Shown: one piece after another, positions 1-64,000 of the stretch
Layout of the letters: every line of letters begins with the position of its first letter
Position numbering within the stretch: position 1 is the stretch's first letter
Assembly (NCBI RefSeq): GCF_009676955.1
Contig: NZ_CP045696.1
Span: 1,681,001-1,745,000 of the forward strand
DNA from: Sodaliphilus pleomorphus
GTDB lineage: Bacteria; Bacteroidota; Bacteroidia; Bacteroidales; Muribaculaceae
DNA length: 64,000 bases
Direction: 5' to 3'
Position numbers and translations under genes: made by a program
The notes under the pieces: model-generated
What the model saw: the letters and a program-made list of their open reading frames with translations, nothing else
What the model was told of the DNA's origin: nothing
The model's database searches: none

Positions 1-677
1 CATTGTTGCGCATTGCGGCTTCGCTTTTTCTTTTTTCTTGATTTTTTGTTAAAGTCACGACATGTTGCAGTGTGGTGTGATAATAATGCCTAAATTTGCT
101 GTGAAATATGACTAAATGATGTTTTTTGAGTTTTACAGCTTTCAATTTTTAAATTTTCAATGATCATGTGTTTTAATCATCGAGCACAATCTGCAGCCAT
201 GGCACAGGCGGGAGCGCCGCGCGCAGGTGGCGGCTCTGTGCTGGGTGTGGAACCAATATTAATAGAGGAAACTTCTTTATACAGTAATTTTAACAAAAAT
301 AAAATGTAGGGAAAGCATTCGTGAGGATGCATGATTTACACAAAGAGTTTAAATTTACGTTTTAAAGAGAGGAGAGGCGTGGCCACGATGGTCCTGCCTC
401 TCTGTGTGTTGATGCTTGCCACATGCAGTGGGGCGCGGCCATTCTCCCCCTGGGGCGGCCCTGATGTGGGACTAAACATTGTTAAATGTTTTGTGCAATT
501 TTTTTTAATGTGTAACTTTGCACATGGAAAAAATATAAGAGAGCTAAATAAAATTGTAACAAACTGATTTTTATATTGTTATATCAATTTCCTCTTGATC
601 AATATTTTTCTGTGATAAAAAGACAGCGCGGTTTTTGTGCCGACGCAGCCTCACATTTATATTAAAGAAATTATAGC
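1..677. other. gene-free upstream region with inverted repeats
   Basis: No reading frame here looks coding. A 78-codon frame at 331-567 has no recognisable domain and ends within the promoter region of the next gene. The stretch is mostly AT-rich with GC-rich islands that form inverted repeats. GCACAG (202-207) pairs with CTGTGC (236-241) around a GC-rich interior, and GAGAGGC (372-378) pairs with GCCTCTC (396-402). Neither is followed by a clear U-run. They could be the end of a transcript entering from the left, or part of an unannotated RNA. The last 190 bases carry the promoter and leader of the 882-aa gene. Confidence 0.5.
489..520 (+). promoter_or_regulatory. Bacteroides-type promoter for the 882-aa gene
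   Basis: TTTTG at 489-493 is followed after 19 nt by TAACTTTG at 513-520. This matches the Bacteroidetes primary sigma consensus (TTTG, about 19-21 nt, TAnnTTTG). Transcription would start near 527, leaving an AT-rich leader of about 150 nt before the ATG at 678. Confidence 0.75.
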
Positions 678-3326
678 ATGAAGCGATTGTTCAAATTATT
701 GGCGCTCGTTGTGGCGCTTGTGGCGTTTTCCCCCAGGGTCGGCGCTTTTGACTATTCCAGCGTGAGTTACCAGTGGACCGACGACAGCGGTGTGACGCAC
801 ACAAGCAAACTCAGCGACAAGGCCACCGACTACAACCAGATTTTTGCCCTCTTGTGCGAGGTCTACACCAATCCCGCAGTGCCTGGCACGCTCAATGTAG
901 ACGGTGTGGAGGGCACCGACGTCAACTACACGGCCAACAAGCCTGCCTATATCACCGCCGCCAAGGTGGCCACTCCCGTCGAGGGCCTCACGTGCATGAT
1001 TGTGGAAGTCAAGAAAGGGGCTGCCGCCGAGCGAAACTATCCAGCTGAAGCCATGAAGCAGTGGATAAAGCAAAATGTGATTTCGGTCCAGATCATCACC
1101 GATGTGGCCGAGTCGCGCAATGCCTATGTGCTATCGGTATCGGGCTCTTACAATCGCTTCTATTTCATGTGCAAGGGTCGTGCTACAAATGATTCAAGCT
1201 GGGGTTATCCTCGTGGTTTTGAGACGCTCAGTGCCACAGGCGATGCACAAGCTGCCGATGGTGCAAGTGATTTCTACAGCAGGCTCACTGCGGGTGAGGT
1301 GTATGACGTGAGTCACGATTGCACCGATGTGACGGGACTTAGGCACTACTACACCATCAATCCTGGCACCAACAGTGCCTACTTGCGCAACATCACCCTG
1401 GTGATGCCAAAAAACAGACTGAAATACTGGGACCAGAAAACCAATCCTGGCTTCAAATGGGCCAACTCCCAATATGGCTATCAGCGTAATGACGGCGGAG
1501 GTGTTCGCGACTATGTGTGGTACAATCCCGACTACTGCCCCAAGATAGCGCTCTACACCTCTACACTCAAGGCTGAGGCCAAGCAGGCGGCCGACTATGC
1601 CGACGAGGCTGGCAAGCGGCTCTTTGACGTGAAGCTCGACTGGACTTCAAGCCTCAAAGACGTGCTCAAGTATGACGGCGACGAGAACTACGACATCTAT
1701 GCCGTAGAGGGAACCGACACTACCCGTATCATGAGCGGCACGGCCCTGCACAGCCAGCTGTACTCGACCGGCGGCACCGCCTACAGCTACCAGGTGGAGC
1801 AGCGTGAGAAGACCTACAAGCTCACCTATGTGGTGAAGTGCTACCCCAGCACCGCGGACGGCAGCGGCCAGGTGGGCCCGGCCGTGACCAATGTGGCCAC
1901 AGTCATCATCCCAGGCTATCACGAGGAGTTCTTGTGGGTGAGCGACTACCGCTCAAAGTTTGACGTGGCCACGCTCAAGAATGCCTATAAAAACACCATA
2001 GGGCTCACGGTGAACCGCTATGTGTTTAACCCTGCCGGCGGCGAGCAGCGCGTGATCACCCGCACGCCAGTGGGCGGCAGCGAGGCTGGCAAGTCGCAAG
2101 ATGTGGCCAAGATCACCTTCGGCAGCCAGGACAAGGGCGCCAGCTATACCATCGAGTACTACAACCAGGATGCAAGTCCCCGCTACGACAACGCCACTGC
2201 TGCGGTTGAGGGCAAGACCGACGACGGCATCACCCTCGACGACTACTTCACCGCCTCTACGGCCCAAGGCGGCGACTTGGCCCAGGGCTACATCTACGCC
2301 ATCAAGGGCGGCAGCAACGAGACCACAGTCGAGGTGCCGGTCTACGCCTCGACGATACAAGCCGAGCGAGCCACCCACTACAGCCTCGACGAGATTGCCT
2401 CCGACGTCGACATGACCCACCGGCTGGCTACCAACGAGGATGTGAATGTGGCCGTGGCGACCGACGACGGTGTGGCCAGCTACGACATCTACAAGGGCAC
2501 ATCGCCTGCATCGAGCACCATCACATTCAACGGCACAGCGACGGCTACCGATGTTGCCACCCCCACGGTACAGTACTATACCGGCCAGCTCACGGCCCAG
2601 TCGCACGCAGGCATCAACACCTATGGCACCAACCAGGTGAGCATGGCCTCGAGCCGGGTGACGGCTACCCTGGCCAGCGCATCCAAGAGTGCCTACACCT
2701 TCCACTCGGGCAGCCACTACTACACGGCCACCCTCGACCTCAAGGCTGTGCAGGGCCAGGCCAGCGGCTACAGCATAGTGGGCTATCGCGTGTGGCGCAA
2801 CATGGTCGACGGCACGCCCGACGAGCAGTACCCCGATGCCTACATCACCGGCACTCAGGTCAAGATCAAGGACCGCGACAAGAATTTCCTGTTCTACGAC
2901 GACCTGGCCAACAGCAGCAATGTGGTGCGTGAGGTGGGAGCGCAAGCCGAGTCGGCCACTGTGACCAAAACCGATGGCACGCAGGAGACCATCAACAATT
3001 TCACATCGGGCACTTTTGGCGCTGCCACAAGCCCGGTGGTCGACTATGTGGTGAGGCTCTATTACACCAAGACAGCCCAGGCAGCCCAGGCAAGAGCCCG
3101 GCGTGCTGCCGAGCAGGCAGAGTACTACATTGCCGAGTACACGCTTGAGAAGGACTTCTCCAACGTTGCGACGGCCGTGACAACGGTGCAAGCTCCCAGG
3201 CAGGTGACCAGTGTGCGCTACTACGACACTACAGGGCGCGAGAGTGCCACTCCCGTGCAGGGTGCCAGTATCGAGGTGACAACCTACACCGACGGGTCGC
3301 GGTCGACGCGCAAGGTGCTGCGGTAG
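678..3326 (+). CDS. secreted protein of unknown function with T9SS-like C-terminus
   Basis: An 882-residue protein with a clear signal peptide (about residues 1-23, ending RVGA before FDY), so it is exported. I recognise no catalytic domain. The body is rich in Thr, Ser, Tyr, Asp and Ala with alternating beta-strand character, as in modular cell-surface proteins of Bacteroidales. The last 40 or so residues contain a Tyr-Tyr-Asp-x-x-Gly-Arg turn and end in DGSRSTRKVLR. This resembles the YNLxGQ...DGTxRK C-terminal signal of two other proteins in this window and suggests type IX secretion or surface attachment. It has its own promoter and a downstream hairpin, so it is probably monocistronic. 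A cysteine-poor extracellular adhesin-like role is possible but not shown. Confidence 0.8.
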   Translation: MKRLFKLLALVVALVAFSPRVGAFDYSSVSYQWTDDSGVTHTSKLSDKATDYNQIFALLCEVYTNPAVPGTLNVDGVEGTDVNYTANKPAYITAAKVATPVEGLTCMIVEVKKGAAAERNYPAEAMKQWIKQNVISVQIITDVAESRNAYVLSVSGSYNRFYFMCKGRATNDSSWGYPRGFETLSATGDAQAADGASDFYSRLTAGEVYDVSHDCTDVTGLRHYYTINPGTNSAYLRNITLVMPKNRLKYWDQKTNPGFKWANSQYGYQRNDGGGVRDYVWYNPDYCPKIALYTSTLKAEAKQAADYADEAGKRLFDVKLDWTSSLKDVLKYDGDENYDIYAVEGTDTTRIMSGTALHSQLYSTGGTAYSYQVEQREKTYKLTYVVKCYPSTADGSGQVGPAVTNVATVIIPGYHEEFLWVSDYRSKFDVATLKNAYKNTIGLTVNRYVFNPAGGEQRVITRTPVGGSEAGKSQDVAKITFGSQDKGASYTIEYYNQDASPRYDNATAAVEGKTDDGITLDDYFTASTAQGGDLAQGYIYAIKGGSNETTVEVPVYASTIQAERATHYSLDEIASDVDMTHRLATNEDVNVAVATDDGVASYDIYKGTSPASSTITFNGTATATDVATPTVQYYTGQLTAQSHAGINTYGTNQVSMASSRVTATLASASKSAYTFHSGSHYYTATLDLKAVQGQASGYSIVGYRVWRNMVDGTPDEQYPDAYITGTQVKIKDRDKNFLFYDDLANSSNVVREVGAQAESATVTKTDGTQETINNFTSGTFGAATSPVVDYVVRLYYTKTAQAAQARARRAAEQAEYYIAEYTLEKDFSNVATAVTTVQAPRQVTSVRYYDTTGRESATPVQGASIEVTTYTDGSRSTRKVLR

Positions 3327-3382
3327 CACCACCGACAGCGCTCGCCGGTAGAGTGCGAAAAAAAATTTTTTTTGATTGCAAT

Positions 3383-3426
3383 GCGATGCCCCCGCCAGTG
3401 GCCAGTGTGCCCGGCAGGGGCATCGC
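3383..3426. terminator. hairpin between convergent genes
   Basis: GCGATGCCCC (3383-3392) pairs perfectly with GGGGCATCGC (3417-3426). An A8T8 tract lies just before it at 3358-3373. The hairpin sits between the 882-aa gene (plus) and the 130-aa gene (minus), where a shared terminator is expected. The U-run is not directly adjacent on either strand, so efficiency is uncertain. Confidence 0.5.
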
Positions 3427-3531
3427 TGTGCATGGTGGTCGCGGGTTGTGTGGTGGTGAGCGTGGTTGAAACATCGCGTGCTGGCTGAGGGGCGTGATGC
3501 TTTTTGCCCGCATGCAGTGGGGGTGCGCGGG

Positions 3532-3924
3532 TTAGGCGGCGTTGAGGTTGAGCCAGTAGAGCAGTGCGAGCAGGAGGAGGATGACGGCGATGAGGGGGAT
3601 GTAGATGGTGTCGCTCAGGCGGCGCTCGAGGGCCAGGTGCACGTCGTCGAGGCTGGCATAGCGGCCGGCGATGCAGCCTGCGGCAATGGCCAGCAGGCGT
3701 CGAGGCCGTGCGGGCGAGGCCATGACGGCGGCCTTGAGCAGGGTTCCGTAGCGGGCTATGGCGGCTTGCTCGTCGAGGCGGGGCTGTGGCCAGGGGTGCA
3801 GCGCGATGTGCTTGAGGGCGGGGTCGAAGCCGATTGTCTGGGCGTCGAAGTGGCCCACGGTGCCGTCGGGGCCCAAGGCAAGCGTGATGGCCTCGACAGC
3901 GGGTTGCTGCATGAGGGCCATCAC
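3532..3924 (-). CDS. small membrane-anchored hypothetical protein
   Basis: A frame of about 130 residues directly downstream of the zinc-ribbon gene. It ends in one strongly hydrophobic segment (IPLIAVILLLLALLYWLNL), so a tail-anchored or C-terminally anchored topology is likely. No domain is recognised. The start is unclear. GTG at 3924 and ATG at 3921 are the first conventional starts, but protein-like sequence (LASLIKRKHITPS) continues upstream in the same frame with no usable start before a TAG stop near 3960. Either the protein starts at 3924/3921 or translation depends on coupling or frameshifting from the preceding gene. The 50-bp gap to the upstream stop suggests an operon. Confidence 0.5.
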   Translation of the reverse strand: MMALMQQPAVEAITLALGPDGTVGHFDAQTIGFDPALKHIALHPWPQPRLDEQAAIARYGTLLKAAVMASPARPRRLLAIAAGCIAGRYASLDDVHLALERRLSDTIYIPLIAVILLLLALLYWLNLNAA

Positions 3925-3976
3925 GCTTGGTGTGATGTGCTTGCGCTTGATGAGTGAGGCGAGAGTGACCGTGGCG

Positions 3977-5329
3977 CTATTCTATTTTCTTGGCGGTGTT
4001 GGTGCTCAGGTTGTACTGGTACTTGCCTTGGGGTGTGCGTATGTTGATGATGCCTCGCTCTGAGTCTTCCCAGCCAATGTCGGTGGCGCCGCTGCCGCCG
4101 TAGTGCACCTCAAAGTTGGTGTTGCTGCGCTTGGAGAAGGCGTAGACGCGGCCGTTCTTGAGCAGAAACACGGTGTAGCCCGGGGCTTTCACCTTCTTGG
4201 AGAACTCGTCGGCGTGAAACAGCGGCTTGCTCTTGTCGTATTGCTGCACGTTCATCTTCACCTCTTCGCCAGTCTCGAGGTCGTTGGGGTCGACGAGGCT
4301 CTCGCCGCCTGCGCCCGGGTTGATGAGCCCGCGTGCCACCGAGTCGGCATGGGCCTTCTCGGCAGCGGCTTTCTCCTGCTCGGCCTTTTGGGCGGCGATT
4401 TCCTCGGGTGTGGGGATGTGCAGGTAGCCTATGTTGGAGGCCCACTCCTTGAGGCGGGTGGCCAGGATGCCGTTGACTGTCGAGGTGCCGGTCACTTGCA
4501 GCTCTTGCTGGCCGCTGGAGCTGCTGGTGGCGATGTTGCCGTTGAAGTCGATTTGCGACACGATATCGCCGGCCTCGATGTCGAAGAGCACGGCTGTGAG
4601 CGTGCCCACGGTGCCCTGCTGCTTTTGCGGCACGGTGAGGTAGGCAAAGTAGAAGTAGTTTTTGCCGTTGATGTTGTCGCTGTAGGGGATGGCGTCGCCG
4701 GCACGCAGCTCGGCGGGGTCGAAGATGAGGTTGTTGCCGTTCAGGTACTTGGTCTTGTTGAGCTTGATGTCCCAGTTGGCACCGTTCTGGGTGAGGGTGT
4801 AGATTTTAAAGAACGGGTGCTGGTCGTCGTTGAGGTAGGTGACACCTATGATTTTGTCCTCCTTGCCGTTTTTGTCCATCACGCGCATGGCATAGGCAAT
4901 CTTGTCGCCGTCGCCCTTGAGGTTGTTGGCCTCGAGCGTGCGGTTGAAGATGTCGATGGTGTTGTTGTTGGCGTTGTCGCCGGTGATGCTCACCTCGTCG
5001 GGGGTGACGTCGCGGCTGCCGCTGAAGAAGCACTGCTTGACCACGATGAGCCCCACAAAGGCCAGCACGGCCAGAATGATGATGGTGTTGCGCGTGGTGT
5101 GCTGCCCCTGTCCGGCCTGCGCGGTGGCGCTCTGCTGCTGGTCGCCGCCGGCATCGGCAGCCTTGCCCACTATGTTGTGGCACACCGGGCAGAAGACCGA
5201 GTTGGCCGGAATGACGCTGTTGCAGTGCGGGCACTGGATTTCCTGGTCGAGCGGGGCACCGCAGTTGTTGCAAAACTTGGAGCCTTGGGGCACCAGGCTG
5301 CCACAATGTGGACATTTGATATCGGGCAT
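3977..5329 (-). CDS. double zinc-ribbon membrane protein
   Basis: A 450-residue protein starting MPDIKCPHCG. Two zinc ribbons follow each other: Cys6/Cys9/Cys20/Cys23 and Cys33/Cys36/Cys47/Cys50, all in CPxC or CxxC pairs. A Gln/Ala-rich linker leads to one transmembrane helix at about 81-97, placing the ribbons in the cytoplasm and the long C-terminal part outside. The C-terminal part includes an Ala/Glu/Lys-rich, probably helical stretch around residues 310-335. I chose the ATG at 5329 because the ribbon begins immediately after it; the frame upstream is not protein-like. The domain order resembles bacterial zinc-ribbon membrane proteins of unknown function. It is transcribed divergently from dnaX, with a promoter at 5359-5390. 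Confidence 0.8.
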   Translation of the reverse strand: MPDIKCPHCGSLVPQGSKFCNNCGAPLDQEIQCPHCNSVIPANSVFCPVCHNIVGKAADAGGDQQQSATAQAGQGQHTTRNTIIILAVLAFVGLIVVKQCFFSGSRDVTPDEVSITGDNANNNTIDIFNRTLEANNLKGDGDKIAYAMRVMDKNGKEDKIIGVTYLNDDQHPFFKIYTLTQNGANWDIKLNKTKYLNGNNLIFDPAELRAGDAIPYSDNINGKNYFYFAYLTVPQKQQGTVGTLTAVLFDIEAGDIVSQIDFNGNIATSSSSGQQELQVTGTSTVNGILATRLKEWASNIGYLHIPTPEEIAAQKAEQEKAAAEKAHADSVARGLINPGAGGESLVDPNDLETGEEVKMNVQQYDKSKPLFHADEFSKKVKAPGYTVFLLKNGRVYAFSKRSNTNFEVHYGGSGATDIGWEDSERGIINIRTPQGKYQYNLSTNTAKKIE

Positions 5330-5358
5330 AGGATGATGAGTTTTTGTTATAACAATTG

Positions 5359-5390
5359 CAAAGATAGTGCAACTCGGGCGCAAAAACAAA
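5359..5390 (-). promoter_or_regulatory. promoter for the zinc-ribbon gene
   Basis: Read on the minus strand, TTTG (5390-5387) is followed after 20 nt by TATCTTTG (5366-5359), an exact match to the Bacteroidetes -7 element. It is placed about 30 nt before the ATG at 5329. Confidence 0.7.
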
Positions 5391-5436
5391 TTTTAGGCCA
5401 GCACCTGCGCGTGGCGGCAATAGTGTGGTCAATTTT

Positions 5437-5469
5437 TTTTGTATCGGGGCAAAATTGTGAGTACCTTTG
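5437..5469 (+). promoter_or_regulatory. promoter for dnaX
   Basis: TTTTG (5437-5441), a 20-nt spacer and TACCTTTG (5462-5469) form a full consensus promoter about 33 nt before the dnaX ATG. It stands back to back with the zinc-ribbon promoter. Confidence 0.75.
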
Positions 5470-5502
5470 TGAATAAATCAAACAATCATTGTCCCGTTTC
5501 CC

Positions 5503-7293
5503 ATGAGTGAAAACTATATCGTATCGGCCCGCAAGTACCGTCCCAGCACCTTCTCGACCGTGGTGGGGCAGCAGGCGCTCACCCACACGCTCAAGACGGC
5601 GATAGCCAGCCACCGGCTGGCTCATGCCTACTTGTTCTGCGGCCCGCGCGGCGTGGGCAAGACCACGTGTGCGCGCATCTTTGCCAAGGCCATCAATTGC
5701 GAGCATCTCACCCCCGAGGGCGAGCCGTGCAACGAGTGCGAGTCGTGTCGTGCCTTCAACGAGCAGCGCAGCTACAACATTGTGGAGCTCGACGCGGCCA
5801 GCAACAACTCGGTCGACGACATACGCGGCATCACCGACCAGGTGCGCATTCCGCCGCAGGTGGGGCGCTACCGCGTGTTTATCATCGACGAGGTGCACAT
5901 GCTCTCGACGGCGGCCTTCAACGCCTTTCTCAAGACACTCGAGGAGCCGCCCGAGTATGCCATCTTCATCCTGGCCACGACCGAGAAGCAGAAGATCATA
6001 CCCACCATCTTGTCGCGGTGCCAGATTTACGACTTCAACCGCATACGCGTGCCCGACATTGTGAAGCAGTTGCAGTACATATGCAAGGACCGCGGCGTTG
6101 AGGCCGAGACGGCAGCGCTCAACGTGATTGCCGAGAAGGCCGACGGGGCCATGCGCGACGCGCTGTCGATATTCGACCAGGTGTCGGCCTCGAGCGAGGG
6201 GCACATCACCTACCAGAGCACCATCGACAACCTGAATGTGCTCGACTACGACTACTACTTCAGGCTCGACGAGGCCTTTCTCAAGGCCGATGTGCCTGCG
6301 GCATTGCTCATCTACAAGGAGATACGCGACAAGGGCTTTGACTCGCAATTCTTTGTCAACGGTCTGGCCCAGCACATGCGCAACCTCATGGTGGCCAGCA
6401 ACCAGCTCACGGTGAAGCTGCTCGAGATGAACGACGATGTGGCCGGCCGCTTTGTGGAGATGGCTGCACGGTTCTCGCCAGGCTTCTTCTACAGGGCCAT
6501 GGACTTGTGCAACTACTGCGACCTCAACTACCGCGATGCCAGCAACAAGATATTTATCGTTGAGCTCACGCTCATCAAGATATGCCAGCTGCTGGGCACG
6601 CCGCTGCCCCCCACGGGCGGCAGCCCCACCCGGCTCAAGAAGACGCCCGCCGCCCCTGCCACCCCGCCAGCGGCTCAGGCACCGGCGCCCTCGCCAGCCC
6701 CGCCAGCCCAGGCCAGTGCGCACCTGGCAGCCTCATCATCGCCCGCTGCCCCTGCTGCCGCACCGCAGCGGGCAGCGACGAGCGTGAGCGGCCCGGCGGC
6801 AGGCCCGGCTGCCCATCACCCGCGGGCGGTGATCAAGACCCCCCACATCTATATCAACAACACGGCCGCTGCCGCGGCCGAACGCACCGGCCAGCAAGGC
6901 CCGGCGCCGGCGGGCACGCAGGGCGCGTCCCGTCGCGAGCCCTTCACGGCCCAGCAGGTTGCAGCGGCCTGGCAAGGCTACATCGCGGCTCACCCCCACG
7001 ACCGGCTGGTGATAAATATCATGAAAACCGTGACGCCCAAACAAATCGATGCCGAGAACTATGAGATCACCGTCAACGACGCCCAGTATGATTTCATCAA
7101 CAACACCATGAGCAAGATACTGGCTCACGTGCGCGACGCTGTGAAAAACGACATGCTCGCCATAGCTGTGAAGCTGGGCAAGAGCGGTCAGGCTCCCAAG
7201 ATATGGACCGACCGCGAAATCGTCGACGACCTGCGCAAGCATCACCCCGAGATGGACGAGGTGATCAAGGACTGGGGCCTTGGCCTGGCCTGA
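5503..7293 (+). CDS. dnaX: DNA polymerase III subunit gamma/tau
   Basis: The 596-residue clamp-loader ATPase subunit, which assembles with delta and delta' to load the sliding clamp at the replication fork in the cytoplasm. Visible elements: Walker A GPRGVGKT (47-54); the gamma/tau zinc module Cys66, Cys76, Cys79, Cys82; Walker B IIDEVH (127-132); sensor 1 LATTE (about 158-162); and the SRC motif (171-173). Domain III follows to about residue 365. A long Pro/Ala linker (about 370-465) then leads to a C-terminal domain that would be the tau-specific part. Length and order are normal for Bacteroidales DnaX. Codon use matches the neighbours. It appears to be transcribed alone. Confidence 0.97.
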   Translation: MSENYIVSARKYRPSTFSTVVGQQALTHTLKTAIASHRLAHAYLFCGPRGVGKTTCARIFAKAINCEHLTPEGEPCNECESCRAFNEQRSYNIVELDAASNNSVDDIRGITDQVRIPPQVGRYRVFIIDEVHMLSTAAFNAFLKTLEEPPEYAIFILATTEKQKIIPTILSRCQIYDFNRIRVPDIVKQLQYICKDRGVEAETAALNVIAEKADGAMRDALSIFDQVSASSEGHITYQSTIDNLNVLDYDYYFRLDEAFLKADVPAALLIYKEIRDKGFDSQFFVNGLAQHMRNLMVASNQLTVKLLEMNDDVAGRFVEMAARFSPGFFYRAMDLCNYCDLNYRDASNKIFIVELTLIKICQLLGTPLPPTGGSPTRLKKTPAAPATPPAAQAPAPSPAPPAQASAHLAASSSPAAPAAAPQRAATSVSGPAAGPAAHHPRAVIKTPHIYINNTAAAAAERTGQQGPAPAGTQGASRREPFTAQQVAAAWQGYIAAHPHDRLVINIMKTVTPKQIDAENYEITVNDAQYDFINNTMSKILAHVRDAVKNDMLAIAVKLGKSGQAPKIWTDREIVDDLRKHHPEMDEVIKDWGLGLA

Positions 7294-7342
7294 GACGCCT
7301 GCCCTGCTTCTACGACGCTGTAGAAATCATCGAGCACAGTAT

Positions 7343-10339
7343 TCACTCCCCACCGAATCCTGCGTGTGGCGGCGGCCCCATGGGCGGTCGCCCGCCGAAG
7401 TTGTGCCCGTGCGGGCCGCGGCGCTCGTTGCGGTCGCGGGGTTGCTCGCCCTGCTTGAACGACGAGAACTTGTAGGTGAACGTGACCATGGCATAGCGTG
7501 CGAGCGAGTTGTAGGCCAGGTCCTCGACATAGGCGGCCGTGACGTTGCGGCTCACGTTGCGGCGCTGGTTGAGAATGTCAAACACGCTCACCTGCAGCGT
7601 GGCCTGCTTGCCGGCCAGGAAGGAGTAGCCCAGCGAGGCGTTCCACAGCCACTGCTTGGTGTTGTAGCCGCTGGCATAGCCCGAGGTGGCGCTGTAGCTG
7701 AGGTCGCTGCTCAGCATGAGCCCGAAGGGGGCTGTGTAGCTGGCGTTGCACTGGCCGCCGTAGGTGTGCAGGTCGGTGGCCTTGACGGTCGAGAGGCTGT
7801 TGTGGATGGTCTGGTAGCTGTAGCGCGGGCGCAGCTCGATGTCGAAGTAGCCGTTGCGGAAGGCCAGGCCGGGCGACAGGTTGAGGGTCCAGGTGTTGGA
7901 GGTGTTGAGCTGGTTGTTGTTGTAGCCCTTGTTGGCAGCAAAGCGTGTCATGAGGTTGGTGGTGAAATACATCACCTTGCTGCGGGTGAAGGGGAAGCTC
8001 ATCATGCCCATGCCCATGGCGTTCCACACGCCGTTCACGTTGTCGTAGGTGGTGGTGCGGCCGCCGGTCGAGCTGTCGTAGGCCGTTTTGGAGATGATGC
8101 TGTTTTGGGCGAAGCTGGCGGCTATCATGGCCATGATGCTGCGCTGGGCCCTTTGAGCAAAGTCGGCGTAGCGCAGGTTGATGCGGTGGGTGAAGGTGGG
8201 CTTGAGCGCGGGGTTGCCCACGGTGACGTTGAGCGGGTTGCTGCGGTCGGCCACGGGCTGCAGCTGGGTGAGGCTGGGCTGCGTGCTGCGCATGCGGTAG
8301 TCGAAGCCCAGGTTGCGTGTCTTGGAGAACTTGTAGCGCAGGCGGGCAAAGGGGGCCACGCTCCAGGCCCAGCGTGCGGGTATGTTGCGCTGGGCGTCGA
8401 TGAGGTCGGTGCTCTTCGACATGGCCGAGTTCACCGTGAAGCCCACATTCAGGTTGTAATTCTTGTTCACCTTGCGCAATCCCACTTGCACGGCCTGGTC
8501 GTAGTAGGTGTTGCTGAAGCGGTTGCTCAGGCTCTCGTTGAAGGTGCGCTCCAGCTCGGGCCCCAGCTCGTAGTCGAGGATGCTGGCCAGCACGACGCCG
8601 CTCGTGGTGAGGGCATCGTTGCCATAGTAGGCGCGCACCAGGCTGCGAAATCCCGCATCGCTCATCATCGAGGCCATCACGTCGTTGATGCCGGGAGCGG
8701 GCATGGCGGTACTGTCGCGTGTGATGTCGTAGACGAGCTTGCTGGCCCGGCTGCGGCGGTAGTTGCCCGAGTAGGCGATGGTGATGAAGTTGCCGCGTTT
8801 CACGTTGCCCAGGGGCTCGGTCCAGGTGATGCGGCCGTTCACGCCGTTGGTGCGGCGATGATTTTCATATATTTGGTCGATGGTCTGGTCCTGGTCGTCG
8901 TCGCTCTTGAGGAAGTAGGAGTTGCGCGTGTAGGTGGTGCCGTCCTCGTTCACCTTGCTGTAGTTGTAGCGCAGCTGTGCACTCAGGCTGCGGCCGGGGT
9001 GCGACAAGAAGTTGTGGGTCCACACGAGCTGTCCGGCCAGCTCGTAGCTCTTGCCGTCGTTGTAGTAGCTGCTCAAGCTGCGGTTCACGGGGCTCATGGC
9101 GAGGTCGCCGGCGCGGGTCATCGAGGAGTCGGCCTTCCAGCTCTTGGAGAAGTTGAACGAGAAGTTGGGGCGGAACTCGATGGTGTTGGCCGAGTCGGGG
9201 CGCCATTGCAGGCGGAAGTCGCCGCGCAGGTTGTGGCCCTTGTCGCGGGCACTCGACATGGCGTTGTAGTAGCTGGTGGAGTCGGCAAAGAGGTATTGCC
9301 GCGCGGTGGTGCTGTGGGCGTCGCGGTCGCTGTGAGAGTACAAGATGTCGCCGCCGGCGCGCAGCTTGTCGTGGTCGCCGTCGGGGCTGTCGTTGGTGCC
9401 CACGTTGAAGTTGAAGCCCAGGTATTGCGACTTGGTCACGCCCTTGGAGCCGCCGAAGCGGGTGAAGCGGCCGGCGCCGCCGTCGGTAAAGCCCAGGTCG
9501 TTGACGTTGTTGCCTCCAGCCATAAGGGTGTACTGGTTGCCGCTGTTGAAGTAGTTGGCCATGAGGTTGCCCTTCCAGCGGCCGTCGGTGCCGTAGCCGG
9601 CGCTGGCGGTGCCAAACCAGCCGTTGTTCATGCCCTTTTTCACGGTGAGGTTGATCACCGTCTCGTCGTCGCCGTCGTCGACACCGGTGAGGCGGGCCAG
9701 GTCGCTCTTGCGGTCGATGACCTGGAGCTTGTCGACCATGCCGGCCGGTATGTTCTTGGAGGCCACCGTGGGGTCGTCGCTGAAGAATTCCTTGCCGTCG
9801 ATCAGTATCTTGGTCACCTGCTTGCCGTTGGCAGTGATCTTGCCGTCGCTGCCCACTTCCACGCCAGGCAGGCGCTTGAGCACGTCCTCGACCACGGCGT
9901 TGGCCTGGGTCTTGTAGGTGTCGGCATTGTACTCGATGGTGTCTTCCTTGACGGTGATGGGGGTTTTCACGCCCTGCACCACCACCTCGTCGAGCATCTT
10001 GCCGCTCATGTCGAGGGCGATGAGGCCCACGTTCACGTCGCGGCCGTCGGTGCCCACGGTGACGCGGCGCGTGGCGTTGTCATAGCCCAGGTAGCTGCAC
10101 TTGATGATGTAGTGGCCCGGCTTCACGCCCTTGAGGTTGAAGATGCCCTTGGCGTCGGTCACCATGCCGTCGACATAGGTGCTGTCGCGCCCCGCCTTGA
10201 GCAGCTTCACGGTGGCGGCGATGAGGGCTGTGGTGTCGCGGGCGTCGACCAGCATGCCGTTGATGGTAGATGCGGCCTGGGCCTGACTTGCGCACAGGGC
10301 GCACAGGAGCAGCAGGATGGACAGATGTATTTTTTTCAT
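7343..10339 (-). CDS. TonB-dependent outer-membrane beta-barrel protein
   Basis: A 998-residue outer-membrane receptor. After a signal peptide ending in SQAQA comes a carboxypeptidase-D-like regulatory beta-sandwich (about 25-105, with the YVDGMVTDAKGIFNL motif). A plug region follows with LDEVVVQG and GKEFFSDDPTV, then a long beta-barrel rich in Tyr, Asn and Arg. The C-terminus is a Pro/Gly/Arg-rich tail (MGPPPHAGF). This order matches the 'outer membrane beta-barrel family protein' group of Bacteroidetes TonB-dependent proteins, distinct from SusC because no SusD follows. The substrate is unknown. The start at 10339 (MKKIHLSILL) is preferred over upstream in-frame ATGs because it gives a proper signal peptide. 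It has its own promoter with an 18-bp palindrome downstream. Confidence 0.9.
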   Translation of the reverse strand: MKKIHLSILLLLCALCASQAQAASTINGMLVDARDTTALIAATVKLLKAGRDSTYVDGMVTDAKGIFNLKGVKPGHYIIKCSYLGYDNATRRVTVGTDGRDVNVGLIALDMSGKMLDEVVVQGVKTPITVKEDTIEYNADTYKTQANAVVEDVLKRLPGVEVGSDGKITANGKQVTKILIDGKEFFSDDPTVASKNIPAGMVDKLQVIDRKSDLARLTGVDDGDDETVINLTVKKGMNNGWFGTASAGYGTDGRWKGNLMANYFNSGNQYTLMAGGNNVNDLGFTDGGAGRFTRFGGSKGVTKSQYLGFNFNVGTNDSPDGDHDKLRAGGDILYSHSDRDAHSTTARQYLFADSTSYYNAMSSARDKGHNLRGDFRLQWRPDSANTIEFRPNFSFNFSKSWKADSSMTRAGDLAMSPVNRSLSSYYNDGKSYELAGQLVWTHNFLSHPGRSLSAQLRYNYSKVNEDGTTYTRNSYFLKSDDDQDQTIDQIYENHRRTNGVNGRITWTEPLGNVKRGNFITIAYSGNYRRSRASKLVYDITRDSTAMPAPGINDVMASMMSDAGFRSLVRAYYGNDALTTSGVVLASILDYELGPELERTFNESLSNRFSNTYYDQAVQVGLRKVNKNYNLNVGFTVNSAMSKSTDLIDAQRNIPARWAWSVAPFARLRYKFSKTRNLGFDYRMRSTQPSLTQLQPVADRSNPLNVTVGNPALKPTFTHRINLRYADFAQRAQRSIMAMIAASFAQNSIISKTAYDSSTGGRTTTYDNVNGVWNAMGMGMMSFPFTRSKVMYFTTNLMTRFAANKGYNNNQLNTSNTWTLNLSPGLAFRNGYFDIELRPRYSYQTIHNSLSTVKATDLHTYGGQCNASYTAPFGLMLSSDLSYSATSGYASGYNTKQWLWNASLGYSFLAGKQATLQVSVFDILNQRRNVSRNVTAAYVEDLAYNSLARYAMVTFTYKFSSFKQGEQPRDRNERRGPHGHNFGGRPPMGPPPHAGFGGE

Positions 10340-10384
10340 GTGTTGAGGTGCTTTTTTCATTTTATGTGTTAGCATTTAGACTCG

Positions 10385-10402
10385 ACGTGTGTCGACACAC
10401 GT
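10385..10402. promoter_or_regulatory. 18-bp perfect palindrome near the TonB-receptor transcription start
   Basis: ACGTGTGTCGACACACGT is a perfect dyad. It lies about 13 nt downstream of the -7 element at 10415-10422, in the early leader of the minus-strand TonB-receptor transcript. It could be an operator for a dimeric regulator or a 5' RNA stem. Confidence 0.5.
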
Positions 10403-10414
10403 TTTCTACGCGCG

Positions 10415-10446
10415 CAAAGATAGCAGTTAAATGCCACTGTAACAAA
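10415..10446 (-). promoter_or_regulatory. promoter for the TonB-dependent receptor gene
   Basis: On the minus strand TTTG (10446-10443), 20 nt, then TATCTTTG (10422-10415): a complete Bacteroidetes consensus. The leader to the ATG at 10339 is about 70 nt. Confidence 0.75.
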
Positions 10447-10513
10447 TGTGATAGACCAGCTTTGCTATTTTATAGACCAATGCACATTTTGGCGCATGCT
10501 CTCGTGGGGGGCA

Positions 10514-11419
10514 CTATTGCTGCCTCGAGGCCGAGGCCACGGTCACAATATAGGCGCTCACGAGCACGAGCAGGCCGGCCACGGGCTTGTCCCAGGTGAG
10601 GGTGGCCTGGCCGGCGGCAAAGGCCACGAGCGAAGCTACCACAGGCTGCAGATTGGTGTAGACGCTCACGGTGGTGGCTTGCAGCCGCCGCATGGCATAG
10701 GGAATGAGGAAAAAGCCTGCCACGGTGGCCAGCACGATGATAAAGAGCATCTCGGCCATGCCCCAGGCCATGGTGGGTGAGGTCCACAGCCGCTGTGCAG
10801 GCAGTTGGTAGCCGGCCACAGGCAGCATGAAGACGGCCGAAACGAGCCACATCCACTTCATCTGCGTGAGGCTCGAGTACTTTGCACTCACCTTGCGCGT
10901 GCCTATGAGATACAGTGCCCAGGTCGCCAGCGAGAGCAGGGCGAAGAAAATGCCCAGCACATCGTTGCTGCCGTTGCCGCCGCCTTGCCAGCTGCACAGC
11001 ACCATGAGCAGGGCGCCGGCGATGCCGGTGGCCACGCCCAGGGCCTTGAGGGCTGTGATGCGCTCGCCCAGCAGCAGGGCGGCCATGAGCATGACCGCGA
11101 TGGGCGTGAGCGTGGCCATGAGCGAGAAATACACGGGATTGGTGTAGTTGAGCGACCAGGCTGCACACAGTTGCGAGACGGCGCCGCCCATGAGCCCGCC
11201 GGCAATCATCACCCACAGGTCGCGGCGCTCTACTTTCTCGCGCGGCATGCAGGCAGCAATGGCCCAAAACAGCACTGCGGCGCCGGCGCTGCGCAGCAGC
11301 AGGTTGGAGCCTGGTGTGAGATAACGGGCCAGCAGGTCGCTGGTGACGGGGATGCTGAGACCGAAAATGACGTTGGCCGTGATGATGGCCAGGTGTCCTT
11401 GAATTTTGCTTTTCTCCAT
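10514..11419 (-). CDS. EamA/DMT-family inner-membrane transporter
   Basis: A 301-residue integral membrane protein with about ten hydrophobic segments in two similar halves, as in EamA drug/metabolite transporters (RhaT/YdcZ-like permeases). The first half opens with IITANVIFGLSIPVTS. The second opens near DVLGIFFALLSLATWALYLI and includes the ATTVSVYTNLQPVVASLVA segment typical of the last helices in this family. The substrate is unknown; family members export amino acids, sugars or metabolites. ATG 11419 (MEKSKIQGH) is chosen because the open frame upstream reads as non-coding His/Thr-rich sequence. A TACCTTTG -7 element lies on the minus strand at 11487-11494. Confidence 0.88.
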   Translation of the reverse strand: MEKSKIQGHLAIITANVIFGLSIPVTSDLLARYLTPGSNLLLRSAGAAVLFWAIAACMPREKVERRDLWVMIAGGLMGGAVSQLCAAWSLNYTNPVYFSLMATLTPIAVMLMAALLLGERITALKALGVATGIAGALLMVLCSWQGGGNGSNDVLGIFFALLSLATWALYLIGTRKVSAKYSSLTQMKWMWLVSAVFMLPVAGYQLPAQRLWTSPTMAWGMAEMLFIIVLATVAGFFLIPYAMRRLQATTVSVYTNLQPVVASLVAFAAGQATLTWDKPVAGLLVLVSAYIVTVASASRQQ

Positions 11420-11486
11420 AATGCAATGTGTGCGTGTGTGAGTTTGGGCGTGCCGGTTGTGTGGATGTGGCCGGGTGACGCAATTG

Positions 11487-11494
11487 CAAAGGTA
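11487..11494 (-). promoter_or_regulatory. -7 element for the DMT transporter gene
   Basis: TACCTTTG on the minus strand matches the -7 consensus. No clear TTTG is visible about 20 nt upstream, so the promoter call rests on the -7 element and its position about 70 nt before the start codon. Confidence 0.45.
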
Positions 11495-11664
11495 TAGATT
11501 ATTTTGCGGGTAGCAGCCAGTTGCTGTGATAAAATAGTGGAAGTTGAGTGTTGTGTTAAGAATTTTCACACACAGGGGTGGTGTGATATTGAATTTATGC
11601 TTAACTTAGGACCGAAAAAAAAACAAACTATTGTTATAAACTTCTATTCAAAACAGATCTATTT

Positions 11665-14157
11665 ATGAGAAAACCCCTATTTTTTGTTGCAATTGCATTG
11701 GGCATGGCCGCTGGGCCGTGCTACGCGCAGCGTGCGGCATTGCCCGACCCGTTGCAAGGTGCGGCCACAGCCTGTGGCGTGAAGGCCGAAGTGAAAAGTG
11801 AGTTTGCCGCCAGCCCGGCTCGTGTGCAAGTGCTTGCCGAGCGCATTCTGGCGCCCGGAGTGGTCGAGCAGGAGTGCGCCCTGGCCGGCGGAGCCCGCTA
11901 CAAGCGCATCGTGAAGCGCCACGGCGCCGCGCAGCCGCTGCGCCTGCTCGCAGGCCCGTCGCGTGCCGAGGACACCGAGGGTGCCCTGCTCTACGAGGGC
12001 TTTGAGGGCTGGGACGACACGACCAAGAACTGGATTCCGCCCACTTGGAGCGAGATCAACTCGACAGGCGAGGCCGGCACCTATGGCAACGGGGCCTTCA
12101 CCTGGTATGTGAGCGCCCAAAACGGCACCCTGCCCAACCCTGTAGAGGGCAAGTACTACTGCATCATCCCCTATGCCCGAGTGACGCGTGCCGACAAGAC
12201 CACCGAAGACCTGCCGCAGGACGAGTGGCTCGTGACGCCGGCCGTGACCCCGCGCGTGCACGAGCAGCTGTCGTTCAACATCAGCTACTCGCCGCTCTAC
12301 CTCTACGACATGTCGAACGAGAACATCAACTTCAGCACCATGGAGTTTGTCAACCGTGTGGTGGCAGCCACGCTCAAGGTGTACTTGCGCGAGAATGGCG
12401 GCGAGTGGAAAGAAATCTACGACATCGAGCCCGCCTGGCGCGACTACACGCTCAAGCAGCTCTTCAACGAGCACTTCGGGCAAACCAGCCAGGATGTGGT
12501 GATACCGCTCGACGGCTACGAGGGCAAGAAGCTGGAGTTTGCCTTCCGCTATGTGGGCCTGCGCGGCAACACCATGGAGCTCGACAAGGTGATGGTCGAC
12601 AAGGCCAAGCTCACCGTGGGCTACAACCGTCCGGCTGGCGCCATGTACTGGGGCTTGAGCAAGGACTTGGAATATCCCTTCTATGACGCCGAGAGCCAGC
12701 AGGCGTTCACCATGCTGCACGTGCCAGCCTTCACGCCGCTCACGTGGGCCAACACCTCGTCGGCCAACGTGGCCACCAACACGTGGGTCTACGACGACGG
12801 CACATGCGCCAATGCTGTGGCTACCACCAAGGACCTGGCCACCAGCTATGCCCCCTCGCGCGACACCATAGCCGGCGCCTACGGCGTGCCGCAGCTCACT
12901 GTGCAGGCCGACGGGTTTGCCAATGCCAGCTATGAGCTGGCGGTGAAGGGCGTGTATGCCGGCGGTGCTCCCCGTCACGACGGCGCCCAGTTTCCGCTCA
13001 CGCTGGCCAACGTGCAGAAAGACGGCATAGGGCTGCTCTACAACAGCCAGTATGTGCCCTTGAGCGGCTATCACAAGTACAGCAAGAGCGTGTGGACCAA
13101 CATGCTCATGGGCAAGAATCCCACCGACTCCAACTATGTGGCGCCTTTCGGCTTCTTGACCAAGCTCGAGAAACCCCAGCGCAGCTATGCAGTGAAGCGC
13201 GTGTGGGTGATGGCCTATGGCCTCATCAACGCCGGCACCAAGCTGAACTTTGCCTTCTACCGCTGCTCGCCCGACAACAAGCCCTACGCCCCCTTTGCCT
13301 CGGCCGAGTGCCCCTACGACAGCATTGTGACCATCTCGACGGGCAGCTCCTACAACTACTATGCCATCCCGTTTGATCTCACGGGCACCGAGGGCGGCGC
13401 CCCGGTCATCGACCGCGACGCCTTTGGCTTCGTCTATGGTCTCGACAGCGAGGAGAACAATGTGATCTACCTGTTGCAGACCGTGAGCTACGACAAGGCC
13501 GACAGCAACTCGCAATACATCTACATGCTGGGCAAGAAAGACGGCGACATGACAGCCTACGTGATGCCGGCTACCGACATTCTCGACGCTGCCGGCAACG
13601 AGCTCAAGAGCAACCTCTACATGGAACTGGAAACCGAGTTGCCGTGGCTCAAGGCCGTGGGCGACACTGTGGCCACCACGGGCGCTGCCGGCGGCACAGT
13701 GCAGTTTGGCCTCGACAGCTATCCCGATGCCTCGGCCTTGAATGTGGCCGTGGCGGCTGCCGACGGCGGCAGCGATGCCTCGTGGCTGAGCGCCACAGGC
13801 TCGGGCCGCAACACCGATGCCGCGCTCAAGGTTGCTGTGCAGCCGCTGCCCGCCGGGGTGACGCAGCGCTCGGCCACCCTCACACTCTCCTACCCCCAGT
13901 GCGACAACGTGGTGCTCACTGTGCACCAGAATGTGCTCTCGGGTGTCGACATCGTGACCGCTGGCACGCTTGTGGCTGCCTTTGCCGGCGACAACCTTGT
14001 GGTGAAGAACGCCCAGGGCGTGGTCGAGGTGTATGACGTGGCTGGCAAGCTCGTGGGCCGCGCTGTGGCTCATGGCGAGGCCACGATTGCTACCTCGCCG
14101 GGTCACGGGGTCTACATCGTGCGCGCGGCAGGCCGCACCGTCAAGGTAGTGAAGTAG
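11665..14157 (+). CDS. secreted choice-of-anchor J / BACON-like protein, T9SS cargo
   Basis: An 830-residue exported protein with a signal peptide ending CYAQ at about residue 22. Near 110-300 is a jelly-roll module of the cleaved-adhesin/choice-of-anchor J type (LLYEGFEGW at its start, DEWLVTPAV in the middle). A long middle part has no domain I can name. Around 660-755 a BACON-like immunoglobulin module (SWLSATGSG, LTLSYPQCDNVVLTVHQN) precedes a classic type-A T9SS sorting domain (VEVYDVAGKLV ... GVYIVRAAGRTVKVVK). The protein is therefore expected at the cell surface or secreted, probably binding carbohydrate or protein. It is a single gene, convergent with the hexosaminidase. Confidence 0.82.
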   Translation: MRKPLFFVAIALGMAAGPCYAQRAALPDPLQGAATACGVKAEVKSEFAASPARVQVLAERILAPGVVEQECALAGGARYKRIVKRHGAAQPLRLLAGPSRAEDTEGALLYEGFEGWDDTTKNWIPPTWSEINSTGEAGTYGNGAFTWYVSAQNGTLPNPVEGKYYCIIPYARVTRADKTTEDLPQDEWLVTPAVTPRVHEQLSFNISYSPLYLYDMSNENINFSTMEFVNRVVAATLKVYLRENGGEWKEIYDIEPAWRDYTLKQLFNEHFGQTSQDVVIPLDGYEGKKLEFAFRYVGLRGNTMELDKVMVDKAKLTVGYNRPAGAMYWGLSKDLEYPFYDAESQQAFTMLHVPAFTPLTWANTSSANVATNTWVYDDGTCANAVATTKDLATSYAPSRDTIAGAYGVPQLTVQADGFANASYELAVKGVYAGGAPRHDGAQFPLTLANVQKDGIGLLYNSQYVPLSGYHKYSKSVWTNMLMGKNPTDSNYVAPFGFLTKLEKPQRSYAVKRVWVMAYGLINAGTKLNFAFYRCSPDNKPYAPFASAECPYDSIVTISTGSSYNYYAIPFDLTGTEGGAPVIDRDAFGFVYGLDSEENNVIYLLQTVSYDKADSNSQYIYMLGKKDGDMTAYVMPATDILDAAGNELKSNLYMELETELPWLKAVGDTVATTGAAGGTVQFGLDSYPDASALNVAVAAADGGSDASWLSATGSGRNTDAALKVAVQPLPAGVTQRSATLTLSYPQCDNVVLTVHQNVLSGVDIVTAGTLVAAFAGDNLVVKNAQGVVEVYDVAGKLVGRAVAHGEATIATSPGHGVYIVRAAGRTVKVVK

Positions 14158-14221
14158 CGTTGGGCTGTTGAGGCTCGATGCCCTGTGCCTTCTCCTCGTA
14201 TATAAAAATACTCAAAAATCA

Positions 14222-14256
14222 AAAGCCGGGACTCTTGTGCACAGGGTCTCGGCTTT
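14222..14256. terminator. intrinsic terminator between convergent genes
   Basis: AAAGCCGGGAC (14222-14232) pairs with GTCTCGGCTTT (14246-14256), an 11-bp stem with one G-T pair. On the minus strand the stem is followed by U-rich sequence, so it best serves the hexosaminidase transcript, but it may act both ways. Confidence 0.7.
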
Positions 14257-14288
14257 GGTGTGACGGGGGGGGTGGACTGCTGCCGCGC

Positions 14289-15923
14289 TCATCGCTCTCG
14301 CGGCACGGGCAGCGAGCGCTCGAAGCTGTGGTTGTAGCGCACGCCCCACAGGTCGTAGCGGTCGAGCTGGCGCACGAGGCGGCGGGCAAAGTCGTCGTAG
14401 TCCTTCTTGCTCTCGAGGCTCCAGGCGCGTTCGGCGATAGCCGAGAGGCGCGGCATGAGGATGTGCTCGATTTTCCAGGTGTCGGGCTGGTACTCGGTCC
14501 ACACGCAGCCCTCGATGCCGAGCAGCAAGCTGCGTTGCACGGCTGTGGCCGAGTCGGGCAGGATGTTGAAGTTGTACACGTCTTTCACGGGTAGCACCTT
14601 GCGGGGCGGCTGCAAGTCGGTCTGCAACGAGTCTTCGTGGCTGTTGAGGTAGTACCAGCGGCTGCTGGCCATGATGTAGTGATGGGTAGAGTCGATGTCG
14701 CGCGCGCTGGTGAGCGAGCGGTGCAGCCAGTCCTCGATAATCGAGCCCTGGGGGTCGACGCCCTCGGCTCCCCCGCTCCACCCCATCATGATCTTGCCCT
14801 GGGCGTTGATCACGCGGCGCACGTAGTTTTCAAAGTAGGATTGCAGCTCCTGGCCGTTTTTCAAGTTGTGCTTCTTCATGAAGCGGCGCGTCTCGTGTGA
14901 CTCCTCCCACCACTTGGGGGCGCACTCGTCGCCGCCGGCGTGCACATAGGGGCCTGGGAAGAGCTGGCACACCTCGGTGAACACGTCGGTGAGAAACTGG
15001 AACACCTGTGGCGTGGGGGCCAGCACGTTGTTCTGCCGGTTGTAGATGCCCCAGGTGCGGGCCGTGTGCTTGGGCTCGTGGGGGGTGGTGCTGAACTCGG
15101 GGTGGGCTGCCAGCACGGCCATGCAGTGGCCGGGGATGTCGATTTCGGGCACCACGGTCACATGACGCTGGGCGGCATAGTCGATGATGTGCTTCACCTG
15201 CTCTTGGGTGTAGTAGGCCTGGTAGGGCATGTCGTGATACACACCGGGAAAGAAACCCTTGATTTCGCCAGCGCGGTAGGAGCCCAGGGCCGTGAGCTCG
15301 GGGTGGCTCTTGAGCTCGATGCACCAGCCCTGGTCGTCGGTGAGGTGCCAGTGAAACACGTTCATCTTGTGCAGTGCCAGCCAGTCGATGTATTTCTCGA
15401 TATAGGCCACCGGGAAGAAGTGGCGCACCACGTCGAGCAGCATGCCGCGGTAGCCAAAGCGGGGAGCGTCGTCGATGCGCCCGGCCGCAATGTGTGGGAT
15501 GAGGCCGGCTCTGGTGGGCAGCAGCTGCAAGAGCGACTGCACGCCGTAGAAGAGGCCGGCCTCGTCGTTGCCGGTGATGGCGATGCCGGTGCTGTCGACT
15601 TGCAAGGTGTAGCCCTCGTGGGGACCGCTGCCGGCAATGCTGAGCTCGATGGCCGGCTCGCCGGCCCTGGCGCTTGCGGCCACGCGCAGCGGCAAGCCCA
15701 GATACTGCTCGCAGTAGCGGGCCAGGTATTGCGCCGATTGTGCGGCCTGGGCCGTTGGGGCCACCACGAGGGTGCCGCGCGCGATCACGAAGTGCCCGCC
15801 GGCCGTGTCGACACGCGAGGCTGCGGGGCGGGGAATGATGTTGTACTCGATGGGGGCAGCCGTTGCTGCCAGCGATGTGATTGCAAGTAGTGCAGTTGAG
15901 AAGCAGATGAGTAGTCGATTCAT
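14289..15923 (-). CDS. beta-N-acetylhexosaminidase, glycoside hydrolase family 20
   Basis: A 544-residue exported enzyme (signal peptide with SLAATAA near residue 23) that removes terminal GlcNAc or GalNAc from glycans, probably in the periplasm. It has the GH20b alpha/beta domain (about 25-150) followed by the TIM barrel. Diagnostic motifs are HWHLTDDQGW, VPEIDIPGH and the catalytic pair HAGGDE, Asp332-Glu333 by codon count, followed by PKWWEE. GWSGG and GCVWTEY complete the active-site walls. In GH20 the Asp orients the substrate acetamido group and the Glu is the acid/base. The length suits a single-catalytic-domain enzyme. It is the only carbohydrate-active hydrolase in the window, and its neighbours are secreted surface proteins. 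Confidence 0.95.
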   Translation of the reverse strand: MNRLLICFSTALLAITSLAATAAPIEYNIIPRPAASRVDTAGGHFVIARGTLVVAPTAQAAQSAQYLARYCEQYLGLPLRVAASARAGEPAIELSIAGSGPHEGYTLQVDSTGIAITGNDEAGLFYGVQSLLQLLPTRAGLIPHIAAGRIDDAPRFGYRGMLLDVVRHFFPVAYIEKYIDWLALHKMNVFHWHLTDDQGWCIELKSHPELTALGSYRAGEIKGFFPGVYHDMPYQAYYTQEQVKHIIDYAAQRHVTVVPEIDIPGHCMAVLAAHPEFSTTPHEPKHTARTWGIYNRQNNVLAPTPQVFQFLTDVFTEVCQLFPGPYVHAGGDECAPKWWEESHETRRFMKKHNLKNGQELQSYFENYVRRVINAQGKIMMGWSGGAEGVDPQGSIIEDWLHRSLTSARDIDSTHHYIMASSRWYYLNSHEDSLQTDLQPPRKVLPVKDVYNFNILPDSATAVQRSLLLGIEGCVWTEYQPDTWKIEHILMPRLSAIAERAWSLESKKDYDDFARRLVRQLDRYDLWGVRYNHSFERSLPVPRER

Positions 15924-16305
15924 AATGCAGCAGTTGTCGTGTGAAAGAAAATTAGTCGTCGCAAAGTTACAAAAAAATCATTACTCCACCGCCTCGTGCC
16001 TCTCTATTTCAGTGGAGGCAGGCGAAGCGGATGCATGTGGGCTGGCACGGTGCTATTGAGCCTGAAAGTGGCTATATCTTGCCGAATGGTGGAAAAAACA
16101 TGAAATCGGCAGAATAAGTGATGCTTTATTTTTCCGTTTCTGGTGATTTTATTGTCTTGCGGCAAAATATAGGAGGCATGAGCGTCATTTTTATTGGGGC
16201 ACCATACTCTTGTTGCCTGCACCGTTGCCATAGCGCAAGCAGCATGACGGCGGCGCAGGTGCTGCCTGCGTCGCCGTCGTCATGCTGTTTGCAATGTGGT
16301 GGCTG
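15924..16305. other. intergenic region with hexosaminidase -7 element and long hairpin
   Basis: This 380-bp gap separates the hexosaminidase start from the end of the 980-aa gene, both on the minus strand. A TAACTTTG -7 element lies at 15962-15969 (minus strand), without a clear -33 partner. A stem TGCCTC/GAGGCA occurs near 15996-16019, and a large hairpin lies at 16235-16292. No convincing coding frame is present. Confidence 0.5.
16235..16292 (-). terminator. long hairpin after the 980-aa gene
   Basis: Arms 16235-16259 and 16265-16292 pair almost completely, around a core CAGCATGACG/CGTCATGCTG. There are two single mismatches or wobbles and one 3-nt bulge; the loop is 5 nt. It begins about 13 nt after the stop codon. 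There is no U-run beyond it on the minus strand, so it may protect the 3' end rather than terminate. Confidence 0.5.
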
Positions 16306-19248
16306 CTACTTCTTCAAGTTCAGGATTTTCCTTACCGTGCCGTCGGTGAAGCGCACGAGCAGGATGCCCGTGGCACTGTCGTCGACACGCTGGCCGGCCA
16401 GGTTGTAGTAGGCAACCGGGCGGGCGCCGCTGGCAGCGACATCGACCACTCCCGAGGTGACATCGACCACCGCCTCGGGCGAGGGGGTCGACTCGCCGGC
16501 GTCGTAGACAGCGGTTACCTGGTACACGTAGTGACCCTGGTCGAGGGCGGGGTCGGTATATCGCGTGGCGGCGACGGGTGCCGGAGTGAGCAGGCTGCCG
16601 TTGCGATACACGTTGTAGCCTTGCAGCGTGAGCTTTTTCTCGGCCTGGCGGTAATACACGTCGTCGATGAAGAGGATGTACTGGTCGGCCGAGACACAGC
16701 GCAGGGCAAAGTAGCGCGTGCCCTCGGGCAGCTGGGCCGAGAATTGCCGCCACGAGCCAGGCACGGCCAGGGTGCTGCCTGTCTTCTTGAAGGCCGATAC
16801 CTCGGTGGTAGTGGTGGAATAGTACACCTCGACTTGCTCGGTGGTGCCATAGTCGGTATTGGCCGGGCTCTTGGCCCAGAAGGTGATGGTCTGGCTGCCG
16901 TCGACACGAGGCGAGATGAGCCAGTCGTCGTTTTTGGCATAGCTGCCGCAGGTGAAGGCCGCCGCCACCTGGCTGCCGCCGTGAGGCGCCCAGGTCGAGG
17001 CCGTGAGACCCGTTGCCTCGGGGTTGAACACCTGGAAGGCCATGGGCTGGCCGGCGTTGGGATAGTCGAGGAAGTTGCCCGATGCACCCCTTACGCCCAT
17101 TGTGGGCCGGCCGTCTTGGTCTACGAGCGTCCACTCGCCCATGTTGGTGATGGAGAAGGCCGGATAGGTCTCAAAGCCCTCGGTCACCCATGCGGAGGGC
17201 TTGTTGTTGAGCAGCGGCTGCTGCCACGAGAGGTCGACGCCGCCCGTCGAGGTCGCTGTAGCTTCTACCTGGGCCACATAGGGCAGGCCCGGCAGCACGG
17301 TCACAGCCACGTGGCCGGTGGAGTCGTTGGCGGCCACGGCATCGCCCTCGCTATCGATGCGCAGCATGTAGAGCGACGACTCGCTGGCATCAGAGTTTGG
17401 CCGGTCGGTGAGGGTGAGCTTCACGCTCTCGTCGGGCTGCAACTGCGGGCCTGTGCAGCGTGCCACCTCCTTGCCGTTGCGGTAGAGCCGTAGCGTGTAG
17501 GCACTGGTGGCATAGAGGCCCAGGTTGGTCACGGCGACCGTGAAGGTGTCGGTCTCCCCCACCCTGAGGGCAGTGCGCGCCACGGTGAAGCTGTCGAGCG
17601 CCAGGTCGCGCTCGGGCACGTCGGTGATGCTCACCTTGTCGAGGTAGAGCACCATCACAGGGCTCTCGCCCAGGTGCCCCGTGGCATTGAGTTTCACCTG
17701 CACGGGGCTGGCCGAGGCAAAGTCGTCGAGGGCGTAGCTGTGCACCGTCCAGCGGCCTTTCTCGGCCTGGGCGTCGTGCTCGGCCAGGCGGTCGAGCACG
17801 TGCTCGTTGCCCTGGGCGTCTCTCACAACGACCGAGAGCTCGTTGTTGAGCCGCTTGTCGTTCCAGAACCAGAACTTGAGCCTCGGGTGCTTACCAGTGA
17901 CTGCCACCTTGGGCATGATCACGGTGGCCTGGCTACCTTCCATGGCGTGGCTGAAGCTGAGCAGGCCGCCGTCGCGGTCGACGGGCTCGGCATAGACGCC
18001 ATGGTCGTTGACTATCCAGCCGGCGTGGGCATTTTCCTGCAATATCCAGGGCGATGAGGCGATGCGGTTGCGGGCAAACGACTCGACGAATGGCATGCCG
18101 TAGGCATCGCCTGCAAAGAGGGTGTCGCTCATGGCGACGGCACTCTTGCCCTTGGCGTTTATGGCCTGCACCGTGAAGGCTTGCAGCTGCTGGCGCTGCG
18201 AGGGCGTGAACGTGTACTCGTAGGGCGAGGCCGCAACGGTGTCGGGCTTGCCCTGCAAGTCGGTGACGACATAGGAGACCGAGCCAGGGGCCACCCAGCC
18301 GCCGTGGGTGCCGCGCTCGGGGCTAGTCCACGACACCTGCAGCTTGCCGGCTGCGAGCTGCGTGACCTTGAGACCGGTGACGGCCGCGGGGCTGTCCTCG
18401 CCTATGTAGGTGCTCACGGTGGCATCCAGGCCCTTGCCGCCGCTGCCTGTCACGACAACGGTGTAGACGTGCATGCCCGTGGCGTCGCTGTTGTGCACAT
18501 AGTGCAGTTCTTGCCCAGGGTCGCAATTGTTGAACCGTGTCAACGTGTCGCCCCAGCACACGACGGCAGCCTGTAGCTTGCCCGTGAGGGCATCGCCGGC
18601 AATCGTGGTAGTGGGCAGCTCGAAGCTCACCGTGGCCTGCCTGCCGCCTTGCGGGTCGGCAACGGCACGCAGGTGGGTCACCGTGTCGGGGGCATCGACG
18701 CTGGTGAGCTCGTAGATGGCGATGTTGTCGAGCGTGAGCTGGTAGCCCAGCAGGCATGAGCTGAGGGCATGGAAGCCCACGCACAGCAGTCCGCTCGCGT
18801 CGGGGCGAAAGTTGAACGCTCGCGTGCGGGGCGACGTGGCATCGATGGCGGTGGGGGCCATGAGTGTAGTGGTCATGGCGCCGGGCTCGGGCTTTGTGCC
18901 CAGGCTCACGCCGAGCCGCTCGATGCCCTGCTCGTCGGCCATGGCTTTGAAGGCCAGGCGGTAGACGTGGCGAGTGTCGACATTGAACTGCGGCGTGATG
19001 AGCCAGTCGTCGGCATCGAGCGTGTCGTTGAATTCATAGATCATCGCGCCCTGGCTCCACTGCCACGTGTGGCCGTCGCTGTTGGCATCGACGATGGTGA
19101 AGCCGTCGGCGTCGGTCTTGCTGTTGAACCGTTGCTCATAGGGCAAGGTGACCTCGGTCGCCCACAGCGAGGAGGCAACGAGCAAAGAACCGCCGACCAT
19201 CATGGCGATGGCGGCAGTTCTATGATTGGAATGAAAACTGATTCTCAT
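16306..19248 (-). CDS. secreted modular protein with choice-of-anchor J domains, T9SS-like tail
   Basis: A 980-residue exported protein, the second gene of an operon with the 1483-aa paralogue (43-bp gap). A signal-like hydrophobic segment ends before TEVTLPYEQRF. The modules are: a jelly-roll domain (about 35-185, DADDWLITPQF); fibronectin-III-like repeats (about 190-380); a second jelly-roll (about 390-560); an Ig-like export-associated segment (about 560-680); a third jelly-roll (about 700-880, KNDDWLISPRV, LPEGTRYFALRCVS); and a short FN3-like module. The tail AYYNLAGQRV...DGTVRKILNLKK is a Bacteroidales C-terminal sorting signal. Cell-surface adhesion or glycan/protein binding is plausible; no catalytic motif is visible. 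Confidence 0.83.
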   Translation of the reverse strand: MRISFHSNHRTAAIAMMVGGSLLVASSLWATEVTLPYEQRFNSKTDADGFTIVDANSDGHTWQWSQGAMIYEFNDTLDADDWLITPQFNVDTRHVYRLAFKAMADEQGIERLGVSLGTKPEPGAMTTTLMAPTAIDATSPRTRAFNFRPDASGLLCVGFHALSSCLLGYQLTLDNIAIYELTSVDAPDTVTHLRAVADPQGGRQATVSFELPTTTIAGDALTGKLQAAVVCWGDTLTRFNNCDPGQELHYVHNSDATGMHVYTVVVTGSGGKGLDATVSTYIGEDSPAAVTGLKVTQLAAGKLQVSWTSPERGTHGGWVAPGSVSYVVTDLQGKPDTVAASPYEYTFTPSQRQQLQAFTVQAINAKGKSAVAMSDTLFAGDAYGMPFVESFARNRIASSPWILQENAHAGWIVNDHGVYAEPVDRDGGLLSFSHAMEGSQATVIMPKVAVTGKHPRLKFWFWNDKRLNNELSVVVRDAQGNEHVLDRLAEHDAQAEKGRWTVHSYALDDFASASPVQVKLNATGHLGESPVMVLYLDKVSITDVPERDLALDSFTVARTALRVGETDTFTVAVTNLGLYATSAYTLRLYRNGKEVARCTGPQLQPDESVKLTLTDRPNSDASESSLYMLRIDSEGDAVAANDSTGHVAVTVLPGLPYVAQVEATATSTGGVDLSWQQPLLNNKPSAWVTEGFETYPAFSITNMGEWTLVDQDGRPTMGVRGASGNFLDYPNAGQPMAFQVFNPEATGLTASTWAPHGGSQVAAAFTCGSYAKNDDWLISPRVDGSQTITFWAKSPANTDYGTTEQVEVYYSTTTTEVSAFKKTGSTLAVPGSWRQFSAQLPEGTRYFALRCVSADQYILFIDDVYYRQAEKKLTLQGYNVYRNGSLLTPAPVAATRYTDPALDQGHYVYQVTAVYDAGESTPSPEAVVDVTSGVVDVAASGARPVAYYNLAGQRVDDSATGILLVRFTDGTVRKILNLKK

Positions 19249-19291
19249 TGTAAGAAACTGATCGTGTTAATGATAGATCATCGACTGCGCG

Positions 19292-22200
19292 TTATCTCAC
19301 TACGACCTTCACGGCAGCCTGCCCCTGCATGGTCACGAAGTATACACCCGGAGCCACACTGAGCGTTGCATCCTCAAGGTTGCTCACTGTGGCCACGCAC
19401 TGGCCGCTCACGGCATACACCTGAGCGCGCTTGCCGCCGAGGCCTGCAAGCAGAATCACGCCCTTGCCGCCACGAGCCACGGCCTGCGAGACCGCCAGGT
19501 CGCTCACTGCGGTGGTGGTGATCGAGGCCGCTACCGACAGCGGCGACTCACCCTTGTCGTAGAGTGCCGACACCTGGTAGCGGTAGTCTTGCCCAGGCTT
19601 GGCATCCTTGTCGACGAGCGTGAGCTCGCCAGCCGGCACCTGGCCGATATAGGTACTGTCGCGATACACACGGTAGCCTGTGAGGGTGAGGTCTTCTTGC
19701 GGAGCGTCTTTGGCCGTGTAGGTGATGTCGTCGAGCAGCAGGGCAAACTTGTTGCGCGACACACAGCGCAGGGCAAAGTAGCGGGCGCCCTCGGGCAGCG
19801 TCTCGCGCACCTCCTGCCACGACTGGGCGTTGTAGAGCTGGTGGGTGTCGCCTATCTTGACAAAGGCCGCCGTGTCGGTGGTCGTGGTCGAGTAGAGGAT
19901 TTCAAACTCCTCGGGCGTGTAGGCACCGCCCATGCCCGTCTTGGCATAGAACGCTATCGTCTGCGCCTGGCCGCACAGTTCGGGCGAGATGAGCCAGTCG
20001 TTGTTGGCTACCTCGGTCTTGCCCTGGTCGGGCGACGCACACTTGAAGGCTGCCAGCATCTGGCTGCCAGTGTGTGGATCCCAGGAGGCGAAGGGGATGC
20101 CCGACTGCTCGGTGTTGAACACCTGGAAGGCCATCTTGGCACCGGCATTGGGGTAGCTGAGCGGGGCGGTCATGCCCGTGAGCGTGATGCGTATGGTGGC
20201 CGTCGTGTCGCCGTCGACCATCGTCCAGTTGCCCACATTCTTGATGGCAAAGGCATCGTAGTCCTCAAAGCTGTCGGTGGTGCGGCTCAGCGGCGACTGG
20301 GTGAGGTCGGGGGCGGTCCAGCCCACGGTCACGTTGCCGGCGCTTCTCACTGCACTCACAGCGGTGGGGACGGGAAAGTCGTTTTTCACAACCTCGGTGG
20401 TGGCCGTGTTGCTCACGTTGTTGGCCGTGTTCTGGTCGGCGGTGTACACGATCTGGGCATAATAGGCGGTTTTCACGTTGTCGACCACGCTGAGCGTGTC
20501 GGGCAGTGCCATCGACACCATTTGGTCGACATCGACATAGTTGCCGTCGACCATGCCGGCCAGCTTGCCGTTTTTGTAGAGCTGCACCTTGTAGTCGTGG
20601 CCGTCGACATCGTTGTCGCCCCAGTTGCGCACCTTGAGCAGCAGCTTGGTCGACTGGCCAGCCACTACCTTGGGCAGCACCTCGAGGCTGGCGGCGGCGA
20701 GGTCGGTCGAGGCAGCATCGCCAATGGAGAAGTTGTCGAAGGCGAAGACGTCGGTTGTCGAGACCACAGCCTTGGCTGTGATGCCAATGCGCACGAAGTG
20801 GCTGTTTTTCCACTGCGAGAGGTCGCACACCACACGCTGCCAGCCAGCCTTGGCGCCGAGGGTCAGGCTGCGCAACGGCTGGTAGTCGCCATAGTCGGCC
20901 GAGACCGAGATCTCGGCCTCATCGGCCTTGCCAGTGTTGTAGACCCACAGGGTGAGGCGAGGACTCTTGAGCTTGCTGATGTCGACCTTTGGGCTTTGCA
21001 TCATGCTGGCTGCGCCCAGCCGTGCAGCGTCGAAGGTGATGACGCCCTGGTCGCCGTCTTGAGTGCCGCAGAACTTGCCAAGGCCGTCGCAGGGAGTCCA
21101 GTAGGCATCGCCTATGTCGCCTTGCAGCATCTGGGGCAGCCAGGGGCCGCTCTTCATGGTGATGCCGGCAAACGACTCGGTCATGGGGGCCACGAGAGCA
21201 GGGCCGGCGATGGCGGTCACGGTCTGCCACACGTTGCGGCCCGAGCCGGCGCTGTTGACGGCATACACGCTGTAGCCCTGGTACACCTGTTTGCCCTTGC
21301 TGATGTCGAGATGGTCGGTATAGGCGGTGTCGGTGGTGGTCACATCGGTGCCAGTGGTGCCTACCGAGATGACGTAGGAGAGCGACGCGGGATTGATATA
21401 GCCGCCGTGCTGCCCCCGGGCAGGAGCCTTCCAGCTCACGTGGATGGTGCCGGGATTGTTGATGTCTTCAACAGCCTTGAGATTTACGACAGCTGCGGGC
21501 ACGTCGGTGCCCACAAAGGCTTGCTGCGAGGCAAAGTCGCCTTGCACCGACGCGGCAGTGCAATACACCTTGTAGGTGTGCAGGCCCTCGGCAGGCATGC
21601 TCGAGGTGGTTGCGCCGTCGTCGGCAACGGTGATGCTGCTGCCGGGAGTCACGGTGCCCGTCGAGGTGTAGACTTGCTCGCCGTCGCGCTCAACGACGAC
21701 TGCATCGATGGCGGTGAGGGTATCGCCGCCTATGGTCGTGGTGGGAGCGTTGAAGGTGACTGTGGCACTCATGGCGCCCTTGTCGCCAGGAGTCACCACA
21801 AGGTTCTCGGGCTTGGCTGGAGCCGTCGAGGGCACGGCATTGACGGCGAAGTTCTGCACATAGAGGGTGCTGCAGTCGGCATCGCTGCAAGCCTTGATGC
21901 CGAAGTAGTAGATGCCGTCGGCCTCGGGGCGGAAGGCGGCCAGCAGCGCGTGCTTGCGCGGCTGGTAGGTGATGTCGACCGGGGCGAGGAGCTCGGCGGT
22001 CATGCCGCTGGCCGAGGGCGAGGTGCCGGCATAGAGGGCCACTCGCTCGGTGGGATAGGAGCACAGGGCGTCGAAGCTCACGTAGTAGAGGTTGCCAGCC
22101 TTGAGCTTCATGGGCGGACAGATGGCGTAGTCGTCGGCGGCATTCTTGCTGTTGTAGGTGTACTGCAGGTAGCCGTCGGTGCGCGTCCAGGTGGAGCCGT

Positions 22201-23743
22201 CGCGGTTGTTGTCGACGATAGTCCACTCGGCAAACTTAGCGGCATCGGTGAAGTCGTCGCTGTAGGGCGGCACGTGAGCGCCGGCCACTGTGACCTCGTT
22301 GCTTGCGATGGTGTCGCTGGCCATAGCCTGGTGCACGGCCCACATGCGATAGTAGTAGTGGCGGGTCTCGTCGGTCACCACGCGGTCGGTGCAGGTGGTG
22401 TCGTTGCCAGTGTAGACTTGCACGCTGTCGGGCATGCGCAGCACGTTGTAGGTTACCTTGGTGGCATCGACATAGCCCTGGTGCACGCCTTGGCGGGCGG
22501 CATTCCATTTCATCTGTATGCTGGCGCCCTTGTCGTCCTTGGCTGTGAGGCTGGCGGTGAAGCCGGCAGGCGCCTTTGGATAGTCGTTGCCTATCCACTT
22601 GACGAGGGCGCGGGCATCGCCGTCGACCCCGTTCTGGGTAGCCACTACTGTGAAGGTGTGGCTGCCGGCAGTGGTGGCGACATCGACCGAAATTGCAGCG
22701 CCGGCAGCGCCCTTGCCCTGGGCGGCCACGGTGCCGTCGATGCTCACTTGATAGCTCACGTCGCCCGCGAGTGCCTCGCCCTTGCTGTTGAGCGTGGGCA
22801 GGTTGAAGGTGACCTTGCCCGCGAGGCTGCCATGCTCGAAGTCGACGGCAAGGTTGCTCACGGCACCCACCAGGGTGGGCCGCTCCACGTCTTCGAGCGT
22901 GGTGAGACCGGTGAGCTGATCCTCGTTGTAGGTGCCGTCGTAGCCCATGTCGCCTATGAGCTTGGCAGCGCCTGTCGTGGGATTCACCTCGTAGATGCCG
23001 TAGTCGTAGTACTGCCCGTAGCAGCAGGCCCAGTACATGGCGCCCGACTGCATGCTGAAGCAGGCCGACTGGAAGAAGGAGCTCACGCCACTCACGCCGG
23101 TGGGCCCCACCACAGTGGCAGCGCCCGTCGTCTTGTCGAGCGTGTAGAGGTTGCCGCTCACGCCTATGGCATAGAGCACGCCGCTCTTGTTGGCGGCAAG
23201 GGCCACCATGCGCTCGGGCAGCTCGGCGATGAGCTTTGACGTGTAGGCGCCCTTCACGGGATTGTCGAGCGACAGGGTGCCGAAGCGCTTGCAACTGGAA
23301 TAGTTGGCATCGTAGAACACGCCATAGATGTTGCCCGAAACGGGGTCGTAGGTGAGGTCGCTGGCCAATGACTCGGCCGAACCGCCCTGATAGGTAGCGG
23401 TCACGGCCCAGGAGTCTTTGGTGTTGTAGAGGGTGAGGGTTGAGGGCAGCTTGATGGTAGTGCCCGATTCCTCATAGTTGATGGCATAGTAGGTGCCGTT
23501 GGCATAGGTGCCGCCACCGTAGACCTTGACGTTGGGAGCCACGCTACTGAAGGTGGCGACATTGTAGGGATTGAACTTGTAGATGCCCGGAGTGCCCGAG
23601 AAGTAGTCTCCGAAGGAGCTGAGCATGCTGCCGTAGAGCGTGGCCGAGCCGCCCGTCGACGACTGCGCACTCGCGCCCAAGGGCGTCGTGAGCAGCAGTG
23701 CAACCATAATGGCCGACAATGTTTTGCGTTTCCTGTTTCTCAT
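19292..23743 (-). CDS. large secreted modular protein, propeller-like N-terminus and T9SS tail
   Basis: A 1483-residue exported protein (signal peptide ending GASAQ). Residues about 30-290 contain repeated strands such as SGVLYAIGVSGNLYTLD and YGIYEVNPTTGAAKLIGDMG, as in beta-propeller proteins. After that come FN3-like repeats and three jelly-roll modules (DDYAICPPM, the region around SFAGITMKSGPW, and NNDWLISPELC with LPEGARYFALRCVS). These are homologous in order to the 980-aa protein downstream. The C-terminus VYAVSGQCVATV...PGVYFVTMQGQ is a type-A T9SS sorting domain. It is the first gene of the two-gene operon, with a consensus promoter at 23843-23873. The function is not recognisable beyond surface binding. 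Confidence 0.83.
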   Translation of the reverse strand: MRNRKRKTLSAIMVALLLTTPLGASAQSSTGGSATLYGSMLSSFGDYFSGTPGIYKFNPYNVATFSSVAPNVKVYGGGTYANGTYYAINYEESGTTIKLPSTLTLYNTKDSWAVTATYQGGSAESLASDLTYDPVSGNIYGVFYDANYSSCKRFGTLSLDNPVKGAYTSKLIAELPERMVALAANKSGVLYAIGVSGNLYTLDKTTGAATVVGPTGVSGVSSFFQSACFSMQSGAMYWACCYGQYYDYGIYEVNPTTGAAKLIGDMGYDGTYNEDQLTGLTTLEDVERPTLVGAVSNLAVDFEHGSLAGKVTFNLPTLNSKGEALAGDVSYQVSIDGTVAAQGKGAAGAAISVDVATTAGSHTFTVVATQNGVDGDARALVKWIGNDYPKAPAGFTASLTAKDDKGASIQMKWNAARQGVHQGYVDATKVTYNVLRMPDSVQVYTGNDTTCTDRVVTDETRHYYYRMWAVHQAMASDTIASNEVTVAGAHVPPYSDDFTDAAKFAEWTIVDNNRDGSTWTRTDGYLQYTYNSKNAADDYAICPPMKLKAGNLYYVSFDALCSYPTERVALYAGTSPSASGMTAELLAPVDITYQPRKHALLAAFRPEADGIYYFGIKACSDADCSTLYVQNFAVNAVPSTAPAKPENLVVTPGDKGAMSATVTFNAPTTTIGGDTLTAIDAVVVERDGEQVYTSTGTVTPGSSITVADDGATTSSMPAEGLHTYKVYCTAASVQGDFASQQAFVGTDVPAAVVNLKAVEDINNPGTIHVSWKAPARGQHGGYINPASLSYVISVGTTGTDVTTTDTAYTDHLDISKGKQVYQGYSVYAVNSAGSGRNVWQTVTAIAGPALVAPMTESFAGITMKSGPWLPQMLQGDIGDAYWTPCDGLGKFCGTQDGDQGVITFDAARLGAASMMQSPKVDISKLKSPRLTLWVYNTGKADEAEISVSADYGDYQPLRSLTLGAKAGWQRVVCDLSQWKNSHFVRIGITAKAVVSTTDVFAFDNFSIGDAASTDLAAASLEVLPKVVAGQSTKLLLKVRNWGDNDVDGHDYKVQLYKNGKLAGMVDGNYVDVDQMVSMALPDTLSVVDNVKTAYYAQIVYTADQNTANNVSNTATTEVVKNDFPVPTAVSAVRSAGNVTVGWTAPDLTQSPLSRTTDSFEDYDAFAIKNVGNWTMVDGDTTATIRITLTGMTAPLSYPNAGAKMAFQVFNTEQSGIPFASWDPHTGSQMLAAFKCASPDQGKTEVANNDWLISPELCGQAQTIAFYAKTGMGGAYTPEEFEILYSTTTTDTAAFVKIGDTHQLYNAQSWQEVRETLPEGARYFALRCVSRNKFALLLDDITYTAKDAPQEDLTLTGYRVYRDSTYIGQVPAGELTLVDKDAKPGQDYRYQVSALYDKGESPLSVAASITTTAVSDLAVSQAVARGGKGVILLAGLGGKRAQVYAVSGQCVATVSNLEDATLSVAPGVYFVTMQGQAAVKVVVR

Positions 23744-23842
23744 AATTTACAATAGGTTGGTTATTATACTTTATTGATTGTGGTCATAATTTTTTGGGGG
23801 GCAACAATTAAAACTTAGATGTGAGTGAGTTTATAACAGTAG

Positions 23843-23873
23843 CAAAAATAGGTAAAAATTATAAAATTCAAAA
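23843..23873 (-). promoter_or_regulatory. promoter for the 1483/980-aa operon
   Basis: On the minus strand TTTTG (23873-23869), an 18-nt spacer and TATTTTTG (23850-23843). The leader would be about 90 nt. Confidence 0.65.
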
Positions 23874-24074
23874 CAAAATCGCTATGTTTTTGTGAAAAAG
23901 TGTGCAGATCGCCCTTGCATTGCGCCTTGTGTGCTCAAGCTGGTGATGCAATGCTTGCGAGATGCTCCCTGTCGCAAAAAAAATGTTGGGTCACAGGGCC
24001 GCCGTTGCAGCGGGGTTGCGGGAGATAAAACTTAAAAAATGGCGGATAAATGTTTAAAGTCATTAATAATTAAC

Positions 24075-24082
24075 TAAATTTG
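24075..24082 (+). promoter_or_regulatory. -7 element for the GLUG-repeat gene
   Basis: TAAATTTG matches TAnnTTTG exactly and lies about 37 nt before the ATG at 24119. The -33 region is weak (a GTTTAAAG stretch). Confidence 0.5.
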
Positions 24083-24118
24083 CAGGAGATAATCTATTAA
24101 TTTAAACCTGATGAAAGA

Positions 24119-27100
24119 ATGAGAAAAATCGCATTTACGGTATTGATGATGTTTTTTTCTGTGTTCGCATCACTGGCGCAAGACGTGTCGGGATGGTCGG
24201 GGTCGGGTACGGCTTCCAATCCCTACCAGCTTGCCACCCGGGCCGACCTGGAGCTCCTGGCCACCCGTGTGAATGCCTACAATGTGAGCAACGGCGGGAC
24301 CGAGGCCTCGCCCATGTACCGCGCCTACAAGGGCTTGTATTTCAAGCTCACGGGCGACATCGACCTGCTCGACTCGGTGTTTGAGCCGATAGGCAACAGC
24401 TACAACCATGCCTTTGCCGGCACCCTTGACGGCGGGGGCTACACCATCAAGCGCCTCAACGTGTCGCGCAAGGGCTATGCCGGCCTCTTTGGCAACGTCG
24501 ACACTGTGGGCGTGGTCAAGAACCTCACCCTCGACAATGCCACGGTGGTGAGCGAGTCCTACTTTGCCGGCATTGTGGCCGGCCTGTGTAAGGGCACGCT
24601 GCAAGACGTGCACGTCGCGGGCAGCCGCGTGGGTTGCTACACGGCCGCCGTGGGCGGCTTGGGCGGCTCGCTGGGCACGGTGAAGAACTGCTCGGTCGAG
24701 AACACTACGGTGATAGGCCTGAGCGGCTTTGTTGGCGCCATTGCCGGCGAGATTGAGCACGGCAGCATGGAAACCACCTGGGCCACGGGTTGCACCGTCG
24801 ACGGCGGCGGCACCCAGGGCATGCCGGTGGGCGGCCTTGTGGGCAACTTGTTCAACAGCACTGCCGTGGGATGCTATTTCACCGGCACGGTCGATGGCAC
24901 CTATGCCGTCAACGGCAACCGCTCGACCAACCTGCTGGTGGGCGGCCTCTTTGGCCGCGCCACGGTGAGCATGGTCAACCGCTGCTTTGCCAAGGCCCTG
25001 GTCAAGGGCCTCTACGGGCAGGCCCACGTGGGCGGCCTTGTGGGCGAGATGCTGGGCGGCTACCTGCGCTACAGCTATGCCACTGGCCATGTCGACTGTG
25101 CAGCTTCGCCCTATGTGGGCGGCCTCACGGGCTATGTCAACTTGTTTAAATCGGGCAGCACCGTCTACCAGCCCGAGGTGCTGAGCTGCTACACAGCCGG
25201 CACCATCAATTGCAGCACCTACCAGTATGACACCTCCACGGGCATGCGCGAGCTCTTCGGCACCGTCGACACGGCCGCCACGCTCACTGCCACGAGTGTG
25301 TACTACGACAACCAGATGGCCGACCTGGGCAGCCAGCAGCATGGCGTGAGCACCGCCACGCTCACCAGCGCCGCGGGCCCCGAGGGTTTCCCCGCCGCCT
25401 ACTGGAGCCTCGCCGCGGGCAGCTATCCGCGCGTGAAGGGGCTGCAAGACACCGAGGCGGCCTGCTACAGCGCCTCGGCTATCCACTTCTATGGCGTGAA
25501 CTCGCTGGGCAACGTGGCTCGCAATGCCGGCCTCACTGCCCTGGGCAACACCAAGTTTGAGCTCAAGCACGGCGGCACTTGCTGCACCCTCACGCCCGAC
25601 AGCCTTGTGCTCAACGGCACCTTCGGCACCGACACGCTCCTGATGCTCAACGGCGTCGACACCATGGAGTATGCCCTCAAGATTGCCCCGGTGGCCTTTG
25701 AGGGCGAGGGCACCCAGGCAAGTCCCTACTTGCTGAAGACCAAGGCCGACATGGTGGCCTTGTCAAGGATCACCACCGACGAGCAAGTGTTTTTCCCGGG
25801 CACCTACTTCAAGATCGTCAACGACATCGACATGGAGCACAGTGCCGACTTCAAGGGAATATGCAACCTTCCCAACGACGTGAACGCCCGATTTGCCGGC
25901 GTGCTCGACGGCGACGGCCACACCCTGCACAACCTGGCCCTCACCAGCTATGTGAAATGGAAGACCGAGCCCACCAGCCACTTTGGCGACGGCACGGGCA
26001 CTCCCCTCACGGGCACGGGCGGCTGCACCCTGTATGGCGGCATCGTGGGCCGGCTCGAGACCACCGGCGTGGTCAAGAACCTCACTGTGGCCAGCGACGC
26101 CACGATTCAGTTTTTTGCCTCGTCGGGCACCTTTGTGGGCGACAACTACGGCACCGTTGAGAATTGCCGCAACTATGCCGAGGTGACGGGCCTGAGCAAC
26201 GGGATAGGCGGCATCGTGGGCCGCAACAACAAGGGCGGCACCGTGAAGGACTGCTTCAATGCCGGCAACGTGAGCTCGGGCTACCAGAATGTGGGCGGCA
26301 TCGTGGGCAACTGCGCCGGCACGGTCGACAACTGCATGAACACCGGCAGCGTGACCACGCGCCAGCTCTCGCTGCTCAACACGCGCAGCCACATGTATGC
26401 CGGCGGCATAGTGGGCCAGGCCACCGGCATGGTCATGCGCAACTGCCTCAACACGGGCACCGTGACGGCTGTCAAGAGCAATGCCGGCGGCCTTGCCGGC
26501 TCGCTGGGCAAGTCGAGCTCGGGCGACGGCAACAACGACATCTACACCTCGATGAGCTATGGCACGGTCTACTCGGGCGACCCCGCACTGGTGGGCGGCC
26601 TGGGCGGCAGCACCGGCACTCAAGGCAAGATAAGTGCCTGCTGGGATGCACAGATTGCTCCCCTCAAGGCCAGCGCCAATGCCGACCTCGACGGCGCCCT
26701 GGGGCTGCTCACGCAGCAGCTCACCAGCGGCACCGCGCTCGAGGGCTACGACAGCAGCGTGTGGGACTTTGCCGCAGGCTCCTACCCCACCCTCAAGACC
26801 TTTGCCGCCGAAGCCACGGCGGCAGCCTCGCGCCAGGTGATTGTGAACATCGATGCACAGCAAAATGCCATGGCCCTCGCCAGCGATGCCACACTCGCGG
26901 CCCCGCAGGGCACCACCTGGGCCCTCGCCCAGGGCACGGCCTTCAGCATCGATGGCAGCACCCTCAAGGTGCCGGTGAAGCCCGCAGCAGTGGCCCTCGA
27001 CACGCTCGTTGCCACAGCGGGCGCCTATGTGAAGACAATAGCCCTGCTCACCCCCTATGAGCTTGCACTCAATGGCGCCGGCACGCAGGCCAGTCCTTAC

Positions 27101-29227
27101 CTGATTGCCAATGCCCGCGATTGGAACGCCGTGGCACGCTACATGGTCGATTGCAAGACCGACCTCGCCGGCAAGTATCTCAAGGTGATGAACGACATCG
27201 ACTTCACCGACTCCACGCTCGTGTCGATGGGCTACGACAAGGTCAATTACCTGCAGGGCGACCTCGACGGCGCCGGCCACACGATAAGGGGATTCAAGTT
27301 CTCGCCCACAGCCACAGCCCAAGGCGTCATTACCGTGGTGGGCAACAAGGCCGTGGTGCACGACCTCACGATAGAGGGTGCTGTCCAGACCACGCAGACC
27401 TACACAGGCGGCTTCGTCGGCACCGTGCTGGGCAAGATGCAGCGTTGCGTGAACAAGATAGCCGTGACCAGCACGCGCACCGGTGTGGGCGGCTTTGCTG
27501 CCTATGTGGGCGCTACTGCGCAGCTCGAAGACTGCTACAACCGTGCACCCGTGACCGGTGCGTCGGGCACCGTGGGCGGCTTTGCCGCCAGTGTGCTCGA
27601 GGGGGCGTCGCTCGTGCGCTGCGGCAACGAGGGCAAGGTGACCAACCAAGGCACGCAAAGCTACACGGGCGGCTTCACTGCCCTCTCGCTTCCAGCTACC
27701 TATACCAGTGTCTACAACACGGGCGACGTGGTCAACGAGAAGAGTACCTCGTCGACCTATGCAGCCGGCCTCATCGGCAGTGCCTCGTCGGGCAAGAGCC
27801 ATTATGTGCTCAAGGGCTGCTACAACACGGGCAGTGTCACGGCCAAGGGCAACCTTGCCGGCCTTGTGGCCGGCGGCAGCAGCAGCCGCTATGTGATGGT
27901 GATGGACAGCTGCTACAACACGGGTGCCATCACGAGCGCCTCGACGGGCTCTACCTCGAGTGCACCCACTGCAGGCTTGCAGTCCTACTACAGTTCGGGC
28001 TCCAGCTACACGCATTGCTGGAATACGGGTGCCATTACCTCGGAGAAGAACATGTATGTCGCCGGCTTGCTGGGCATGCGCACATCCAATGGCTCATCGG
28101 CCAGCGATGCCGTGACCATCGACAACTGCTACAACACGGGCAGCATTGTGGCTGGCAAGGGCACTGCTGCCGGCATCACCACCACCACCAACGGCTACAC
28201 CGTGATCACCCATTGCTACAATGCCGGCAACATAAGCGGTCTTGATGCCCTGGGCGGTATCGTGAGCCTCATGTCGGGAGGCAACGACACGATTGCCCAT
28301 TGCTGGAACGAGGGCAACATCACAGCCGCCGTGTGCCGCGCTGGCGGCATCCAGGCCTACGGCATGGCAACGGGTGCAATCACCCATTGCTTCAATGTGG
28401 GCGACATAGCCACCACCTCGACCGAGAAGGGCACGTCGGTGGCCAAGTCGGGTTTCTGCATCGGCGGCCTGGCCGGTGCGTCGGGAGCCGTGTTCACCGC
28501 CTGCTACAACGCCGGCAAGGTGACCGGAGCCTCGCAGGTGGGCGGCCTCGTGGGTGTGCCCTACCCCAGCCGCACCGCGTTCTACAACTGCTACAATGCT
28601 GGCGAGCTTGTGGCCGACGCCGATACTTGCGGAGCCATCATAGGTGTGAATCCTGCCAACAGCAGGGTGTGGGACGACGGCAACGTGGCCTCGAGTGTGT
28701 ACTACACCACCGATTACGGCACCTACGGCAACGTGGTGGGCACGGGCCTGTCGATGCGCAACCTGTGCACTGCCGACCTGGGCGGTGACTTCAAGAGCCT
28801 GGGCGACTACATGCTGCCAGTGCTCGTCGAGTGCGGCACGCTGCAGCCGGCAGTGTTCTATGCAGCAGCCGTGTGCGTGCAAGAGGGCGACACCTACTCG
28901 ACTGTGACGGGCAACTTCAACGTGGGAGCCCCGGCTGGCCTGGTGTGGACGCCCTCGGTGACCGACGTCGCTGTCGACGGCAACCGCGCCACCTTTGCCA
29001 GCACCTACAACGGCGAGGTGGTGATGACTGCCACTTGGGGCCCCTACACCAAGCAGGTGAAACTCTCGTGCACCAACGCCACTGGCGTGGCCAGCGTCAC
29101 GGGCAGTAGAGCTGCAACGGTTGTGGGCCGCTACAACCTGCAGGGCCAGCCAGTAGATGCCGGCTGCCAGGGCGTGCAGCTCGTGCGCTACAGCGACGGC
29201 ACCACCCGCAAGGTAATTGTGAAATAA
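24119..29227 (+). CDS. giant GLUG-repeat secreted surface protein
   Basis: A 1702-residue exported protein with a signal peptide ending SLAQD (about residue 21). Three long beta-helical sections each open with a G-x-GT-x(2)-xPY motif: GSGTASNPYQL at about 27, GEGTQASPYLL at about 529 and GAGTQASPYLI at about 985. Each section carries GLUG-type repeats (GGLVG, GGIVG), followed by roughly 25-residue units of the form CYNTGxI. Cysteine recurs at the same place in about seventeen units, so a ladder of stacked cysteines is expected on the helix. The end RYNLQGQPV...LVRYSDGTTRKVIVK is a C-terminal sorting signal like that of the 980-aa protein. Likely role: surface adhesin or glycan-contacting fibre. 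A strong terminator follows. Confidence 0.88.
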   Translation: MRKIAFTVLMMFFSVFASLAQDVSGWSGSGTASNPYQLATRADLELLATRVNAYNVSNGGTEASPMYRAYKGLYFKLTGDIDLLDSVFEPIGNSYNHAFAGTLDGGGYTIKRLNVSRKGYAGLFGNVDTVGVVKNLTLDNATVVSESYFAGIVAGLCKGTLQDVHVAGSRVGCYTAAVGGLGGSLGTVKNCSVENTTVIGLSGFVGAIAGEIEHGSMETTWATGCTVDGGGTQGMPVGGLVGNLFNSTAVGCYFTGTVDGTYAVNGNRSTNLLVGGLFGRATVSMVNRCFAKALVKGLYGQAHVGGLVGEMLGGYLRYSYATGHVDCAASPYVGGLTGYVNLFKSGSTVYQPEVLSCYTAGTINCSTYQYDTSTGMRELFGTVDTAATLTATSVYYDNQMADLGSQQHGVSTATLTSAAGPEGFPAAYWSLAAGSYPRVKGLQDTEAACYSASAIHFYGVNSLGNVARNAGLTALGNTKFELKHGGTCCTLTPDSLVLNGTFGTDTLLMLNGVDTMEYALKIAPVAFEGEGTQASPYLLKTKADMVALSRITTDEQVFFPGTYFKIVNDIDMEHSADFKGICNLPNDVNARFAGVLDGDGHTLHNLALTSYVKWKTEPTSHFGDGTGTPLTGTGGCTLYGGIVGRLETTGVVKNLTVASDATIQFFASSGTFVGDNYGTVENCRNYAEVTGLSNGIGGIVGRNNKGGTVKDCFNAGNVSSGYQNVGGIVGNCAGTVDNCMNTGSVTTRQLSLLNTRSHMYAGGIVGQATGMVMRNCLNTGTVTAVKSNAGGLAGSLGKSSSGDGNNDIYTSMSYGTVYSGDPALVGGLGGSTGTQGKISACWDAQIAPLKASANADLDGALGLLTQQLTSGTALEGYDSSVWDFAAGSYPTLKTFAAEATAAASRQVIVNIDAQQNAMALASDATLAAPQGTTWALAQGTAFSIDGSTLKVPVKPAAVALDTLVATAGAYVKTIALLTPYELALNGAGTQASPYLIANARDWNAVARYMVDCKTDLAGKYLKVMNDIDFTDSTLVSMGYDKVNYLQGDLDGAGHTIRGFKFSPTATAQGVITVVGNKAVVHDLTIEGAVQTTQTYTGGFVGTVLGKMQRCVNKIAVTSTRTGVGGFAAYVGATAQLEDCYNRAPVTGASGTVGGFAASVLEGASLVRCGNEGKVTNQGTQSYTGGFTALSLPATYTSVYNTGDVVNEKSTSSTYAAGLIGSASSGKSHYVLKGCYNTGSVTAKGNLAGLVAGGSSSRYVMVMDSCYNTGAITSASTGSTSSAPTAGLQSYYSSGSSYTHCWNTGAITSEKNMYVAGLLGMRTSNGSSASDAVTIDNCYNTGSIVAGKGTAAGITTTTNGYTVITHCYNAGNISGLDALGGIVSLMSGGNDTIAHCWNEGNITAAVCRAGGIQAYGMATGAITHCFNVGDIATTSTEKGTSVAKSGFCIGGLAGASGAVFTACYNAGKVTGASQVGGLVGVPYPSRTAFYNCYNAGELVADADTCGAIIGVNPANSRVWDDGNVASSVYYTTDYGTYGNVVGTGLSMRNLCTADLGGDFKSLGDYMLPVLVECGTLQPAVFYAAAVCVQEGDTYSTVTGNFNVGAPAGLVWTPSVTDVAVDGNRATFASTYNGEVVMTATWGPYTKQVKLSCTNATGVASVTGSRAATVVGRYNLQGQPVDAGCQGVQLVRYSDGTTRKVIVK

Positions 29228-29271
29228 CAATCGCTGGCTGCTGCCCCAGGCAGCGGCCCGTGTCCCCATCG

Positions 29272-29306
29272 AGCGGGGGCTTGCTTCACGAGAGCAAGTC
29301 CCCGCT
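29272..29306 (+). terminator. intrinsic terminator of the GLUG-repeat gene
   Basis: AGCGGGGGCTTGCT (29272-29285) pairs with AGCAAGTCCCCGCT (29293-29306), a 14-bp stem with one wobble and a 7-nt loop. It is followed by the U-rich TTCTATTGCTTTCT. Confidence 0.8.
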
Positions 29307-29406
29307 TTCTATTGCTTTCTGGCAGCCGGTTGCGCTATGCCTTGCGGCGACAGCAGGGCAGGGGAGATGGCTGTGAATTTATTTTCATCAATTGGTGTTT
29401 TTTATT

Positions 29407-29414
29407 TACCTTTG
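29407..29414 (+). promoter_or_regulatory. -7 element for the glycosyltransferase gene
   Basis: TACCTTTG matches the -7 consensus. A -33 TTTG at the right spacing is not obvious. It lies about 95 nt before the start codon. Confidence 0.45.
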
Positions 29415-29509
29415 CACCGCTTTGGCTATGAAAATGGACTTAGTCCCCCGTCGCAAGACAACAATTGAAACCTGTAGAGTGAAAACAGGCTCACTTTTTT
29501 TGAAAGGAA

Positions 29510-30598
29510 ATGAATATTGGATATGATGCAAGCTGCGTGTTGCACGACCGCACAAGCCGCGGCAACGCCCAGCGCATGATAGTGGAGGCGCTGGCCCACT
29601 GCCACCCGCACCACCGCTACATGCTGTACACTCCCTGCCTGCCGCAGGAGACCCGCCACCTGCGGCTATTGCTCAATGCCCCGTGTGTGCACATCAAGAC
29701 GCCACACGGCCTCACGTTGCTCAAAAACCGCTGGCGCACGGGCAGCGGCATCCTGCACGCCTGCCACCGCCACTATGTGAAGGTGTTTCACGGCATCGAC
29801 GGCGTGTTGCCCCGTGGCATCGAGAAAAGCGGCATGCGCAGCGTGGTCACCGTTGCCGAGCTCGACCAGGACACGGCCCAGGCATGCCGCGTGGCCGACT
29901 GTATCGTGGCCTGCAGCGAGAGCGTGAAGCGCGAGCTCGAGCGCACCTGCGGCGTGGAGCCTGGCAAGGTGAGGGTAGTGCACCCGGGGTGCGAGCCTGC
30001 CTATACGGTCGCAGTCACCAGCAGCGAGATCGAGCGCGTGACGGGCCTCTACGACCTGCCGCCGCGCTATGTGCTGAGCATAGGCGCTCTCGACGAGCGT
30101 CACAACCTGGAGCTCACAGTGAGGGCGCTGGCCCAGGTGCCGAGTGCCGACCTCCACATTGTGATTGTGGGGCACAGCACGCCCTACTACAAGAAAGTGA
30201 AGACGCTGGCGGCCGAGTGCGGCGTGGAAAAGCGCCTCTACCGCCTGCCGCAGGTGCATGCCAGCGACTTGCCAGCCATCTACCACCAGGCCGTGGCCAC
30301 GGTGTGCCCCAGCCGCCACGACGCGCTGGGCATCTCGCTCATCGAGTCGCTGAGCTGCGGCACGCCGGTGATAGGGGCTACGGGGTCGGGCATGGAGGAG
30401 GCTGGCGGCCCGGGCGGCCTCTATGTCGACGCCCACTCGCCGGCCCAGCTGGCCCAGGCCATAGCCGCCATAGCCGGCGACGCCGGCCGCCGCCAGGCCA
30501 TGGCCGTGGCAGGAGCCAAGCACATCGAGCAGTTTGCCATGCAACCCGTGGCCGATGCCATGATGACTATTTATCAAGAGCTGGAAGCGAAGCCGTGA
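29510..30598 (+). CDS. glycosyltransferase, GT4-like (GT-B fold)
   Basis: A 362-residue cytoplasmic or membrane-peripheral sugar transferase acting in surface glycan assembly. The N-terminal Rossmann half includes VFHGIDGVLPRGI (about 97-109), a motif seen in mannosyl-type GT4 enzymes. The C-terminal half has YVLSIGALDERHNLELTVRA (about 184-203) and the donor-binding signature SLIESLSCGTPVIG (about 282-295). In GT4 enzymes the Glu of that signature contacts the nucleotide-sugar ribose. No signal peptide or membrane helix is present. The 3' end overlaps the 3' end of the convergent MATE gene by 32 bp. Donor and acceptor cannot be told from sequence. Confidence 0.9.
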   Translation: MNIGYDASCVLHDRTSRGNAQRMIVEALAHCHPHHRYMLYTPCLPQETRHLRLLLNAPCVHIKTPHGLTLLKNRWRTGSGILHACHRHYVKVFHGIDGVLPRGIEKSGMRSVVTVAELDQDTAQACRVADCIVACSESVKRELERTCGVEPGKVRVVHPGCEPAYTVAVTSSEIERVTGLYDLPPRYVLSIGALDERHNLELTVRALAQVPSADLHIVIVGHSTPYYKKVKTLAAECGVEKRLYRLPQVHASDLPAIYHQAVATVCPSRHDALGISLIESLSCGTPVIGATGSGMEEAGGPGGLYVDAHSPAQLAQAIAAIAGDAGRRQAMAVAGAKHIEQFAMQPVADAMMTIYQELEAKP

Positions 30599-31940
30599 GG
30601 CGCTTGCGCGCCTTGCGCGCCACGACCACATAGGCCCATATCACCATGGTGCCCGTGATCACCCACGAGATGGGGTAGGCCGCCAGCAGGATGCCGAAGT
30701 CGTGGTAGTGTGGACTCACGGCAAACACCCACACCAGGCGCAGGATGCACGTGCCAAACACCGTGAGCAGTGCCGGCTGGGTCGAGTGGCCCATGCCCCT
30801 CATGCAGGCTCCGGCTATCTCATAACTGCTGGCCAGCCACTGCCAGGCCAGCACCCAGTGCATGCGTGTCACGCCATAGGCTATCACAGCCCGGTCGGTC
30901 GAGAAAATGCTCAGGCACGGCCCCGACTGCCAGGTGAAGATGGCCACTCCCAGCCCGCACGAGGCCACGCTGAGCCCCATGCAAATGGCAAACACGCGGT
31001 GGCAGCGGTCGAGCTTGCCGGCAGCATAGTTCTGCCCCACAAAGGTGGTGGCCGCCGCCCCACAGCAGTTGATGAGGAAATAACTGTACATTTCAAAGTT
31101 GAGACAGGCCGCGCTGCCTGCCGAGGCCACCGAGCCGAAGCCGTTGATGGCCGAGAGCAGGCACACGTTGGAGATGCTGAACACCATGCCCTGCAGTCCG
31201 GCCGGAAGCCCGATGCGCATGATGCGCTTGAGCTCGCCCATGTCGATGCCGAGCTCACCCGGGCGCAGCCTGAAGGGCTCCTCCTCGTGTAGCAGGAGGC
31301 GCACCACCAGCAGGGCGCTCACGGCGTTGGCTATCACGGTGGCAATGGCCACGCCGGCCACACTCATGTGCAGCACGATCACAAACACCAGGTTGAGCCC
31401 CGTGTTGATGAAGCCGGCCAGCAGCAAGATGTAGAGCGGCCGCCGCGTGTCGCCCTTGCTGCGCAAGATGGCAGCCCCGAAGTTGTAGACCGTGACGAGC
31501 GGCATGCCGCAAAACAAGATGCGCAGGTAGAGCGTGGCCAGGTCGATCACGTCGGGCGGCGTGTCGACCAGCTCCAGCATGGGGCGGGCCAGGAATTGGC
31601 CCACGATCATCATGAGCAGGCCTCCGGCCGCCGCAACCACCATGGTGGTGCCCGCCGCTCGCTTCACCCCCGCCTTGTTGCCTGCCCCGATGTTGTTGGC
31701 AATCACCACATTGCTTCCTACCGAGAGGCCTATGAGCAACGACACGATCAGGTTGATGATGGGGCCGTTGCTGCCCACGGCCGCCAGTGCCTGGTGGCTG
31801 GAGAACTGTCCCACCACGGCCACGTCGGTCGAGTTGAAGAGTTGCTGCAAGATGCTGCTGGCAGCCAGCGGCATGGCGAAGACGAGAATCTTCTTCAAGA
31901 GCGGGCCGTGCAGCATGTCGATCGTGTTGGATTGTGCCAT
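30567..31940 (-). CDS. MATE-family efflux transporter
   Basis: A 457-residue inner-membrane antiporter with about twelve hydrophobic helices in two halves. It begins MAQSNTIDMLHGPLLKKIL, the usual MATE N-terminus (a short soluble stretch ending in P-L-x-K-K/L-I). Family-typical segments include FNSTDVAVVGQF in helix 1-2 and NVVIANNIGAGNKAGVKRA after helix 2; the second half repeats the pattern with TFVGQNYAAGKLDRCHR. MATE proteins use Na+ or H+ gradients to export cationic drugs, and in Bacteroidetes also other metabolites. The ATG at 31940 gives the family-standard start. A TAATTTTG -7 element is on the minus strand at 31968-31975. Confidence 0.93.
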   Translation of the reverse strand: MAQSNTIDMLHGPLLKKILVFAMPLAASSILQQLFNSTDVAVVGQFSSHQALAAVGSNGPIINLIVSLLIGLSVGSNVVIANNIGAGNKAGVKRAAGTTMVVAAAGGLLMMIVGQFLARPMLELVDTPPDVIDLATLYLRILFCGMPLVTVYNFGAAILRSKGDTRRPLYILLLAGFINTGLNLVFVIVLHMSVAGVAIATVIANAVSALLVVRLLLHEEEPFRLRPGELGIDMGELKRIMRIGLPAGLQGMVFSISNVCLLSAINGFGSVASAGSAACLNFEMYSYFLINCCGAAATTFVGQNYAAGKLDRCHRVFAICMGLSVASCGLGVAIFTWQSGPCLSIFSTDRAVIAYGVTRMHWVLAWQWLASSYEIAGACMRGMGHSTQPALLTVFGTCILRLVWVFAVSPHYHDFGILLAAYPISWVITGTMVIWAYVVVARKARKRLTASLPALDK

Positions 31941-32175
31941 GTGCTTGTGTGAATTTATGCAAGATTGCAAAATTACTGCTTTTTTCTGTATGTAGGGTTG
32001 TGGGTGTCTTGTTTTGCTGCTCTTAACAATCGTTGATGTAGCGCGGCAGGGTAGGGCAGTGTTGCCTCGTGCTGCCTGCAAGGGATTGAAATCGAGTGGC
32101 TGAGATGTGTTTTACAACATGTTTTTATGTTTTTTTTGATGTTTGTAAAAGATTTTTTTGAAAAAGGCCAAAAAA

Positions 32176-32209
32176 TTTTTGCACTGTTAAAATTTTTTTT
32201 ACAAATTTG
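32176..32209 (+). promoter_or_regulatory. native promoter of susC-1, now cut off by an IS element
   Basis: TTTTTG (32176-32181), 20 nt, then CAAATTTG (32202-32209). It aligns closely with the susC-2 promoter at 39291-39322, sharing TTTTGCA-x-TGTTAAAAT and the ATTTGC end, which supports both calls. The IS1380 element begins 100 nt further downstream. Confidence 0.65.
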
Positions 32210-32303
32210 CGAATTGATAAGGTACACTTTAGAGCCACAACGACTCTAAATGAGCACTAAATGGGATATTCTATTGAAGAATAAAAACCTCAAAATAAGT
32301 TTA

Positions 32304-32308
32304 TTCAA
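32304..32308. repeat. left target-site duplication of the IS
   Basis: TTCAA immediately left of the IS end; identical to 33906-33910 on the right. IS1380-family elements usually duplicate 4-5 bp. Confidence 0.8.
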
Positions 32309-32478
32309 CCTAAAATCCGCAACTATCATCCAATACACGATTAAGGGTAGATTTATGAGTCGTTAGTAGCAGCTTTCAGTAAAAAGCAACAGCACAACAT
32401 CAATATGTAGCCACCATCCCCTTACCCCACGATGCGACTTGAGGTAATACGCAGATTCAAACCGGAAAGAAAGGATTC

Positions 32479-33768
32479 TTATCCGAATTCTGTTTTGAAG
32501 GGTTTTGCATAAGCTCGGTTCTCTGTGTAGATATTCAGCACGTATTGCCTTGCAGTCATGATCCACTTGGCAGGTACGGAGATGAATCTGAAGACAAAAG
32601 CCTTTATGCGACTCGTTTTCTTGAGCCCAAAAGCCTTGGTGTCAAGCCTGCTCATGATGGTCTTGTAGAAATTGTGTATCAATGCAGTAAGCAGAAGAAA
32701 GACAGTATTCTCCGCCATGAATGACTTGGGGAGCCTGCTCCAACCGAATCCGTTGTTCATGTCGTCAAAGATACGTTCCTTGCCGCCACGCAGATTGTAG
32801 AATTCAACAATGTCCCTTGTCGATGACTTGTAATCGTTGGTCAGAATACAACGGTAAGTGTATTCGCCTTCCCACAGGTCAAGGTCGCCACTGTTGCGTC
32901 TTTGTCTCTGGATGACAAGACGATAGCACTTGCCTTCCCATTTCTCAACGAGAATGGAATTGAGTTCGAACTGGATGCCGTTAATCTCCTCCGTCTTCCA
33001 TCCTCTCAGAGCAAAGATGTCATTGTAGAGCGAACTGCATCGGTTGGCACGGATGTAGAAATGTTTGCAATGCTTCTCTATCTCACTGACGATTTCCTTC
33101 GAGCAGGAACCGCAGTCTGCCCTGAAGCGATTTACACGGATGTTCTGGGATTCCAGAAGAGCGAAGAATCTCTTATGGGTGTCTGCCTGATGAAAACGCA
33201 CATTCGTGTTACCATCGCTGTTCTCGATATAGACTATCTTGTCACCGATAACATATACGCCAGGCCTGTAGCCGAGGAACTTTTTGTAGGTCGGTTTTGC
33301 ATCATACTTCTCCGTTTCAAGGAACTGATGGTCAAAGTCAACATCGTATTCCTCAATTTCCTTCAACTCGCCTGTAGAAACCAAAGCGTTTATAAGCAAT
33401 GTGTTGAGTTTGTCTGCAGTATTGAAATCATAGGTCTTGCCTTGGTCGGAAGTATAGGAGATGTTTTCCTGTGTCAGTTCCTTGATGGCTCTGAGGATGG
33501 TATCAGAGCTGCATGTACGAAGGGTAGGATGATACGAGAGATGGCGCATCAGTTGTGACGTTACGTCTTCCACGCATGAGCCGCCACAGAAATAAACGCT
33601 CATCAGCGAACGGACTATCTCGCTGAACTGATATCCGAAGATACTGCTGCATCTCTGACCCAGTGTTGAGTCGATAACGGGTGAAAGCATGGAGTCAAAT
33701 TTCTCCATGATTGAAAAAATTCCTCCAAAAGGTGTGAGTTTCTCAGATTTAATTTGTATTTTTGCCAT
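32479..33768 (-). CDS. IS1380-family transposase
   Basis: A 429-residue DDE transposase that cuts and joins the ends of its IS. Family features: a short N-terminal segment (TPFGGIFSIMEKFDS), the DFDHQFLETEKYDAKPTYKKF block (about 146-165) with the first catalytic Asp, RFRADCGS (about 213-220) with the second, and GGKERIFDDMNNGFGWSRLP (about 330-350), whose Glu is a likely third carboxylate. The length agrees with Bacteroides IS1380 members. The frame is uninterrupted. The start ATG at 33768 gives MAKIQIKSEK, as expected. About 140 bp of IS sequence precede it, including a stem-loop. Confidence 0.92.
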   Translation of the reverse strand: MAKIQIKSEKLTPFGGIFSIMEKFDSMLSPVIDSTLGQRCSSIFGYQFSEIVRSLMSVYFCGGSCVEDVTSQLMRHLSYHPTLRTCSSDTILRAIKELTQENISYTSDQGKTYDFNTADKLNTLLINALVSTGELKEIEEYDVDFDHQFLETEKYDAKPTYKKFLGYRPGVYVIGDKIVYIENSDGNTNVRFHQADTHKRFFALLESQNIRVNRFRADCGSCSKEIVSEIEKHCKHFYIRANRCSSLYNDIFALRGWKTEEINGIQFELNSILVEKWEGKCYRLVIQRQRRNSGDLDLWEGEYTYRCILTNDYKSSTRDIVEFYNLRGGKERIFDDMNNGFGWSRLPKSFMAENTVFLLLTALIHNFYKTIMSRLDTKAFGLKKTSRIKAFVFRFISVPAKWIMTARQYVLNIYTENRAYAKPFKTEFG

Positions 33769-33838
33769 GTCATATTAGAGTTTTGCTTGTTTTCTTTTTG
33801 CAACACTAAGATAAGTGAAAATTCTGACATGGCAAAAT

Positions 33839-33863
33839 CCTGGGCAACTTTTTGTTGCTCAGG
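33839..33863. promoter_or_regulatory. stem-loop upstream of the transposase inside the IS
   Basis: CCTGGGCAAC (33839-33848) pairs with GTTGCTCAGG (33854-33863) around TTTTT, 9 of 10 Watson-Crick plus one wobble. It lies between the IS end and the transposase start, where some insertion sequences place stems that block translation of read-through transcripts. That role is inference. Confidence 0.45.
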
Positions 33864-33905
33864 AACTTATAAATAAAGTTAAATTATAGTGTTGCGGAAT
33901 TAAGG

Positions 33906-33910
33906 TTCAA
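33906..33910. repeat. right target-site duplication of the IS
   Basis: TTCAA immediately right of the IS end, matching 32304-32308. Confidence 0.8.
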
Positions 33911-33939
33911 TTAAAAACTAACAAAAAACTCATGTGTGT

Positions 33940-36900
33940 ATGAAAAAGCAATGTGTTTTGCTGGCTTCGCTATTACTGGCGTGTGGCCTGCCTGCTGGAC
34001 TGACGACAATGTCGCCCAGCGTGGGCTTCACGGCAATGGCGCAAAGCCATAGTGGTAAAGTGACTGGTATCGTGCGAGATGCCAATGGAGAACCGTTGAT
34101 AGGTGCAACCGTGAAGGTGAAAGGCACCAGCGTGGCAACAGCTACCGATGTCGACGGCAAGTACACGATCAAGGCAGCACCAGGCAGCACACTGGTGATT
34201 TCCTACATAGGCAACAAGCCCATGGAGGTGCCAGTGACTGGCTCTACAGTCGATGTGCAGATGATGTCTAACACGACCAACCTCGACGAGGTGGTGGTGA
34301 CGGCTCTCGGCATCAAGAAAGACAAGAAAGCCCTGGGCTATGCAGTCGACGACATCAACTCGGAAGAGCTGATGAAGAACAAGAACACCAATGCCATCAA
34401 CTCGCTCTCGGGCAAGATTGCCGGTGTCAACATCACCCAGTCGAGCGGTGCAGCAGGTGCAGGCTCGCAAATCATCTTGCGCGGCGGTACCTCGGGTTCG
34501 GAGAACCGCGACAACCAGCCGCTGTTTGTGGTCGACGGTGTGATCTACGACAACTCGGCCACCATTGTGGGTAACTCGGCCTTCGACGGCTCGATGGCCA
34601 GCGCCACCACCTCGTCGAACCGCGTGATGGATATCAACCCCGAGGACATTGAGAACATGAGCGTGCTCAAGGGCCCGGCCGCATCGGCACTCTATGGCAG
34701 CCGCGCTGCCAACGGCGTGGTGATCATCACCACCAAGAAGGGTAAGGAAGGCCGCGTCGAGATCAACCTCAATGCCAACTACATCACCAGCTGGGTGCGC
34801 GACCTGCCCGAGCAGCAGAAGACCTACAGGCGTGGTTACATGGAAGATCAGTATGATGCCGACAAGAATTACACGGGCACCGTGTTTAACGACTTCTCCT
34901 ACAGCTCTTGGGGCGATCGCATACCCGAGGGCACTCCCACCTACGACAACCCCGGCGACTTCTTCAAGACCGCCGGCGTGTGGGATACCAACCTGAGCGT
35001 GAGCGGCGGCACCAAAAACAGCAACTTCTACCTCTCGGGTTCCTTCTACGACCAGGATGGCGTGGTGCCCACCACGGGCTACACCAAGACCACCTTCCGC
35101 TTCAACGGCGAGCAGAAGTACAAGATATTCACCTTCGGGGCCAATGCCGCCTACAGCGACGCACGCACCACCAAGACCCTGACCGGTGCAGCCCTCTACG
35201 GCTCGCAAGGCACCGGTGCCCTCTATGGTGTGTACAACTGGAGTCCCACCAGCGACATGCGCCACTATCTCAACGAGGACGGCACGCGCTACCGCATGTT
35301 TGGCACCCGTCTCGACCCGTGGGATGAGACCGACAACCCCTACTGGCTTGTGAACAAGAACAAGATGACCGACAATACTGAGCGCTTCACCGGCAACTTC
35401 AGCGTCAAGGCCGACCTGGCCAGCTGGTGGTGGGTGAGCTACCGCATGGGTGTGGACTCCTATACCACCGAGATGAACAACCGCATCGCTGCAGGCGGCG
35501 CCATCAAGCAGGTGTGGCAAAACGGCATGCTCTCGATGAACTCGATGAAGTACCGCTACCTGTCGACCAACTTGATGAGCAACTGGAACAAGCAGCTGGG
35601 CGACTTCAACCTCAACCTGATGCTGGGCACCAGCACCGACTACACCAAGATACGCAGCGACTATGAGATGGCTTGGAACTTTGCAATATCTGATTTCTAC
35701 TCGCCCTCCTCAACGAGTAGCGACTACACCAAGTTCAAGCACGCCTTGAGCCGCAAGCGCCTTGTGGCTTTGTTTGGCGAGTTCCGTGCCGACTGGCGCA
35801 ACGCCAACTTCTTCACCTATACTGGCCGCAACGACTGGACCAGCACGCTGCCCAAGGACAACCGCAGCTACTACTACCAGAGCTTCAGCGGGTCGATTGC
35901 CTTCACCGAGCTCATGCGCGAGAGCATGCCCGAGTGGTTCACCTTCGGCAAGCTGCGTGCCAGCTGGGCCGAGGTGGGTAAGGACACCAACCCCTATGAG
36001 ACCGCTACCTACTTGTGGCCTGTGGGTACCTACTTGAACGGAACGGTGGGCGTGGGCAACACCTGGAGCCGTGGCAACCCATTCTTGAAGCCTGAGAAGA
36101 CCCGCTCGTTTGAGATCGGTCTTGAGACGCGCTTCTTGCAGAACCGCCTGAAATTTGACATTGCCTACTACAACAACAAGTCCTACAACCAGATTCTGAG
36201 CCCCCGCGGCCCGCAATCTACGGGCTACATCTTCTGCTCGATCAATGCTGGCGACGTCTACAACAAGGGTCTCGAGATCAGCCTGAGCGGCACTCCCGTC
36301 AAGACTGCCGACTTCACCTGGGAGACGGGCATCAACGCTGCCGGCAACCGCGGCACCATGAAGAACCTGCCTAAGGGCATGGACATCATGTATGTGACCG
36401 ATGTGCAATATGGTAGTGCTAAGGCAGCCACCTTCTCGGGAGGCGACTTCATGGCCATTGCAGGCACCAAGTGGGCTCGCGTGAGCGACAAGGAGAGCCC
36501 CTACTACGGCCAGCTCATCCTCGACAAGAACGGCATGCCCACGAGGGATAATGGTACCTACGAGGTAGGTAACCGCGAGAGCAAGTTCACTGGCGGCTGG
36601 AACAACACCTTCACCTACAAGAACTGGAGCCTCAACATGCTGTGGGAATTCCGCGTGGGCGGTGATGTGTTCAACGGCACCAAGTATGCTACAACGATGA
36701 CCGGCGTGAGCAAGTTCTCGGCCGATGTGCGCAGCCAGGACCTCTCGGTGGCTGGCGTGGTGCAAACGGGTGTCGACAAGGACAAAAAGCCCATTTATGA
36801 GCCTATGTCGCACACATGGAGCCCCGATCAGACCTATGCATTCAACGGTGTGACCATGAGTGGTTACAACATCATCCAGAGCTACTACACGGGTTACTAC

Positions 36901-37188
36901 AACTATGAGACAGCCAACTGGATCACCAAGGTCAACAGCCTGCGTCTGCGCTCGCTCTCGCTGAGCTACAACGTGCCTGGCGAGTGGCTGGCACAGCACA
37001 TGAAGTTTGTGAAGCGTGCATCGCTCACCGCCACTGCAACCAACCTGTTGCTCTTCACCAACTACGATGGTGATCCCGAGGTGGCTGCAGCCGGTGCTGG
37101 CCGCGGCGGCTCGTCGTCGGTGGGCTTCGACTACTGCGGTGTTCCTGCAACGTCGAGCTTCGCCTTTGGCGTGAACCTCACTTTCTAA
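33940..37188 (+). CDS. SusC/RagA-family TonB-linked outer-membrane transporter (pair 1)
   Basis: A 1082-residue outer-membrane channel that works with a SusD lipoprotein to import glycans or peptides using TonB energy. After the signal peptide (MKKQCVLLASLLLACG...) come a carboxypeptidase-D-like module (about 38-105, GEPLIGATVKVKG), the TonB-box/plug entry LDEVVVTALGIKK, the plug with NQPLFVVDGVIYDN and ASALYGSRAANGVV, and the 22-strand barrel ending in ATSSFAFGVNLTF. There is no N-terminal STN domain, so it should not signal through an anti-sigma factor. The start is ATG 33940; the in-frame GTG at 33934 is less likely. The IS lies between this gene and its promoter, so expression may be changed. 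Confidence 0.96.
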   Translation: MKKQCVLLASLLLACGLPAGLTTMSPSVGFTAMAQSHSGKVTGIVRDANGEPLIGATVKVKGTSVATATDVDGKYTIKAAPGSTLVISYIGNKPMEVPVTGSTVDVQMMSNTTNLDEVVVTALGIKKDKKALGYAVDDINSEELMKNKNTNAINSLSGKIAGVNITQSSGAAGAGSQIILRGGTSGSENRDNQPLFVVDGVIYDNSATIVGNSAFDGSMASATTSSNRVMDINPEDIENMSVLKGPAASALYGSRAANGVVIITTKKGKEGRVEINLNANYITSWVRDLPEQQKTYRRGYMEDQYDADKNYTGTVFNDFSYSSWGDRIPEGTPTYDNPGDFFKTAGVWDTNLSVSGGTKNSNFYLSGSFYDQDGVVPTTGYTKTTFRFNGEQKYKIFTFGANAAYSDARTTKTLTGAALYGSQGTGALYGVYNWSPTSDMRHYLNEDGTRYRMFGTRLDPWDETDNPYWLVNKNKMTDNTERFTGNFSVKADLASWWWVSYRMGVDSYTTEMNNRIAAGGAIKQVWQNGMLSMNSMKYRYLSTNLMSNWNKQLGDFNLNLMLGTSTDYTKIRSDYEMAWNFAISDFYSPSSTSSDYTKFKHALSRKRLVALFGEFRADWRNANFFTYTGRNDWTSTLPKDNRSYYYQSFSGSIAFTELMRESMPEWFTFGKLRASWAEVGKDTNPYETATYLWPVGTYLNGTVGVGNTWSRGNPFLKPEKTRSFEIGLETRFLQNRLKFDIAYYNNKSYNQILSPRGPQSTGYIFCSINAGDVYNKGLEISLSGTPVKTADFTWETGINAAGNRGTMKNLPKGMDIMYVTDVQYGSAKAATFSGGDFMAIAGTKWARVSDKESPYYGQLILDKNGMPTRDNGTYEVGNRESKFTGGWNNTFTYKNWSLNMLWEFRVGGDVFNGTKYATTMTGVSKFSADVRSQDLSVAGVVQTGVDKDKKPIYEPMSHTWSPDQTYAFNGVTMSGYNIIQSYYTGYYNYETANWITKVNSLRLRSLSLSYNVPGEWLAQHMKFVKRASLTATATNLLLFTNYDGDPEVAAAGAGRGGSSSVGFDYCGVPATSSFAFGVNLTF

Positions 37189-37225
37189 GTATAAACTTTA
37201 TCCAAACTGCAAAATCTCAAGATTT

Positions 37226-39103
37226 ATGAAACTATTGAAATCAATCATATTGTGTGGGCTTGGGGCAGCAGCATTGTCGCTCACCTCGTGCAACGACTGG
37301 CTCAACATCAATACCGACCCTGAGAACCCCTCGGCCGAGATTGCTGAATACTATCAGCGACTGGCTCACATTGAATTTTACACCAACGACGCCAACCAGT
37401 TTGCTGCCTGGCGCAGCAGCATGGCATGTGGCGACTGGACCCGCTATGTGAATGGTGGCACCTACTACAACATGTCGATATGGCTGCCTGGTACCGCCAT
37501 CAACACGACGCCCTACCAGTGGTGGTTTGTGGGCGCCTATGCCAACGTGCCCGACATGTACGACAAGGCTATGGCGGCCGGCAACTACCAGTATGCCGGC
37601 GTGGCCAAGGTCATCAAGGCCTATGGCATGATGCTCATGACCGACCTCTATGGCGAGATGCCCTATACCGAGGCGGGAGGCATTAATGCAATGCCGAAAT
37701 ATGACACGGGCAAGACCATCTTTATGGGCTGCATCAACGATATCGACGAGGCCATCGACCTGCTCAACAAGGGCCTCAACCAGTCGGCTACATTGCCCAA
37801 GCTCTCTGAAGGCGACTGGTGGAACGGCGGTGATGTGAACAAGTGGATCAAGCTGGCTCACCTGCTCAAGGCCCGCTGGCTCAATCACCTGATCAAGAAG
37901 GGCGAGGGTAGCTACAAGGACGGCAAGTGGGATCCCACCGCCATCCTCGCCGAGCTCGACCAGGCCATGCAGAGCAATGCCGACAACACCGTGATCAATC
38001 ACACCGATGCCAACGGTTCTACCCACGATGTGCTGGGTTGGGACGAGCCCGTCGACTACAGCCCGCTGTTCTCGGTGTGCGGCATGAATGCCGGCTACAT
38101 GGTGACCAAGATGCTCTACGACAACCTCACCAACTTTGCCGGCTACGGCGTTGAGGATCCCCGTGCCGACCACATCATTCCCTGGGCTTACTCGCACAAG
38201 AGCGCCAACAGCCCCGCCGAGATCAAGTGGGACGGCAACTGGCGCCGCTCGCTGGGTGTCGACATGCAAAGCGGCATTCAGGCTGCCGGTGGCCCGCTGC
38301 GTGCAATATATGGCGCTAACAAAGATTATGCTCACTCGGGCGACCACTGGTGGGTGCCCTCGACCAGCGAGGCTCGCTGGGGCGATACGGTGTATGTGGA
38401 GGAGACAAGCAGCTCCAAGGGCTATCATGCCAACAAGGACCTCTTCTTCCGCGCTAAGAAAAACGACGACAACTCGCGCGAGTCGGGCACCTTCTACACC
38501 CGCGTGAGTGCTCCCACCTATGTGGGTACCTATGCCGAGTGCTGCTTCATCAAGGCCGAGGTGCTCTTCCGCCAGGGCAACGCCGCTGCTGCCTACACTG
38601 CCTACAAGGAAGGTGCGAAGGCCTCGATCGAGCTCATGAACTCCAAGCTGAATGCGTGGGTGGCCGAAGATAACAGTTTGGGCAAGTGCCCGTCGTTTGC
38701 GCCCATGAGCCAGGAGGCTATCGACAACTTCCTCAACAACGGCCTGGGCACTGCCAGCGACCTCACGCTGGGCAAGATCATGACGCAGAAGCGCATCGCC
38801 CTGCTCTTCTCGATGGAGGTGTGGAACGACATGCGCCGCTACGACTACGACAGCAACATCTTCCTGGGCTGGGCCATTCCTGCACAGCACGCCCTGAGTG
38901 CCGCGGCTTTGAAGGCCATCCCCGAGGGCAAGCAATTCCGCCGCTGGATGCAGTGCTCGCACGAGCGTGACTACAACGCCGATAATCTGCAGGCCATAGG
39001 CAGCGAGGTGCCTGGAGCCAACATGGATCCCAAGGTCAAGCTGTGGAATGCTGCCGACGATGTGTGGACTATCCCCGTGTGGTGGGACAGCGACCAGCAA
39101 TGA
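37226..39103 (+). CDS. SusD/RagB-family nutrient-binding lipoprotein (pair 1)
   Basis: A 625-residue surface lipoprotein that forms the lid on its SusC partner, encoded 37 bp upstream. The signal peptide ends in lipobox SLTSC with Cys22 lipidated, followed by NDWLNINTDPENPS, the family-typical N-terminus of the SusD-like group with an NxDP motif. TPR-like helices follow: GVAKVIKAYGMMLMTDLYGEMPY (about 131-153) is the strongest signature and carries the conserved DLYG(D/E)(I/M)PY block. KIMTQKRIALLFSMEVWNDMRR near 515-536 is another family landmark. The ligand is unknown. A strong terminator closes this two-gene operon. Confidence 0.95.
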   Translation: MKLLKSIILCGLGAAALSLTSCNDWLNINTDPENPSAEIAEYYQRLAHIEFYTNDANQFAAWRSSMACGDWTRYVNGGTYYNMSIWLPGTAINTTPYQWWFVGAYANVPDMYDKAMAAGNYQYAGVAKVIKAYGMMLMTDLYGEMPYTEAGGINAMPKYDTGKTIFMGCINDIDEAIDLLNKGLNQSATLPKLSEGDWWNGGDVNKWIKLAHLLKARWLNHLIKKGEGSYKDGKWDPTAILAELDQAMQSNADNTVINHTDANGSTHDVLGWDEPVDYSPLFSVCGMNAGYMVTKMLYDNLTNFAGYGVEDPRADHIIPWAYSHKSANSPAEIKWDGNWRRSLGVDMQSGIQAAGGPLRAIYGANKDYAHSGDHWWVPSTSEARWGDTVYVEETSSSKGYHANKDLFFRAKKNDDNSRESGTFYTRVSAPTYVGTYAECCFIKAEVLFRQGNAAAAYTAYKEGAKASIELMNSKLNAWVAEDNSLGKCPSFAPMSQEAIDNFLNNGLGTASDLTLGKIMTQKRIALLFSMEVWNDMRRYDYDSNIFLGWAIPAQHALSAAALKAIPEGKQFRRWMQCSHERDYNADNLQAIGSEVPGANMDPKVKLWNAADDVWTIPVWWDSDQQ

Positions 39104-39132
39104 GATTGAAACCCTTATAGACTGCTATAGCA

Positions 39133-39180
39133 CGGCCGCCGGGCTCTCGAGTGTGAGACCCGGCGGCCGTTGTCTTTTTC
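39133..39180 (+). terminator. intrinsic terminator after susCD pair 1
   Basis: CGGCCGCCGGG (39133-39143) pairs perfectly with CCCGGCGGCCG (39159-39169), an 11-bp all-GC/CG stem followed by TTGTCTTTTT. It separates the two SusCD operons. Confidence 0.88.
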
Positions 39181-39290
39181 CCCCACCCGCTTTTTTCCCC
39201 GCCCCGCGGCCTCAAGGCTGGAGGGGGAGTGTCGTGGCCTCTCTGCACGAAAGGCAAGTAGCGCAGAAATCAAAAAAAACAGTAGAAATA

Positions 39291-39322
39291 TTTTGCAATG
39301 TTAAAATAAATTCACACATTTG
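39291..39322 (+). promoter_or_regulatory. promoter of susC-2 operon
   Basis: TTTTG (39291-39295), 19 nt, CACATTTG (39315-39322). It is conserved with the region 32176-32209 ahead of the IS in front of susC-1. Confidence 0.68.
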
Positions 39323-39409
39323 CAGAAGATTAATTAAAAAATCAAAACATGGTGGGCCCTAATTGTGCAGGGTTGTAATGATAATTAGAAACGCCTATTG
39401 TTTTCGATA

Positions 39410-39464
39410 AACCTCAAAATAAGTTTATTTAATTAAAAACTAAAAAAAACTCATGTGTGTATGA
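39410..39464 (+). repeat. leader segment shared by both susC genes
   Basis: Starts with the 20 bases AACCTCAAAATAAGTTTATT, identical at 32286-32305. It continues as AATTAAAAACTAA and CTCATGTGTGTATGAAAAA, matched at 33908-33945 on the other side of the IS. It includes a three-codon ORF (ATG TGT GTA TGA) at 39453-39464 whose stop overlaps the susC-2 ATG. Confidence 0.8.
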
Positions 39465-42400
39465 AAAAACATTGTGTCTTGCTCACTGCGCTATTCATCG
39501 CATGTGGTGCCCCCGTGGGGATGAATGTGTTTCCCGACGTGGGCTTCACAGCCGAAGCGCAAAGCAACAAAGTGACAGGTGTTGTGAAAGACGCCGATGG
39601 TGAGCCGCTCATAGGTGTCACAATCAAGGTGAAGGGTACCAACAAGGTGAGTGTCACCGACATCAACGGTCGTTACTCGATAACAGCGCCTGCTGGCAGC
39701 ACCCTGGTATTTTCCTATATAGGTCTTAAGCCCAAGGAAGTGCCTGCTGCCCAAGCCAGCACTGTGGTGATGGAAGCCGGCAGCAACCAGCTCAACGAGG
39801 TGGTGGTGACGGGCGAGTATGGCATGAAACGCGTGGAGCGGGCTGTGGGCTCGTCGGTGCAAAACGTGAAGGCTGTCGACATCGAGGCCTCGGGCCGCAC
39901 CGACTTTATCTCGGCCTTGCAAGGCCGTGTGTCGGGCTTGAGCGTGACCAACTCGTCGGGAGCCCCGGGCGCATCGACCACGGTGGTGCTGCGCAGTGCC
40001 ACATCGCTCTCGGGCAACAACCAGCCGCTCTATGTGATCGACGGTATCCCGATGAACAACACCTCGTTTAACCCCACTGCCGAGTTTGCCACCGACGACT
40101 CGTCGACAGGCCTGAGTGTGCGCTCGACCGACTTCTCGTCGCGCGGCAACGACTTCAATCCCGAGGACATCGAGAGTGTGACGGTGCTCAAGGGTGCCGC
40201 CGCCGCGGCCCTCTATGGCAGCGATGCCTCCAACGGCGCCATCGTGATCACCACCAAGAAGGGCCATGCCGGCAAGACCACGCTGGCCTACAGCAACCAG
40301 ATATCGTGGTCGAAGGCCTATGGCTGGCCCGAGGTGCAGGACAAGTACACCAACGGTGCCTACAACTCGACCAACTACTACTACACCAACCACTACGGCG
40401 CCATGTATGATCACAGCGTGCCCTACTACGACAACGCTGCGGCAGTGGTGCAGACGGGTTTCATGCACCGTCACAACTTCAGCGCCGAGGGTGGCTCGGA
40501 GAAGATGAGCTTCCGCGCCGGCCTGTCGATGTTTGACCAGAGCGGTGTGGTCAAGACCACGTCGCTCAAGCGCACCAACGTGACCGTTGCCGGCCGTGTG
40601 CAGGTGGCCAAGTGGCTGCAGGTAGAGGGCAATGCCCAATATGTGCACTCGAGCAACCGCAAGGCCCTGCGCGGCGCCGCCGGCCCCATTGCCTTGAGCT
40701 ACAAGTGGCCCAACATGGACGACATGCGCAACTACATGGCCCTCGACGGCAGCCACATGCGCTATCCCCAGTATTACACCGACACCGACCTGCTCAACCC
40801 GCTTTTCGGCCTGTACAAGAACCTGAACTTCGACGTGACCGACCGCATCATTTCCAACATTACGGCCAATTTCACCCCCATCGATCACGTGTATGTGCGT
40901 GCGCTCTTTGGCTGGGACGCCTCGGCCTCGACCTATGAGAGCGGCACTCACCCCTACTACCGCTCGGCCAATCAGGAGAGCGACGACTCCAACAACTCGG
41001 GTAGCTACAACATAGCCAAGTATGACACCTACGACCCGTCGTTCAACGTGCTGGCCGGCTACAACAACAAGTTCTTCGACGAGAAGCTCACCTTCGGTCT
41101 GCAATTTGGCTACCACCAGCAGCAGAACGGCGTGAAGCGCCTGTCGTCGTACGGGTCCAATTTCAAGGTCATCGATTTCTACTCGATCAACAACTGCACC
41201 GAGTCGACGGTATCCTCCAAGAAGCGCTCCACCAAGCGCCGCGTCCAGGCCGTGTCGGGGCAGCTCGAGCTGGGATACAAGCAGATGGCCTATGTCACCT
41301 TCCGCTTCCGCAACGACTGGTCGTCGACGCTGCCAGCCAACAACCGCAGCTACTTCTACCCGGCAGTCGAGGCCTCGTTTATCCCCACCGAGTTCAAGGG
41401 GCTCAACGACCTGGGGTGGCTGAGCTACTTGAAGCTGCGCGGCGCCGTGGCCCGCGTGGGCAAGGACGCCCCTGTGCTCAGCATCAATCCCGAGCTTGAG
41501 GTCACCGGCCTCTATGGCGGTGGCTACAAGTACGGCTTCACTGGTCCCAACCGCGACCTCAAGCCCGAGATGACAACCAGTGTCGAGGTGGGCGCCGAGG
41601 CCCGTTTCCTGAACGACCGCATCAATGCCGACTTCACGTGGTTCCACACCCACTGCGCCGATCAGATTGTGACCGGCTTCCGCATGAGCTATGCCACCGG
41701 CTTTATTCTCAACAACATGAATGTGGGCACTTTCAACACCTGGGGCTGGGAAGGCCACATCGACGCCGACATCATCAGGCACGGCGACCTGGTATGGAAC
41801 TTCGGGCTCAATGCCTCCCACACCACGTCGAAGGTGGTCGACCTGCCTGCCAACCTGAGCGAGTACTACAATGCCTACACGTGGAACTATGGCAACGTGC
41901 GCAACGGCATCATGAAGGGGCACCCCATCACCACCATCACCGGTATTGCCTACAAGCGCAACGATGCCGGCCAGGTGCTCATCGATCCCACCTCGGGACT
42001 GCCCATGCTCGACGACAGCGGCAAGTGGAAAGTGCTGGGCGACCGCGAGCCCAAGCTGCGCTTTGGCTTCAGCACCTATGTGCGCTACAAGAGCTGGCGC
42101 TTGAGCGCCCTGTTCCAGGGTCGCTACCATGCCGATGTGTACAATGCCACCATGCGCGAGATGATGGCCCGCGGCTTGAGCTGGGAGAGCGTCGACATGC
42201 GCGAGAGCGGCTCGTTTATCTTCAACGGCGTGCTCAAGGACGGCAAGGAGAACACCGCCACGCCCACGGTCAACACCATCGCTGTCGACATGGGTCACTA
42301 TGGTTCCACCACCTATGCCGGCAACAACGAGGACTGGATCGAGCACAAGATCAACTACCTGCGCTGCCAGGAGCTGCGTCTGGCCTATGTGGTGCCGCAG

Positions 42401-42613
42401 AAGTGGCTCAAGCAGGTGACCCGCAACACGATGAATAGCTGCACGCTCTATGTCTCGGCCAACGACCTGTTTACCATCACCAACTATACTGGCATCGATG
42501 TGGCTGGCAACACCATGAGTGCGGCAGCCGGCGGCACCGGCGGCGAGGGCTACGACTACTGGTCGCTGCCCAGCCCGCGCACCTACTCGGTGGGCCTGTC
42601 GGTTACATTCTAA
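39461..42613 (+). CDS. SusC/RagA-family TonB-linked outer-membrane transporter (pair 2)
   Basis: A 1050-residue outer-membrane import channel. The signal peptide MKKHCVLLTALFIACGAP closely resembles that of SusC-1. Modules: CarboxypepD-like domain (about 38-105, GEPLIGVTIKVKG), plug entry LNEVVVTGEYGMKR, plug with NQPLYVIDGIPMNN and AAAALYGSDASNGAIVITT, and barrel ending SPRTYSVGLSVTF. The barrel diverges strongly from SusC-1, so a different ligand is likely. There is no STN domain. ATG 39461 is preferred over the in-frame GTG at 39455. It heads an operon with SusD-2 (32 bp later) and a third lipoprotein gene. Confidence 0.96.
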   Translation: MKKHCVLLTALFIACGAPVGMNVFPDVGFTAEAQSNKVTGVVKDADGEPLIGVTIKVKGTNKVSVTDINGRYSITAPAGSTLVFSYIGLKPKEVPAAQASTVVMEAGSNQLNEVVVTGEYGMKRVERAVGSSVQNVKAVDIEASGRTDFISALQGRVSGLSVTNSSGAPGASTTVVLRSATSLSGNNQPLYVIDGIPMNNTSFNPTAEFATDDSSTGLSVRSTDFSSRGNDFNPEDIESVTVLKGAAAAALYGSDASNGAIVITTKKGHAGKTTLAYSNQISWSKAYGWPEVQDKYTNGAYNSTNYYYTNHYGAMYDHSVPYYDNAAAVVQTGFMHRHNFSAEGGSEKMSFRAGLSMFDQSGVVKTTSLKRTNVTVAGRVQVAKWLQVEGNAQYVHSSNRKALRGAAGPIALSYKWPNMDDMRNYMALDGSHMRYPQYYTDTDLLNPLFGLYKNLNFDVTDRIISNITANFTPIDHVYVRALFGWDASASTYESGTHPYYRSANQESDDSNNSGSYNIAKYDTYDPSFNVLAGYNNKFFDEKLTFGLQFGYHQQQNGVKRLSSYGSNFKVIDFYSINNCTESTVSSKKRSTKRRVQAVSGQLELGYKQMAYVTFRFRNDWSSTLPANNRSYFYPAVEASFIPTEFKGLNDLGWLSYLKLRGAVARVGKDAPVLSINPELEVTGLYGGGYKYGFTGPNRDLKPEMTTSVEVGAEARFLNDRINADFTWFHTHCADQIVTGFRMSYATGFILNNMNVGTFNTWGWEGHIDADIIRHGDLVWNFGLNASHTTSKVVDLPANLSEYYNAYTWNYGNVRNGIMKGHPITTITGIAYKRNDAGQVLIDPTSGLPMLDDSGKWKVLGDREPKLRFGFSTYVRYKSWRLSALFQGRYHADVYNATMREMMARGLSWESVDMRESGSFIFNGVLKDGKENTATPTVNTIAVDMGHYGSTTYAGNNEDWIEHKINYLRCQELRLAYVVPQKWLKQVTRNTMNSCTLYVSANDLFTITNYTGIDVAGNTMSAAAGGTGGEGYDYWSLPSPRTYSVGLSVTF

Positions 42614-42645
42614 ATTACTCACAGTTTTAAATAGTAAAAAAATAT

Positions 42646-44520
42646 ATGAGAAAATATATATATATCCTGTTGACGACGGTGGTTGCCTCGCTCGGCGCGA
42701 CGAGTTGCGACGATTACCTCGACGTGAACAAGAATACCGATGCTCCCGACTATGTCGACGGTTACCTGTACCTGGCAGGCATCGAGCAAAGTTACCAGGA
42801 GCTCTACTACGACTTGCGTGCTATCGCGCCGCTCACCCAGATGATGGGCACCTCGAGCTACGTCAGCTATGCCCTGCACTACTATAGCCGCAACAGCGAT
42901 GCTGCCGGCCAGGTGTGGCGCATGCTCTACTGGAGCCAGGGCATGAACCTGGAGAACATGATCAACCAGAGTCTCGAGGCCCAGAACTGGACGCTCGCCG
43001 GCATGGGCTATATCATGAAGGCCTACTCGTGGGACGTGGCCACCAAGCAACATGGCGAGATGCCTATGAAGGAAGCCTACGAGGCTGGCCGCCTGTCGCA
43101 CGACTACGACTATCAGCCCGAAATCTACGCCCAGATACGCGAGTGGGCCAAGACAGGTATCGAGCTGCTGCAGCGCGAGGACAACTCGGTGTATGGCAGC
43201 AAGATCAGCAACAACGACTACATCTACCACGGCGACAAGGACAAGTGGATAAAGTTTGGCTATGCCGTGATTGTGCGCAACCTGGCCTCGCTCACCTGCA
43301 AACGCGACTTCAAGGCCAAGTACTACGACGAGTTTATCGACGCTTGCTCCAAGGCCTTTGCCGGCAATGCCGACAACGCCACGGTTGAGGTGGGCGGCGG
43401 CGGCGCCGATGCCTCGGAGTCGTCCTATAACAATTTCTGGGGCCCCTACCGCAGCAACTTGAGCTGGAGCTACTTCCAGCACGACTATGCCGTCGAGGTG
43501 TTTACCGGCACGGTGCCCTATTATGATGCCAATGGCGACAAGGTGCCCGTCGACAGCAACACCTATTGCCCCTATGAGCTGGCCAGCAAGCAGGTGATAT
43601 GCGACACGCTCGAGGAGGCTGGCCACATGGATCCCCGCGTGTTTGCCAAGCTGGCTACAGTCGACAAGGACAGCCTGGCCACTATCGACGACTGGATGAC
43701 GCTGCGCAAGCTGCACTACTATGGCGGCGGCTTCACCGGCTACAGCGGTCCCATCGGGTCGGCGCCGTCGTTCTTCGGCCGCAACCATGCCAGCAACGAC
43801 GATGCCGAGGGCAACGGACGCTGGCTTTACCGCAACGATGCGCCCTACATCCTGTCGACCTATGCCGAGATGCTCTTCGACAAGGCCGAGGTGCAGTATA
43901 AGTATGGCGACAAGACCGAGGCCTTTGAGACCTGGAAGCAAGCCATAGCAGCCGACATGGAGTTCACTGCCAGCTACCTGGTGCCGGGCGTGGCCATTCA
44001 GAACTCGGGCACCGGCGCCCACCAGGGCGACAAGATCACTGCAGCCACCTTCAAGAAGATTGCCCAGGAGTATCTCGACGGCCCCTATGTGGCCGGCCTG
44101 CCCATGAGCGACTTCGACCTGAGCCACATCATGATGCAGAAGTTTGTGGCCCTCTATCCCTGGGGGGGCGGCGAGGTGTGGGTCGACCAGCGCAAGTACA
44201 TGTACGACATCGCCTACAGCGGCGACTATCCCAGCAACGGCAACGGTTGGGACAAGACCACGCTCAACCAGAAGAGCGACGACGACCCCACCAAGGTGTA
44301 CAAGGGCTACTACCTGTATCCAGCCCAGGTGCAGGGCCGCAAGGGGTCGTACAACGACGACAACAACGGCTCGCCTTGCTTCAGGCTGCGCCCGCGCTAC
44401 AACTCCGAGTACATGTGGAACCTGCCCAGCCTGCAGGCCCTGCGCCCCATTGCCGGCGATGCCAAGGACTACCAGTGCTCGATCCCGTGGTTTGCCTATC
44501 CGGGCGACATGCCGCAGTGA
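42646..44520 (+). CDS. SusD/RagB-family nutrient-binding lipoprotein (pair 2)
   Basis: A 624-residue lipoprotein, partner of SusC-2. The signal peptide ends GATSC (Cys21) and the mature start CDDYLDVNKNTDAPDYV fits the SusD-like group. MGYIMKAYSWDVATKQHGEMPMKEA (about 124-148) corresponds to the DxYGxxP block seen in SusD-1, here altered to Q-H-G-E-M-P. The acidic residues after the lipidated Cys fit the surface-export signal of Bacteroidetes lipoproteins. It is most likely to bind an oligosaccharide or peptide and deliver it to the SusC-2 channel. The ligand is not predictable from sequence. Confidence 0.94.
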   Translation: MRKYIYILLTTVVASLGATSCDDYLDVNKNTDAPDYVDGYLYLAGIEQSYQELYYDLRAIAPLTQMMGTSSYVSYALHYYSRNSDAAGQVWRMLYWSQGMNLENMINQSLEAQNWTLAGMGYIMKAYSWDVATKQHGEMPMKEAYEAGRLSHDYDYQPEIYAQIREWAKTGIELLQREDNSVYGSKISNNDYIYHGDKDKWIKFGYAVIVRNLASLTCKRDFKAKYYDEFIDACSKAFAGNADNATVEVGGGGADASESSYNNFWGPYRSNLSWSYFQHDYAVEVFTGTVPYYDANGDKVPVDSNTYCPYELASKQVICDTLEEAGHMDPRVFAKLATVDKDSLATIDDWMTLRKLHYYGGGFTGYSGPIGSAPSFFGRNHASNDDAEGNGRWLYRNDAPYILSTYAEMLFDKAEVQYKYGDKTEAFETWKQAIAADMEFTASYLVPGVAIQNSGTGAHQGDKITAATFKKIAQEYLDGPYVAGLPMSDFDLSHIMMQKFVALYPWGGGEVWVDQRKYMYDIAYSGDYPSNGNGWDKTTLNQKSDDDPTKVYKGYYLYPAQVQGRKGSYNDDNNGSPCFRLRPRYNSEYMWNLPSLQALRPIAGDAKDYQCSIPWFAYPGDMPQ

Positions 44521-44577
44521 CGGGCGTGATTACAAGATAAGAAAAGATATCAACTCAAAAAAAAACTTGATTACAGT

Positions 44578-45453
44578 ATGAAATATTTAAATTATATTGC
44601 ATTCCTTGTCTTGCTGGCCATTGCCTCGGCATGTAGCGACAAGAACGTGGAATACAACATGGAGCCGGTCGACACCGCCCATCAAGCCGAACTCCAAATC
44701 TTCTACATGGCGCCCAAGACTGCCGTTTCGTCCAACTACATCTACCAGGTGGGCATCAACGGCATCAACTATGCCAACAATGGGTCGACGCTCATCACCA
44801 CCTTCAACGGTGTGCCGGGCGGCGCTGTGGGCATGTACTATACCGTGGCATCGGGCGATGTCACCATCACGCTCTTCCACCGTCTCGACGGGGTGAATAT
44901 CGATGCCCAGCCCTTCTACACGGGCAAGGCCCGCGGCCTCAAGGCTGGTGGCAAGTATCAGGTGTTTGTGGTCGACGACAACGCTGACCCTATCGTGCTC
45001 GAAGCCGGCGAGATGCCCACCTTTGGCGGCTCGACCCAGACTGCCGAGTACTGCGGCACCAAGTGGTACAATTTCATGTATGAGGCCGACGGCACCCCGT
45101 CGACCGACAAGCTGCAGCTCTACATACAGGGCGACTCGACCAAGCAATACGACGAGCCACTGGGCAAGCCCATAGGCTTCGGCGAGTGCACCGATTGGGA
45201 GTCGCTGCACGTGACCAAGACAGTGTACAACAGCCAGGGCTACCAGAGCCGCTACTACACCTTCCATGTGATCGACGGCACCACCGGCGAGGACAAGGGA
45301 CAGCTTGAGTATGTGTCCAACACGGCGGGCCGCGTGAAGGCCTTCACCGACTACTGGACGTGGTACATAGGCCGCCAGTACCGCCTCTATGTGCACGGCG
45401 TGCGCACGTCCAAGACGGTGCGCGTGGCTGTGTCGCGCTGGACGGCCTATTGA
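44578..45453 (+). CDS. surface lipoprotein, DUF4397-like, third gene of susCD-2 operon
   Basis: A 291-residue lipoprotein. The signal peptide ends IASAC (Cys19), then SDKN with an acidic residue suited to surface export. Residues about 35-140 form an Ig-like beta-sandwich: VPGGAVGMYYTVASGDVTITLF, then FYTGKARGLKAGGKYQVFVVDD. This pattern is seen in DUF4397 proteins. The C-terminal half (about 145-290) is unrelated to anything I recognise. It lies 57 bp after SusD-2, where surface glycan-binding proteins (SusE/F-like) are commonly encoded, so an auxiliary ligand-binding role is inferred. No catalytic motif. Confidence 0.75.
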   Translation: MKYLNYIAFLVLLAIASACSDKNVEYNMEPVDTAHQAELQIFYMAPKTAVSSNYIYQVGINGINYANNGSTLITTFNGVPGGAVGMYYTVASGDVTITLFHRLDGVNIDAQPFYTGKARGLKAGGKYQVFVVDDNADPIVLEAGEMPTFGGSTQTAEYCGTKWYNFMYEADGTPSTDKLQLYIQGDSTKQYDEPLGKPIGFGECTDWESLHVTKTVYNSQGYQSRYYTFHVIDGTTGEDKGQLEYVSNTAGRVKAFTDYWTWYIGRQYRLYVHGVRTSKTVRVAVSRWTAY

Positions 45454-45590
45454 TTCCGCCGCTCCTCGTGAGCCGGTAAAAAAATTATATTCTTGCGCCG
45501 CAACGGGCAGCCACATGTGCTGCGCGCTGCGGCGCTCGATTTGGGGCGGGGTGGGGCAGGTCGAGCGATTGGGCGGTGATTGTGACGGTG

Positions 45591-45626
45591 TTTTGTCCCA
45601 CTTGTGGCTACTTTTTAGTATATTTG
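45591..45626 (+). promoter_or_regulatory. promoter for the GH3/LtaS-like operon
   Basis: TATATTTG (45619-45626) matches the -7 element exactly; TTTTG (45591-45595) is 23 nt upstream, slightly longer than ideal. The leader to the ATG at 45653 is about 20 nt. Confidence 0.6.
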
Positions 45627-45652
45627 CAGCCAAGACAAATCGAAGCACAGTC

Positions 45653-47167
45653 ATGATTGATTTTACACCGCTGGTGCGCAGGCATTTCATGGCGCGGCTC
45701 TATGAGCAGCTGCGCTACAAGGACTATGCCGACGCCATTCAGCAGGGTGTGCTGGTGAAGCTCGTCGAGAAGGCGGCGCTCACCGAGATGGGCCGCCGCT
45801 ACGACTTCTCGAGCCTGCGCACCTACAAGCAGTTTGCCTCCCGGGTGCCGCTGTTCAGCTACGAGGACCTGCAGCCGTTCATCATGCGCATGGTGCGCGG
45901 CGAGGCTGGCGTGCTGTGGCCGGGCACGACCACCGACTTTGCCCAGTCGTCGGGCACAAGCGACGGCAAGAGCAAGTATATACCCATCACGCGCGACGCC
46001 TTGCGGCACAACCACTACAAGGGCTCGAGCGACGTGGTGTCGCACTACCTCAACCTCAACCCCGGGAGCAAGCTCTTCGGGGGCAAGGCCTTGATACTGG
46101 GCGGCAGCTTTGCCAACGCGCTCGACCTCAAGCCAGGTGTGCACGTGGGCGACCTGAGCGCCACGCTCATCAACCGCATTCCGCCGCTCGCGGGCCTGTT
46201 CAGGGTGCCCAGCAAGCGCATTGCCCTCATGAGCGACTGGCATGAGAAGTTGCCGGCGCTGGTCGAGGCCAGCATGAATGAGAACGTCACCAGCCTCTCG
46301 GGCGTGCCCTCGTGGTTTCTCACGCTCATCAAGGAGGTGATGGCGCGCAAGGGGGCCAGCTGCCTGCACGAGGTGTGGCCCGGGCTGGAGGTGTTTTTTC
46401 ACGGCGGCATCGCCTTTGCACCCTACCGCGAGCAATATGAGAAGCTGTGCGACATGTCGCGCATGCACTTTCTCGACACCTACAATGCCAGCGAGGGCTT
46501 CTTTGCCGTGCAGAGCGACTGGGACTCGACGGCCATGCTGCTGCTGCTCGACGTGGGCGTGTTCTACGAGTTTATTCCCGTCGAGGAAAGCGCCAGCTCG
46601 TCGCCCGAGGTGTACCCGGTGTGGGAGGTGGAGGCCGGCCGCACCTATGAGCTGGTGATCACGGCCTGCAACGGGCTGTGGCGCTACCGCATAGGCGACA
46701 CGGTGACGGTGGAGCAGACGCACCCCGTGAAGATAAAGATAGCCGGCCGCACCAAGAGCTTCATCAACGCCTTCGGCGAGGAGCTCATGGTGCACAATGC
46801 CGACTTTGCCATCACCCACGCTGCCCTCGACACGGGCGCCCAGGTGCTCAACTACACGGCCGCCCCGGTCTATGCCGGCGACCACACACGCGGCCGCCAC
46901 GAGTGGCTTGTAGAGTTTGCCACGATGCCTGAGAGTCTCGACGGCTTTGCCCGCTCGCTCGACGAGCACCTCAAGCAGGTGAACAGCGACTACGAGGCCA
47001 AGCGTGCCGGCGACATCTTTCTCGATGCGCCCACCGTGGTGGTGGCGCGGGCGGGTCTCTTCGACGACTGGCTCGCGACAACCGGCAAGCTGGGCGGCCA
47101 GCGCAAGATACCGCGCCTGAGCAACGACCGCCGCATCATCGAGGCCATGCTCAAGCTCAATGATTGA
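45653..47167 (+). CDS. GH3-family acyl-acid amido synthetase-like protein
   Basis: A 504-residue cytoplasmic protein of the GH3 (JAR1/auxin-responsive GH3) branch of adenylating enzymes. In plants these activate a carboxylic acid with ATP and join it to an amino acid. The three nucleotide-binding motifs are present: SSGTSDGKSKYIP (about 99-111), YNASEG (about 279-284) and YRIGD (about 345-349). A C-terminal cap domain follows to the end. ATG 45653 is chosen because the frame upstream overlaps the preceding gene and is not protein-like. It heads a probable operon with a small membrane protein and an LtaS-like transferase. The bacterial substrate is unknown. Confidence 0.9.
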   Translation: MIDFTPLVRRHFMARLYEQLRYKDYADAIQQGVLVKLVEKAALTEMGRRYDFSSLRTYKQFASRVPLFSYEDLQPFIMRMVRGEAGVLWPGTTTDFAQSSGTSDGKSKYIPITRDALRHNHYKGSSDVVSHYLNLNPGSKLFGGKALILGGSFANALDLKPGVHVGDLSATLINRIPPLAGLFRVPSKRIALMSDWHEKLPALVEASMNENVTSLSGVPSWFLTLIKEVMARKGASCLHEVWPGLEVFFHGGIAFAPYREQYEKLCDMSRMHFLDTYNASEGFFAVQSDWDSTAMLLLLDVGVFYEFIPVEESASSSPEVYPVWEVEAGRTYELVITACNGLWRYRIGDTVTVEQTHPVKIKIAGRTKSFINAFGEELMVHNADFAITHAALDTGAQVLNYTAAPVYAGDHTRGRHEWLVEFATMPESLDGFARSLDEHLKQVNSDYEAKRAGDIFLDAPTVVVARAGLFDDWLATTGKLGGQRKIPRLSNDRRIIEAMLKLND

Positions 47168-47219
47168 CGGCGGCGGCTCGGTTTAGAAACAACAATACAA
47201 AACAAAACATGCAGATGAT

Positions 47220-47480
47220 ATGATCATAAGCGAACGCAATTTCCGCATAGTCGTGTTTCTCACCATGCTGCCCGTGGTGCTGTGGCCCGTGATGATCACT
47301 CACGTCGACCACTTCGACACCGCCCTCGAGCGCTTTGTGCTGCTCATGATGCCCGTCTTTGCTGTGGGCTGCGGCTTCCTGGCGCGGCGGGTGTACCGCG
47401 AGCGCCCCGAGGTGGCCTGGATGCTGGTGGGCATCGTGTGGCTCAGCTATGTGTCGTTCACCTGCCTGGTCTACATGTAA
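47220..47480 (+). CDS. small three-helix membrane protein
   Basis: An 86-residue protein almost entirely made of three hydrophobic segments: about 9-27 (VVFLTMLPVVLWPVMI), about 38-57 (RFVLLMMPVFAVGCGFLA) and about 65-85 (VAWMLVGIVWLSYVSFTCLVY). No family recognised. The stop TAA shares its last base with the ATG of the next gene (TAATG), which implies translational coupling to the LtaS-like transferase and possibly a complex with it. It lies 52 bp after the GH3 gene. Confidence 0.75.
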   Translation: MIISERNFRIVVFLTMLPVVLWPVMITHVDHFDTALERFVLLMMPVFAVGCGFLARRVYRERPEVAWMLVGIVWLSYVSFTCLVYM

Positions 47481-49453
47481 TGGCTACAATGAATATTTCA
47501 CGCTTCAAGTACACCCCCGTGGGCGCGGCCCTGATCAACATGGTCACGGCCCTGGTGGTCTACATGCTCTCGCGAGTGGTGTTTTTCCTGGTCAACTGGA
47601 GCACCTTTGCCCCCTACATGTCGTGGAAGCTGGCCGGCAGCATGCTGCACGGCGGCTTGGTCTTCGACACCTCGGCCTTGCTCTATATCAACGCGCTTTA
47701 TCTCGCGCTCACGCTCCTGCCCGTGCCCTGCAAGGAGAAGCCCGGCTTCTACCAGGGGCTCAAGTGGCTCTATGTGCTGACCAACAGCCTGGGCCTGGCG
47801 GCCAACCTCATCGACTCGGTCTATGTGCAGTACACGGGGCGCCGCACCACGATGTCGGTCTTCAGCGAGTTTGCCCACGAGGACAACATCGCCTCGATCA
47901 TCTTCGGCGAGACGTGCAACCACTGGTACCTGCTGCTGGTGATGGTGATGATGGTTGCCATCTTGTGGATATGCTTTGTGAAGCCCAGAGAGGGCGTGTG
48001 GGGCGCTCGATGGCACTACTATGTGTTGCAGGTCGTTTCGATGCTCGTTGTCGCCCCAGCGGCCATTATTGGGGTGCGTGGCAGCGCCACAGCCGGCACC
48101 AAGCCTATCACCATCAACAATGCCAACGCCTTTGTCAACCGCCCCATCGAGGGCACGGTGGTGCTCAACACGCCGTTCACCCTGATACGCAGCATCGGGC
48201 ACAAGGCGTTCGCCGACCCTCATTACATGCCGCAGGAGGCGATGAGGCGCGCCTTTGACCCAGTTGTCGTGCCGCGGCCCGACGAGCGCTCACAGGGCCG
48301 CAAAAACGTGGTCATTTTCATTGTAGAGAGCATGGGCAAGGAGTATATAGGCGCCTACAACCGTCACTTGGAAGGTGGGCGCTACAAGGGCTACATGCCC
48401 TTTGTCGACTCGCTGGTGAAGCGCAGTCTCACTTTCCAGTACAGCTATGCCAACGGTCGCAAGTCGATGGACGCCATGCCCAGCGTGCTCTCGGGGCTGC
48501 CCATGATGGTGGAGCCGTTTTTCCTCACGCCGGCCACGCTCAACGACGTGCAGGGCGTGCCGAGCATGCTCAAGCCGCTGGGCTACTACAGCTGTTTTTT
48601 CCATGGCGGGCACAATATCTCGATGGGCTTCAACGCTTTTGCCCGCGACATAGGCTACGACCGCTATGTGGGCCTCAATGAGTATTGCCGTTCCAAGAAT
48701 CCGGCCTATCACGGCATGGACGACTTCGACGGCAAGTGGGCCATCTACGACGAGCCGTTTCTGCAATTTATGCTCGACAACGTCAACCAGTTCAGGCAGC
48801 CCTTTGTGGCCACGGTGTTCACGGCCTCGTCGCACGAGCCGTTCCACATTCCCGACAAGTACAAGGGGGTGTTCAAGGAGGGCAAGCTGCCCATCTACAA
48901 GTCGATAGGCTACACCGACATGTCGCTGCGCCGCTTCTTTGAGCGTGCCAGCCGCCAGCCGTGGTACCGCAACACCATCTTTGTGCTGGTGGCCGACCAT
49001 GCGAGCCTGAGCGAGCATGCCGAGTACAAGACCGACCTGGGGCACTACAGCGTGCCCATCATCTTCTTCACGCCCGACGGCAGCCTGAAGCCGGCCATGC
49101 GCACCGACGTGATAGCGCAGCAGACCGACATCATGCCCACGCTCATGCACCTGCTGGGCTACGACAAGCCCTATGTGGCCTTTGGGTGCGACCTGCTCTC
49201 GACGCCGCCGCGCGACACCTGGGCCTTCAACTACAACAATGGCGTGTTCCAGTACATGAGGGGCGACTACATGATGCAATTCGACGGGCAGCGCGTCACG
49301 GCCATGTACCGGTTTAAGACCGATCCCTTGCTCAGGCACAACCTGGCGGGCAGGGTCAAGGAGCAGGCTGCCATGGAGGTGACCCTGAAAGCGCTCATAC
49401 AGCAATACATGCAGCGCATGAATCACAACGAGCTCGTGGTGCGTCGCCGCTGA
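47480..49453 (+). CDS. LtaS/MdoB-like membrane phosphotransferase (alkaline-phosphatase fold)
   Basis: A 657-residue inner-membrane protein with about five N-terminal helices (to about residue 200) and a periplasmic sulfatase-fold domain. Catalytic landmarks: FIVESMGKEY (metal-binding Glu, about 280), GRKSMDAMPS (candidate nucleophile Ser329 by codon count, where LtaS has Thr), HGGHNISMG, SSHEPFHIP and VADHASLSE. Members move phosphoglycerol or phosphoethanolamine from phospholipids to glycans or lipids in the periplasm. True teichoic acid synthesis is not expected in Bacteroidales, so a head-group or glycan modification is more likely. The start overlaps the preceding stop. It is convergent with the GT4 gene, leaving a 2-bp gap. 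Confidence 0.9.
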   Translation: MATMNISRFKYTPVGAALINMVTALVVYMLSRVVFFLVNWSTFAPYMSWKLAGSMLHGGLVFDTSALLYINALYLALTLLPVPCKEKPGFYQGLKWLYVLTNSLGLAANLIDSVYVQYTGRRTTMSVFSEFAHEDNIASIIFGETCNHWYLLLVMVMMVAILWICFVKPREGVWGARWHYYVLQVVSMLVVAPAAIIGVRGSATAGTKPITINNANAFVNRPIEGTVVLNTPFTLIRSIGHKAFADPHYMPQEAMRRAFDPVVVPRPDERSQGRKNVVIFIVESMGKEYIGAYNRHLEGGRYKGYMPFVDSLVKRSLTFQYSYANGRKSMDAMPSVLSGLPMMVEPFFLTPATLNDVQGVPSMLKPLGYYSCFFHGGHNISMGFNAFARDIGYDRYVGLNEYCRSKNPAYHGMDDFDGKWAIYDEPFLQFMLDNVNQFRQPFVATVFTASSHEPFHIPDKYKGVFKEGKLPIYKSIGYTDMSLRRFFERASRQPWYRNTIFVLVADHASLSEHAEYKTDLGHYSVPIIFFTPDGSLKPAMRTDVIAQQTDIMPTLMHLLGYDKPYVAFGCDLLSTPPRDTWAFNYNNGVFQYMRGDYMMQFDGQRVTAMYRFKTDPLLRHNLAGRVKEQAAMEVTLKALIQQYMQRMNHNELVVRRR

Positions 49454-49455
49454 GC

Positions 49456-50571
49456 TCAGGGAGCCTTGAACAGGCTGGCGTAGAGCTCGGTCATCTGCTT
49501 GTAGAAGGTGTCGTAGTTGAGGTGGTCGTTGAAGTCGTGCCGGGCCTGCATGCCGATGCGGCTGCGCAGCACGGCATCGGTGGTGAGCTGCTCGATGGCC
49601 TGGGCGAGCTCATAGGGGTTGTCGGGGTCGACAAGCAGGGCATTTTTCCCGTTTTCAAGATACTCGAGCTGGGCGCCGTTGTTGGTGGCAATGTGCGCCT
49701 TGCCGTGCATCATGTACTCGAGGTTGGACAGTCCCAGGGCCTCGGGCACCACGCTGGGCAGCACGCCGAAGTCGCACTGCCTGATGTAGGCTTGCACGTT
49801 GTCGCTGAAACCCAGGAAGGTCACGTTGTGCACCAGCTGGTTGGCCACGATGAAAGCCTTCTGTTGCGCTACATACTTGTGGTTGCCCTCGCCCAGTATC
49901 ACCAGGTGATACTTGCTGCTATCGAGCTGGGTGATGGCGCGCAGCAGCACGTCGAGCCCCTTGTCGTGGCTCAGGCGGCCGTGATACATGATGAGCGCCT
50001 GGTCGCTGCCGATGCCCAGCTGCTGGCGCAGCTGCGGGGCCTGGGCGAGCTTCTCGCTGCGTGCCGGCAACACGCTGTCGCGCACGATGACGCACTTCTT
50101 GCGGTCGAGGCGGGTGATGCGTGGCACAAACTCGTCGTAGGAGCGCTGGCTCACAAAGACGATGCGGTCGAGGTCGCGGTACACTTTCTTCGACAGGTAG
50201 TTGATGCGCGGGCGGTTCACGCCGTGTAGGGTGAGCACGATGCGTGTGTTGGGGTTCTCGGCAATGTGCTTGGCCCAGATGGCTGCAAAGGCGTCGTGAA
50301 AGGTGTGCACGTGTATGATGTTCTGGCCGCGCTTGAGCAGGCGGGCAAAACGCACCGGGCTGTCGAGGTCGGTGAGGCCCTTGAGGGGCAGTATCGATAC
50401 CGGGATCTCGAGGCTGCGAAACTTGTTGAATACTGCTTCCGACTTTTTGCACACGACCTCGATGTAGTAGTTGTCGTCGTTGCGCAGGCGCAGTGCCAGG
50501 TCGTAGGCATACTGCTCGGGGCCGCTCCATATCTTGTTGGATACTATGTGAAAGACGTTGATCATAGCCAC
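49456..50571 (-). CDS. glycosyltransferase family 4
   Basis: A 371-residue GT-B enzyme starting MAMINVFHIVSNKIWSGPEQYA; the N-terminal half contains the acceptor-facing G-P-E-Q-Y-A motif common in GT4 heptosyl/mannosyl types. The donor half carries ALIMYHGRLSHDKGLDVLLRA (about 192-212), with the Arg/Lys pair that contacts the diphosphate, and LGLSNLEYMMHGKAHIATNN (about 279-298), whose Glu corresponds to the conserved E of the EX7E region. No membrane segment. Role: addition of one sugar during LPS, capsule or glycoprotein glycan assembly; the specific sugar is unknown. It is transcribed alone toward the LtaS-like gene. Confidence 0.92.
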   Translation of the reverse strand: MAMINVFHIVSNKIWSGPEQYAYDLALRLRNDDNYYIEVVCKKSEAVFNKFRSLEIPVSILPLKGLTDLDSPVRFARLLKRGQNIIHVHTFHDAFAAIWAKHIAENPNTRIVLTLHGVNRPRINYLSKKVYRDLDRIVFVSQRSYDEFVPRITRLDRKKCVIVRDSVLPARSEKLAQAPQLRQQLGIGSDQALIMYHGRLSHDKGLDVLLRAITQLDSSKYHLVILGEGNHKYVAQQKAFIVANQLVHNVTFLGFSDNVQAYIRQCDFGVLPSVVPEALGLSNLEYMMHGKAHIATNNGAQLEYLENGKNALLVDPDNPYELAQAIEQLTTDAVLRSRIGMQARHDFNDHLNYDTFYKQMTELYASLFKAP

Positions 50572-50762
50572 GGTTTTCGCTTGAGTTTATTGATTATACG
50601 AAGATAGCTAAATTTTTGCTTAAAATTTGAAGCCAGGCTGGTTTTTTTCTACTTTATGTGTTGCGCGCGCGGGTGTGCCGTTGCATGAAAGCGGCGGTGC
50701 CCAGCCGGCTTGCGCGCGGCGGGGCACTGTCGTGTGAGTGTGGTGTGCCCTTGCCCTTGTCC

Positions 50763-51713
50763 TTAGCTCTTGAACAGGTCCTTGATGCCTCCTATCGAGC
50801 CCATGAGGTTGCTGGCCTCGTAGGGCAGATACACGGTCTTGGTCTTGTCGCCGCTGGCCACCTGGTTGAGCATGTCGATGTATTTCTGGGCCAGCAGGTA
50901 GTTGGCCGGATTGGTGCTTTTGCCCACGGCCTCGGTGATTTTCTCAATGGCCTGGGCCTCGGCTTCGGCACGGCGTATGCGTGCCTGAGCGGCTCCCTCG
51001 GCCTGCAATATTGCGGTCTGCTTGTCGGCCTCGGCCTGGTTGATGCGTGCAGTCTTCTGGCCTTCCGACTGGAGGATGGCGGCGGCTTTCTGGCCCTCGC
51101 TGGTGAGGATGGTGGCACGCTTGTTGCGCTCGGCCTGCATCTGTTTTTCCATGGCCTGGAGCACGCTTTGAGGCGGGGTGATGTCTTGCAGCTCCACGCG
51201 GTTCACCTTGATGCCCCACTTGTTGGTGGCATCGTCGAGCACGCTGCGCAGCTTGGTGTTGATGGTGTCGCGCGAGGTGAGCGTCTCGTCGAGTTCGAGC
51301 TCGCCTATGATGTTGCGCAGGGTGGTCTGCGTGAGCTTCTCGATGGCGTTGGGCAGGTTGTTGATTTCATACACTGCCTTGAAGGGGTCTACGATCTGGA
51401 AGTAGAGCAGGGCGTTGATTTGCATCTGGATGTTGTCTTTGGTGATCACGTTCTGCTTGTCGAAGTCGTAGACTTGCTCGCGCAGGTCGATGTTGTTGGT
51501 GTAGAAGTAGCGGCCGTTGCTGAAAGCCACGATGGTCTTGGCGCGGTCGATGAAGGGGATGATGATGTTGATGCCTGGCTTCAGGGTGGCATAGTACTTG
51601 CCCAGGCGCTCGATGATCTTGGTCTCGCTTTGGGGGATGATGATGAGACTCATTTTCACAATTATCAGCACCAGCACGACCAGTGCGATGATTACATAGA
51701 TGGCGATGTCCAT
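50763..51713 (-). CDS. SPFH/Band 7 (stomatin-like) membrane protein
   Basis: A 316-residue stomatin homologue. An N-terminal membrane helix (about 2-22) is followed by the SPFH domain (RLGKYYATLKPGINIIIPFID near 39-59; VELQDITPPQSVLQAMEKQM near 167-186). An Ala/Glu/Gln-rich coiled coil then runs to about 262, and the protein ends in a short conserved tail. Such proteins oligomerise into membrane-microdomain cages and influence quality control and membrane fluidity. It is the second gene of an NfeD-stomatin operon; the gap to the NfeD stop is 26 bp. The gene pairing itself is a strong family indicator. Confidence 0.94.
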   Translation of the reverse strand: MDIAIYVIIALVVLVLIIVKMSLIIIPQSETKIIERLGKYYATLKPGINIIIPFIDRAKTIVAFSNGRYFYTNNIDLREQVYDFDKQNVITKDNIQMQINALLYFQIVDPFKAVYEINNLPNAIEKLTQTTLRNIIGELELDETLTSRDTINTKLRSVLDDATNKWGIKVNRVELQDITPPQSVLQAMEKQMQAERNKRATILTSEGQKAAAILQSEGQKTARINQAEADKQTAILQAEGAAQARIRRAEAEAQAIEKITEAVGKSTNPANYLLAQKYIDMLNQVASGDKTKTVYLPYEASNLMGSIGGIKDLFKS

Positions 51714-51739
51714 AGTGTGTTGGGAGTTTTGGAAGTTAT

Positions 51740-52192
51740 TTATTGATTTACTGGAGTTACGGTGAGGATGATGCTGTCGCGGCCCACGACCTTGACCTTG
51801 GCACCCACGGGGATGTCGGTCGTTGCGGCCGACACTGCTTTCCAGTCGTCGCCGTCGATTTTCACACGGCCGTGATCGCCAGCCACGATAGTCTGGCTCA
51901 CGGTGCCGGTGCGTCCCATCAGGGCATCGGCATTGCTGGGTCGGTCACTGTCCTTCTTGTGAAAGTACTTGAGCATCACGGGCCTCACAAAGAGCAGACA
52001 CAGCACCGTGCCCAGCATCCACACCACCAGTTGGCCCACAAAGCCCGTGAAGGGCGTTGCAACCAGTGCAGCGAGGGCGCCGAGCGAGAAGCACATGATG
52101 AAGAAGTCGCCGCTGGTGAGCTCGAGGATGAGACACAGTAGGCACACGAGCAGCCACAGTTGCCACATGTTGGATTGAAAGTATTCTATCAT
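51740..52192 (-). CDS. NfeD-family membrane protein
   Basis: A 150-residue short-form NfeD protein. Helices at about 10-30 and about 35-75 anchor it, and a C-terminal OB-fold (about 90-148, GRTGTVSQTIVAGDHGRVKIDGDDW and VVGRDSIILTVTPV) faces the cytoplasm. Short NfeD proteins partner with stomatins and are thought to help assemble them. A consensus -7 element TATCTTTG lies on the minus strand at 52219-52226, with an ATTG 20 nt upstream, giving a leader of about 20 nt. Confidence 0.92.
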   Translation of the reverse strand: MIEYFQSNMWQLWLLVCLLCLILELTSGDFFIMCFSLGALAALVATPFTGFVGQLVVWMLGTVLCLLFVRPVMLKYFHKKDSDRPSNADALMGRTGTVSQTIVAGDHGRVKIDGDDWKAVSAATTDIPVGAKVKVVGRDSIILTVTPVNQ

Positions 52193-52218
52193 AGACGGTC
52201 AAATTTTTAGAGTCAATT

Positions 52219-52226
52219 CAAAGATA
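52219..52226 (-). promoter_or_regulatory. -7 element for the NfeD-stomatin operon
   Basis: TATCTTTG on the minus strand; ATTG precedes it by 20 nt, one base off the -33 consensus. Confidence 0.55.
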
Positions 52227-52368
52227 AGATAAATTTATGTCATTTACAATATATTCTTGCAAAACTCATGCCAACTTTGTGCTAAAAAAAAGCATGGCGC
52301 CGCCCCTATGGCTGCGATGTGAGCCTGCCAGGAGCGGCGCCAGCGATGGGGTGAAGCGAGTGCGCGGG

Positions 52369-54042
52369 CTATTTAACGATCATTTTTTTCTCGCCGTTGA
52401 TGATGTAGAAGCCGGGCTGCAAGTCGACGGTCGACGAGTAGCGGCGGCCTGTGAGGTCGTAGATGCCGCTTGGCTTGGTGGCCTTGTGGGTCGTGACGCT
52501 TGTGACGGCCGTGTTAGGCATTTGCCACCAGGCGATGTCGCTGGCTTTCTCGTTGCTGCCATCGTTGTAGACCAGCTGCACGCCCATGCGGGAGAAGCCG
52601 TTCTGCTGGATGTAGGTGAAATGCATGTTCTCGCTCACTTTAAACCAATCGTTGTCGATAAAGTTGATGGGTATCTCGGTGAGATCTTGCGATAGGGTGG
52701 GGTAGGCTGCGCTGGTGAAGGTGAACAGCGTGCTGTCGAGGTATATCCTGAAGTACAGGTGATTGGGATCGAGTATCGTGCTGTCTTCGGCAAATGGGCT
52801 CACGGTGAAGGCGAGGCTGTAGTCGCCCTCTTGCTGCCAGAAGTCGCCCACGTTGACGATGACGGGGGTGTGGGGTGTGGCGGCCTTGGCGGTGAATGGC
52901 GACATGACGGGCTCGATGAGCCTTGTGTCGGTCGACAGGAATTGCCCGAGGTTGGTGTTGATGACCAGCACGCGTGGTGTAGAGAGCTGGCGGGTAGCGT
53001 CATTATAGTCGAGAGAGAGTTCGCCGCCCAACTTGTAGGAGGTGTAGTTGCCCCACGGGCTTGAGGCCACTGTGGTGTCGGCTGCCATGATGTAGTAGAG
53101 GTAGGCATGTTTCACGGCCATGACCTGGCCGTAGGGGAAGGTGACGGTTTTCTTGTCGGGTGCAATGTTGCCCACCACCCAGGTGTCGGCAGGCAGGCTG
53201 CTGCTTAAGCCCGAGATGTAGAGCTGGTTGCCGCTTGTGCCCACGTTCACCCAGTTCACGTCTTTGGTGTTCACGCCGTCGCTGTAGGGGCGTGTGCTCA
53301 CCACGCTGTAGCGCTCGGTAGTGAGGCCGGCGGGCGGCGTGACGATAGTTACGTCTTTGGGCCGCATCACTGTATTTACGTCGGTGAAGTTTGCCCATTT
53401 CCCATTGCTGTCGCCTCCGGCATAGAAGGCTGCAAGGCCCTCGCCTGGCGTTGCGGCATTGTCGAGCACGATGGCGGTGTCGGTCACTGTGTAGGTGATG
53501 GGTTTGCCGTCGGGCACGTAGGTGTAGGTAGTGTCGGTGCCGTTTACCACCATGTTGAGCTTGGCATGCTTGAGCTGCATGTAGCTTTGCGCATATTGGT
53601 CGTAGGCGATGTACTGGTCGGGGTCGATGGTGAGCTTCTTGCCGTCGGTGCTTAATGTGCCTTTCACCCAGTTGTCGTTGTTGACCATGGTGAGTATGTT
53701 TCTCAGCCACACCTTGCCGTTGCTGCCTGTGACCATTTCGGCCACAAAGCTGCTCTGGTCCATGGCATAGAGACCGTCCCAGTCGCTGTAGACGGCACTG
53801 CCGGTGCGGCTGTAGATCTTGTAGTTGCCCGCCGGCTGCTCGCTGATGATGCTGGTATCGGCACCGGCCTTGTAGCTGGCAAAGCGTTGCACTTGCTGCT
53901 TGCTTGCGATTTTGAATGGAAGTTTCACCGACTGCTTGAGCAGTTGCTCACGAGTGTCGGCCTGGGCTATCTCGGTTTGTGCTGTTGCCGTGACGCCACT
54001 TGCTGCGAGTGCAGCCAATAGAAAAAAGTAATAATGCTTCAT
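52369..54042 (-). CDS. secreted protein of unknown function with T9SS sorting domain
   Basis: A 557-residue exported protein (signal peptide ending GVTATAQ at about 22). It has no domain I can name. The body is beta-rich, with repeated clusters such as YMQLKHAKLNMVVNGTDTTYTYVPDGKP and VMAVKHAYLYYIMAADTTV, hinting at an internal duplication. The last 45 residues carry SGIYDLTGRRYSSTVDLQPGFYIINGEKKMIVK-like features (here only the Y-D-L-x-G-R and PGFYIINGEKKMIVK parts are cited), a typical type-A sorting signal. A -7 element TAACTTTG is on the minus strand at 54152-54159. Probably surface-attached; the partner is unknown. Confidence 0.78.
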   Translation of the reverse strand: MKHYYFFLLAALAASGVTATAQTEIAQADTREQLLKQSVKLPFKIASKQQVQRFASYKAGADTSIISEQPAGNYKIYSRTGSAVYSDWDGLYAMDQSSFVAEMVTGSNGKVWLRNILTMVNNDNWVKGTLSTDGKKLTIDPDQYIAYDQYAQSYMQLKHAKLNMVVNGTDTTYTYVPDGKPITYTVTDTAIVLDNAATPGEGLAAFYAGGDSNGKWANFTDVNTVMRPKDVTIVTPPAGLTTERYSVVSTRPYSDGVNTKDVNWVNVGTSGNQLYISGLSSSLPADTWVVGNIAPDKKTVTFPYGQVMAVKHAYLYYIMAADTTVASSPWGNYTSYKLGGELSLDYNDATRQLSTPRVLVINTNLGQFLSTDTRLIEPVMSPFTAKAATPHTPVIVNVGDFWQQEGDYSLAFTVSPFAEDSTILDPNHLYFRIYLDSTLFTFTSAAYPTLSQDLTEIPINFIDNDWFKVSENMHFTYIQQNGFSRMGVQLVYNDGSNEKASDIAWWQMPNTAVTSVTTHKATKPSGIYDLTGRRYSSTVDLQPGFYIINGEKKMIVK

Positions 54043-54447
54043 GTGTTAAATATGATTAAAGATTGTGTCGATGTGTTGCGTGTTGTTGTGAACTTACCTG
54101 ATTGTGATTGCAGATTTTAATAAAAATGATAGTCATAATTATTTTCGGGTGCAAAGTTATGATATTTTTCTATGATTTGTCACGATATGCTCTATTTTTC
54201 TTTTATTTTATTATTTTGGTGCTGGGTGTGCCTCGAGGCTTGATTTTCTTTTGTAAGGACACAGGCGGTTTTCAAATTTTCGATTCTCGCGGGGTTGACA
54301 GTCGCAAGTTGTTGGTAATGAGGATTTAAGTGAAATTTTGATTTTCCCAGAAAAATTGCCGTGCCCGGCTTCGGCATTTTTAAACTTTCAAATTAAGGTT
54401 TTGTGAGCGAAATCGACTAACTTTGTGGTTGCTAAAAAGCTGAGGCA
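54043..54447. other. divergent intergenic region before ybeY
   Basis: AT-rich gap of 405 bp. It holds the minus-strand -7 element (54152-54159) for the 557-aa gene, a weak stem TGCCG/CGGCA followed by TTTTT near 54357-54380, and the ybeY -7 element TAACTTTG (54418-54425). A hydrophobic frame at about 54126-54329 lacks a usable start and looks like an artefact of AT-rich DNA. Confidence 0.5.
54418..54425 (+). promoter_or_regulatory. -7 element for the ybeY operon
   Basis: TAACTTTG matches the consensus; the nearest TTTTG (54399-54403) is only 14 nt upstream. The leader to the ATG at 54448 is about 20 nt. Confidence 0.5.
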
Positions 54448-54879
54448 ATGATTGAGGTGAATTACATAGCTCAGAATGTAGAGATGCCTGTTTTCAACCG
54501 CCAGGCCGTGAGTGAATGGTTGGAGCAGGTTGCTGCCCATCACGGCAAGAGGGTGGGGCGCTTGACTTATGTGTTCTGCGACGATGACTACATCCTGGCC
54601 ACCAACAAGCAATACTTGGGTCACGACTACTATACCGACATCATCACCTTCGACTACAGCAACAGCCACCGCATAAGCGGCGACATGGTGATTTCGCTCG
54701 ACACCGTGCGCAGCAATGCCTCTCAATATGCTCCCGACTATGGCCACGAGCTCATGCGCGTGATTGTGCATGGCGTGCTGCACCTGTGCGGCATCAACGA
54801 CAAGGGCCCTGGTGAGCGCGAAATCATGGAACGCCATGAAAATGAGGCACTTGCAATTCTTCCTGCTAACGTTTTTTGA
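54448..54879 (+). CDS. ybeY: endoribonuclease / rRNA maturation factor YbeY
   Basis: A 143-residue metal-dependent RNase that helps process the 3' end of 16S rRNA and takes part in ribosome quality control in the cytoplasm. The three-His zinc site is visible in HGVLHLCGINDKGPGE (about 111-126); the last His of the usual HGxLHLxGyDH is replaced by Asn-Asp, a variant often seen in Bacteroidetes YbeY. YYTDIITFDY (about 63-72) is the other family block. The stop is 6 bp before mnmG, so the two are co-transcribed. Confidence 0.93.
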   Translation: MIEVNYIAQNVEMPVFNRQAVSEWLEQVAAHHGKRVGRLTYVFCDDDYILATNKQYLGHDYYTDIITFDYSNSHRISGDMVISLDTVRSNASQYAPDYGHELMRVIVHGVLHLCGINDKGPGEREIMERHENEALAILPANVF

Positions 54880-54885
54880 TACATA

Positions 54886-56763
54886 ATGATCTACGATTTC
54901 GATGTGATAGTGATTGGTGCCGGCCATGCTGGCTGCGAGGCCGCATGTGCCGCAGCCAACTTGGGCTCGACGACCTTGCTCATAACTATCGATATGAACA
55001 AAATTGCCCAGATGAGTTGCAATCCCGCCGTGGGTGGCATTGCCAAGGGGCAGATTGTGAGGGAGATAGATGCACTTGGCGGGCAAATGGGCATCGTTAC
55101 CGACCGCTCGAGCCTGCAATTTCGCATGCTCAACCGGTCGAAGGGCCCAGCCATGTGGAGTCCGCGCGCCCAGGCCGACCGCATGCGCTTTATCATGAAC
55201 TGGCGCCACACGATTGAGAACACCCCCAACCTGTACATGTGGCAGGACAGTGCCGTGAAACTCGACATTGCCAACGGCGAGGTGCACGGCGTGACCACGG
55301 CCCTTGGGGTCGACTTCACCGCCAAGGCTGTTGTACTCACCGCCGGCACCTTCCTCAACGGGCTCATGCATGTGGGCCCGGTAAAAATGCAGGGTGGGAG
55401 AGTGGCCGAGCCGGCGTCGCACGGCATCACCGAGCAGCTGCGTGCGCTGGGCTTTGCCACCAGCCGCATGAAGACGGGCACCCCTGTGCGTCTCGACGCC
55501 CGCACCATCGATTTCTCGCAGGCTACGGTGCAAGAGGGCGACCACGACTTTCATCACTTCTCGTTCCTGCCCACTGTGCACAGCGAGCTGCGCCAGCGGC
55601 CGTGCTACATCGTGTGGACCAACCGTCAGGTGCACGACGTGTTGCGCGCCGGCCTGCCCGAGTCGCCCTTGTTCAACGGCCAGATTCAGTCGGTAGGTCC
55701 CCGTTACTGCCCCAGCATCGAGACCAAGCTGGTCACCTTCCCCGACAAGGATGCCCACCAGCTCTTTATCGAACCCGAGGGCGAGAGCACCAATGAAATG
55801 TATCTCAACGGCTTCTCGTCGTCGATGCCGTGGCGCATCCAGCTCGACGCATTGGGCAAGATACCTGCCCTTGCACACGTGCAGGCCTACCGCCCAGGCT
55901 ATGCCATCGAGTACGACTACTTCGACCCCACGCAACTCAAGCACAACCTTGAGACCAAGCTGGTGAAGAATCTCTTCTTTGCCGGGCAGGTGAATGGCAC
56001 CACGGGCTATGAGGAAGCAGCCGGGCAGGGCCTTGTGGCCGGCATCAATGCCCACCAGAATGCCGTGGGTGCAGCCCCCTTTGTACTGGCCCGCGACGAG
56101 GCCTACATAGGTGTGCTCATCGACGACCTTGTGACCAAGGGTGTCGACGAGCCCTACCGCATGTTTACCAGCCGTGCCGAGCACCGCATATTGCTGCGGC
56201 AGGACGATGCCGACTTGCGCCTCACGCCACGCAGCTATGCCCTGGGGCTCGCCTCGCGCGAGCGCTACTTGCTCATGCAGTCGAAGTGGCGCCAGGTCGA
56301 CAGCCTTGTCGACTTTGCCCGCGACTACAGCGTGAAGGCCTCTCTCGTCAATCCCAGTCTTGAGGCCCGTGGGCTGCAACCCTTGCGCCAAGGCACCAAA
56401 CTCTACGAACTGATACTGCGCCCGCAACTCGGCATCAACCTGCTTGCCACTATGATTCCTGAGTTGCAAACACGCCTCGACGCGCTTGAGGATACCCGTC
56501 TTGAGGAAATTGTGGAGGCTGCCGAAATCAGAATTAAGTATCATGGCTACATTGAGCGTGAGCAACTCATCGCTCAGAAGATAGGCCGCCTCGAGCATGT
56601 GAAGATTAAGGGAAAATTTGATTACTCCTCGCTGCACGCCCTCTCGACCGAGGCTCGCCAGAAGCTGGAGCGCATCGACCCCGAGACCGTGGGACAGGCC
56701 AGCCGCATCCCTGGCATTTCGCCGAGCGACATCAATATATTGCTTTTACTGTTAGGAAGATAG
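54886..56763 (+). CDS. mnmG: tRNA uridine-5-carboxymethylaminomethyl modification enzyme MnmG (GidA)
   Basis: A 625-residue FAD enzyme which, with MnmE, installs the cmnm5 group on U34 of several tRNAs. The FAD-binding Rossmann motif is VIVIGAGHAGCEAA (about 6-19). Family blocks include MSCNPAVGGIAKGQ (with the catalytic Cys), MKTGTPVRLD, GQVNGTTGYEEAAGQG (about 366-381) and MFTSRAEHRILLRQDDADLRLT. The C-terminal helical domain that contacts MnmE/tRNA is complete (SRIPGISPSDINILLLLL). The length is standard. The gene is frequently near the replication origin, which agrees with the parS site 8 bp after its stop. Confidence 0.97.
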   Translation: MIYDFDVIVIGAGHAGCEAACAAANLGSTTLLITIDMNKIAQMSCNPAVGGIAKGQIVREIDALGGQMGIVTDRSSLQFRMLNRSKGPAMWSPRAQADRMRFIMNWRHTIENTPNLYMWQDSAVKLDIANGEVHGVTTALGVDFTAKAVVLTAGTFLNGLMHVGPVKMQGGRVAEPASHGITEQLRALGFATSRMKTGTPVRLDARTIDFSQATVQEGDHDFHHFSFLPTVHSELRQRPCYIVWTNRQVHDVLRAGLPESPLFNGQIQSVGPRYCPSIETKLVTFPDKDAHQLFIEPEGESTNEMYLNGFSSSMPWRIQLDALGKIPALAHVQAYRPGYAIEYDYFDPTQLKHNLETKLVKNLFFAGQVNGTTGYEEAAGQGLVAGINAHQNAVGAAPFVLARDEAYIGVLIDDLVTKGVDEPYRMFTSRAEHRILLRQDDADLRLTPRSYALGLASRERYLLMQSKWRQVDSLVDFARDYSVKASLVNPSLEARGLQPLRQGTKLYELILRPQLGINLLATMIPELQTRLDALEDTRLEEIVEAAEIRIKYHGYIEREQLIAQKIGRLEHVKIKGKFDYSSLHALSTEARQKLERIDPETVGQASRIPGISPSDINILLLLLGR

Positions 56764-56771
56764 AAGCATGT

Positions 56772-56787
56772 TGTTTCACGTGGAACA
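56772..56787. promoter_or_regulatory. parS: parS chromosome-partition site (ParB-binding)
   Basis: TGTTTCACGTGGAACA is the exact reverse complement of the well-known Bacillus parS TGTTCCACGTGAAACA, and one base from the perfect palindrome. ParB spreads from such sites and recruits SMC, with ParA moving the origin region. It lies 8 bp after mnmG and about 128 bp before apt, outside any gene. Confidence 0.85.
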
Positions 56788-56914
56788 AATCCTTATTGTG
56801 CAACAATAGGTGGCAGCGGCCGCCGCCAGCCTGCTTGCAGGGCCGATGGGGCAGGGGTGCTGCCAGCCGCCACATAACATAGGAAACAAAACCAAACTTA
56901 AAACTCGAAATATA

Positions 56915-57451
56915 ATGAACAAAGAAGAAATTGAAAAAGTGAAGGCCGTTGTGCGCAATGTGCCCGATTTTCCAGAACCTGGAATACAATTCAAAGACTT
57001 GACCACGCTGTTTAAGAATCCTGCCGCCCTGGGCATCGTGCGCCAGGCCATGGTCGACCTGTATCGCGACAAGGGCGTGACCAAGGTTGTGGGCATCGAG
57101 GCTCGCGGCTTCATAGGCGGCGCCATTCTGGCAGCCGACCTCGACGCCGGCTTTGTGCCGCTGCGCAAACCTGGCAAACTGCCTGCCGAGACCATCAAGA
57201 AATCCTATGCCAAGGAGTATGGCACCGACACTATCGAGATACACCGCGACGCCATCACCCCCGACGATGTTGTGGTCTTGCACGACGACCTGCTGGCCAC
57301 GGGCGGCACCATGATGGCCGCCTACGAGCTCGTGAAGGCGATGAACCCCAAGAAGATTTATCTCAATTTTATATGCGGCCTCACCGCCTTGCACGGCCGC
57401 GACGTGTTTCCCAAGGATGTGGAGGTGACCACACTCTTCGACTTCGACTGA
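56915..57451 (+). CDS. apt: adenine phosphoribosyltransferase
   Basis: A 178-residue cytoplasmic enzyme converting adenine and PRPP to AMP (purine salvage). The PRPP-binding motif VVVLHDDLLATGGTMMAA is at about 111-128, with the two adjacent Asp residues that bind ribose. VRNVPDFPEPGIQFKDLTTL near 10-29 and GIEARGFIGGAI near 58-69 are classic Apt blocks. The start ATG 56915 (MNKEEIEKV) is preferred; the frame extending upstream runs through GC-rich non-coding DNA past the parS site. The gap to uvrC is 38 bp. Confidence 0.95.
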   Translation: MNKEEIEKVKAVVRNVPDFPEPGIQFKDLTTLFKNPAALGIVRQAMVDLYRDKGVTKVVGIEARGFIGGAILAADLDAGFVPLRKPGKLPAETIKKSYAKEYGTDTIEIHRDAITPDDVVVLHDDLLATGGTMMAAYELVKAMNPKKIYLNFICGLTALHGRDVFPKDVEVTTLFDFD

Positions 57452-57489
57452 CGGAGGAGGGGAGAGAACACGACAAGCAGCTACGACTC

Positions 57490-59316
57490 ATGATAGAATT
57501 GCGTCCTGAACTCAAGGCTAAGTTGCAGAACCTGCCGTCAAGCCCTGGCGTGTATCGCTATCTCGACAAGACGGGCAAGGTGATCTATGTGGGCAAGGCC
57601 AAAAACCTGCACCGGCGCGTGAACTCCTATTTCAACCGCGTGCACCCGGTGCGGCGCACCAACATGCTCGTGCACCACATATGGGACCTCGTGACCGTTG
57701 TGGTCAACACCGAGGAGGAGGCCCTCGACCTGGAAAACAGCCTCATCAAGCAGTATCAGCCCCACTACAACGTGCTGCTCAAGGACGACAAGAGCTACCC
57801 GTGGATATGTGTCACCAAGGAGCCCTATCCGCGGGTGTACATGTCGCGCGAGAAGCCCAACCGTGCAGCCCGCTTCTACGGGCCTTATCCCAAGGTTGAG
57901 GTGGCGCGCGCCCTGATAGGCACCATAAGAGAAATTTTCCCGATTCGTTCGTGTCGTTACAACCTGACGCCCGAGTCGATACAATCGGGCAAATTCCGTC
58001 TGTGTCTCAAGTATCATCTCAAGAGTTGCCCAGGGTGTTGCAAGGGCTATATTTCGGTAGAGGACTACGGCAAATACATCGATGAAATCAAGCAAATATT
58101 GAATGGCGACACCAAGCAGGTGAGCGACTACCTGATGGGCGAAATGCAGCGGTTGTCGCGTGAACTGAAATTTGAAGAGGCCAACGAGCTCAAACGCCGT
58201 TACCTGCTCATCGAGAAATATCGTGCAAAGTCGGTGATTGTGAACCCCTCGATACACAACATCGATGTGTTCACGATATTGCGCGACGACACGGCGGCCT
58301 ATGTCAACTTCATCTATGTGCGCAACGGCAGTGTGGTGCAGTGTCTCACCCTGGAGTACAAGCTGGTCGATGCCGACAGCGACGAGACCGACGCCGAGCT
58401 CATGTCGACGGCCATGCGCGAGATACACGAGCGGTTCAAGGACCGCTACGACAAGGAGCGCGTGCGCGAGACACTGGTCAATGTCGTCCCCGAGTATCCG
58501 CTCGAGGGCACCGACTATATCGTGCCCCAGCGCGGCGACAAGAAGAAACTGCTCGACATCTCGCTCAAAAATGCCGAGCAATACCGCGTCGACAAGTACA
58601 AGCTCATGGAGAAGCTCAACCCCGAGCAGCGCGTGACGCGCACGCTCACGCGCATGCAGCGTGACTTGCACCTGACCGAGCTGCCGCGCCACATCGAGTG
58701 CTTCGACAATTCCAACATAGGCGGCACCAGTGCGGTGGCCTCGTGCGTGGTGTTTCGCGACGCCAAGCCCGCCAAGCGGGAGTATCGCAGCTTCAACATC
58801 AAGACCGTTGAGGGCCCCGACGACTATGCCTCGATGCGCGAGGTGCTCACGCGCCGCTACAGCCGCTTGCTCGACGAGGGGCAGGAGTTGCCCCAGCTCG
58901 TGGTGCTCGACGGCGGCAAGGGCCAGCTCAGCGCCGCTGTGCAGGTGCTCGACGAGTTGGGCCTGCGCGGCCGCATTGCAGCCATAGGCATTGCCAAGCG
59001 CATGAACGAGATCTTCTTTCCGGGCGACAGCGTGCCGCTCTATATCGACCTCAACGGCGAAACGATAAAGGTGATACAGCACTTGCGCGACGAGGCTCAC
59101 CGCTTTGGTATCGCGCATCATCGCAACAAGCGCAGCAAGTCGCAGATACATAGCGAGCTCGACGATATTGCGGGCATTGGGCCGAAGTCAAAGACGCTGT
59201 TGCTCAAGCACTTCAAGTCGCTCAAACGACTGCGCGAGGCCACGGTCGAGGAGGTTGCAGCCGTGGTGGGCGCCAAGCGGGCCCAGGCCTTGAAGCAGGC
59301 CTTGCAGTCCAAGTGA
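57490..59316 (+). CDS. uvrC: excinuclease ABC subunit C
   Basis: A 608-residue dual-incision nuclease of nucleotide-excision repair. The N-terminal GIY-YIG nuclease (PGVYRYLDKTGKVIYVGKAKN, about 19-39) makes the 3' cut. The UVR motif that binds UvrB is near 215-250 (LKFEEANELKRRYLL). The RNase-H-like domain for the 5' cut begins near FDNSNIGGTSAVASCVVF with its Asp residues, and LVVLDGGKGQLSAAVQVL is the diagnostic block. Two helix-hairpin-helix motifs finish the protein (DDIAGIGPKSKTLLLKHF; EEVAAVVGAKRAQALKQA). ATG 57490 is chosen from homology; no Shine-Dalgarno is needed in this group. Confidence 0.96.
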   Translation: MIELRPELKAKLQNLPSSPGVYRYLDKTGKVIYVGKAKNLHRRVNSYFNRVHPVRRTNMLVHHIWDLVTVVVNTEEEALDLENSLIKQYQPHYNVLLKDDKSYPWICVTKEPYPRVYMSREKPNRAARFYGPYPKVEVARALIGTIREIFPIRSCRYNLTPESIQSGKFRLCLKYHLKSCPGCCKGYISVEDYGKYIDEIKQILNGDTKQVSDYLMGEMQRLSRELKFEEANELKRRYLLIEKYRAKSVIVNPSIHNIDVFTILRDDTAAYVNFIYVRNGSVVQCLTLEYKLVDADSDETDAELMSTAMREIHERFKDRYDKERVRETLVNVVPEYPLEGTDYIVPQRGDKKKLLDISLKNAEQYRVDKYKLMEKLNPEQRVTRTLTRMQRDLHLTELPRHIECFDNSNIGGTSAVASCVVFRDAKPAKREYRSFNIKTVEGPDDYASMREVLTRRYSRLLDEGQELPQLVVLDGGKGQLSAAVQVLDELGLRGRIAAIGIAKRMNEIFFPGDSVPLYIDLNGETIKVIQHLRDEAHRFGIAHHRNKRSKSQIHSELDDIAGIGPKSKTLLLKHFKSLKRLREATVEEVAAVVGAKRAQALKQALQSK

Positions 59317-59350
59317 TGCAACCCACATGTGACAAAAAAAACAAGAACCG

Positions 59351-59803
59351 ATGAGAATAGTGATACAACGAGTGAAGCGTGCCTCGGTAGAGATATCGGG
59401 GGCGCTGTACAGCGCCATAGGCCCAGGCCTGATGGTGCTGGTGGGGGTGCGCGAGGGCGACACGGCCGCCGATGCCGAGTGGCTTGCCCAGAAGACGGTG
59501 AACATGCGCATCTTCGACGACGACAAGGGCGTGATGAATCGCAACGTGCTTCAGGCTGGAGGGCAGGTGCTGGCCGTGAGCCAGTTCACGCTCAATGCCT
59601 CCACGCGCAAGGGCAACCGCCCCAGCTATATCCACGCCGCCGGCCATGAGCTGGCGATACCCCTCTATGAGCACTATTGCGCTGTGCTGGAGCAGCTGCT
59701 GGGCAGCAAGGTGATGACGGGCCGCTTTGGGGCCGACATGCAGGTAGCGCTCGTCAACGACGGCCCTGTGACCATCATTGTCGACTCGGTGCTCAAGGAG
59801 TAG
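59351..59803 (+). CDS. dtd: D-aminoacyl-tRNA deacylase
   Basis: A 150-residue homodimeric proofreading enzyme that removes D-amino acids from tRNA. The signature blocks are AVSQFTLNAST (about 76-86, standing for SQFTL) and GRFGADMQVALVNDGPVTIIVDS (about 122-144), where the Gly-Pro near residue 138 is the cross-subunit Gly-cisPro chirality filter. It starts MRIVIQRVKRASVEI, typical for DTD1. It lies 34 bp after uvrC and ends the ybeY-mnmG-apt-uvrC-dtd run. It is convergent with the histidine kinase gene (19-bp gap). Confidence 0.96.
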   Translation: MRIVIQRVKRASVEISGALYSAIGPGLMVLVGVREGDTAADAEWLAQKTVNMRIFDDDKGVMNRNVLQAGGQVLAVSQFTLNASTRKGNRPSYIHAAGHELAIPLYEHYCAVLEQLLGSKVMTGRFGADMQVALVNDGPVTIIVDSVLKE

Positions 59804-59822
59804 CGGGGGGCGGCCTGGCGGG

Positions 59823-61007
59823 TCATGCAAAGTGCACCGTGAAGGTGGAGCCCTGTCCGGGCTTCGACTTGATGCTGATGCGTGCGCCGTAGGTGTCGAG
59901 TATCTGCTTGGCCAGTGACAGCCCTATGCCGTGGCCCTCGATGCCGCGGGTGCGTGCGCCGCGGTAGAAGGGCTCAAAGATGTGCTTGAGCTCGCTGCGG
60001 TCGATGCCCATGCCGTGGTCGACGACGTGCACCGTGTTGTGGCCTATTTTTATCTCTACAGGCTTGTGGCTCGAGTATTTCTTGGCATTGCTCACGATGT
60101 TGCGCATGGCGATTTTCAGCAGGCCGTAGGGCATCATCACGGCAAAATTGCTCTCGCAGGTGATGTTGATGCCTGGGCAGCCGAAGTTTTCTCTCATGAA
60201 TTGCTCTATGTCGATACGGTCGAGACTGTCGCGGTCGACCGTGTCCTGGCTGGTGAACTGCAGCAGGCTGCGCATGACGTCGATCACGCGCTCGTTTTCG
60301 GTAGCTATCTTGTTGATAGCCAGCACTAATTCCTCACGCGGGCGCTCCTTCATGAGTGCGATTTCGCACTCACCCTGTATGGCCGTGAGCGGATTGTTGA
60401 TCTCGTGGGAGGCGTTGTTGACAAACATCTTCTCGCGCTGGTAGCGCATGTCGATGCGCTTCATCACCTTCACCACCCCCAGGCGGTTGACCAGCACCAG
60501 CAGCAGCAGCGAGGCGACTGTGAGCATCACTATCCACACGCGCACCACCTTCTGCACCCTGGCGCCGTAGGGGTTGGCACTCATCACCAGCACGCCGTAG
60601 GCGGCCGTCTGGTCCTGGTAGAGCAGGGCGCTGCCCACCTCTTTCCCGTACTGGAAGTGCACGGTCTCGATGTCGGGGTTGTAGAGGCTGGCGATCTCCT
60701 TGCTGTCGAGGTAGCGGTGCAGCAGCACGTTGGCCTTGCTGGTGTCGGTAAGGTTGATGAAGAGCTCCTTCGAGGTGGGTATGGTGTTTTGCAGGCGCCG
60801 CACCACGTTGGCATAGCTGGTAGTGTCGATGGTGTTTTTCTCGAAGTGCTCGATGGCCAGCAGCTCGGCCTTGTCGTCGAGGTAGTCGTAGTAGATGTCC
60901 TGGATAGAGCCCGAGGTGACGATATACACGACCACGCCCACGACAGTCATCATGAGAATGCTGATGCCACTGTAGATTAGCGAGAGTTTGCGGCTGGGTT
61001 TTATCAT
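59823..61007 (-). CDS. sensor histidine kinase
   Basis: A 394-residue inner-membrane kinase. Two membrane helices (about 10-30 and about 160-180) bracket a periplasmic sensor domain of about 130 residues. The dimerisation/phosphoacceptor helix reads FVNNASHEINNPLTAIQGE, with the acceptor His at about 210. The catalytic domain has the N box IVSNAKKYSS, the G1 box VVDHGMGID, the F box IFEPFYRGAR and the G2 box GHGIGLSLAKQIL. The sensed signal is unknown. ATG 61007 overlaps the response-regulator stop (ATGA), so the pair is translationally coupled, regulator first. Confidence 0.94.
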   Translation of the reverse strand: MIKPSRKLSLIYSGISILMMTVVGVVVYIVTSGSIQDIYYDYLDDKAELLAIEHFEKNTIDTTSYANVVRRLQNTIPTSKELFINLTDTSKANVLLHRYLDSKEIASLYNPDIETVHFQYGKEVGSALLYQDQTAAYGVLVMSANPYGARVQKVVRVWIVMLTVASLLLLVLVNRLGVVKVMKRIDMRYQREKMFVNNASHEINNPLTAIQGECEIALMKERPREELVLAINKIATENERVIDVMRSLLQFTSQDTVDRDSLDRIDIEQFMRENFGCPGINITCESNFAVMMPYGLLKIAMRNIVSNAKKYSSHKPVEIKIGHNTVHVVDHGMGIDRSELKHIFEPFYRGARTRGIEGHGIGLSLAKQILDTYGARISIKSKPGQGSTFTVHFA

Positions 61008-61735
61008 TTCTTTTTGCTGGTTGCATTGGGCTCGCGACACGACATCATGTAGCCCACGCCCGTGATGGTGTGGATGAGCTTGAGCTCAAAGGGGTCGTCG
61101 ATCTTGTTGCGCACATAGCGCACATACACGTCGACGATGTTGGTATTGGTGTCGAAGTCCTTGTCCCACACGTCTTTCAAGAGCTGGCGGCGCGAGAGCG
61201 GCTCGTCGTGGTGCTGTATCATGTACTCGAGCAGGCGGTACTCCTTGGTGCTCAAGTCCACCGAGAGCCCCTCTCGCGTGGCTTTGCGCGTGGATGGGTC
61301 GAGGCTAAGCTGGCCGCACTTGAAGCTCACAGGGGCGCTCTCTTGCGCCCTGGGCTGCCTCATCAGGGCCTGGACGCGTGCCACGAGCTCCTTAAACTTG
61401 AAAGGCTTCACCATGTAGTCGTCGGCGCCCACCTCGAGGCCCAACACGATATCGTCGGTCGTGGCCAGGGCCGTGAGCATGAGCACAGGGGTGCTGTAGC
61501 CGTATTTCTCGCGGTACTTGCGGCACACTTCAAGCCCCGATAGCCCGGGCATGCGTATGTCGAGAATCACGAGCTTGAAGTCCTGCTCCTGGGCTTGGAG
61601 CGTGTTCCAGGCCTCGAGGCCGTTGTCGACAACGGTCACGTCGATGCCAAAGTCGGCCATGCCCACCTTGATGAAATTGGATATCGTGCTTTCGTCCTCG
61701 GCAAGGAGCACTCGGGCCTTGTTGCATTGTTCCAT
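61004..61735 (-). CDS. OmpR/PhoB-family response regulator
   Basis: A 243-residue transcription factor. The receiver domain (about 8-125) has the acidic pair DE at 14-15, phospho-acceptor Asp in VILDIRMPGLSG (about 59), the switch Thr/Ala region LMLTALATT, and Lys in VKPFKFKEL (about 109). The winged-helix DNA-binding domain (about 140-235) has LSTKEYRLLEYM and the recognition-helix region NIVDVYVRYVRNKID. It is paired with the adjacent kinase. The regulon is unknown; there is no obvious membrane or transport target next to it. The promoter is weak (TAACTTTA on the minus strand near 61762-61769). Confidence 0.95.
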   Translation of the reverse strand: MEQCNKARVLLAEDESTISNFIKVGMADFGIDVTVVDNGLEAWNTLQAQEQDFKLVILDIRMPGLSGLEVCRKYREKYGYSTPVLMLTALATTDDIVLGLEVGADDYMVKPFKFKELVARVQALMRQPRAQESAPVSFKCGQLSLDPSTRKATREGLSVDLSTKEYRLLEYMIQHHDEPLSRRQLLKDVWDKDFDTNTNIVDVYVRYVRNKIDDPFELKLIHTITGVGYMMSCREPNATSKKK

Positions 61736-61862
61736 GATTGAGATCTTATTTATTGTAAAGTTACGATTTATGTTTCAAATTTTCCTGACGATGAGGTCAA
61801 AAAAAGATTAGAATCCTTTAATTGCCGCCCTCGCTTGCCCTTGGGTGCGGGCTTGAAAGTGA

Positions 61863-61898
61863 GCAATCCCCGGGTAATTAGCGTTACTCGGGGATTGC
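61863..61898. terminator. 15-bp stem hairpin, possible terminator
   Basis: GCAATCCCCGGGTAA (61863-61877) pairs with TTACTCGGGGATTGC (61884-61898) around TTAGCG, with a single G-T pair. There is no adjacent U-run on the plus strand and no clear coding transcript ends here. Confidence 0.5.
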
Positions 61899-62094
61899 CT
61901 GCTGTGTTGTGGTATCAGATTGAAACTGTTAAAATATTAGGGAAACTATAAACTAAAAATTAGTAAAACGATAATTATTAATGAAGCACTAAATAATTGG
62001 AACCAAAATAGATGTTTATAAATGATATTAGGGGGAACTTCTTGAGTCACGCAGGGTGACCTATTGTTGAAAAAGTATAGCTTTCAGTTTTGTC

Positions 62095-62225
62095 TCCCAG
62101 CCAGGTCGCTACAGGTGCAACGTTGCCGCCTCGCCTCCTGGCCGGCACCTCTCTCCAGCGCTTCTTGCTGCTGGCAGGATGCCTGCGCCGGCGGCGCCCG
62201 GGGCGCCTGTGTGTATTGCTGAGAT
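62095..62225. ncRNA. candidate structured RNA (GC-rich island)
   Basis: An isolated GC-rich segment in AT-rich DNA with local hairpins: GCAGG-ATG-CCTGC (near 62175-62187) and GGCGCC-CGG-GGCGCC (near 62192-62206). It does not contain a convincing reading frame. A half-match to a riboswitch core (GGGGCGCC...CTGAGA) is present but incomplete, so this is only a candidate. Confidence 0.25.
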
Positions 62226-62571
62226 GGGGTAAATCATGAGCTGTTTAAAAAAAATAGTTGTTTAGTTAGATAGTATTGTTTTGTTGTCTTGGTTATCATA
62301 TGAAACTACACCCTTTCGACTTGAAAATAAAATCGTTGAGTAGCGGTCTCGTTAATGATATCGGTTACAAAGTTATGAATTGTAACGAGAAAAACAATAC
62401 TTTTTTGAGAAAATTTTTTAAAAAGATTTGTTTGTAACCAATTGCTGCTTAAAAGCTTTTAATTGTTATTTTTAGTATGCGTTTTGGTTATTGATTGAAA
62501 TTGCATGAGTGCACCTTGGCGCGTGCGCGCATGGTCGCGGCAAGTTGCGCATGAAAGCGTGCGCTCGTGGC

Positions 62572-63579
62572 TCAGCGCAATTTTATCTGGTCGCCGGCGG
62601 CCACGTCTTGCCCCCGCTTGATGTCGTTGAGCTTCATGAGGCTCTTGAGCCTCACGCCAAACTCCTGCGACACGCTCCACAGCGACTCGCCCTTGCGCAC
62701 GGTGTAGTAGTCGAAGTGCTCGGGCGTGGCCTTGGCCTTGGGCTCCACCCACACGCGGTCGCCCGTGGCGGGCACGAGGCTCTCGTCGTCGATATCGTTG
62801 AACTCGCGCAGCTTCTCGGGCTTGAGGTTGAACTCAAGGGCGATGGTCTCGTAGGTGTCGCCCTTGATGGCAATGATGTAGTGCAGGTTCCACTTGCGGT
62901 GCACGTGGTGCAGAAACTCGACCCGCTTGAGCAGGTCCTTCTGCGCCTGTTGCTCGTCGTCGAGGTCGTGGCCTATCGAGGGGTCGGGCGCGAGCTTCTT
63001 GCGCCGGGCCACGAGGGGCTGGTCGATGTCGTACTGGAAGAGGCGGTATTTCTCGATGAGGCTGATGAGCAGCGTGGCATAGCTCTGGTTCTCGGCATAG
63101 CCGCAGCTTTGCAGGCCGCGAGCCCAGCTCTTGTAGTCGGTGAGCTTGAGCTTGTAGAGGTTGCGGTAGCGGGGCTGCTGCAAGAAGCGGGCGTGGTCGA
63201 CAAACGACTCCTCGGCGTTGCGGTACTGGCGGTAGCAGGTGCTGCTTGTCTCGTCGCCCACCGAGATGCTCTCGCCCTTCCAGCGGCTGTGGCACTTGAT
63301 GCCAAAGTGGTTGTTGCCTGCGCGCGCCAGGTAGCTCTGCCCGGCGCCGCTCTCGAGCAGGCCCTGGGCCAGGGTGATGCTGGCAGGCACGCCATATTCC
63401 TGTGCCTGCTTGACGGCAATCTCCTTGTACTGGTCGATATAGTTGAGAAACCGCGACGAGAGTCGCTGCGCGGGTGCCGGCAGGGCGCATGTGAGGGCCA
63501 AAACGGCGCAAAATTGCAATTTTAGATTGAAATGTAAAAAATAATGGATATATTTGTACAATCGATAAATCTTAAACAT
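62572..63579 (-). CDS. glucosaminidase-LysM peptidoglycan hydrolase
   Basis: A 335-residue exported cell-wall enzyme. The signal peptide's hydrophobic core is LQFCAVLALTCALPAPA (about 20-36). The mannosyl-glycoprotein endo-beta-N-acetylglucosaminidase-like domain (about 42-195) has ASITLAQGLLESGAGQS with the catalytic Glu, NNHFGIKCHSRWKG, YRQYRNAEESFVDHARFL and YATLLISLIEKY. Two LysM-type modules follow: about 230-275 (HYIIAIKGDTYETIALEF) and about 290-335 (YYTVRKGESLWSVSQEFG), which bind peptidoglycan. It cleaves between GlcNAc and MurNAc in the family. The annotated ATG (63579) is 1 bp from the divergent cytidine deaminase start, so a start a few codons further in is possible. Confidence 0.9.
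   Translation of the reverse strand: MFKIYRLYKYIHYFLHFNLKLQFCAVLALTCALPAPAQRLSSRFLNYIDQYKEIAVKQAQEYGVPASITLAQGLLESGAGQSYLARAGNNHFGIKCHSRWKGESISVGDETSSTCYRQYRNAEESFVDHARFLQQPRYRNLYKLKLTDYKSWARGLQSCGYAENQSYATLLISLIEKYRLFQYDIDQPLVARRKKLAPDPSIGHDLDDEQQAQKDLLKRVEFLHHVHRKWNLHYIIAIKGDTYETIALEFNLKPEKLREFNDIDDESLVPATGDRVWVEPKAKATPEHFDYYTVRKGESLWSVSQEFGVRLKSLMKLNDIKRGQDVAAGDQIKLR
63526..63556 (+). promoter_or_regulatory. promoter for cytidine deaminase
   Basis: ATTG (63526-63529), 19 nt, TATATTTG (63549-63556). The -7 is exact, the -33 one base off. It overlaps the 5' coding end of the divergent hydrolase gene. Confidence 0.55.
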
Positions 63580-63580
63580 A

Positions 63581-64000
63581 ATGACAGATAAAAATATCGT
63601 TACAAAAATACAAGTTTGCTCCTATCAGGAGTTGAACGACGAGGACCACAAGCTGGTCGACCTGGCCAAGGCTGCCACGCAGAGCAGTTACACGCCCTAC
63701 AGTCATTTTAACGTGGGCGCGGCCGTTTTATTGGATAACGGTGTGATGATAAAGGGCGCCAACCAGGAAAATGCCGCTTTTGCCGGCATCTGTGCCGAGC
63801 GCAGCGCCTGCTACAATGCCGGTGCCAACTATCCCGGCGTGCCCATTGTGAAGGTGGCTATTGCGGCTTTTCACAACGGCGACTTTGTGGAGGAGCCCTG
63901 CTCGCCTTGCGGCGTGTGCCGCCAGGCGCTGCTGGAGTTTGAGGTGCACTCGGGCAAGAACATGGCCGTGTTGCTTGCTGGGCGCGACAAGATCTACCGC
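63581..64000 (+). CDS. cdd: cytidine deaminase, partial at right edge
   Basis: 140 codons of a zinc-dependent cytidine deaminase, which converts (deoxy)cytidine to (deoxy)uridine for pyrimidine salvage in the cytoplasm. It starts MTDKNIVTKIQVCSY. The CxE zinc signature is split as CAERSA (about 68-73, catalytic Glu) and PCSPCGVCRQ (about 107-116), giving the three Cys ligands of the tetrameric class. SYTPYSHFNVGAAVL (about 36-50) is the substrate-pocket block. About 20 more residues would be expected beyond the window. No Shine-Dalgarno is present. Confidence 0.95.
   Translation, partial: MTDKNIVTKIQVCSYQELNDEDHKLVDLAKAATQSSYTPYSHFNVGAAVLLDNGVMIKGANQENAAFAGICAERSACYNAGANYPGVPIVKVAIAAFHNGDFVEEPCSPCGVCRQALLEFEVHSGKNMAVLLAGRDKIYR

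Follow-up and report, generated by a model that had tools for sequence, protein, structure and literature searches.

Why should a chromosome that begins its deposited record at dnaA carry a perfect centromere-like palindrome almost half a genome away, and on which side of the replication cycle does that palindrome lie? The question arises from the stretch of 64,000 nucleotides analysed here (the window), which covers bases 1681001-1745000 of genome G000, a single contig of 3,340,670 bases. At window positions 56772..56787 (genome 1737772-1737787) lies the 16-mer TGTTTCACGTGGAACA, a palindrome to which no strand is assigned and which reads TGTTCCACGTGAAACA on the reverse strand, a form that we take to fit the Bacillus parS consensus. 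In ParABS systems, ParB loads at parS and spreads from it, and ParA segregates the resulting complex. Judging from sequence, we consider it highly probable (about 0.94) that this 16-mer is the single parS site of the chromosome, namely the centromere of a chromosomal ParABS system.

The palindrome and its probable cognate proteins

The match to parS is exact, and within the window no other place comes as close as three mismatches (one match per strand), while 100 shuffles of the same sequence gave a mean of 0.47 matches at this threshold. When the whole genome was searched with TGTTYCACGTGRAACA, the site between mnmG and apt was the sole place at 0-1 mismatch. Three further places appeared at two mismatches, and they represent background, since the reversed control pattern found nine places at up to two. 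The palindrome is thus present in few and unscattered copies (1 place in 3.34 Mb) and not in the even scatter that would speak against a centromere. As a simple estimate, 4 sequences in 4^16 lead one to expect ~0.00006 fortuitous matches per window and ~0.003 per genome.

The site was also correctly described as intergenic and 8 bp behind mnmG. The mnmG (gidA) gene runs on the plus strand from 54886 to 56763 (TIGR00136, 777 bits vs a cut-off of 525) and is followed by an intergenic region, read in the sequence at 56764..56914, which holds the palindrome. The gene for adenine phosphoribosyltransferase, apt, then starts with ATG at 56915 and extends to 57451 on the plus strand (TIGR01090 and NF002636 of NCBIfam, both above cut-off), followed by uvrC at 57490..59316, also plus (TIGR00194), which is next in the recurring order mnmG-parS-apt-uvrC. 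A gene for D-aminoacyl-tRNA deacylase completes the set of plus-strand neighbours. Elsewhere in the window, a DDE transposase gene (32479-33768) adjoins two TonB-receptor/SusD pairs (33934-44520) that likely form a nutrient-uptake locus. A sulfatase-domain protein at 47282-49453 resembles lipoteichoic acid synthase, though far under the cut-off of that family; a 1702-aa frame at 24119-29227 has a weak GLUG-motif as its sole match, and a putative 557-aa frame at 52369-54042 has no Pfam match.

A palindrome in a short intergenic spot, 8 bp past a stop codon and upstream of apt, might be read as the operator of a local transcription factor, or as part of the mnmG terminator or the apt promoter, its likeness to parS being incidental. 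We regard this as very improbable. A terminator or RNA element at the 3' end of mnmG found no support, for the stretch 56755-56860 folds no better than its shuffles (z +0.84) and a simple scan of 56500-57100 detected neither a promoter nor a terminator on the plus strand. Moreover, an exact match has the low chance per genome given above, and in 21 of 29 other loci of the class the same 16 bp lie 5' of mnmG, often in clusters.

The proteins that a parS site requires are encoded at ~1.373 Mb, ~365 kb from the palindrome. The parB gene (L020:12156-13034, minus strand) encodes a product with the Pfam domains ParB_N, HTH_ParB and ParB_C, the closest solved sequences to which are ParB and Spo0J; the adjoining parA gene (L020:13138-13950, minus strand) encodes an AAA_31 protein (Pfam), as expected of the ParA partner in a parS system. 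Absence of a ParB with a CTP-binding domain would have spoken against the original prediction, but the ParB translation, read by eye, contains both GERRxRA and ENxQR, which are motifs of CTP type. A comparison with Caulobacter ParB at 10 contact or specificity positions found 7 equal (Q162, G170, K171, R173, N178, G201 and R204) and three different (K172, F179 and K184); position 172, K here, is S in Caulobacter, where it contacts parS. At genome 2168225-2168749 (L006; 2.168 Mb), a 547-aa frame encodes a second protein that passes the ParB cut-off of TIGR00180 and possibly comes from a mobile element.

The combination of R173 and G201 is described as the specificity pair of parS type (PMC7383237), and it has a bearing on a further alternative, that the palindrome is a Noc-type nucleoid-occlusion binding site (NBS). 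Noc is indeed related to ParB and their sites are only two bases apart (PMC7383237). Yet NBS deviates from parS at positions 1 and 6 (PMC7383237), and the site here has the exact parS pattern; the protein has R and G at 173 and 201, not the Q and R of Noc; and NBS is reported to be scattered over the chromosome (PMC4331003), unlike the single site of this genome. Hence, although the two systems are related in both protein and site, the residues and the site found here are of the ParB-parS type, and we give the NBS alternative the least credence of all. Exact sequence, single copy, conservation among relatives (see below) and the parS-type residues of ParB together support the predicted nucleation site.

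Replication origin, terminus and dnaA

The dnaA gene lies at genome 73-1425 (L009). On a circular contig it would be ~1.60 Mb away from parS, which stands at 52% of the record and is thus nearly antipodal to it. The clustering of sites around dnaA that the original prediction anticipated therefore does not occur. With dnaA starting at base 73 of the record, one could suppose that the parS-like site sits near the terminus, either as a relic or with some function there. Three kinds of evidence weigh against this supposition, which we find hardly credible: the directions of the rRNA operons, the sign and switch of the GC3 skew and an oriC-like element all place the origin on the parS side.

The 16S genes of the four rRNA operons lie at 1.05 (-), 1.50 (-), 2.37 (+) and 3.16 Mb (+), so that the operons diverge from the interval of 1.50-2.37 Mb and converge over the dnaA region. 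GC skew gave no information until it was corrected for strand, since coding strands are rich in C at third codon positions and this strong effect masks the raw minimum. After removal of the coding-strand effect, a genome-wide fit (771 genes in 1.10 Mb of sampled sequence) placed the GC3 switches at 1.58-1.62 Mb and ~0.1 Mb and the AT3 switches at ~1.64 Mb and 3.26-3.32 Mb, the plus strand being richer in G and T from 1.6 to 3.3 Mb. Such enrichment in G and T is expected of a leading strand. The combined skew, taken over a stretch of 505 kb (314 genes), switched at ~1.622-1.631 Mb, with AT3 alone at 1.6305 Mb and GC3 alone flat over 1.62-1.67 Mb. A switch next to parS was worse than the best one by 7.4 (GC3), 29 (AT3) and 32 (combined) log-likelihood units in this stretch; the corresponding deficits in the genome-wide fit were 18 (GC3) and 40 (AT3). 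The strand-corrected switch is ~110 kb away from parS, and consequently the site marks the origin side rather than oriC itself.

A candidate for oriC is found close to the switch, in the form of an AT-rich intergenic element with two facing DnaA-type boxes (L152:1211-1807, that is, genome 1621211-1621807). Of 30 further genomes from the genus, 17 yielded relatives of this element in a DNA search, and these are flanked by nadA and/or a SpoU methylase gene (the 10 neighbouring frames scanned in 7 loci comprise 5 NadA and 5 SpoU, and both flanks were identified in 3 loci). A profile built from 11 congeners, with the element's own sequence left out, was run over 222 sequences (3.03 Mb); at E 1e-3 it matched the element's own place (L152, overlapping L185), L065 and 8 leuS-upstream stretches of other family members, with no further matches among the 222. 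None of the 5 loci scanned against Rfam gave a match to the element. We regard this conserved element as the candidate oriC.

Other ways of locating the origin were less rewarding. Counts of TTATCCACA boxes alone are weak, since a density of 3 boxes per 900 bp is also attained at three more places in 1.1 Mb. The idea of leuS as a fixed neighbour of oriC was abandoned: the mean column identity of 12 leuS-upstream stretches (11 relatives plus our own) is 40%, and in the stretches of 22 relatives none had more than 2 DnaA boxes (up to 1 mismatch) in the last 900 bp. In 8 of these 22 stretches the later profile did detect the element, at ~1.0-1.5 kb from where leuS begins and beyond a gene that is presumably nadA. 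In the congener G102 a distance of 4.9 kb separates the candidate oriC from parS, and in six further congeners (G386, G373, G385, G370, G379 and G384) the 13-20-kb stretch fetched around the element contained no parS.

Because skew, rRNA operon direction and the conserved oriC-like element agree on ~1.62 Mb, dnaA is the wrong landmark in this chromosome. We infer an oriC near 1.6215 Mb, at a distance of 116 kb or 3.5% of the genome from parS, and a dnaA gene in the vicinity of the replication terminus, roughly half a chromosome away from this candidate origin. The original prediction that the window is near oriC thus stands insofar as parS is origin-proximal, on the origin side, at 116 kb from the inferred oriC and away from the terminus; on a strict reading, the skew switch not being at parS counts against it.

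In two relatives, too, the origin inferred from skew is near parS. That of G049, at 2.925-2.95 Mb, spans its parS site (2.932 Mb). In G073, AT3 puts it at 1.375 Mb and GC3 at 1.45-1.475 Mb, and parS is at 1.420 Mb; shifting the origin onto parS itself costs 6 (GC3) and 28 (AT3) units there. Shifting it to dnaA costs 29 to 119 log-likelihood units in these two genomes, which again disfavours a terminus location for parS, as do the rRNA directions in G049, G073 and G099, all agreeing with an origin on the parS side. The 16S search of G113 gave no match. The six 16S genes in the record of B. fragilis are all found to one side of parS, each directed away from it.

Searches for leuS and dnaA covered 25 genomes of the family, 18 of which have a listed parS place. 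The sites of parS and leuS share a contig in 11 of the 18, at 12-150 kb from each other (distances biased downward by short contigs, and from related genomes), and are on separate contigs in 7. The dnaA gene and parS share a contig in 7 of the 18, with distances of 0.37 Mb in G082, 0.50 in G007, 0.64 in G073, 0.90 in G113 and 1.03 in G099; the value for G049 is 2.25 Mb along the contig (~1.06 if closed), and that of our own genome is the ~1.60 Mb on the circle given above. On contig C1 of G073, the AAA region of the DnaA profile also matches 25 frames, each of 262 aa, weakly and to a nearly equal degree; these frames are probably IS21-type helper genes.

Linkage of the site to mnmG among relatives

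How general is the position of parS behind mnmG? All 118 genomes of the family that were searched have the site with up to 1 mismatch. It is exact in 114 of them (a single copy in 104, two or three copies in 10), and the other 4 have a single 1-mismatch site each, located 3' of mnmG. The site has mnmG within ~65 bp in 29 of the 30 family loci listed; the exception is L056 (genome G024), where, on a short contig, an exact match falls within uvrC and away from mnmG.

A wider comparison was based on 80 MnmG loci, a non-random set of best-scoring relatives from named records that are nearly all from Bacteroidota, mostly Bacteroidales, with one titled Limnohabitans; the nearest are uncultured, largely rumen Bacteroidales, some titled Muribaculaceae. 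A site with up to 1 mismatch occurs no more than 150 bp 3' of the mnmG stop in 70 of these loci (50 exact, 20 with one mismatch), at a median distance of 8 bp and within 20 bp in 52 of the 70; the remaining 10 loci have no such site in this interval. The control searches found none with the reversed pattern (0/80) or on the 3' side of uvrC (0/60); the 3' side of apt has a site in 13 of 51 loci, these being second sites, and the 5' side of mnmG in 6 of 80. The bases flanking the 16 carry no more than 0.9 bit each in the aligned loci, indicating that the 16-bp site has been kept rather than the whole spacer; the near-invariant columns inside the 16-mer are partly due to how the sites were selected.

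At the level of the phylum, a search limited to exact matches found the site in 183 of 247 genomes and not in the other 64, which include both genomes from another family of the same order. Among the 29 new loci listed from this search, all from the same class, 22 have mnmG inside the 1.5-kb flank, with sites 5' of the gene in 21, often clustered, and 3' in one (L287), and the other 7 have no mnmG in this flank, which is shorter than mnmG and would miss sites on the far side of the gene. Two sites exactly, spaced by 1.90-1.96 kb, occur in 9 listed genomes of the phylum, while G200 has the same spacing plus a third site; this spacing fits sites on both sides of mnmG. A genome of Paludibacteraceae has three exact parS sites ~2-3 kb 3' of uvrC (L073:11423-12708), none adjoining mnmG, and the parS cluster appears to have moved there.

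What is unusual, then, is the mnmG-linked position of parS across much of the sampled Bacteroidota. Livny et al. 2007 is reportedly the main survey of parS. None of the titles and beginnings of abstracts searched links parS to mnmG in Bacteroidota, and an earlier description is possible.

Proposed segregation from a single site, and known systems

In mechanistic terms, the ParB encoded ~365 kb away would recognise the palindrome and, by analogy with known ParABS systems, would be expected to load at it as a CTP-dependent clamp and then to spread over mnmG, apt and their neighbours. ParA would then move the ParB complex, and the origin side would thereby be the first to segregate. For function, what would count is the origin-proximal position of parS, at 116 kb from the candidate oriC, and not proximity to dnaA. 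A search with PF02463 (SMC_N), the single profile tried, gave 10 matches in the genome, the longest frame having no more than 742 aa; presumably they include RecN- and RecF-sized frames, and no full-length SMC was found with this profile. This outcome agrees with a study of OMM12 gut bacteria, whose two Bacteroidetes are stated to have yielded no known condensin (PMC10197239).

Could mnmG and parS then form a module in its own right? We advance this only tentatively, at somewhat below even odds: the pair would be a position-locked centromere module of Bacteroidota that kept to the oriC side as dnaA and parAB were relocated (dnaA to the terminus here), with parS 3' of mnmG in Bacteroidales and mostly 5' in the other Bacteroidia seen, and that works without SMC-ScpAB, one 16-bp site plus ParA, or an unknown condensin, doing the whole job. 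The genome would offer a natural instance of a chromosome segregated from one parS, apparently without known SMC. In practical terms, calling the origin by dnaA would mislead in the two relatives checked by skew and, by half a genome, here, and parS beside mnmG provides a simple landmark of the origin side, even in fragmented assemblies, that is useful for coverage-based estimates of growth rate.

The OMM12 study, which includes Muribaculum intestinale and Bacteroides caecimuris, called ori by parS and reported that origin and dnaA do not always coincide (PMC10197239), so that their decoupling is known in kind. Its Hi-C data show arm alignment in B. caecimuris and none in M. intestinale, no condensin having been found in either (PMC10197239). 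The passages compared here make no mention of mnmG, of an oriC element or of a fixed position across the phylum (PMC10197239). With respect to the ParABS systems of B. subtilis and Caulobacter, the differences are that no full-length SMC was found here (PF02463 only), that there is a single site, that parAB lies 365 kb off and that the origin is far from dnaA. The likenesses are the 16-bp palindrome, a ParB with R173 and G201, an adjacent ParA and a location on the origin side. In kind, therefore, this parS is ordinary, chromosomal ParABS being known; what is noteworthy is its mnmG-linked position, together with an origin opposite dnaA.
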